Source: Verrucomicrobiota bacterium
Lineage (GTDB): Bacteria > Verrucomicrobiota > Verrucomicrobiia > Limisphaerales > UBA9464
Assembly (NCBI GenBank): GCA_008933025.1
Contig: WBXI01000021.1
Span: 1-32,185 of the forward strand
Direction: 5' to 3'
Length of the DNA stretch: 32,185 bases
Shown here: piece after piece, positions 1-32,185 of the stretch
Layout of the letters: each line of letters begins with the position of its first letter
Numbering within the stretch: the stretch's first letter is position 1
Notes under the pieces: generated by a model
What the model saw: only the letters and a program-made list of their open reading frames with translations
What the model was told of the DNA's origin: nothing
Database searches by the model: none
Translations under genes and position numbers: made by a program

Positions 1-436
1 CGGTGATTTCCAGGCAGTCGGGAATCGAATCACGCCGCGCCACCAGCGAGTGATAGCGCGTGGCGTTGAAGGGATTCGGCATGCTGGAAAAGAGCTCGGT
101 CCCGGTGTGGAAAATGGGCGAGGTCTTCCCGTGCATCATGCGGTAATTTACCACCACCTCGGCGCCAAAGGTGTGGGCGATGCACTGGTGCCCGAGGCAG
201 ACGCCCAGGATCGGCGTGCGCCGGTCGGCGAAAGCCCGGATGAGCTCGTTCGACAGGCCGGCCTCGCGGGGCGAGCAGGGGCCCGGCGAGATGAGCACCC
301 GTTCCGGGCGCAGTGCGAGGGCGTCCTCGACACGGATCTGGTCGTTGCGGTGCACCTGCATCTCCACGCCCATCTCGCCGAGATACTGGACGAGGTTGAA
401 GGTGAACGAATCGTAGTTGTCGATGACCAGCAGCAT
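1..436 (-). CDS. trpG/pabA: Glutamine amidotransferase, anthranilate/aminodeoxychorismate synthase component II (3' part missing)
   Basis: Glutaminase subunit that supplies ammonia to anthranilate synthase (tryptophan) or aminodeoxychorismate synthase (folate). The first 145 residues are visible. They start [20 protein letters not shown], a hallmark of class I amidotransferases of this family. The oxyanion region [12 protein letters not shown] follows at about 49-60. The nucleophile motif GVCLGHQ has its Cys at about residue 80, and MHGKTSPI lies at about 101-108. The catalytic His and Glu near the C-terminus lie beyond base 1. ATG at 436 is the first in-frame start and lies 14 bases after the EamA gene stop, so the two are probably cotranscribed. 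Sequence alone does not separate TrpG from PabA; the partner synthase is not in the window. Confidence 0.93.
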
Positions 437-450
437 GCGCGGGGGGGAGG

Positions 451-1419
451 CTAGGGCCGACAGGTTCCCAAGGGAAGCCCCCGGGCGATGCGGGCGAGCA
501 GTCCGAGCCAGACCTTGGGCGGGACCGTGAGCAGGATGACGCCGCCCACCACCAGGGCGCCCGCGGTGCGGACGCGCGGGCCCACGGATTCGCCGAGCAC
601 GAACGCGCCGAGCAGGACGGCGATGATGGGATTCACGTAGGCATAGGTGGACACCTGCGCCGACGTGCAATGGCGCAACAGGTAGACGTAGGCCGTGTAG
701 CCCACGAGCGACCCGAACAAGACCAGATAGACCAGGGCGAGCCACGCCGTGGCGGGGATTGCACCCGGGACAACCTGTCCGGCCTCGCCGCGGACGAGTC
801 CGACGAGGAGCATGGCAAGTCCGCCCGCCAACATCTGGGCCGCCACGCCCATCAAGGGCGAGGCGGGGCGCGCCGAGTGGCGCGCGTACACGGAGCCGCC
901 GGCCCAGCAAATGGTCGCGGCGAGCAACGCGAGGGACTGCGGCAGCGCAAGCGACGCGGTGTCCGCGGCATGGCCGGCGACGAGGGTGAACACGCCCGCA
1001 AACCCCAGCGCGATCCCGAGCCATGTCAACGGGTGCGGACGATTGCCGCCGGGACGCATCCACTCGAACACGGTGAACCACATCGGCGTGCTGGCAATGA
1101 AGAGTGCCGCCTGGCTGGAGTTGGCGGTTTGTTCCGCCCACACGACCAGTCCATTGCCGCCGAGCATGAGGAGGCATCCGACGATGGTGGCGTCGCGCCA
1201 TTGGCGGGTGGTGGGGGCCGCGTCGCCCCGCCGGAGGAGAAAAGGGAAGAGCAGGGCGGCGGAGAGGGCGAAGCGGGTGCCGCCCATCAGGAACGGGGGG
1301 ATGCCGGCGACGGCGACGCGGATCGCGAGGTAGGTGGAACCCCAGACGAGATAGACGGCGGCGAAGGCCAGCAGGACGCGGGCCCGCGACGCGGGCTTCT
1401 CGGTGTGGATTGGGCTCAT
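451..1419 (-). CDS. EamA/DMT-superfamily transporter
   Basis: Inner-membrane drug/metabolite transporter of 322 residues, a usual length for the ten-helix EamA type. The first helix carries [16 protein letters not shown] (about 18-33), characteristic of the YedA/RhaT-like branch. The protein is built of two EamA repeats, roughly 12-150 and 165-305. The second repeat contains the typical [20 protein letters not shown] and a [20 protein letters not shown] stretch. These exporters usually move amino acids, purines or small metabolites outward; the substrate cannot be read from sequence. It ends in TAG and is followed after 14 bases by the amidotransferase. Upstream lies a long gene-free stretch with a strong hairpin at 1463-1491. 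Confidence 0.92.
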
Positions 1420-2093
1420 CGGTGGCTTGCAGGGATTGCCGGTCGTCGTGGCGGGAAAGACGAAACCCGCCGGCCGAGGCTCGGCGGGTTTGGGGCAGTT
1501 TCCCGTCGGTGGATGGAACTACCGCGAAACCAGCCGCATCGGGCGGGCCCGGACAAGGGCCACGCCGGGACCCACGCGACGGTGCCATGCCACCGGGGCG
1601 ATCCGGGCGCCGGGTTGGTTGGAGGCATGGGAGGCCGTCATTTCGGGGCGACGATCGGGGCAAACGGGACGGCGAGTCAAACGGGGAGTGGTTGGACGAG
1701 GGACCCGTTCGGAAACTGTCCCCCGCGCGAAGCGCTTTCGGACTGCGGTGGCAAGGCCTTCGGAAGGCCGCGACACCGTTTTGAGACACGGCTTGTGCCC
1801 GGGGTGAGGCTGCGTGGCCGTGATGGTGTCGGGTGGCGCTCGTCGCCAAGTGGCGTGGCTGATGCTCCTTCCCGTCGCGTTCCGGAGCGCTTGCGCGCGG
1901 TCGGACCGCGGCGAGTGAATTCCGCGCAAGCGTCTACGGGTGACGCAGGGTTGTCGGAAGGGTCGAAAGCCCGGCATGCCGTGTACCAGCAGCCGGGAAA
2001 ACCATTCCCGCATGCCGGAATCCCGCGGGTGCCCGGGGACACGGCGGCCGGGACGTCGCCGTCGACGTGCGCGAGGCCCGTCCATGTCCGACG
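1420..2093. other. Gene-free, structure-rich intergenic stretch
   Basis: About 670 bases between the EamA start and the nrdJ terminator. Open frames here translate to Arg/Pro-rich sequence with no recognisable domain and are judged spurious. The DNA is unusually rich in short inverted repeats. They include ACCCGCCG/CGGCGGGT in 1463-1491, GCCTTCGGAAGGC around 1756-1768, nested GACACC/GGTGTC and CACGGC/GCCGTG pairs in 1771-1830, and CGCTTGCGCG (1888-1897) with CGCGCAAGCG (1923-1932). From memory, similar stretches recur between genes in Verrucomicrobiota, but no second copy was recognised in this window. It could be an intergenic repeat family, a structured RNA or decayed DNA. Confidence 0.5.
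1463..1491. other. Strong hairpin upstream of the EamA gene
   Basis: Perfect 10-bp arms AAACCCGCCG (1463-1472) and CGGCGGGTTT (1482-1491) enclose a nine-base loop. It lies 44 bases upstream of the EamA start on the minus strand. Read in that direction it ends in TTTCGTCTTT, so it could act as a weak terminator stopping read-through before eamA, or as a leader structure. No long uninterrupted T-run is present on either strand. Confidence 0.45.
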
Positions 2094-2124
2094 AAAAGGG
2101 GCCGGGTCTTGCGACCCGGCCCTT
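2094..2124 (-). terminator. Rho-independent terminator of nrdJ
   Basis: In the minus-strand direction a perfect 10-bp stem of GGGCCGGGTC and GACCCGGCCC, with a four-base loop, is followed by CTTTT (complement of AAAAG at 2094-2098). It begins about 30 bases after the nrdJ stop codon. Stem stability and the T-run together make this one of the clearest terminators in the window. Confidence 0.85.
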
Positions 2125-2154
2125 GCATGCACAACTCGGATGGAAGATGGCGGA

Positions 2155-5286
<3,132 letters not shown>

Positions 5287-5442
5287 GGCTTGGGTGGGTT
5301 TGGATCCTGAACTACGGGTGGCTTCCGGCCTTCGACGACCCCGATTGGTTCCCCAGAACCAACGAATCAATCCGCCGACCGAAAAACCGTGGAAAAATCG
5401 GACAAATCAAACGAACTAACGCGACCTTGGTTACCTCGTGTA

Positions 5443-5458
5443 ACCCCATCCATTGGGG
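5443..5458 (-). promoter_or_regulatory. Candidate NrdR box 2 (nrdJ-proximal)
   Basis: ACCCCATCCATTGGGG on the plus strand matches about 10 of 16 positions of the remembered NrdR consensus acaCwAtATaTwGtGt. It keeps the outer C and G positions and forms CCCCA/TGGGG arms. Alone it would be weak. Its start lies exactly 32 bp from the start of the better box at 5475, close to three helical turns, the usual arrangement for paired NrdR sites. Confidence 0.5.
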
Positions 5459-5474
5459 ACGGGGGAAGACGCTA

Positions 5475-5490
5475 CCACCATATGTTGTGG
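5475..5490 (-). promoter_or_regulatory. Candidate NrdR box 1
   Basis: Read on the minus strand, CCACAACATATGGTGG matches about 12 of 16 positions of the NrdR-box consensus, including the CAC...GTG arms and the central ATAT. NrdR is a zinc-finger/ATP-cone repressor of ribonucleotide reductase genes across bacteria. The site is about 190 bases upstream of the chosen nrdJ start and about 105 bases upstream of the alternative start at 5370. No nrdR gene is in the window. Confidence 0.62.
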
Positions 5491-5860
5491 CTACAAGGGT
5501 TTTGTGAGGGATTGTTGCGTTTGCGTTAAAGCGGGGGAAATTCGATGGGTCGTGTCCCTGTGGAGGGTCGAAAACCGGTCCATAAAGTCGCCGAAAACGG
5601 ACTCGGGGCGCGTGCTTGGACCGGGCTCGATGGGTGCGCCGCCATGGGGCATTCACTCCATCGCATCGCGATCCCGTTTTCCGAGTCATGGGAGGAAGCA
5701 ACCGGAGGCGAGACCCCGAGGCTTCGGGGCTCCCCGTGCGCGGTGTGGATTGGTTCGGAGCGACCACCTCGGCCGCCGCAAGGCTTTCGGGTGTCGCCGA
5801 AGCGGGAGGGTTATTGGCGGACCGGGAACTTCGACGGCGTCGTTCCGGTTGGTCGCGCCG

Positions 5861-6694
5861 TCAGCGTGCAACCAGTCGGAAGAACGCCGTGCTGTCCGTG
5901 GGCGCGGTCACCGTGTGCAGATGGTCGTCGCCAGCGATCGCGTCGCCGATGGGTTTCCAGTCCGGCACCGCCGCGATGGAGGGGGATGTCTCGAGCTGCA
6001 ATGTCTTGCCGGCCGTTGCCGCGAACGTCACGTCGATCCCGCCGGCCGCCGGCGCGACGCCCGCGATGGTGAGTCCTGCCTGAAAGTTCAGGTAAAACCT
6101 TTCGGAGGGTGCGTGAATCGGTCCGCCGCCGGGGCCGTTGGCGGACGTGTCGACGAAGCGGAACCCGACTTTGTACAGACCCGGCCTGGTGGCGCTGTAA
6201 ACCCGGCCATGGATGTGCCCGTAGGGATCCGCCCCGGGTTGGCCGTCGTTTTCGCTGACGGGGAAGCGGTGGGTCCCATGGGTTTCGCCGACCGCTGCCG
6301 AGAACGTGAGTTCCTCGGCGTCGAGGTCGTTGCCGGGCGTTTCCCAGAATCCAAAGCTTCCGCCGGCGGGGCCCGTCACGGATTCAAGGACGGCCTCGAC
6401 ACGGGAGCCCAGTGCGGCGTGCTGCGGATCGGGACCTCCGAATCCCGGGGTCGCGGGGAGGGCGACCATGATCAGTTCGCCGTGGTAGAAGCCCGCGTAC
6501 CGGGCATCCGCCCCGGTCTCCAAAGTGAAGACGTAACCGGAAGCCGCCCCGAAATCGTCGTCGCTCGCGAATAGCAACGGCGTCCCCGGGTCGGTGGAAG
6601 CCGCCCCGGCGGCGACGTGTTCGTGGGCTTGGGTGGGAAGGACGACTGCCAGCAGGGCAGCCAGCAGTGACGCGGGTGTGGCGAGTTCTCTCAT
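5861..6694 (-). CDS. Secreted His-rich protein, possibly choice-of-anchor M type, with C-terminal beta module
   Basis: Predicted extracytoplasmic protein of 277 residues. ATG at 6694 gives a classical signal peptide, MRELATPASLLAALLAVVLP, with likely cleavage around TQA-HEH. The middle (about 35-205) resembles surface-anchored choice-of-anchor M proteins: it has an AGFYHGELIMVALP stretch, a GETHGTHRFPV motif and YGHIHGRVYSATRPGLYKV. The last 65 residues, with TLQLETSPS and ending FFRLVAR, resemble a C-terminal module common on secreted proteins of Verrucomicrobiota. Histidines cluster as HEH, HGTH, HIH and HLH, suggesting metal binding (inference). It starts 16 bases after the pseudopilin gene stop, so the two are probably one operon. 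The family call is from memory and moderate; function unknown. Confidence 0.75.
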   Translation of the reverse strand: MRELATPASLLAALLAVVLPTQAHEHVAAGAASTDPGTPLLFASDDDFGAASGYVFTLETGADARYAGFYHGELIMVALPATPGFGGPDPQHAALGSRVEAVLESVTGPAGGSFGFWETPGNDLDAEELTFSAAVGETHGTHRFPVSENDGQPGADPYGHIHGRVYSATRPGLYKVGFRFVDTSANGPGGGPIHAPSERFYLNFQAGLTIAGVAPAAGGIDVTFAATAGKTLQLETSPSIAAVPDWKPIGDAIAGDDHLHTVTAPTDSTAFFRLVAR

Positions 6695-6710
6695 GTCGTT
6701 TGCCGTGCTT

Positions 6711-7373
6711 CTACGGGTTGGAATCCCGGCCGTCCGGACGCACGAAACGCGTCGTGGGCGGACCGAGCAAAATGCGGACGCGGATCCATCGAAGGCCTTC
6801 GACGTGGCCCTCCGCGTGGAGGTAATTGGCGGAACCGCGATGCCGCGAGACGGCGACCTGCGAGGCGAATGCGTTCGTCCCGAATCCGCCGCTGCCGGCG
6901 TCGGCAAAGTGGAAATGATCGGAACCGACGAAGTTCTCGCGGGCTTCGGCAAGGTGGACCGTCTCGGACGGCGCGGGCAGCAGGGTGGTCTTCGTGAAAT
7001 CGACGTCGGCGGCCCCGTAGGGATGGGGCGTCAGGAAATCGTTGATCGCGTAGCTGGTGAGGCGCAGGCGATTGGTGTCGACCGGGCAGCGGTAGACGTT
7101 GGTGAGGCCGTAGGCGGCGAGCGAACCGAGCCACGAGGCTCCCTGATGCGAGGTCTGGGGCAGGAATTCCTGGTTGTCCGACGCGTACATCGCGCAGCCG
7201 ACGCCGAGTTGCCGGAGGTCGGAAACGCAGGCGATGGCCCGCGCTCGCGCCCGGGCATTGGCGAGCGCCGGCAGGAGCATGCCGGCGAGGACCGCGATGA
7301 TGGCGATCACGACGAGCAACTCGATCAGCGTGAAAGCCGACTGGGTGCGGCCCGATGGTTGGCGCAAAGACAT
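6711..7373 (-). CDS. Type II secretion pseudopilin-like protein (prepilin N-terminus, H-X9-DG-like C-terminus)
   Basis: 220 residues starting [20 protein letters not shown]. The prepilin peptidase site and hydrophobic N-methylation helix, [20 protein letters not shown], span about 14-33. The glutamate at the fifth position of the mature protein is present. The C-terminal part contains [19 protein letters not shown] (about 176-194), matching the processing-associated H-X9-DG signature with Glu in place of Asp. Such proteins are very numerous in Verrucomicrobiota and Planctomycetota and are thought to be exported or assembled by type II secretion-like machinery, such as the one encoded at 8993-15177. 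Neighbours on both sides are secreted or membrane-linked. ATG at 7373 is the last start before the leader; an open frame runs further upstream but is Arg/Pro-rich and not coding-like. Confidence 0.9.
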
Positions 7374-7557
7374 GGATCGAACGGACGATGGACTGCTGGC
7401 TGGAAACCGGTGACGGACGACGGACGCGGACCGCGGCAAGGCCGGGTTCCGCGGGGGAATCGGGCGGGGATTGGGACGCGCCAGGCGTCCGCGATTGCCG
7501 ACCTCGTTCCGCGGGCGTCGGTGCGACGCGTCGCTGGAAAAGGCCCCGCACTGGCGA

Positions 7558-7992
7558 TCAGCAACAGGGAGGGGGCGGGAGCGGGGAGTCCGGCAACCGG
7601 GAGACCACGATCGGTTCGGCGCGAAGCGATGGTGCCGCGACCGGGGCCCGGATGGAGATCTCGGTGGCCGTGGCGTTGCACAGGTCGAGCTTGGGCACGA
7701 ACTGCGAGGCCGGGGCCTGCTTCTCGGCGGCCTTGCCGGCGGCCACCGCCTTGCAAAGCGTGCAGGGATGCTGGCCGTCGAACGTGGTGCGGATCGCGGT
7801 GGACAGCGAATCCGCGTGCGCGCGCGTGACCAGCATGCCGGCCCACGCCACCGACTGCACGACGGTCCAGTGCAATCCCAGCGAAAGGGACAGCAGGACG
7901 ACGGCGAGGTATCGGGCGGCAAGCGGCACGTTGGGACGAGACTTCGCGGTGGTCGTGGATTTGTCAATCCGGCCATCGTTCGATGGGTGCAT
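7558..7992 (-). CDS. Small Cys-containing membrane protein of unknown function
   Basis: 144 residues. A basic, hydrophilic N-terminus of about 25 residues leads into one hydrophobic helix (about 26-50, [20 protein letters not shown]). An outward-facing part follows, with [13 protein letters not shown] holding a CxxC pair at about 77/80. A further Cys is at about 105, and a proline run ends in Cys-Cys. From memory, proteins with this hydrophobic segment plus HPCxLCK recur in Verrucomicrobiota, often beside secretion or metal-related genes, but no function is established. It is the first gene of a minus-strand run with the pseudopilin (184-base gap) and the secreted His-rich protein. The Cys pairs could bind metal or form disulfides (inference). 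Confidence 0.72.
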
Positions 7993-8254
7993 CGCGTGTG
8001 TCCGGGTACCGCCATGACCGCCCTTGTTCGCGCGCCGCGCCGCCGGTCTTCGGGGATCTGGCGACGCGAAGAAGGGGTTCCCGGTCCCGGCAGGCGTCGC
8101 AACCCGTCTGCGGACTCTTTGGCCGGGTATCTTTGTGGCGCGTCAGTTCCTCGCTCCGGGGCCCATCGACGGCGACGGCGACGTCACGAGGCGCCGATGC
8201 CCATATCGGGACTGCGCGCTTGAGCGGTCACGGTCGGGGCACGATGGTGGCCGC

Positions 8255-8902
8255 ATGTTCACGGGCATCGTGGAGGAAATGGGCGCGATCGTGGCGATCC
8301 GTCCGGGCGATGGATCGATCCGTCTCGTGGTGCGGGCCCGCGTGGCGGCGGATGGCGTGCGCCTGGGGGACAGCATCGCGATCAATGGTTGTTGTTTGAC
8401 GGTGGTGCGGCGCCGCCGTGCGGGGAAGGAGGCATTGCTCGAGTTCGACTTGCTGCGGGAAACCTGGGATCGCACCAGCCTTTCGACCTCCCGGGTCGGT
8501 TCCCGGGTGAACCTCGAGCGCGCGCTCGCCGCGGGCGACCGGTTCGGTGGGCACTTCGTGACGGGTCACGTCGACGGGACCGGCACCATTACCCGCTGGG
8601 AAAGGGTGGGCGAAGACCACGTGCTGGAGGTGGCGGCCCCGAAGGAAGTGAAGCCCTACCTCGTGTTCAAGGGGTCGGTGGCGGTGGATGGCATCAGCCT
8701 GACCGTGGCGGCGGTGACGGCACGCGGATTCCGGGCCATGATCATCCCGCACACGCGGGAAGTGACGGTTTTGGGGGAGCGGAAGGCGGGGGACCCGGTG
8801 AATCTCGAGGCCGACATGCTGGGCAAGTACGTGGCGCGTTTCGTGGAGAACGCCGCCGTGCGGCCGCCGGCGCGAAAACGTCGCCCCGGAAAAGCGCCGT
8901 AG
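8255..8902 (+). CDS. ribE: Riboflavin synthase, alpha chain
   Basis: Dismutates two 6,7-dimethyl-8-ribityllumazines to riboflavin in the cytosol, the last step of the pathway. The 215 residues start with MFTGIVEEMG, the invariant opening of the family, which fixes ATG 8255 as the start. Two lumazine-binding barrels follow, about 1-95 and 96-195. GGHFVTGHVDGTG marks the end of the first; NLEADMLGKYVARF marks the end of the second. The basic tail RPPARKRRPGKAP is an extension. No FMN riboswitch (RFN element) was recognised in the 262 bases upstream, which are shared with the divergent small Cys-protein gene. It stands alone, convergent with the secretion operon, and ends in TAG. Confidence 0.96.
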   Translation: MFTGIVEEMGAIVAIRPGDGSIRLVVRARVAADGVRLGDSIAINGCCLTVVRRRRAGKEALLEFDLLRETWDRTSLSTSRVGSRVNLERALAAGDRFGGHFVTGHVDGTGTITRWERVGEDHVLEVAAPKEVKPYLVFKGSVAVDGISLTVAAVTARGFRAMIIPHTREVTVLGERKAGDPVNLEADMLGKYVARFVENAAVRPPARKRRPGKAP

Positions 8903-8948
8903 GATCGGGAACCGGTTCCGGGGCGGGAGAAACAGGGACTCGGGATTT

Positions 8949-8963
8949 CCCGGCCATGCCGGG
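8949..8963. other. Small hairpin between convergent ribE and gspD
   Basis: CCCGGC and GCCGGG with a three-base loop lie in the 90-base gap between the ribE stop and the gspD stop. A separate perfect 12-bp palindrome, GGAACCGGTTCC, sits at 8908-8919. Either could help end transcription from one or both sides, but neither is followed by a T-run. Confidence 0.3.
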
Positions 8964-8992
8964 CCGCGCCGTGGAAGGCGCCTCCGGTCGGT

Positions 8993-11392
8993 TTACTTGT
9001 CCTCGGGTTTCGACGGCGTTTCGGCCGCGTGTCGCTTCCGTTCCTTCTTGTTGGCGTCGTTGACCTGCTTGTCCGCCTTGCGGCCTTCCTCGCGTTCGGC
9101 CTGCTCGAATTCGTTTTCGGCGACCCGCACGCCGGGGAGTCGGGCCCGCTCCTGATTGGCCATCGCGGCCGCCTCGATCGGCGTCGCGAGAATGGTGGGA
9201 CGCATCATCACCAAGAGTTCCGTCCGGCTGGCGTCTTTGGACTTGCTGGAGAAGAGCCCGCCGATCAGCGGGATGTCCATGAGGTAGGGGACGCCGGACT
9301 TCCCGCGCGTGATGCTCGAATTGATGTAGCTGCCGAGGATGATCGAGTCCTTGTTGCGCACGGTCACGGTCGACGTCGCCGACCGCGTCTGCGTGGTCGG
9401 GACCTTGTTGTTGTCGATGACAACCGGGGCGCCGAGTTGGTCGATCTGCTGGTTGATCTCCATCACCACGAGGTTGTCGGGCGTGATGAAGGGAATCACG
9501 TCGAGTCCGACGCCGACGAACTGGCGCTGGATCTGTGTGGAACTGCCGAAGCTGCCGCCGTTGTACGAACCGGTGATGAAAGGGACCTCGGAACCCACCT
9601 CGAAGCGTCCCGGAGTGGCGTGGGACGTGAGGACGCGGGGACGCTGGACGACATTGACGCGGCCGTCGGCCTGGATGGCGTTCACGGCCACGTCCCAGCT
9701 TTGGCCGAGTTGCGCGAAATAGTTGAATCCGGAGCCCGTGGGGAAGGCGCTGAGGGCATTGGTGGACGACGAGACGCCGCTGAGGAACTTTTGCCCGGTG
9801 CCGAGACCGTCGCCGCTGTTGTTGATGGTGCCTCCACCCTTGATGTTTGGATCCTTACTGAACTGTCGACCGGCCTGTCCGGCGGTGACGCCGAAGCTGA
9901 GCGAGTTGTTGAGCGACACCTCCATGATGATCGCCTCGATCAGGACCTGGGCGAGGAGGGTGTCGACCTTCTCGACGACCTCCTTGATCTTCTTCATCTC
10001 CTTCTTGCGGGCATAGACGATGAGGGAATTGGAGCGGAGATCGGGGGTGATGTTGGCGTTCTGGAGCAATTCGGCGAAGGCGCCGAGTCCGGCGCCGCCG
10101 GCACGGCCACTCCCGCCCAGACGCTGGCTGAACGTCGTCCCACCACCGGCAGTGGGCGTGGTGAGACGGGTCGGGGGCGCGGCTTGGTTGGGGGAGTAGG
10201 TGTTGTAGCCGGAACCCCCGTAGCCGCCGCCATACCCGCCGCCGTAGCCGGAACTGCCTCCCATTCCCGAACGGCCCATGCCACCGCCCCCGCGACGGGC
10301 TCCGCCGCCGCCGCTCCCTTGCGTGCCGAATCCGCCGGATCCGGTCCCCGAGCCCGCTCCAAGTCCACCGCCGCCCTGGCCGCTGATGACGCTCTGCAGG
10401 GTGGTATAGATGTCGGCGACCTTGCCGTACTTGATGGGAAGGACCTCGAGGAGGAAATCGTCGGCGTTCTCGACGTCGATCTTCGCGAGGACCTCGAGCA
10501 TGCGTTTCACGTTGATGGCGAAATCGCGGAGAATGAGCGTCTTGGAGGTCTCGAGGGTGACGATGCCGTTGGCGCCCTGGGCGCTGGCGAAGGTCTTGAC
10601 GAGGTCGGTCGCCTCCTTGGGATCGGCGAATTTGAGGGTGACCACGTGGGTCACGAACTGGGCGGCCTCGTTGTAGGCCGAGCCGGGAAGATCGCTGAAC
10701 CTGGCGCCCTGCTGGTTGGCTTGGGCCGAGGGCACGATCACCACGAAATTGTCGCCGGTGGGGATGGTGGTGATCTGGTTGAGGGCGAGGATGGTGTCGA
10801 GCGCCTGGATGGTTTGCTCGACGCTCAGGTCGGTCTCGGGGGAATAGGTGATCTGGGTGTTGACCGTGAGATTTTGGCCGCGGAGGACGGTCTTGCCGGT
10901 GAGATGGCCGTAGATCTCGAGAACCTGGCCGAGTTCCATGTTCTTGAACTTGACCGCGCCCACCATGGCTTCCGGGGTCTCGGCATTCTTGACGGCGGCG
11001 AGGGTGGCGTCGTTGGCCTCCTGTTCGGCGGTGGCCTGGGCGTTGGCGGCGGGCTTTTGTCCGCCCGGGGTCGAGATGCCGGGGCGACCCAGGACGCCGC
11101 CGGGGCCGGGAAGTCCGGGACGTGGGATCGGACCGGCCGCGGTTGGATTGGCCGGCGTGACGACGGGGCGGGGAAACGTGCGGGGAACGGCGACGCGATT
11201 GGTGGCCGGGGCGGGGGTGGCTGCGGTGGCCGCGGGCGAGGCGCCGGGTTTGCCGGGCGTCGGGATTGCCGCGGGCGAGGCGGCGGCGGGCTGGGTGCCG
11301 GCTGCGACCGGGTTGGCCGGCGTCTGGGCCATCGCGTCCGCGGCGGCGATGACGGCGGCGAGCCACAAAGGGGCAAGGGGATTCGGTTTCAC
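8993..11392 (-). CDS. gspD: Type II secretion / type IV pilus secretin
   Basis: Outer-membrane secretin forming the exit pore of a type II secretion or pilus system; 799 residues. The start is GTG at 11392, seven bases after the previous stop. A signal peptide (LAPLWLAAVIAAADAMA) is followed by a Pro/Ala-rich linker to about 110. N-domains follow: VKFKNMELGQVLEIYGHLTG and LKFADPKEATDLVKTFA are recognisable N1/N2-type repeats. A Gly-rich, low-complexity stretch at about 338-400 splits the N-domains. The secretin core begins near 470 (LIEAIIMEVSLNNSLSFGV). It includes RPRVLTSHATPGRFEVGSEVPF and the C-terminal VPYLMDIPLIGGLFSSK with TELLVMMRPTIL. The charged C-terminal tail (EEGRKADKQ...) may be an assembly signal. 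Last gene of the gspE-L-M-D operon. Confidence 0.93.
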   Translation of the reverse strand: MKPNPLAPLWLAAVIAAADAMAQTPANPVAAGTQPAAASPAAIPTPGKPGASPAATAATPAPATNRVAVPRTFPRPVVTPANPTAAGPIPRPGLPGPGGVLGRPGISTPGGQKPAANAQATAEQEANDATLAAVKNAETPEAMVGAVKFKNMELGQVLEIYGHLTGKTVLRGQNLTVNTQITYSPETDLSVEQTIQALDTILALNQITTIPTGDNFVVIVPSAQANQQGARFSDLPGSAYNEAAQFVTHVVTLKFADPKEATDLVKTFASAQGANGIVTLETSKTLILRDFAINVKRMLEVLAKIDVENADDFLLEVLPIKYGKVADIYTTLQSVISGQGGGGLGAGSGTGSGGFGTQGSGGGGARRGGGGMGRSGMGGSSGYGGGYGGGYGGSGYNTYSPNQAAPPTRLTTPTAGGGTTFSQRLGGSGRAGGAGLGAFAELLQNANITPDLRSNSLIVYARKKEMKKIKEVVEKVDTLLAQVLIEAIIMEVSLNNSLSFGVTAGQAGRQFSKDPNIKGGGTINNSGDGLGTGQKFLSGVSSSTNALSAFPTGSGFNYFAQLGQSWDVAVNAIQADGRVNVVQRPRVLTSHATPGRFEVGSEVPFITGSYNGGSFGSSTQIQRQFVGVGLDVIPFITPDNLVVMEINQQIDQLGAPVVIDNNKVPTTQTRSATSTVTVRNKDSIILGSYINSSITRGKSGVPYLMDIPLIGGLFSSKSKDASRTELLVMMRPTILATPIEAAAMANQERARLPGVRVAENEFEQAEREEGRKADKQVNDANKKERKRHAAETPSKPEDK

Positions 11393-11399
11393 GGCAAAG

Positions 11400-12062
11400 C
11401 TACTTCTTGGTCTTGTTGGTCGACACCGTGGGCGATGCCTTGGGTTGAACCACGGAACCCTGCAAAGGTTTCCGGGGAGGCGCCGACGCCGGGGGGGTGC
11501 GACGCGGGAAACTCGCCACGAGGGTGAGGGAACACGTCAACTTCGTCTGCGACGGGTCCAGCTTCAGGTTGTTCACGTCCCGGACCCGCACCATCGAGTC
11601 GCCGCTGCCCATCTGGTAAAGGAAATCCACCAACTCGCGCTCGCCCGCGACGACGTCGGCGGTGACTTGGTACTCCTCGAAAAACTGGTTGGTCTGGCTG
11701 TTCGCGCCGAGGCGGGCGGGCTGGGTGATGGGGATGAGCCGGTTCACCTGCACGCCGGTGGCGTTGGCGTTGGTGAGGATGGCGACCTGCAACCGGGTGG
11801 GGGCATCTTCCGGGGCCACCTGGGCGCCCTTGCTGCGCAGGCTGGCGAGGAGGGTGTTGTATTCGTTGGTCTTGGAAGTCTCCGCGGTGTAGCGGCCCTT
11901 CATCCGGTTCAACTCCTCCAGTTCCCGGTTGACCTTCGGCCAGTCCTGAAAGAAGGGCCAGACGATCCAATAATTCAGCAGGAGCGCGATGACCACGATC
12001 GCCGCGAGGACGAGTCGGCGTTCCTGCGGTGCCAGATTGAGGCGGTCGAACCAACGCGTCAT
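11400..12062 (-). CDS. GspM/PilO-like inner-membrane component of the secretion system
   Basis: 220 residues. After a short cytoplasmic segment (MTRWFDRLNLAPQERR) one transmembrane helix spans about 17-36 (LVLAAIVVIALLLNYWIVW). A coiled-coil-like stretch follows (about 37-80, WPKVNRELEELNRMKGR), then a small alpha/beta periplasmic domain, FFEEYQVTADVVAGERELVDFLYQM. This is the topology of PilO and GspM. The C-terminus is a proline/basic tail. The start ATG at 12062 overlaps the upstream stop as ATGA, so translation is probably coupled. The assignment rests on topology, size and position between a PilN/GspL-like gene and the secretin; primary-sequence conservation in this family is low. Confidence 0.82.
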   Translation of the reverse strand: MTRWFDRLNLAPQERRLVLAAIVVIALLLNYWIVWPFFQDWPKVNRELEELNRMKGRYTAETSKTNEYNTLLASLRSKGAQVAPEDAPTRLQVAILTNANATGVQVNRLIPITQPARLGANSQTNQFFEEYQVTADVVAGERELVDFLYQMGSGDSMVRVRDVNNLKLDPSQTKLTCSLTLVASFPRRTPPASAPPRKPLQGSVVQPKASPTVSTNKTKK

Positions 12063-13438
12063 GGGGCCTCCCCGACGTTGAGTTCCATCTCGAACGACCA
12101 ACCGACGTTGCCGCCGGGACGCGTGTCGATGCGCGGGGCGCGGACCTTCGAAAACAACGGCGTGTCCCGGACCATGACCTTGCCCAGGTCCGAGTTGAAC
12201 CGCAGGACGTCGCCCCGGGCCTGCTCGGCGGCGGTGCCGTCGATGCGCAGCGTGCGGCCCCGGATGAAATTGAGGGTCGAGAGCGTCATGGTTTCGGGCA
12301 ACCGGTCCACGACGGCCTTCCAGGAATCCAGTGCCGCGAAGCGCAGGTTGACCTGCTCCTGGAGCACCGCGACCTGCGCCTTGAGCGCGAGGGCATTGGT
12401 GTACTGCAAGGCCAGACCCTTCAGGTTGACCTTCTCGTCGTCCCGTTGGCTCTCGAGATAGGTCAGCCGGGCCATGTAGCCCAGGACCACGACGAGATAG
12501 AGGATGCCGATCGTGCCGAGCCCGCTCAACCAGAGGCGGTCGACGTATTTCTGGCGGTTGCGGGCGACGCGGGCGACGGGAACCAGGGACCCGGCGGTGC
12601 CCCGGAGTTGGCAGGCGGCGGTGCGGGCGGCGACTGCCTCGCGGCGGAGGCAGGGCAGGGTCTCGACCGGCTGCCCGCTCCATTCCTCGAGGGTGGGAAC
12701 CCACGCCAATGCCAGTGCCGCCGGCGAGACGATCCGCACGCGGGGCGTGTGGTCGAGCCAGCCGTCGAGTTCCGCTGCCCATGCCGTCTGGGTCAAAGTT
12801 TTCCCGAGGAAATCCGCGGCCGCGACGGGATCGGCCGGCAGGTGGAGGAGATCGACGCGACGCCAGCGGTCCCCGAGGTTCCATGCGGCGATGGCCACGT
12901 TCGGGGCAAGGTCCGGGTCGGCCAGCAACCAGAGTCCGTCGCCCTTGGCCACTTCGGCCAGTTCGCGCACCAGCGCCACCTCGAGGCGGTCGGTCACGAA
13001 GCCGTGTTCCTCGAGTTCGACGAGGCGGCGATCCACGTCCGAGTGCGGGGCGAGGACCACGATGACGGCGGTGGACGTGCTGCCGGCGGGGCCGAGGGGT
13101 TCGGCGCTCCAGGCGACCTGGTTGATCGGCAGCGGCGAAAGCTTCTCGAGTTGCAGTTCGACCATCGATGCCATCTCGGCGTGATCGGTGGTGGGAAGCT
13201 CGAGCAGGTGGAGAAACACCGAGGACGCGTCGAACCAGGCGACGTCGAGGCGGGGTCGGACGAGCTGTTGCCAATCCCGGACCCCGCTGCCCTTGGGGAC
13301 GGGGGCGCCGGGTTGGAGGACGACGGGAGCCTGCGGTTTCGGGGTGTCGCCGGCCGCGTCGAACGGCCAGAGGGTGGTTCCTTCCGCCCCGGTTGCCAGC
13401 ACCCGGCAAGTCTTGAAGCGCTTCGGGCGGTTGCTCAT
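12059..13438 (-). CDS. GspL/PilM-PilN-like inner-membrane assembly protein
   Basis: 459 residues. The first 290 form a cytoplasmic region with scattered features of an actin-like (PilM/GspL) fold, such as LDVAWFDASSVFLHLLELP and VELQLEKLSPLPINQVAW. One transmembrane helix at about 302-322 (LWLSGLGTIGILYLVVVLGY) is followed by a periplasmic coiled coil and a PilN-like domain with FAALDSWKAVVDRLPETMTLSTLNF. In known systems this part contacts the GspE ATPase inside and GspM/PilO outside, linking ATP hydrolysis to pilus assembly. The start ATG at 13438 overlaps the gspE stop as ATGA, and the stop overlaps the next start the same way. It may be a natural PilM-PilN fusion, as in GspL; no separate pilM is present. 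Confidence 0.83.
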   Translation of the reverse strand: MSNRPKRFKTCRVLATGAEGTTLWPFDAAGDTPKPQAPVVLQPGAPVPKGSGVRDWQQLVRPRLDVAWFDASSVFLHLLELPTTDHAEMASMVELQLEKLSPLPINQVAWSAEPLGPAGSTSTAVIVVLAPHSDVDRRLVELEEHGFVTDRLEVALVRELAEVAKGDGLWLLADPDLAPNVAIAAWNLGDRWRRVDLLHLPADPVAAADFLGKTLTQTAWAAELDGWLDHTPRVRIVSPAALALAWVPTLEEWSGQPVETLPCLRREAVAARTAACQLRGTAGSLVPVARVARNRQKYVDRLWLSGLGTIGILYLVVVLGYMARLTYLESQRDDEKVNLKGLALQYTNALALKAQVAVLQEQVNLRFAALDSWKAVVDRLPETMTLSTLNFIRGRTLRIDGTAAEQARGDVLRFNSDLGKVMVRDTPLFSKVRAPRIDTRPGGNVGWSFEMELNVGEAP

Positions 13439-15177
13439 TTGCCGGTCACCTTGTCGTCGCCGATCAGTCCCTTGACGTGTTCCTCGGTCTGGGTCACGCG
13501 CAGGACTTCCTCGATGGTGGTTTGCCCGAGCTTCACCTTGCGCCAGCCATCCTCGCGCAGCGTCCGCATGCCCTGCACCTTCGCCGTGTGTGCGATCGTC
13601 GTGGCCGGGGCGCGGTTCATGACGAGCGGCCGGATCGCCTCCGTCATCACCAGCAACTCGTGGATGCCGGTCCGCCCCTGGTAGCCGAGTTGCCGGCAGT
13701 CCTCGCAGCCCGTCCCCTTCCAGAAGGTCGCCGTCGCGATTTCCTTCGCCGGAAAGCCCACCTTGGCCAGGTATTCCGCGTCCACACGCTGCGGCGTCTT
13801 GCACGACGGGCAGATGGTGCGGACGAGCCGCTGGGCCATCACCGCCTCGAGCGAGGACGCCACGAGGAACGGTTCGATCCCCATGTCGATCAACCGGGTG
13901 AAGGCGCTCGGCGCGTCGTTGGTGTGCAGCGTGCTGAAGACCAGGTGGCCGGTGAGCGAGGCGCGGATCGCGATCTCCGCCGTCTCGAGGTCGCGGATTT
14001 CGCCGACCATGATCACGTTCGGGTCCTGGCGGAGGATGTGGCGCAGGCCCACCGCGAAGGTCAGGCCGATGTCCGAGCGCACCGGGATCTGGTTGATGCC
14101 CTTCAGTTCGTATTCGACGGGTTCCTCGATCGTGATGATCCGCTTGGTGACCGAGTTGATCGTCGAGAGAAACGCGTAGAGCGACGTCGATTTTCCCGAG
14201 CCGGTCGGGCCCGTCACGAGGAAGATCCCGTGCGGCTTCACGATGATGTCGCGGATCTGCGCTTCCTCCTCGCCGCCGAATCCCAGTCGGTCCAGGCCGA
14301 AGAAGATCTTTCCGCGGGTCAGCAACCGCAACGAGACCGACTCGCCCCAGACCGTCGGCACCGTCGAGACGCGGATGTCGATTTCCTCGCCCTTGATGCG
14401 GACGTTGATGCGTCCGTCCTGGGGCAGGCGTTTCTCGGCGATGTTCATCCCGCTCATCACCTTGATGCGCGAGATCAAGGCCGCCTGGTACCGCTTGATC
14501 TGCGGCGGCAACGGCGTCTGGTGCAGGATGCCGTCGATCCGGTACCGGATCCGCAGTTCGTCCTCGGACGGTTCGAAATGGATGTCCGTCGAACGGTCCT
14601 TGTACGCCTCCCAGATGACCTGGTTGACGAACTTGATGACCGAGGCGTCCTGATCGTCGCCGGTGATCTCGCGGTTGTCCGCGAGTTCGAGTTCGATCGG
14701 CTCGTCCTCGGACATCTCGTCGAGGGTCTCGGCGCCGACGCCGTAGTATTTCTTCAGCGCCTTCTCGATTTCCGAGCGGGGCGCGAGGCAGAACTCGACG
14801 GCGCCGCGGGCGTCGAACTGGACCGCGCTGAGCATGGAGGCGTCGAAGGGATCGCTGACCGCGACGCGCAGGACCCCGGCCTCCACCGACACGGGGATGA
14901 CCATGTGCTGGAACGCGACCTTGGTGGAAATGCGTTTGCGGACCTCGTTCTCGAGGGTGATGCCCTTCAATTCCACGAACGACCACCCCAGGGCCTGGCC
15001 CAGGCGCTGCAGGAAAGCGTCCTCGGCGAGGCCCGATTCCCGCGCGAAAAACGCGAGGCGTGGCTCCGTCGAGCCGTTCGCCGCGGCGGCACCCCAGGCC
15101 CGCGACCAGGTATCGATCTGGTCCGCGCTCCCGAGGTTCGCCTGCGCGAACACGGATTTCAGCGAAAGAAATGCCAT
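13435..15177 (-). CDS. gspE: Type II secretion / type IV pilus assembly ATPase
   Basis: Cytoplasmic hexameric ATPase driving pseudopilus or pilus assembly; 580 residues. The N-terminal GspE_N domain (about 40-150) precedes the ATPase core. Visible motifs are the linker SVIKFVNQVIWEAY, DRSTDIHFEP (195-203), and the Walker A sequence GPTGSGKS at 323-330. The Asp box with IITIEEPVEYEL follows, then Walker B VIMVGEIRD near 388-396 and the His box GHLVFSTLHTND near 410-421. A zinc-binding tetracysteine, CPSC...CEDC (456/459 and 491/494), is typical of GspE/PilB. ATG at 15177 has an upstream GAGGGG about ten bases away. First gene of the operon, divergent from dapB. Whether it belongs to secretion or pilus function is not decided by sequence; no gspF, gspG or twitching ATPase is nearby. 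Confidence 0.95.
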   Translation of the reverse strand: MAFLSLKSVFAQANLGSADQIDTWSRAWGAAAANGSTEPRLAFFARESGLAEDAFLQRLGQALGWSFVELKGITLENEVRKRISTKVAFQHMVIPVSVEAGVLRVAVSDPFDASMLSAVQFDARGAVEFCLAPRSEIEKALKKYYGVGAETLDEMSEDEPIELELADNREITGDDQDASVIKFVNQVIWEAYKDRSTDIHFEPSEDELRIRYRIDGILHQTPLPPQIKRYQAALISRIKVMSGMNIAEKRLPQDGRINVRIKGEEIDIRVSTVPTVWGESVSLRLLTRGKIFFGLDRLGFGGEEEAQIRDIIVKPHGIFLVTGPTGSGKSTSLYAFLSTINSVTKRIITIEEPVEYELKGINQIPVRSDIGLTFAVGLRHILRQDPNVIMVGEIRDLETAEIAIRASLTGHLVFSTLHTNDAPSAFTRLIDMGIEPFLVASSLEAVMAQRLVRTICPSCKTPQRVDAEYLAKVGFPAKEIATATFWKGTGCEDCRQLGYQGRTGIHELLVMTEAIRPLVMNRAPATTIAHTAKVQGMRTLREDGWRKVKLGQTTIEEVLRVTQTEEHVKGLIGDDKVTGK

Positions 15178-15339
15178 GACAATGGAACCCCTCGCGGTGG
15201 AACCGCGGGAGTCCCGGAAAGTTGCGCGGCGAGTGAAGTTTTTCCGGACGTCGATGCCAAGGGGAATCCCTCGGTTTCGGCGGGTCCCCGCAATTGGGGT
15301 TCGCCTCCGGCCCGCGATCCTGTTCAATCGTCCCCCGAC

Positions 15340-16074
15340 ATGACGCGCATCCTGATCAATGGTTCCAAGGGCCGCATGGGCCAAGCCCTCCTCGCCTGCG
15401 CCGCACGCATCCCGGCCATCGAGATCGTCGCCGGCGTGGACATGGGGGACGACCTCGCGGCGCCGCTGTCCCGCGCCGACGTGACGATCGATTTCACCCT
15501 GCACGAAGTGACCGCCGGCGTGGCCGAGCTCAGCGCCTCGCGGGGCAAGGCCCTGGTGATCGGCACGACGGGCCACAGCGAGGCCGAGAAGGCCTCGATC
15601 CGCGCCGCGGCGGCCCGCATACCCATCGTGTGGGCCTCGAACTACTCGACCGGGGTCAACACGCTGTTCTGGCTGACCCGAAAGGCAGCCGAGATCCTCG
15701 GGCCGGGTTTCGACCTCGAGGTGGTGGAGATGCACCACCGCCACAAGAAGGATGCCCCGAGCGGCACCGCGACGACGTTGCTCGAGATCCTGGCCGACGT
15801 CCGCAAGGTCCACCTCGCGGAAGCGCTGCGGCATGGGCGCCAGGGGATCACCGGCGCCCGCACGGAGACCGAGATCGGCATCCACGCCCTGCGCGGGGGC
15901 GACGTGGTGGGCGACCACACGGTGATGTTCGCCGCCGACGGCGAACGGGTGGAGTTGACCCACAAGGCGAGCAGCCGCGACACCTTCGCCAACGGCGCGC
16001 TGCGCGCCGCCCAGTGGGTCGTCGGTCGTCCGCCCGGCATCTACGACATGCAGGACGTCCTCGGGCTCAAGTGA
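15340..16074 (+). CDS. dapB: 4-hydroxy-tetrahydrodipicolinate reductase
   Basis: NAD(P)H-dependent reductase of the diaminopimelate/lysine pathway, cytosolic; 244 residues, normal length. The nucleotide-binding loop GSKGRMG is at 8-14. VIGTTGHSE lies at 73-81, and NYSTGVNTLFWLTRKAA marks the hinge. The substrate and catalytic signature HHRHKKDAPSGT spans 132-143. EIGIHALRGGDVVGDHTVMF (178-197) and the C-terminal GIYDMQDVLGLK complete the family pattern. No strong ribosome site is seen before ATG 15340. The stop TGA overlaps the GTG start of folK, so the two genes are cotranscribed and probably translationally coupled. The 162 bases upstream are shared with the divergent secretion operon. Confidence 0.97.
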   Translation: MTRILINGSKGRMGQALLACAARIPAIEIVAGVDMGDDLAAPLSRADVTIDFTLHEVTAGVAELSASRGKALVIGTTGHSEAEKASIRAAAARIPIVWASNYSTGVNTLFWLTRKAAEILGPGFDLEVVEMHHRHKKDAPSGTATTLLEILADVRKVHLAEALRHGRQGITGARTETEIGIHALRGGDVVGDHTVMFAADGERVELTHKASSRDTFANGALRAAQWVVGRPPGIYDMQDVLGLK

Positions 16075-16586
16075 GCGGGCCAGGACCAACCGCGCCGGTG
16101 GTGGTGTTGGTGGCCTTGGGCTCCAACCTCGGCGACCCGTCGGCACGGATCCGCGAGGCTTTCGACCGTCTGGAATCGTTGTCCGCGGTGCCGATCCTCC
16201 GGTCGTCGCACTGGAGTTCGACGCCGGTCGATTGCCCGCCGGGTTCGCCGATGTTCGTGAACGCGGCGGCGCGGCTCGAGGCACGGCCGGGCGACACGCC
16301 GGCATCCTTGCTCGCGGCGCTCCAGTCGATCGAGCGTGGGTTCGGCCGTCGGCCGAAACAGGTGGTCAACGAGGCGCGCCCGCTGGATCTGGACCTGATC
16401 GCGTGGGGTGGAGAGCGGGTGGCGACGGCGGAATTGACGGTGCCGCACCCGCGCGCGCACCTGCGACGGTTCGTGTTGGCGCCGTTGTCGGAAATCGCGC
16501 CGGACTTCGTCCTGCCAGGCCAAGGGGCGACCATCCGGGAACTGGCGGCGGGATTGGAATCCGGCGGGGAAGTGCGGCGCTTGTAG
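16071..16586 (+). CDS. folK: 2-amino-4-hydroxy-6-hydroxymethyldihydropteridine pyrophosphokinase
   Basis: Transfers pyrophosphate from ATP to the pterin precursor in folate synthesis; 171 residues. After a short N-terminus comes VALGSNLGDP (about 14-23), the start of the HPPK fold. Then follow SSHWSSTPVDCPPGSPMFVNAA, the ATP-contact region ERGFGRR, and the signature RPLDLDLIAWGG, which holds the Mg-binding Asp pair. PHPRAHLRRFVLAPLSEIAPDFVLP closes the family pattern. The start is GTG at 16071, overlapping the dapB stop (GTGA). Pairing of folK with a lysine/peptidoglycan gene is unusual but probably reflects housekeeping grouping. Ends in TAG; a perfect 7-bp hairpin at 16620-16636 follows. 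Confidence 0.95.
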   Translation: MSGPGPTAPVVVLVALGSNLGDPSARIREAFDRLESLSAVPILRSSHWSSTPVDCPPGSPMFVNAAARLEARPGDTPASLLAALQSIERGFGRRPKQVVNEARPLDLDLIAWGGERVATAELTVPHPRAHLRRFVLAPLSEIAPDFVLPGQGATIRELAAGLESGGEVRRL

Positions 16587-16906
16587 GCGGGGTCGCCGCG
16601 CCCGGCGGTTGTTGAGCGGGTTGCCCGCCGGGCAACGCATGCAAGGCGACCCGGAGGTTGGCCTCCCAGCCATCCCCAGACCGCCTCGCACCCGCGCGGC
16701 CATCCGCGCGGACCGGACTGCACCGAAACTTGCAGCCCGGGTGGGTTCCCCACCCTCGGGTCGGGCGGAAGCGCCCGATCGCCGCCACCTCCAGCGGCGT
16801 TGTGTGTCGGACCGGGCGCCCGCCTGGGGCAACCGATCCACCAACCAATCACGGAAGGTCCCGGGAAGAGTTGCAAAGAATCTTTGGAAGCCGTTCCCGG
16901 ATGGAA
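16587..16906. other. Gene-free, structure-rich intergenic stretch between folK and acs
   Basis: No coding sequence is supported here. Several hairpins occur. GTTGCCC/GGGCAAC with loop GCC (16620-16636) is a possible folK terminator lacking a T-run. GGTGG/CCACC within 16743-16762 and TCGGGCG/CGCCCGA within about 16759-16776 follow closely. The stretch resembles, by eye and from memory, GC-rich structured spacers common between genes in Verrucomicrobiota. No match to the other two gene-free stretches of this window was noticed. Confidence 0.45.
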
Positions 16907-16947
16907 AACGCCGGAAAACCCGGGAGTTCCCGTGGTTTTCCGGCGTT
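16907..16947 (-). terminator. Terminator hairpin of acs
   Basis: Perfect 14-bp arms AACGCCGGAAAACC (16907-16920) and GGTTTTCCGGCGTT (16934-16947), extended inside by a further partly paired CGGGA/TCCCG. The hairpin lies about 22 bases beyond the acs stop. On the minus strand it runs into TTTTCC, giving a short T-run. It also faces the end of folK and may stop transcription from both sides. Confidence 0.75.
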
Positions 16948-16969
16948 CGCCGACCCCGCGTCCCGCGGA

Positions 16970-18979
16970 CTATTCGTCCGGGTTCGACAATTTCGCCAAC
17001 ACCGAGAGGTCCTCGAGCGTGGTGGTGTCGCCCTTGATCTCCATGCCGCTGGCGATCTGCTTGAGCAGGCGGCGCATGATTTTGCCGGATCGGGTTTTCG
17101 GCAGGGCGTCGGCGAACCGGACGTCGTCGGGTTTCGCGACGGGCCCGATCTCCTTGCCCACGTGGTTGCGCAGTTCGTTCTTCAGGTCCTGCGTCGCGGC
17201 CTGTCCGGTCTTCAGGGTGACGAAGCACACCAGCGCCTGTCCCTTCAGTTCGTCCGGTCGTCCCACCACGGCGGCCTCCGCCACCGAGGGGTGGCTCACC
17301 AGCGCGCTCTCGACCTCCGCCGTCCCGATGCGGTGGCCGGCCACGTTGAGCACGTCGTCGATGCGTCCCACGATCCAGAAATACCCGTCCTCGTCCTGCC
17401 GGCAGCCGTCGCCCGTGAAATACGAGTGTTTCACCTCGCTCCAATAGGTTTCCTTGTAGCGCGCGGGGTCTCCCCAGATGCCCCGCAGCATCCACGGCCA
17501 TGGTTTGCGGACGACCAACTTGCCGCCGGTGTTCTTCGGCACCGGTTTGCCCGAGTCGTCCACGACTTCCGGCAGGATCCCGAAAAACGGCAGGGTCGCG
17601 GTGCCCGGCTTGGTGGGGGTCGCCCCCGGCAACGGCGTGATCATGATCGCGCCCGTTTCCGTCTGCCACCAGGTGTCCACGATCGGGCATCGCCCGCCCC
17701 CGACCACGTTGTGGTACCACATCCACGCCTCCGGATTGATGGGTTCGCCGACCGATCCCAGCAGTCGCAGCGAGGAGAGGTCGTGCTTTTTCACCCAGTC
17801 GTCGCCCCACTTCATGAAGGCGCGGATCGCGGTGGGGGCGGTGTAGAGGATGCTGACGCGGTACTTCTCGATGATGCGCCAGAACCGGTCGGGTTCCGGC
17901 CAGTTGGGCGCGCCCTCGTACATCACGCAGGTGGTGCCGTTGGCGAGCGGTCCGTACACGATGTAGCTGTGCCCGGTCACCCAACCCACGTCCGCGGTGC
18001 ACCAAAAGACGTCCTCGTCGCGCACGTCGAAGACGTACTTGTGGGTCATCTTCGCCCCGAGAAGATAGCCGGCCGTCGTGTGCAGGATGCCCTTGGGTTT
18101 CCCGGTGGACCCGCTGGTGTAGAGGATGAACAGGGGTGCTTCGGAATCGAGGGGCACCGCCGGGCAATTCGCGTCCACGTAGTCCAGTTCCCGGTGCCAC
18201 CAGAAATCGCGGCCCTCGGCGAGGTGGATCTCGTGGCCGGTCCGGCGCACCACGATGACCTTCTCGCAGGACTTGGCGGGACGATCGCCGTTCGCGTCGG
18301 TGATCGCGAGCGCCTCGTCGACGTTCTTCTTCAGCGCGACGATGGCGCCGCGACGGTAGCCGCCGTCGGAGGTGATGATCATCCGGGCGCCGGAATCCTG
18401 GACGCGGTCGGCGACGGATTGGGCGCTGAAACCGCCGAACACCACGCTGTGCACGGCACCGATGCGGGCGCAGGCGAGCATGGCCACGACGGCCTCCGGG
18501 ACCATGGGCAGGTAGATGATGATGCGGTCGCCGCGCTTGATGCCATGGCGCTTGAGGACGTTGGCGAAGCGGCAGACCTCGCGGTGGAGTTGGCGGAAGG
18601 TGAGGACGCGTTCCTCGCCGGCCCGGCCGTCGGTGGCGGGTTCGCCTTCCCAGATGATGGCGGCCTTGTTGGCGTGGGCGGTTTCCAGCCACTTGTCGAG
18701 GCAGTTGGCGGAGGCATTGAGTCGTCCGCCGACGAACCATTTGGCGAACGGTTCCTTCCACTGGAGGACCTTCGCGAACGGCTTTTGCCAGACCAATTCC
18801 GCCTTCGCCTGCTTCCGCCAGAAGGCATCCGGCTTGCGCACGGACTCGAGCCAGAGCTTGCGGTATTGGGCGAAGGTCTTGACGTGCGCGCGGGCCGAAA
18901 ACTCGGCGGCGGGCTTGAAAACACGTTTTTCCTGGAGCAGCGCCGAGATGTTGGCGCGCGGTGCTGGTTTTTTGCTCAT
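16970..18979 (-). CDS. acs: Acetyl-coenzyme A synthetase (AMP-forming)
   Basis: Activates acetate to acetyl-CoA through acetyl-AMP; 669 residues, close to the usual 650. Visible motifs are [20 protein letters not shown], the P-loop [11 protein letters not shown] (near 285), [20 protein letters not shown], and the acetate-pocket region [17 protein letters not shown] follows, then the hinge and C-terminal motifs [20 protein letters not shown] and [16 protein letters not shown]. The last contains the catalytic lysine (about 633), which in this family is inactivated by acetylation. ATG 18979 ([12 protein letters not shown]) is chosen because the frame upstream, although open for kilobases, runs antisense to the next gene. 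No ribosome site is obvious. Divergent from the cytochrome/DUF1549 gene; a strong terminator follows. Confidence 0.97.
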
Positions 18980-19105
18980 GTTCCGAAGTGAGACCGGGCG
19001 ACGTTGCGGAACGCGGCGTCCGGAGTCAACCGGGAGGCGGCCCGTCCATCCCGCGGAGTTCGGGGATTCCCGCGCGATCCCCTTTCGTGGCAGGTTTCCA
19101 TCCGG

Positions 19106-22100
19106 ATGTCCGCGTTGCATCGATGGTCGCGTTGCCTTGCGCCCGGCCTTTGGGCCGTCGCGCTGGCCGGACGCGTCGTTGCGGCACCGGAAGTCGCCCC
19201 CGGGGACGAGGCTTTTTTCGAGTCGCGGGTCCGTCCCGTCCTCGCGGAGCACTGCGCCGAATGCCATCTCGGCGGGAAGTCCAAGGGCGGGCTTCGGCTC
19301 GATTCCCGCGCATCGACGCTCGCCGGGGGCGACTCCGGGCCCGCGGCGATCCCGGGGGATGCCGACGCCAGCCGGTTGGTGCGCGCGATCCGCTACGGCG
19401 ATCCCGATCTCCGCATGCCGCCCCGGACCCGGCTTCCGCCCGACGCCATTGCCGCGCTCGAGGCATGGGTGCGGCGCGGTCTTCCGGACCCGCGGACCGC
19501 GGACGCCGCGTTGCCGACGGTATCGGCCGCCAAACCACCGGACGGCGCGGGCTCCCGAAAGCACTGGGCATTCCAACCCGTGCGGCGCATCGCCGCTCCC
19601 GCGGTGCACGGCGCGTCGGATCCGGTCGATGGCTTCTTGCTGGCCCGGTTGCAGGCGGCCGGACTCGGGTTCTCCTCCGCCGCGGACCGCCGGACCTGGA
19701 TCCGGCGGGTGACGATGGATTTGACCGGTCTTCCGGCGACCGAGGCGGCGGTGCACGCGTTCGCGTCCGACGAACGGCCCGATGCCCGCGAGCGTTGGGT
19801 CGATGCCTTGCTGTCGGATCCGGCCTACGGCGAGCGCTGGGGCCGTTGGTGGCTGGACGTGGCGCGGTACGCCGACACCAACGGTCAGGACGAGAACAAG
19901 GTGATGGCCAACGCGTGGCGTTACCGCGACTGGGTGGTGTCCGCGATGAACGCCGACCTGCCCATGGACCGGTTCCTGGTCGAGCAGTTGGCGGGCGATT
20001 TGTTGCCGACGGCAGGCGTCGACGAGCACGTGGCGGCGGCGCGCCGGACGGCGACCGGATTCCTCGTGCTGGGTCCGAAGCTGTTGGCCGAGCAGGACAA
20101 GCCGAAACTGGTGCTGGACGTAATCGACGAGCAGATCGACACGATCGGACGGTCGATGCTGGGTCTGACGCTGGGGTGCGCGCGGTGCCACGACCACAAG
20201 TTCGATCCCGTGTCGCAGCGCGAGTACTACGCGTTGGCGGGAATCTTCCGCAGCACCCGGACCATGGAGAACCTGGCCTTCGTCTCGAAGTTCAACGAGT
20301 GCGGGATCTCCACCCGCGCGGAACTCGAGGCGATCGCGGCGCATGCCGGGGAAGTGAAGGGCCTCGCGGCGCGTTTGGCGGCGGTGGAGCGCGAGGCCGA
20401 CGATGCCCTGCGGGCGTCCTGGAGCGGGGCCTTGCCCCGGGTCCTGGTTGCCCCGGACGACGCGTCGTTGCCCGCGGGCCTCCGCGAACGCGTCGCGGCC
20501 GCGCGCCGGGGCACGAACGCGTTGGCCTCGGCATTGCGCGGGCTCGCGGACGAACCCGACGCGCCGGCGACGGTGGCACGGTGGCAGGCGTCGTTGGCGT
20601 CGGACGGTCCGGTGCCGGGTTGGCGCGGGGCCGGGTTTGGCTGTCGCGCGACCAACGCGCTGGAGATCCCGGTTGCCCGCGAATCGGGGCCCCGTGACTG
20701 GACGCTGTCGGCCTGGGTGCGGATGGACGCGGTGGAGACGGGCGGGGACACCCGGCGGTGGTTGGTGAGCCGGGGCGCGAACGAATGGGAAGACGGACAC
20801 CTCGCCCTGGTGATCGACAAGGATCGGCCGGGGGCGCTCGCGAACGCGGGCGGTGGCCCGGAACACGTGGTGGCGGCGTTCGGAAAAGCCGGAATCCTGA
20901 AGGCGCGCGAATGGCGCCATCTCGCCGCCGTGTGCGACGCCCGGCACCTCCGGGTGTATCTCGACGGCACGGAGGTCGCCGCGGTGCCCATGCCCGGCCG
21001 GGTGCCCGCGGGCAAGGGTCCGTTCGTTCTCGGCCGGAGGCCCGACGGTTACATCGGATTCCGGGGTCGATTGGACTCGGTGCGTCTGGACCAAACCGGG
21101 TTGGCGGCGGAGGCGGTGGGCCGGTTGTAGCGCGGCGAAGCGTTGCCCGGCGCGCTGGTGGAACTTGATTTCGACGGGTTGTCGGACGCCGGAAAGCGGC
21201 GTTTGGCGGACCGCGTGGCGGCGGAGGCGATCTGGGAACCGGGCGGATTGCTCGAATTGCCGGTGGGCGCGGAACGGCGCGCGCTGTACCCGCCGGGCCC
21301 GCGGGCCCGGGTCGGGGAAATGGACGCGGCCCTCTCGCTGCTGAAAGCCCGGGCCCCGGCGCCGGCGGCGCGGGCGCTCGCGGTGTCGGACGACGTGGTG
21401 ACGAACCTTCCCGTGCTGGCGCGGGGCTCGCATCTCAACCCGGGCAAGGAAGCGGTACCGCGCGGATTCCCGGCCTGCGCCGGCCCGGTGCCGGTTCGGC
21501 CGCCCACGGCGGGCCAGAGCGGTCGCCTCGAGTTGGCACGGTGGATCGTGGATCCGTCGAACCCACTCACGGCACGGGTGCTCGCGAACCGTGTCTGGCA
21601 GGCCCACTTCGGCGAGGGCTTGGTCCGGACGCCCGACAACTTCGGCCTGCGCGGCGACGCGCCGTCGCATCCGGAATTGCTGGATTGGCTGGCGTCGGAA
21701 TGGATCCGGACGGGCTGGAGCCTGAAGGCGCTGCACCGGCGGATCGTGCTGACGCGGGCGTATGGGCAGAGCTCGGTCGCGTCGGAGCCGGGGTCGGATC
21801 CGGAGAACCGGTTGCTCCACGCGTACCCGCGGCAACGGCTCGAGGCGGAGATGCTGCGGGACGCGCTGATGGCGGTGGGCGGCCGGTTGGAGCGGACGCT
21901 GGGCGGGACGTTGGTGGCATGGAAGAACGACGAGTACACGCCGGCGGACGACGCGCCGTTCCGATCGCCGAGGCGCGCGTTGTACCTGCCGTTGGTGCGG
22001 GACCGGGGGATCGACCTGTTCGCGGCGTTCGACGGGGCGAATCCGAGCGTCTCGGTGGCGCGTCGCGGCAGCACGGTGGTGAGCCCGCAGGCGTTGTACC

Positions 22101-22348
22101 TGATGAACTCGCCGGTGATGCGCGAGGCGGCGGAAGGCGTGGCGTCGCGGGTCCTGGCCCACGAAGCCCCCGCACGGACGGGCCGACTCTACGGGATCGT
22201 GCTGGCCCGGCCGCCCCGGGCCGCGGAGGAAGAGCGGGCCCGGCGGTTCCTCGCGGACGGGCGGTTGGCGGCGCTCGACGAAAAACAGCGGTGGACGGCG
22301 CTGGCGCAGGCGTTGTTGGCTTCGAACGAATTCACCCACCGCGAATGA
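19106..22348 (+). pseudogene. PSCyt1/DUF1549/LamG/DUF1553 protein interrupted by one in-frame TAG
   Basis: Would encode a 1080-residue secreted planctomycete-type cytochrome protein. It is broken by TAG at 21128-21130 with no frame change. Upstream part (674 residues): signal peptide ([17 protein letters not shown]), then a PSCyt1 domain with heme motif CAECH at 50-54. DUF1549 (about 173-385) carries a second CARCH near 357-361, followed by [20 protein letters not shown] LamG-like domain spans about 540-674. Downstream part: DUF1553, with [58 protein letters not shown] and a C-terminal [11 protein letters not shown]. The reading continues smoothly across the TAG (AVGRL stop [11 protein letters not shown]), so one nonsense change or sequencing error is the simplest view. 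A TTG at 21143 could restart translation. The end overlaps the DUF1501 start as ATGA. Biochemical role is not established. Confidence 0.88.
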
Positions 22349-23757
22349 ACCGCCGGAATCCATGGACGGCCCCGGGGACCCGCCGCGCGATGCTGCGCGA
22401 CACGGCGCTCGGGTTCGGGCAACTCGCGCTGGCGACGCTGATGGCGGGACGGGCGATGTCCGCCCCGCCGTCCCCGTTGGCGGGACATCCGCCGCATTTC
22501 GCGCCGCGGGCGCGGCGGATCATCTTCCTCTTCATGCACGGCGGGCCGTCGCACGTGGACACCTTCGACCACAAGCCGCTGCTGGAACGCGACACCGGCA
22601 AGCCGCTGCCGTTCGCGAAGCCGCGCGTGCAGTTCGCGAAGACCGGCAACCTGCGGCGGTCGCCTTGGGAATTCCGGCGCCGCGGGCAGAGCGGCGCGAC
22701 GGTGAGCGAGTTGTTCCCGCTGGTGGGCGGGTGCGCGGACGACCTGTGCTTCCTCAAGGCGGTGCACGGGACCAACGAGGCGCACGGCGGCGCGCTGCTC
22801 AAACTCCACACCGGATCCGACGTGTCGGTGCGGCCCAGCATGGGTTCGTGGATCTCCTATGGACTGGGCACCGAGAACGCCAACTTGCCGTCGTTCCTCA
22901 CCATCAATCCCACGCTGGGCCACGGCGGCGTGGGCAACTGGTCGAGCGCCTTCCTCCCGGCGGCGCACCAGGGAACGCCGCTGGGCGCCAGCGGCATCCC
23001 GGTGGAACGCGCCACCATCGCCAATCTCAAGGGCGCGTGGGATCCCGAGGTCCAGCGCGCGCAACTCGACCTGCTCGGCGAATCGCAACGCGACCACCTC
23101 GCCCTGGCCGGGCACGACCCGGCCCTGGAGGCGCGGATCCAGTCCTTCGAACTCGCGTTCCGGATGCAGACCGAGGCGCCGGAAATCCTCGGGTTGGACG
23201 GCGAAACCGAGGCGACCCGACGCCTCTACGGTCTCGACGATCCGAGGACGGCGTCGTTCGCGCGGCAATGCCTGCTGGCACGGCGGTTCAGCGAGCGCGG
23301 CGTGCGGTTCGTGCAGGCGTCGCACGGTTACTGGGACCAGCACGAGGACCTTACCCGGGACCACGGGCGGCTGGCGGGCGAGGTGGACCGGCCGATCGCG
23401 GGATTGCTGCGGGACCTGAAGGCACGGGGACTCCTCGACGAGACGCTGGTGCTTTGGGGCGGGGAATTCGGACGCACGCCGACGGGACAGGGCACGGACG
23501 GGCGCGACCACCATCCGCATGCGTTCACGATGTGGATGGCCGGCGGCGGGGTGCGGCCGGGGATGAGTTTCGGGCAGACGGACGACTACGGGTTCTACGG
23601 GGTGGCGGACAAGGTGCATGTGCACGACCTGCACGCGACGATCCTCGCGTTGCTCGGGCTCGACCACGAGCGGTTGACCTACCGCCACGCGGGCCGTGAT
23701 TACCGCCTGACCGACGTCGCGGGCCGCGTGGTGCGCGAGATCATGCGCGACGCGTGA
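22345..23757 (+). CDS. DUF1501 family protein with Tat-like signal
   Basis: 470 residues. The N-terminus [18 protein letters not shown] looks like a twin-arginine signal (RR followed by a hydrophobic stretch), implying export of a folded protein. [18 protein letters not shown] (about 61-78) is the hallmark of DUF1501, which has an alkaline-phosphatase/sulfatase-like fold. Later motifs are [48 protein letters not shown] and [33 protein letters not shown]. Their His/Asp residues suggest a metal site (inference). The gene overlaps the DUF1553 gene by ATGA; the DUF1553-DUF1501 pair is one of the commonest gene pairs in Planctomycetota and Verrucomicrobiota. The substrate is unknown. It is intact, although its partner is interrupted. 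Confidence 0.94.
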
Positions 23758-23836
23758 AAGTCCCGGGACCGAAGGGGCCATTGCCGGCGGGGCGAAGGGT
23801 CCGGGCCGTCGGCCTTTCCACGGCCGCCGGCGGTGG
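23758..23836. other. Short spacer between convergent DUF1501 and ftsK genes
   Basis: GC-rich 79 bases with overlapping inverted repeats (GGCCGT ... ACGGCC, then GCCGCCGGC). A shared terminator is plausible here, but the stem is short and no T-run is seen. Confidence 0.3.
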
Positions 23837-26674
23837 TCAGACCATCGACTGCCCGCCGCCGTCGTAGCCCTCGCCGTCGAGGTCGAGCAGGATGTCGCGG
23901 GGTTCCGCGCCCTTGCTCGGGCCGACGACCCCGCGGTCCTCGAGTTCGTCCATCAGGCGTGCCGCGCGCCCATAGCCCAGCTTCAGCCGCCGTTGCAGCA
24001 ACGACACGCTCGCCTTCTTCTCGGTCCGGATCACCTCGATGCACTTCTGCACCAGTTGCTCGTCCGCGTCGTCCATCTGGGCGTCGGGATCGAGCGGCAT
24101 GGAGCCCACGCTGCTGGGCGCTTTCTGCAGCGCGTTGTGGATCTCCAGTTCGTAGCTGGGTTTCCCCTGCCGCGAGATGTGGCCCACCACGGCCTCGATC
24201 TCCTGGTCGGTGATCAGCGCGCCCTGCGCCCGGATGAGTTTCCCGGACCCGGGCGGCAGGTACAACATGTCGCCCTTGCCCAGCAATTTGTCCGCGCCCA
24301 TCTGGTCGAGGATCGTCCGCGAATCCACCTTTGCCGCGACCTGGAACGCGATCCGCGCCGGGATGTTCGCCTTGATCACGCCCGTGATCACGTCGACCGA
24401 GGGCCGTTGGGTGGCGACGATGCAATGGATGCCGGCCGCCCGGGCCATCTGGGTGATGCGGGCGATGGCCATCTCGACGTCGGCGGGCGCGACGAGCATG
24501 AGGTCGGCGAGCTCGTCGATGATCACCACGATGTAGGAGAGCTTCTCGGGGATGACGATGTCCTCGTCGCGGGGAACGACGATCTGCTCGTCGACCTCGA
24601 CGGCGAATCCGTCGGCGCCGGCCTCGACCTTGTCCTTTTTCTGGACCAGCGGGAGTTCGGGTTCCTGGGGCGGCAGCGGCTTGTCCTTCGGGCGTTCGTT
24701 GAAGGCCTTGATGTTCCGGACGCCGACGCGGGCGAAGATCTGGTAGCGTTTCTCCATCTCGTTCACGACCCAGCGCAGCGCGAGGATGACTTTCTTGGGA
24801 TCGGTGACGACGGGGACGACGAGGTGGGGCAGGGCGTTGTAGGTCTGCAGTTCGACGACCTTGGGATCGATCATCACGAACCGCAGTTGGTCCGGGGTGA
24901 ACTTGAAGAGCAGGGAGGCGATGATGGTGTTGATGCAGACCGATTTTCCGGAGCCGGTGGAGCCGGCGATCAACACGTGCGGCATCTCGGCGAGGTCGGC
25001 GATGATCGGTTGGCCGTAGACGTCCTTGCCGAGCGCGAGGGGGATGCGGGCCTTGGACGACGCCCATTCGGGCGATTCCAGAAGGTCGCGCATGATGACC
25101 TTGGTCTTGACGAGGTTGGGAACCTCGACGCCGACGGAGCTCTTGCCGGGGATGGGCGCGAGGACGTTGAGACGTTCGGCCTTGAGCGCGGCGGCGATGT
25201 TGTTGGTCAGGCCGGCGATCTTCTCGAGCTTCACGCCGGGCGACGGATGCAGCTCGTAACGGGTGATGGTCGGGCCCTTGGTGATGTCGCCCGGGGCGAC
25301 CTCGATGCCGAACTGGGCGAGGGTCTGCACCATCAACCGCGCGTTCGCCATCAGCTCTTCCTTGGTTTCGGAAGGTTTGATGGTGAGGTCGGGATAATGG
25401 AGCAGCGCGAGCGACGGGAGTTGGTAATTCCCGATCATGGGTGTGCTGGCGACGGTGATCGGGCGCGGCTTCCGGGTCTGCATCGTGCCGCGGGGACGTG
25501 CCGGCGCCGCGTCGACGGGCAACGCGGCCGGGTTCTCGACGGGAATGGCGTCCGCGGCGGGCAGGTCGATGGGGTTCTCGGGATCGTCCGCCGGGGCGAT
25601 CGAAACCGCATGGGGCAAGGCCGGGGAAGCCGGGGATGGTTCGGCGGGTTTCGGCGGCGTCACGGCGGGTTCGCGGCCGAGGATGACGTCGGTGATGGAA
25701 CGGGGTTTCCGGGGCTTGCCGGCCGGCGTGGGAGCGTCGGTGCCCGGGGGTGCCGCGATCTCGTCGCCGCGTATGGTCTCGCCGGGTTGCAGGACCTGTC
25801 CGGGCCGCGGGACGGGCACGGAGAGGTCGCGGACGGTGGGCTCGGGATAGATTCTCGGGGCGGCAACGGGTTCCGGCGGTTCGTCGGCCTCGGGTTCCGC
25901 TTCCTCCTCCGGCTCCGGGCCGCGGGCCTTGGACTTGGCGCGGGATGCCGGACGGGCATCGGCTTCCTCCTCCGCTTCGGCCGCCGCGGCGGCGGCCGTC
26001 TGGCGGGCGAGTTCCTTCTGCTGCTTTTCCAGTTCGCGGGTCTGCTTCTTCAGGCTGGCCTCGCGGGCCGCGAACTTCTCCTCCTCGGTCCGCGGCGTGC
26101 GCACGAACAGCGAGCGCACCCACGACACGACGTGGAAGTCGGTGAGGAAAAGCAGGCTGACCACATAGATGACGACGTAGAAGAGCGTGGCGCCGGTGCG
26201 ATTGAAGAAGGTCTCGAAGCAGTAGTGGTTCAGCGTGAACCCGACGAGGCCGCCGGCGGACATCGACGCCCCCTTCACGCCGAGCGGCGGCAGGGACGAG
26301 GAATAGAGATCGAGGAGTCCGGTGGCGGCGGCGATGAGCCCAACGACGCCGATGGAGGAGCGCCACCCGCGGAGGTAGCGGAGCGCTCCCATGAACCCGG
26401 CCAACCCGAAGGCGACGGCAAGGACCGGCAACGTGTAGGCGGCGGCGCCGATGAGCAGGAACAGGCTGTCGGCAAGATGCGCACCGAAGACCCCCATGAA
26501 ATTGTGGATCGTCGGGTTGGGCGGGACGGAATTGGACGCGAGGTCGTGGCGGTCGTAGGTGGCGAGGGCGATCAGCACGATGACCGCGAGCAGGACCAGA
26601 CACCAGCCGAGCAAGTCGCCCCAGACATGCCGTTGTTTATCGGACGCGGAATCAACACGAGCCACGGGTGACAC
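23837..26674 (-). CDS. ftsK: DNA translocase FtsK/SpoIIIE
   Basis: Septal DNA pump that clears and orients chromosome termini and activates dimer resolution; 945 residues. The N-terminus has about four transmembrane helices (for example LLGWCLVLLAVIVLIALATY at 22-41 and LFLLIGAAAYTLPVLAVAFG). A charged Ala/Glu/Pro-rich linker (about 190-400) follows, shorter than in Escherichia coli. The motor domain includes LMVQTLAQFGIEVAPGDITKGPTITRYEL, Walker A GSTGSGKS (about 571-578), Walker B VVIIDELADLM and ATQRPSVDVITGVIKAN. The C-terminal gamma winged helix (about 870-945) includes KASVSLLQRRLKLGYGRAARLMDELEDRGVV and reads the orienting DNA motif. The start is GTG at 26674; an in-frame GTG three codons in is an alternative. 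Monocistronic, convergent with DUF1501. Confidence 0.95.
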   Translation of the reverse strand: MSPVARVDSASDKQRHVWGDLLGWCLVLLAVIVLIALATYDRHDLASNSVPPNPTIHNFMGVFGAHLADSLFLLIGAAAYTLPVLAVAFGLAGFMGALRYLRGWRSSIGVVGLIAAATGLLDLYSSSLPPLGVKGASMSAGGLVGFTLNHYCFETFFNRTGATLFYVVIYVVSLLFLTDFHVVSWVRSLFVRTPRTEEEKFAAREASLKKQTRELEKQQKELARQTAAAAAAEAEEEADARPASRAKSKARGPEPEEEAEPEADEPPEPVAAPRIYPEPTVRDLSVPVPRPGQVLQPGETIRGDEIAAPPGTDAPTPAGKPRKPRSITDVILGREPAVTPPKPAEPSPASPALPHAVSIAPADDPENPIDLPAADAIPVENPAALPVDAAPARPRGTMQTRKPRPITVASTPMIGNYQLPSLALLHYPDLTIKPSETKEELMANARLMVQTLAQFGIEVAPGDITKGPTITRYELHPSPGVKLEKIAGLTNNIAAALKAERLNVLAPIPGKSSVGVEVPNLVKTKVIMRDLLESPEWASSKARIPLALGKDVYGQPIIADLAEMPHVLIAGSTGSGKSVCINTIIASLLFKFTPDQLRFVMIDPKVVELQTYNALPHLVVPVVTDPKKVILALRWVVNEMEKRYQIFARVGVRNIKAFNERPKDKPLPPQEPELPLVQKKDKVEAGADGFAVEVDEQIVVPRDEDIVIPEKLSYIVVIIDELADLMLVAPADVEMAIARITQMARAAGIHCIVATQRPSVDVITGVIKANIPARIAFQVAAKVDSRTILDQMGADKLLGKGDMLYLPPGSGKLIRAQGALITDQEIEAVVGHISRQGKPSYELEIHNALQKAPSSVGSMPLDPDAQMDDADEQLVQKCIEVIRTEKKASVSLLQRRLKLGYGRAARLMDELEDRGVVGPSKGAEPRDILLDLDGEGYDGGGQSMV

Positions 26675-27051
26675 TGTAGGAACCGTGTTTTTCGGGGGGC
26701 AAGAGGCAAAGCGGGGGGCAGGAGAGCGGGTTTTGCGGCTTTCGTGGGGAAAGGGAGGGTTTCAAGTTTTCAGTTTCAAGTTTCAAGAGGCCCACCGTGC
26801 GCTGGCCGACCGGGGGACCTTGGGTCAGTCCGGATGATTTGTACCGCGCGGCAGCGTGGCGTGGCTGCCCGGAGTGAACAACGAAGGTCCGGTGGCAAAA
26901 GCGCCGCCGCCCTCCGGGTTGCGTGGGAACCGGCCCGCTGGCGTTGTTGCTCGTCGGTCAACCCGCATTCGCGGGACTTCCTCGATGCTGTCTCCGCGCC
27001 GTCGGGCCATTTTCCCCGCAACCTCAAGCAAAGGAATTGGCGGTCAGCACA
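26675..27051. other. Gene-free stretch between ftsK and the ABC permease, with short repeats
   Basis: No gene is supported in these 377 bases. The ftsK-proximal part contains four head-to-tail seven-base units. The rest (about 26830-27030) translates in several frames to Arg/Ala/Pro-rich sequence without domains. It holds a small hairpin, CCCGC/GCGGG with loop ATTC/GAAT, at about 26962-26975. From memory this type of stretch recurs between genes in Verrucomicrobiota; that could not be tested here. No clear terminator for the permease was found. Confidence 0.45.
26760..26787 (+). repeat. Four tandem heptamers TTTCAAG / TTTTCAG
   Basis: Units at 26760-26766, 26767-26773 (variant TTTTCAG), 26774-26780 and 26781-26787. 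AT-rich in an otherwise very GC-rich spacer upstream of ftsK. On the minus strand it reads as repeated CTTGAAA units. It may be a recombination or replication-slippage product; similar runs are remembered from verrucomicrobial spacers. Confidence 0.75.
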
Positions 27052-29112
27052 CTAGGGCTTCGGGGGTTGCGCGGGCGTGGGCTTGGCCTCCTCCGTGGCC
27101 GGTGCCGGGTTGGGACGCGGCACGAGGCCGTAGCGCTTCATGAGGATCGGATCCATCCGGAATAGGCTCGGATTCGACGGGGTCCGCGGCGCGGGCGGGG
27201 GGTTGACGACGCGGAAGGCTTCGTCGCCATGCTCGCGGAGCAGCGCTGCCGCGATCTCGCGCGGCGACATGCCGGCCCCGGCTGCAGCGGCTTCGCGGAC
27301 GCCGGGCGGCAGCGTGCCATTCGCCAGCCCCTGCCGGACGGCCGCTTCGAGTTGGTCCCATTGCTGGTTCAGCGCCGCAGCCCGTTCCGCCGCGGCAATG
27401 CGCCGGACGGCCAGGCTGGCGTTGCCGTAGGGGATGCAAGTCACCAGGGCGGTGGTCGCGGCGACCGCCAGCCAGTTCCGGACAACGCTTCCGGAAGGAA
27501 CGGAGGACCGGCGATGGTTGCGGCGGGCAAATTCCAGCAACGCAGCGAGCCAGAGGACGACGGCCACGCCGATCATGTAGAGGGTGCGGATGATGGTCGC
27601 GGCGAAGACCACCGTCCCGGGGCGGATGCCGACGGTCAGACGGTCGAAGGCGTCGATGGCGAACGCGACGAAGGTTCCGACCGCGATGGCCGCGCCGATG
27701 GCGGCGACGCCGGCCTTGAGCGTGGTGCGGGAGAGCGAGGAGGCGAGAATGGAAAGGGCCAGCAACCCGAGCGCGGCCCCTGAGTAGGCAGCCAACGCTC
27801 CGGGCGGCGCGCCCTCCAGCAACTTCGCGAAGCGCCCGCTTCCAAGTGCCACGCGAACCAACAGCACGGGCCAAACGCAGCCGACCAAAAGGGCCACGCC
27901 GACGGTGACGGCCAGTTTGACCCACCATTGGCGGCGCAGGGTGGCGGGTTGCGTGAGTTGCCAGTCGTGCGTGCCGATCTGTCGTTCCTCGGCGACGCAG
28001 GCGGCGCCGGTTCCCAGCAGGCATACCACGGCGGCCATCCCCATGAAGACGACGGCGGCGAGCAGCGGGAGTTCTTTCTCGTTGCCGGGCCGTTCGGTGA
28101 ATCGCCAACCGGCGGCGAGCAAGGCGATGCCGGCCATCAGCAGCGCGGTGACCCACGGGATGGACTGGAGGCGGAGTTCCTTGCGGACGAGATGGCCGGT
28201 CGGGCCGGTGCCGAACGCCCGGGCGAGCCATGCCGCAGGGCGGCCGAGTGACACCAGGCCCGCGCCTGCGTTGGCTTGAGCGCCGTCGGTGGCGTCGAGG
28301 CGCGCGAACGTCCGCCATCCCAGCACGGCGCAAGCGACGGCATAGACCCATGCGGTGGACGCGACCACGGACCATTCGGCGTCCGGCGGGAGTTCCGGAA
28401 GATCGAGAAGCCAACGGCAGAACCGGACGGATTCCGTCAGTGCCGCGTACGCCATCAGGGGAATGGCCACGGTGAACGTCGCCGCCGCGATGGTCGTGCG
28501 CGTCAGCAGCGCGTAGAGCGGTGCCGACGCGAGGACCAGGAGTCCCAGGGCGGCGCCGATCCCGCAGGTCCCGAGGAAATTCCTCGGGGTGGCGACCTGA
28601 ACGTCGGTGGCCAAGAACGAGAGGACCATGTTGGCGATCGCGATCCCGAGCAGCACGGCGAGCACGGCGTGTTTGCGTCGGTAGATGGCGGCGCGGGAGC
28701 GGGGTTGCACGAGCAGGGTGGCCAGCGTCCGGTTCTCGAACTCGGATGCGAAAAGTCCCGCGCCCATCAGGAGGCAACCGATCGGGAAGCCCCACAGGAG
28801 GGCCGGCGCTTCGTCCGCCGCGAGGGCGGCGCACGCGGGACCGATCATGGCGATCAGGAACCCGGGCATGAGTCCGCGGCATTCCTTCATCCATTGGAGG
28901 ACCGGTGCGGGCGCGGTGCCCGACCGCCACCAAACCCACGGCGCGACGAGCGCGAGCGCCAGGACGAATTGCAGCACCTGGGCCGCATTCAAAGGCGACC
29001 CCGACGGTTGGGCCGCCACGCAGATCCGGGCAAGGGCCGGCAGGGGCAACAACAGCCATGCGGGGTGGAAGCTGTTCCGGCGGGATGGTTGGCCGAGGGT
29101 CTGGGCGTCCAT
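27052..29112 (-). CDS. ABC-2 type transporter permease, two permease halves fused, with C-terminal extension
   Basis: 686-residue integral membrane protein, about twice the usual permease length. Two halves can be seen, each with about six helices. Each has an ABC-2-type cytoplasmic motif: SEFENRTLATLLVQPRSRAAIYRRK in the first (about 124-148) and VAEERQIGTHDWQLTQPATLRRQWW in the second (about 370-395). After the last helix (near 575) about 110 mostly hydrophilic residues follow, containing MSPREIAAALLREHGDEAFRVV and a Pro-rich end. The upstream neighbours are a matching ATPase (25-base gap) and a YtrA-like regulator. By analogy with ytr-type operons it may take part in cell-envelope or antimicrobial response (inference); the substrate is unknown. 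Confidence 0.88.
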   Translation of the reverse strand: MDAQTLGQPSRRNSFHPAWLLLPLPALARICVAAQPSGSPLNAAQVLQFVLALALVAPWVWWRSGTAPAPVLQWMKECRGLMPGFLIAMIGPACAALAADEAPALLWGFPIGCLLMGAGLFASEFENRTLATLLVQPRSRAAIYRRKHAVLAVLLGIAIANMVLSFLATDVQVATPRNFLGTCGIGAALGLLVLASAPLYALLTRTTIAAATFTVAIPLMAYAALTESVRFCRWLLDLPELPPDAEWSVVASTAWVYAVACAVLGWRTFARLDATDGAQANAGAGLVSLGRPAAWLARAFGTGPTGHLVRKELRLQSIPWVTALLMAGIALLAAGWRFTERPGNEKELPLLAAVVFMGMAAVVCLLGTGAACVAEERQIGTHDWQLTQPATLRRQWWVKLAVTVGVALLVGCVWPVLLVRVALGSGRFAKLLEGAPPGALAAYSGAALGLLALSILASSLSRTTLKAGVAAIGAAIAVGTFVAFAIDAFDRLTVGIRPGTVVFAATIIRTLYMIGVAVVLWLAALLEFARRNHRRSSVPSGSVVRNWLAVAATTALVTCIPYGNASLAVRRIAAAERAAALNQQWDQLEAAVRQGLANGTLPPGVREAAAAGAGMSPREIAAALLREHGDEAFRVVNPPPAPRTPSNPSLFRMDPILMKRYGLVPRPNPAPATEEAKPTPAQPPKP

Positions 29113-29137
29113 GGGATTCCTTGGGTCGCGGATGCGT

Positions 29138-30037
29138 TCAAACCACCGGGTCGCCCACGGTCGCGACGACGATCTCCTCGAGCGACAGGGACTCGGTCTC
29201 GATGGAGGCGGGGCGATGGGAACGGAGCCGTTCGAGGATGGCGTCGCCGTCGCCGTTCACCACCAATTCGAGATCGCGGCCTTCGCGCCGGAACGATTTG
29301 GCGCCGGAGAACGCGGAAGCAGGCGGGGGGTCGCCCTCGAACCGGGCCCGGAACCGACGGAACTTCGTGCGCGCCTCGTCGGCATCGGCGGTGAGCACCG
29401 CGCGGCCCTGGTCGAGAATGGTGAAACGGTCGATGAGCCCCTCGAACTCGGCGATGAGGTGGGTGGAGACGAAAACCGTGCGCCGGCCGGGTGCGACCTC
29501 CTGATAGGCGCCGATGATGGTCCGGATGAACTCCCGTCGCACGAGGGGGTCGAGACCCGAGGTGGGTTCGTCGAGGACGAGGAGTTCGGGTTCGGAGGCG
29601 ATCGCGCCCGCCAAGGCAAGCTGGGTGCGCTGGCCCTTGCTGAGTCCCGAGGTGGGTGCGGCGGGATCGAGTTGGAACCGCGCGAGCAGACGGGCCTCGA
29701 TGTCGCGGTTCCAGCGTGGCCGGAAGCTGGCCTGGTAATCGAGGGTCTCGCGCACCGACATCCAGGGGTAGAACGCGACGAAATCGGGGACATAGGCGAG
29801 GCGCGACTTGACCTCGGCCTCGTCGCGTCGCGGGTCGAGACCGAAGACGCGCACGCTGCCGGCCTGGGGGCGCAGCAGGTTGAGCAGGCACTTGAGGGTC
29901 GTCGTCTTGCCGGCCCCGTTGCGACCGAAGAATCCGTAGCAGCAGCCCGGCTCGACGGTGAGCGAGAGTCCGTGGAGCGCTTCGTGCCGACCGTAGCGGT
30001 GGACGAGGTCCTGGATCTGGATGGCGGGAGGGATCAT
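29138..30037 (-). CDS. ABC transporter ATP-binding protein
   Basis: Cytoplasmic ATPase of 299 residues that powers the neighbouring permease. Motifs in order: Walker A GRNGAGKTTT (about 39-48), Q-loop replaced by the LAYVPDFVAFYPWMSV region, signature LSKGQRTQLALAGAI, Walker B LLVLDEPTSGLDPLVRREF, and H-loop VFVSTHL. The C-terminal about 80 residues form the variable domain of the CcmA/YtrB-type exporters. The glutamine expected in the Q-loop (YVPQ/YLPQ) is Asp here (YVPD), a variation also known in YtrB-like subfamilies. ATG 30037 is preceded by a 56-base gap from the regulator stop; the open frame further upstream is not coding-like. Confidence 0.94.
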   Translation of the reverse strand: MIPPAIQIQDLVHRYGRHEALHGLSLTVEPGCCYGFFGRNGAGKTTTLKCLLNLLRPQAGSVRVFGLDPRRDEAEVKSRLAYVPDFVAFYPWMSVRETLDYQASFRPRWNRDIEARLLARFQLDPAAPTSGLSKGQRTQLALAGAIASEPELLVLDEPTSGLDPLVRREFIRTIIGAYQEVAPGRRTVFVSTHLIAEFEGLIDRFTILDQGRAVLTADADEARTKFRRFRARFEGDPPPASAFSGAKSFRREGRDLELVVNGDGDAILERLRSHRPASIETESLSLEEIVVATVGDPVV

Positions 30038-30093
30038 GGCGATGGAGTCGTGGGTTGGACCGGGAATCGGGCGTGGCGTGGCGTGGAAAAGGA

Positions 30094-30504
30094 TCAGGGG
30101 GTGCGGTCGTTTCCGGATTGGCGTCCGCGGAACGCGGCGAGGCGTTCGCGGAGAAGCGAAAGGAGTTCGGCGTCGGGAATCTGGAGGTGGTGGGCCTGGA
30201 CGATGACGGCGTCGAGTTCGGAGGCGAGGCGTTCGGACCGGACGGCGTGACGGAGGGGCGACGCGGTCTGGGCGCGGAGGTAGCAACCGGCACCGTGCCG
30301 GTTTTCGACGACGCCTTCCGACTCGAGTTCGGCGTAGGCCCGGGCGGCGGTGTTGCGATTGATGCGGAGTTCCTCGGCGAGGGCTCGGACGGACGGAAGG
30401 GCCTCGCCGGGCCGGAGCGTGCCGGCGGCCGCCGCGGCCTTCACCTGCTGGACGATCTGCAGGTAAACCGGGACCCCCGACTTGAAATTGATGTGCAGCA
30501 TCAT
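30094..30504 (-). CDS. YtrA-subfamily GntR transcriptional regulator
   Basis: 136 residues. Winged-helix GntR domain at about 8-80: GVPVYLQIVQQVKAAAAAGTLRPGEALPSVRALAEELRINRNTAARAYAELESEGVVE is the full DNA-binding signature (positions about 10-68, seen in pieces such as LPSVRALAEELRINRNT). The C-terminal part is short (about 55 residues), as in the YtrA subfamily, whose members repress adjacent ABC transporter operons and themselves. First gene of the operon. Two adjacent ATGs (30504 and 30501) can serve as start. A perfect palindrome 14 bases upstream of the ATG is its likely operator. Confidence 0.94.
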   Translation of the reverse strand: MMLHINFKSGVPVYLQIVQQVKAAAAAGTLRPGEALPSVRALAEELRINRNTAARAYAELESEGVVENRHGAGCYLRAQTASPLRHAVRSERLASELDAVIVQAHHLQIPDAELLSLLRERLAAFRGRQSGNDRTP

Positions 30505-30517
30505 CGGAACCGTTTCA

Positions 30518-30543
30518 GACTGTCATAGGACACTATGACAGTC
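30518..30543 (-). promoter_or_regulatory. Palindromic operator of the GntR-ABC operon
   Basis: Perfect 11-bp inverted repeat: GACTGTCATAG (30518-30528) and CTATGACAGTC (30533-30543), separated by four bases. Its nearer edge lies 14 bases upstream of the regulator ATG. A TTGACT hexamer (30540-30545 on the minus strand) overlaps the upstream arm and could be a -35 element, so a bound repressor would block RNA polymerase. Size and position fit autoregulation by a dimeric YtrA-like GntR protein. No matching palindrome was noticed elsewhere in the window. Confidence 0.85.
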
Positions 30544-30679
30544 AAGGGTCGTGTTTCGGGGGTTGGCGGGGGGCGCCGGGCGGCGATGGGTGGACAACGG
30601 ATGCCCGGTTCTACCCCGTTGCCGAGAGGGAACCGGCTTGACGATGCGAGGGGCTTATCGGGCAGACTCCGCCCGTCCC

Positions 30680-31513
30680 ATGAAACGATTCGCCGCCATC
30701 CTCATCCTACTGGCCACCGCCACCCTCGTCCGTGGCGCCGACGCGACCAACGAGGTTTCTGTTTTTGCCGACAAGCATCTGGAGGCGGCCGTGCGCCAGC
30801 AGGTGTTCGCGAAGCGCGACACGGACAAGCCGTTGACGGCGGCCGACGTGGCCACGGTGGCGGTGATCGAGGGCAATGGACGCGGCATCACGAATCTGGC
30901 CGGGCTCGAGCATTGCAAGGCGGTCGCGTCGATCGACCTCGCCGGGAACCGGATCGCGGATCTTGGGCCGCTCAAGGGCCTGAAAAGCCTCCAATACCTG
31001 AACATCGCCTCGAATCTGGTGCGCGACGTGAAGCCGTTGGCGACCGTGGGCGCGCTGCAGTACGTGCAACTCGAGGCCAACCAGGTCGCCGATGCCGCTC
31101 CCTTGGCCGCCTGCACGAACCTGGCTTCGCTCTATCTTTCCAAGAACCAACTCAAGTCCATCGCGTCCCTCACCAACCTGCCCAAGCTGGTGACGCTGTA
31201 CGTCGACGGCAACCAATTGAAGTCGGTGGCCGGACTGGAAAACCTGAAGTGGCTCACCACGCTGTCGCTGAGCCGCAACCGGATCTCGGACGTTTCGCCG
31301 GTCGCGGGGTTGCGGGCGCCGAGTCTGGTGATGGCCGAGCAGAATCGGATCAAGGATCTCGAACCGCTGCTCAAGGCGGCCCGGGCGGATCTGGCCGGCG
31401 GCAAGAACTGGGCCCCGTTCCTCCGCCTCTACCTCAAGGGCAACCCGCTCTCGTCGAAGTCGAAAAAGGGCCTCGAGGAACTCGGCAAGGAAGGCCTGCG
31501 CGCCGACCGCTGA
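30680..31513 (+). CDS. Secreted leucine-rich-repeat protein
   Basis: 277 residues. Signal peptide MKRFAAILILLATATLVRG fixes ATG 30680. A cap-like region (about 25-70, VFADKHLEAAVRQQVFAKRD) resembles the N-terminal cap of internalin-type proteins. About seven 22-residue SDS22/internalin-like repeats follow (about 75-235), with the pattern LxxLxLxxNxIxDxxPL, for example LASLYLSKNQLKSIASLTNL. The C-terminus is Lys-rich (KGNPLSSKSKKGLEEL) with no anchor motif. Such proteins usually bind other proteins or surfaces; the partner is unknown. Its stop lies one base from the stop of the convergent metallopeptidase. The leader contains CCGGTTC/GAACCGG arms around 30606-30637 and a TTGACG at 30638. Confidence 0.9.
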   Translation: MKRFAAILILLATATLVRGADATNEVSVFADKHLEAAVRQQVFAKRDTDKPLTAADVATVAVIEGNGRGITNLAGLEHCKAVASIDLAGNRIADLGPLKGLKSLQYLNIASNLVRDVKPLATVGALQYVQLEANQVADAAPLAACTNLASLYLSKNQLKSIASLTNLPKLVTLYVDGNQLKSVAGLENLKWLTTLSLSRNRISDVSPVAGLRAPSLVMAEQNRIKDLEPLLKAARADLAGGKNWAPFLRLYLKGNPLSSKSKKGLEELGKEGLRADR

Positions 31514-31514
31514 T

Positions 31515-31892
31515 TCAAAGCAGGCCCCGCTCCTCGATGTCCTGCTCGCCCAGCCCGAGATAGTGCCCGAGTTCGTGGAGATAGGTGATCCGGATTTCGT
31601 CCCGGTACACCGCCTCGTTGCCTTCGGCGAAGTCCCACAGGTTCTCGTAGAACAGCAGGATCTGCGGCGGCAACGGCCCGCGATCGCCCGCGGGCACGTC
31701 GATCCCGTCGCCGACGAACATCCCGAGGAGATCCTCGTCCCAGCCGTCCTCCACCAAGGCGTCGTTCGGCCAGGGTTCGTGCAGTACCGGGAGTTTCTCG
31801 GCGAACCCTCGGAGGTCCGGCGGGAGTTCGGCGATGGTTTTGCGGACCACCTCGTCGGCGGTCTTCACGAGGCGTTTGGCTGTCGCGTCCAT
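31515..31892 (-). CDS. Minimal zincin metallopeptidase family protein (PF06262-like)
   Basis: 125 residues. The zinc motif HELGHYLGLGEQDIEERGL is near the C-terminus (about 105-123), with HExxH followed by a GxxxxD/E ligand region. The rest fits the small zincin family: AELPPDLRGFAEKLPVLHE, a DLLGMFVG stretch, and PPQILLFYENLWDF. The usual length is 115-135 residues, so it is complete. Probably a cytoplasmic zinc-dependent protease; no signal peptide is seen. ATG 31892 (MDATAKRL) is chosen because the longer open frame upstream is low-complexity Arg/Pro. No ribosome site is obvious. The natural substrate is unknown for the family. Confidence 0.88.
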   Translation of the reverse strand: MDATAKRLVKTADEVVRKTIAELPPDLRGFAEKLPVLHEPWPNDALVEDGWDEDLLGMFVGDGIDVPAGDRGPLPPQILLFYENLWDFAEGNEAVYRDEIRITYLHELGHYLGLGEQDIEERGLL

Positions 31893-32013
31893 GGGGGAGT
31901 CGTCCGTCTTCACGGGTCGGTGTGTCGTCCTCGGGGCGCAAGTGCACCCGGTGCCCGCGCCATCGTGCGCCCCCCGGCGGATTGAAAACCCAAAACCGTC
32001 GGCTGAACACCGT

Positions 32014-32185
32014 CTATTGCGATCGCGAGCGCTCGATGGCCTCGAGTTGGGCCTTGGCTTTGGCGTCCCCGGCATCGGCGCGGCGGGCAAGGTCCGCGGT
32101 GATGGACTGGGCGGCTTCCTCCAGGGTGGCCAACTGGGCCGCGGTGAGGCCGGGTGTCGTCTTGGCGGCCTGCATGGCGATCACC
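32014..32185 (-). CDS. 3' end of an unidentified gene
   Basis: The last 56 codons of a frame that enters from beyond the window and stops at TAG (32014-32016). The visible part is Ala-rich, charged and predicted helical: TPGLTAAQLATLEEAAQSIT and DLARRADAGDAKAKAQLEAI, ending RSRSQ. It might be a coiled-coil or small helical domain. An internal ATG at about 32175 also exists, so a short complete gene of about 53 residues cannot be excluded. Function not recognised. Confidence 0.5.
   Translation of the reverse strand, partial: VIAMQAAKTTPGLTAAQLATLEEAAQSITADLARRADAGDAKAKAQLEAIERSRSQ

Follow-up and report, generated by a model that had tools for sequence, protein, structure and literature searches.

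Results

A class II ribonucleotide reductase gene preceded by paired palindromes

The window analysed here, the whole 32,185-nucleotide stretch of contig WBXI01000021.1 from a Verrucomicrobiota bacterium, carries on its reverse strand a gene, nrdJ, for a class II (adenosylcobalamin-dependent) ribonucleotide reductase (RNR). The product exceeds the cut-offs of two NCBIfam models, PRK06556 (1296 bits, cut-off 859) and TIGR02504 (536.6 bits, cut-off 400), which identifies it as a class II RNR (NrdJ). The genome to which the window belongs (G000, 4.47 Mb) is 86% complete, and in this 86% neither a class I beta reductase nor a class III reductase (NRDD) gave a match; nrdJ is the sole ribonucleotide reductase gene found there. 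The nearest named relatives are Verrucomicrobia MAGs, several of them labelled subdivision 3, Pedosphaera or Limisphaerales. The features of the nrdJ locus are:

2155..5286, reverse strand: nrdJ, class II (adenosylcobalamin-dependent) ribonucleotide reductase, ATG at 5284-5286 (from translation and family models)
5443..5458, reverse strand: predicted NrdR box 2 (downstream), ACCCCATCCATTGGGG on the forward strand and CCCCAATGGATGGGGT on the sense strand
5459..5474, no strand: 16-bp linker between the boxes (from sequence)
5469..5474, reverse strand: -10-like TAGCGT, directly downstream of box 1 (inferred promoter, TAnnnT pattern)
5475..5490, reverse strand: predicted NrdR box 1 (upstream, stronger), CCACCATATGTTGTGG on the forward strand and CCACAACATATGGTGG on the nrdJ sense strand
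5491..5496, reverse strand: -35-like TTGTAG, directly upstream of box 1 (from sequence and the conserved TTG)

An initial annotation had noted two NrdR-like palindromes 32 bp apart in a comparatively AT-rich part of the nrdJ upstream region, with about 12 and about 10 of 16 consensus positions matched, and had read them as placing class II reductase under NrdR repression; as checks it had named a matrix scan, paired boxes in relatives and an nrdR gene elsewhere in the genome. The observed features are confirmed. The two 16-bp palindromes, at 5443-5458 and 5475-5490, have starts and centres 32 bp apart and a 16-bp spacer, and as a pair they fit the NrdR box. The consensus of this box is ACACWATATATWGTGT, and boxes of identical sequence in a related locus (L032) match it at 12 of 16 and 10 of 16 positions. 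The 150 bp around the boxes have a GC content of 48%, against 68% for the window, and only 0.01% of 150-bp windows are lower. Both boxes contain C4 and G13, nine positions apart.

Several other features of the window were recorded in passing. A 1546-aa open frame without a Pfam match runs antisense to nrdJ (670-5310, forward strand) and is likely a GC-rich mirror frame of that gene. Genes for a secretin and a type II/IV secretion ATPase lie at 8993-22363 on the reverse strand, where a 1797-aa frame (16970-22363) has an acetyl-CoA synthetase-like domain in its C-terminal third. Control of nrdJ by a cobalamin riboswitch was considered and rejected: at gathering scores the window contains no Rfam match, to such an element or to any other.

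The boxes overlap a conserved putative promoter

Read along the sense strand, TTGTAG is followed by CCACAACATATGGTGG, TAGCGT... and CCCCAATGGATGGGGT, after which come 156 bp to the nrdJ ATG. A sigma-70 consensus scan found no promoter, and we read the -35 and -10 elements from conservation across tandem sites. Among 55 such sites, TTG at the -35 place is conserved as T in 51, T in 44 and G in 42, and TAnnnT at the -10 place as T in 38, A in 47 and T in 50. With TTG mostly before box 1 and TAnnnT mostly after it, box 1 would form the 16-bp spacer between -35 and -10, and the overlap of the operator with the polymerase site upstream of this RNR gene is thus read from the conserved hexamers. Box 2 would cover roughly +4 to +19, immediately beyond the expected start. 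A box in the -35/-10 spacer and another past the expected start make a geometry that fits repression. The 16-bp spacer also lies within the 14-17 bp rule, under which box centres are an integer number of helical turns apart (PMC12051234).

The nrdJ pair stands out from the rest of the genome

A strict tandem pattern (boxes 14-17 bp apart), partly shaped on the window's own nrdJ site, matches once in the 4.47 Mb of G000, at the nrdJ pair, and its reversed version matches nowhere. Given how the pattern was made, we take as independent evidence the scans with an E. coli-only and a held-out matrix, together with conservation. When three mismatches were allowed, the own genome gave four sites against two for the reversed control, so single sites at this stringency mean little.

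The E. coli-only matrix was built from six boxes of E. coli K-12 (nrdA, nrdH, nrdD). By this matrix the box at 5475 is the top-ranked 16-mer of the window, and 5443/5475 is the top-ranked of the window pairs spaced 20-60; the box at 5443 taken singly is weak, at rank 21. In E. coli K-12 itself the best pairs at nrdA, nrdH and nrdD have a spacing of 31; at nrdA this pair ties with another, spaced 32, in which the strong box is the same. The held-out matrix was trained on 48 nrdJ sites from relatives, with the window's own genus excluded. It gives the 5443/5475 pair 35.3 bits, whereas the best pair sharing neither box reaches 1.9, so the site lies far above background. Box 1 ranks first in the window by this matrix, and box 2 (14.7 bits) third. 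Elsewhere in the window, a lone box-like 16-mer of 13.9 bits at 26492, with no strong partner at 30-33, falls inside the 5' part of an ftsK frame (23837-26674).

Paired boxes are conserved upstream of nrdJ

Next to the single genome we searched a set of 39 related genomes, own genome included, from 24 genera; all genomes searched are MAGs of one order and do not count as independent samples. Of the 39 genomes, 15 match the strict pattern, at 17 sites in all, and none matches it reversed. All 17 lie upstream of their targets: 14 before nrdJ, 1 before nrdR and 2 before smc. Across 196 genomes of the order, several of which are also in the 39-genome set, it gives 22 sites in 21 genomes and none for the control (17 at nrdJ, 1 at nrdR, 1 at class I nrdB, 1 at gyrB and 2 without a clear target).

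We then scored nrdJ loci directly. There were 81 (80 named loci plus the window), and 79 had enough upstream DNA, L041 and L077 having none and being excluded before counting. In 70 of these 79 regions a pair reaches a score of 20 of 24 or more, and 57 of the 70 strong pairs are spaced 31-34, in agreement with the conservation in relatives that the initial annotation had looked to; shuffled regions yield 4.25 such pairs per 79 at any spacing. A matrix trained on 55 of the same nrdJ regions finds pairs above 10 bits at 75 of 78 named loci, and two in the remaining 713 kb. Of those two, the one at -601 in L108 may be the nrdJ site of its locus, falling a little beyond the 500-bp limit. C4, A6 and G13 are invariant in both boxes of all 55 tandem sites.

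The genome encodes an NrdR with conserved DNA-contacting residues

The nrdR gene that the initial reading called for is present in the own genome. It encodes a 171-aa protein with a Zn ribbon and an ATP cone that matches solved NrdR structures with E values from 2e-41 to 8e-39. In the Streptomyces coelicolor protein the residues reported at DNA are R12, D15, R17, R26-29 and R37 (PMC9110341), and all are present at identical numbers in the own-genome NrdR. Within the related set nrdR was found in 36 of 39 genomes. It had no match in G005, G022 and G034, two of which keep the nrdJ boxes, and we attribute these absences to missing contigs or assembly gaps, which are the probable cause. The own-genome nrdR and nrdJ are on separate contigs, and a pair stands before each. 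Class I beta is found in 5 of 39 genomes.

Scores, conservation, the presence of nrdR and promoter geometry together support the predicted repression of class II reductase by NrdR. The earlier reading is nonetheless incomplete: nrdJ is just one of several genes in the lineage with such sites.

Predicted NrdR operators also precede nrdR, smc and gyrB

With a matrix trained on nrdJ sites only, we scanned sets of nrdR, smc, gyrB and parE genes. Paired boxes 31-33 bp apart also occur upstream of nrdR, smc and gyrB in Verrucomicrobiota subdivision 3. At nrdR, 28 of 31 loci score above 10 bits, against a maximum of 4.6 in 155 shuffles, and the pairs follow directly after TTGAC, mostly about 60 bp before the start.

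At smc, 36 of 39 regions have a pair (shuffles, 0 of 390), the 39 including the 44-bp region of G022, which is too short to score. The best spacing is 31-33 in 34 of 39, although 17-80 was permitted. For most genomes the box positions are roughly -94 and -62, which mostly places them upstream of the inferred -35, from where they may either repress or activate. In G012, G013, G019 and G033 both boxes have moved on by one 32-bp step, to roughly -64 and -32, with the spacing kept, and in G028 all three box positions are occupied. Such a shift of register at constant spacing is what a tetramer needing two phased boxes would allow.

Pairs above 10 bits were found at 29 of 38 gyrB loci (L246, L247, L250, L253-L255, L258-L261, L263; L266-L302), and 9 of the 38 regions have none. 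The parE genes serve as a natural control: a pair occurs in 1 of 9 regions, a tenth (L306) having been left out for want of an anchor, and shuffles of the gyrB and parE sets together give 1 in 470.

A looser pattern, with two mismatches and a fixed 16-bp linker, gives at least 84 sites against at least 17 for its reversed form. From among the matches listed we took 20 sites, excluding those at nrdJ, nrdR, smc and class I nrd genes, and their targets are gyrB (11), a parE-like gene (1, L251, upstream), a PIN/PhoH-like frame (2) and no clear gene (6). Pattern sites without a clear target are L199, L211, L248, L249, L252, L262, L264 and L265. In L252 (G028:C179:7303-7350) a strong pair of 20.2 and 14.1 bits has no clear gene start nearby. 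In L256 and L257, from two genera, tandem sites precede a PIN/PhoH-like reading frame that was recognised by eye only.

Around class I nrdB, pairs are present in 2 of 5 relatives (L145, L146) and absent from the other 3, where the loci scanned may not reach the operon promoter; G029 has a site upstream of an nrdA-like gene.

The own-genome pairs score 16.1 bits at nrdR (17.9 and -1.7; one poor box) and 19.7 bits at smc (2.7 and 17.1; one degraded box), and a search of the assembly, which is 86% complete, gave no gyrB. The smc region concerned is:

G000:C29, just before 25432: own-genome smc upstream region

With one poor or degraded box each at nrdR and smc, and gyrB missing, nrdJ is the strong target here, and the wider regulon rests mainly on the relatives.

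Discussion

A predicted NrdR operator at nrdJ

The two palindromes very probably form an NrdR operator over the nrdJ core promoter. A chance match in an AT-richer stretch would be helped by a locus that is AT-rich for its genome and by a consensus that is itself AT-rich in the middle. Chance, however, would have to explain a site unique in the genome, a fixed spacing conserved in relatives, and shuffles and a reversed pattern that fail to reproduce the pair; we give this explanation next to no weight. A real tandem operator serving a different regulator, one whose palindrome and spacing resemble those of NrdR, would be in keeping with boxes GC-richer than those of E. coli, and among the genomes of the set there is no clear case in which nrdR and the boxes are both missing, a combination that would have tied the two together. 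Against another regulator, the NrdR site as published has this form, two 16-bp palindromes separated by 15-16 bp (PMC12051234), the E. coli-only matrix picks out the window site, and nrdR itself and, in part, class I nrd loci carry sites. We regard such a regulator as improbable.

That NrdR controls nrdJ and nrdR only, with coincidental or vestigial boxes at smc and gyrB, deserves rather more consideration and is still unlikely in our judgement. In its favour, the smc site of the own genome has one degraded box, the assembly lacks gyrB, and 9 of 38 gyrB regions lack a pair above 10 bits. Boxes at fixed positions in 36 of 39 smc regions speak against it, as do the move of the smc register by one 32-bp step in G012, G013, G019 and G033 with spacing kept, and the contrast between gyrB (29/38) and parE (1/9). 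We favour the broader reading: NrdR of subdivision 3 is probably not RNR-specific and heads a small predicted replication regulon. Its members would be nrdJ, nrdR, smc and gyrB, joined in some of the genomes that have it by class I nrd, and each would carry paired boxes three turns apart.

NrdR would bind at nrdJ and repress the gene, switching with its nucleotide as judged from solved homologues. A rise in dATP would let an ATP/dATP-loaded NrdR tetramer bind both boxes, three helical turns apart; the bound tetramer would kink the DNA and stand in the way of RNA polymerase, so that dNTP synthesis is shut off, and a fall in dATP would release NrdR from the operator. Since similar predicted operators precede nrdR, smc and gyrB, NrdR probably couples dNTP state to chromosome folding and supercoiling as well, a part of the reading that is less certain than the operator at nrdJ, and the ATP/dATP ratio would set dNTP synthesis, folding and supercoiling together.

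Relation to known NrdR systems

Control of class II RNR by NrdR is already known from Streptomyces and Pseudomonas. The published NrdR site consists of two 16-bp palindromes, with a gap of 15-16 bp in three of the four species examined (PMC12051234), and each box has a conserved C and, nine positions on, a conserved G (PMC9110341). The closest parallel is S. coelicolor, where the NrdR tetramer was shown on the nrdRJ promoter and the nrdRJ and nrdAB operators are likewise paired palindromes about three turns apart over the polymerase site, at a class II RNR operon in the case of nrdRJ (PMC9110341). The likeness extends to the C and G nine apart per box and to R12, D15, R17, R26-29 and R37 of NrdR. 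In contrast, nrdR and nrdJ here lie on separate contigs with a pair each, the spacing is mostly 32 rather than 31, and relatives add pairs at smc and gyrB.

In Pseudomonas aeruginosa NrdR acts on nrdJ, also through two boxes, and the topoisomerase gene topA is a non-RNR target; topA has one box and a reportedly activating effect (PMC4409342), whereas smc and gyrB of the relatives here have pairs. Listeria and E. coli sites have spacers of 15-16 bp, against 16 here, and RNR operons are the targets given for them, whereas relatives here also have smc and gyrB (PMC12051234). NrdR of the PVC superphylum is mentioned in PMC4989314, and topoisomerase levels in PMC4898720.

NrdR appears RNR-specific according to the introduction of PMC12051234 and the abstract of PMC9110341, so a regulon with SMC and gyrase would be new. 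Among the titles and abstract openings searched, a coverage that leaves most subscription journals outside, none claimed NrdR control of smc or gyrB. If the predicted regulon is real, the reported effect of NrdR on P. aeruginosa topA (PMC4409342) would gain a wider, testable frame. A dNTP-sensing repressor would then coordinate DNA supply and chromosome architecture, in a lineage where the one reductase found is B12-dependent and seems to be controlled by NrdR.

DnaA boxes near the predicted operators

The sequence TTATNCACA, which we take to be the DnaA box, recurs beside these sites. Upstream of smc, 26 of 39 genomes have a perfect TTATNCACA at a distance of no more than 250 bp (shuffles, 5 of 780), and in 19 cases, such as L166 and L172, a DnaA box (TTATTCACA) falls inside the linker between the two smc NrdR boxes. 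With the smc operator often enclosing a DnaA box, the replication initiator and the dNTP sensor would meet at one site. TTATNCACA is also present in 14 of 79 nrdJ regions, compared with about 1% of shuffles.

Follow-up and report, generated by a model that had tools for sequence, protein, structure and literature searches.

A conserved 24-bp site directly upstream of a gntR gene is, with a probability of about 0.9, the operator of the YtrA-like GntR regulator that this gene encodes, which would repress gntR itself together with the ABC transporter genes of the same operon; binding, repression, promoter use and the inducer are what we infer for this system. The site lies in a stretch of 32,185 nucleotides from a Verrucomicrobiota bacterium, the whole of which is referred to below as the window.

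The palindrome in the window

The window contains a perfect inverted repeat, GACTGTCATAG-GACA-CTATGACAGTC, at positions 30518 to 30543 (no strand assigned), with arms of 11 bp and a loop of 4, exactly as described in the original prediction, which had proposed an operator on the grounds that the repeat is long and perfect and stands at an autoregulated promoter. It is located 13 nt 5' of the first ATG of gntR (30504, minus strand) and shares bases with a TTGACT hexamer on the minus strand (30540 to 30545). It is indeed the longest perfect inverted repeat in the window (arms of 11, with loops of up to 10 allowed). However, windows shuffled with a first-order Markov model contained 0.42 repeats of this size (11 bp or more per arm, loop no longer than 10), versus 1 observed, so that length by itself is not significant. 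The perfection turned out to be incidental. Many of the orthologous sites are imperfect palindromes and the outermost G-C pair, the 11th arm pair, is not common to the relatives and is supplied by the -35 hexamer. The significance of the palindrome comes from its position and conservation, and it is conservation, not length, that upholds it as an operator.

The conserved part is 24 bp long, ACTGTCATAGTGTCCTATGACAGT (30519 to 30542, minus strand). Based on column conservation it comprises a promoter-distal half-site ACTGTC (30537 to 30542), a promoter-proximal, gene-side half-site GACAGT (30519 to 30524) and a central TGT (30530 to 30532), all on the minus strand.

Conservation upstream of orthologous gntR genes

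The regions upstream of gntR homologs were taken from 39 related genomes and from a scan of genome contigs. In all, 56 distinct sites from Verrucomicrobiota and Acidobacteriota have the 24-bp consensus ACTGTC(A/C)TANTGT(C/A)(C/A)TA(T/G)GACAGT, which is found just 5' of the start codon in nearly all orthologous gntR genes. In the first ortholog set, the motif was present within 150 nt upstream of 45 of the 48 distinct orthologs, the exceptions being L005, L018 and L065. In L005, an additional small gene separates gntR from a perfect site, which lies 347 nt upstream. L065 is located behind a small membrane-protein gene at the start of a contig and comes from the same sequence as L171, in genome G366; the motif of this genome (L117) is at the end of another contig, and the two contig ends may adjoin. 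Upstream of L018, a distant homolog with 47% identity, no recognizable site was found, and the diverged homolog L180 has a degenerate site only. Both cases count against the operator model, as do the poor match of the candidate -10 hexamer and the negative promoter scan described below. In addition, 9 further genomes, chosen because they hold the ortholog, contain one site each. The operator, in the promoter register of the window, was also seen in an Archangium sp. metagenome-assembled genome (L054) on a contig binned as Myxococcota, which may reflect either horizontal transfer or misbinning.

The association with the regulator was also found in a scan of 384 genomes of the class for the 24-mer pattern, which allowed 2 mismatches at most and took no account of gene positions. 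The motif was detected in 22 of these genomes, at one place in each, and the same pattern read backwards gave 3 matches in the same scan. At 20 of the 22 places a gntR homolog began 7 to 20 nt further on, in the same orientation; another (L116) preceded an 88-aa gene with gntR behind it, and the last (L117) was the contig end mentioned above. An independent search of these 384 genomes for the gntR ortholog (threshold E <= 1e-28) found it in 25, including all 22 motif genomes. The motif is thus present in 22 of 25 genomes with the ortholog and in none of the 359 without it (Fisher p = 7e-33, ignoring relatedness). The three ortholog genomes that the scan missed were G014, with a 3-mismatch site (L009), G370, whose site (L172) has 2 mismatches in a 22-mer, and G358, which carries the degenerate site of L180. 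The palindrome is therefore kept with the regulator in relatives, and the original prediction, which a lack of this conservation would have refuted, survived the test; the 24-bp consensus, common to the orthologous sites and co-occurring with the regulator, is a candidate binding motif for this regulator clade. The genome of the window (assembly 86% complete) contains a single operator site even when up to 3 mismatches are allowed, and a larger regulon was rejected for this reason.

The regulator and its operon

The gntR gene (30094 to 30504, minus strand) encodes a protein of 136 aa with a GntR-type N-terminal winged helix-turn-helix (PF00392, E 8.1e-17, 61 bits versus a cut-off of 27). In the predicted structure (mean pLDDT 85), the wing is followed by helices 86-106 and 111-133, i.e., the reduced, two-helix C-terminal part of ~50 aa expected of YtrA proteins. 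Structurally, it is closest to small GntR proteins, among them the YtrA-type structures 2du9 from Corynebacterium glutamicum and 6sbs (YtrASa), with a whole-length TM of about 0.55, which leaves the C-terminal helices without a fixed orientation, and the sequence matches are likewise small GntR proteins. The site, ACTGTC-N12-GACAGT, is a long palindrome of ~24 bp whose GT and AC lie well away from the centre, and gntR shares its operon with ABC transporter genes, both as in the YtrA subfamily. According to the structural model, the regulator has YtrA-subfamily anatomy, and its size, predicted secondary structure and operon bear out the proposed YtrA-like identity.

The gene order is gntR, ABC transporter ATPase (29138 to 30037, minus strand; PF00005) and ABC-2 type permease (27052 to 29112, minus strand; PF12679). 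In nearly all relatives whose available sequence extends far enough, the ATPase gene comes after gntR, and the permease gene is present in many relatives. In some relatives (L005, 1184-1420; L116, 1213-1479; L006, L007, L035 and L038), genes for small single- or two-pass membrane proteins are inserted ahead of gntR, on its operator side, or behind it, on the side of the ATPase gene; the operon in the window lacks them.

Putative promoter registers

The -35-like hexamer TTGACT (30540 to 30545) overlaps the left arm of the operator, and its TTGAC is invariant and in the same register in the 26 distinct sites that make up the set of the window's clade. At 17 bp after TTGACT these sites have a hexamer CASTNT across the right arm, which in the window is CAGTCT (30517 to 30522, minus strand), a candidate -10 with a weak match to the consensus. 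A consensus promoter scan of the window found no promoter. In another 26 sites TTGAC[N] is located 12 to 15 nt, mostly 13 nt, further upstream, and at the usual spacing the -10 hexamer of this second register would be TAnTGT in the operator centre; the remaining 4 of the 56 sites belong to neither group. The final T of CASTNT is present in 21/26 sites of the window's register versus 3/26 of the second (p = 8e-7, relatedness ignored), and the registers closely follow the regulator tree, in which many forks are unresolved. Judging from these sequence patterns, one operator appears to be combined with two promoter registers, either with TTGACT and CASTNT over both arms, or with TTGACA 13 nt upstream so that the operator would cover the -10. 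We also considered the central TAnTGT as the -10 in the window, but this fits the second register, with TTGAC 16-19 bp upstream, and the window's set has no TTGAC there. A transcript from the putative promoter would have a leader of only about 5-8 nt, and no Shine-Dalgarno-like sequence precedes the gntR start, either in the window (30504) or in relatives.

In the mechanism that we propose, a dimer of the 136-aa protein would bind ACTGTC-N12-GACAGT with one winged helix per half-site. In the window's clade, the two arms overlap with TTGACT as the putative -35 and with CASTNT as the candidate -10, so that the bound protein would exclude RNA polymerase, and the single operon of gntR, ABC ATPase and permease would be repressed, gntR itself included. 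Release would be brought about by a signal, perhaps the substrate of the exporter or envelope stress.

The operator centre

The outer half-sites covary, with A..T or C..G pairs in 39 of 56 sites against 29.6 expected (shuffle p 0.006, relatedness ignored). The picture of a simple palindrome thus holds for the arms and needs correction for the centre, which is asymmetric and conserved, with each column of TGT kept in 24-26 of 26 sites in both registers. This conservation counts against a simple dimer, as a wide palindrome needs no such element. A full third half-site was rejected, because the centre covaries with neither arm (complementary to the right arm in 11/56 sites, with 22.5 expected, and no covariation with the left arm either); for the same reason we place the flanking base outside the half-site pattern and only TGT itself within it.

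Sites of the CTGTTTGGGTGTTATCAAACAG type, again spaced TGT-N5-TGT-N6-ACA, accompany a paralogous YtrA-like regulator that the same genomes encode (L134 at G000:C8:33000-36500, L019-L026 and L135-L148). Because this spacing was the search pattern, its frequency is informative and its exactness is not. The palindrome of the paralog, CTGTTTGGGTGTTATCAAACAG and variants, has TTGAC upstream and the same layout as the operator in the window with different bases, and the recognition helix of the paralogous protein reads NPTT, versus NRNT in the window's protein. Further small GntR genes (L149, L150, L151 and L153) have wide palindromes of the ACTGTG...TACAGT type upstream, apparently a third operator variant, and a homolog from the Firmicutes species Oscillibacter valericigenes (L072) is preceded by ACTGTATATACTGTACATGTACAGT, a 25-bp version that also has a central CTGT.

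A tentative reading, which we consider possible but rather doubtful, is that TGT-N5-TGT-N6-ACA forms three recognized elements and that the regulator contacts the central TGT, either by a third protomer or by a second dimer that occupies an overlapping, more compact dyad. The retention of TGT in the two registers and in the operator of the paralog would then be accounted for. If true, three elements, together with a 13-nt register change under a fixed operator, would make a little-described operator architecture.

Alternative explanations

The site might be that of another transcription factor, one controlling either the gntR operon or the divergent leucine-rich repeat (LRR) gene, which starts 137 nt from the palindrome. 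This is improbable given the strict co-occurrence of motif and regulator in the 384 genomes, with one site per genome, and given that the paralogous regulator has its own, different palindrome in the same layout. Moreover, among the relatives the LRR gene is shared by the closest one alone (L002/L032), which means that the operator goes with gntR, and control of the LRR gene was rejected on the basis of this non-conserved neighbourhood.

That the bound regulator turns the operon on, as an activator instead of a repressor, has somewhat less in its favour still. An operator that overlaps a promoter is the usual position for a repressor, and in every register seen the site overlaps putative promoter hexamers or the -10 region. 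Also, the characterized YtrA-type proteins repress (PMC8060467, PMC6746942, PMC5080381).

It is very unlikely that the repeat acts as an RNA hairpin in the gntR leader transcript, whether by attenuation, by termination or by stabilizing the RNA. The strand does fold well in the window (-16.6 kcal/mol, z -3.5), but relatives keep the sequence while the pairing is broken in many sites (GTCACT or GACACT opposite ACTGTC), and no T-run follows the repeat; this loss of pairing led us to reject the hairpin. In the window's register, the putative transcription start is downstream of the repeat, which would then be untranscribed. A functionless chance palindrome, conceivable from the shuffle expectation alone, is refuted by the conservation and co-occurrence, and its likelihood is negligible.

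Relation to known YtrA systems

The arrangement resembles that of Bacillus subtilis YtrA, a small GntR regulator encoded in an ABC operon that is preceded by a wide inverted repeat. The sequence bound by this protein is AGTGTA-13bp-TACACT (PMC8060467), and YtrA sites are typically 24 bp (PMC6746942). In contrast, the half-sites described here are ACTGTC/GACAGT with a 12-bp gap, the operon has one ATPase and one permease, the phyla are different, and there is one site in the genome instead of the two operons of B. subtilis. PmtR of the Staphylococcus aureus pmt operon is likewise a YtrA-type regulator encoded first in an ABC exporter operon and binds its own promoter region, but the window's protein scores only 62.3 bits on the NCBIfam PmtR model (NF047563; curated cut-off 200). 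YtrASa of Sulfolobus acidocaldarius is an autorepressor with a very small regulon and extra half-site elements beside the main dyad, although its core is a compact 14 bp, compared to the 24-bp wide dyad here. In the comparative study of Suvorova et al. 2015 (PMC4494728), most YtrA regulons consist of one ABC operon with one long palindromic site, as in the window, and the table of analysed regulators has no Verrucomicrobiota and no Acidobacteriota. In the open literature searched, no description of an ACTGTC/GACAGT motif with a GntR regulator was found.

Judged by sequence comparison, the operator is real and useful, familiar in kind, and shared across Verrucomicrobiota and Acidobacteriota, and it provides a specific, testable DNA motif for this regulator clade in the two phyla. 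The clade also forms a clean natural series, in which the operator is kept and the promoter appears to slide by 13 nt, and it offers a paralog operator of equal layout with other half-site bases.
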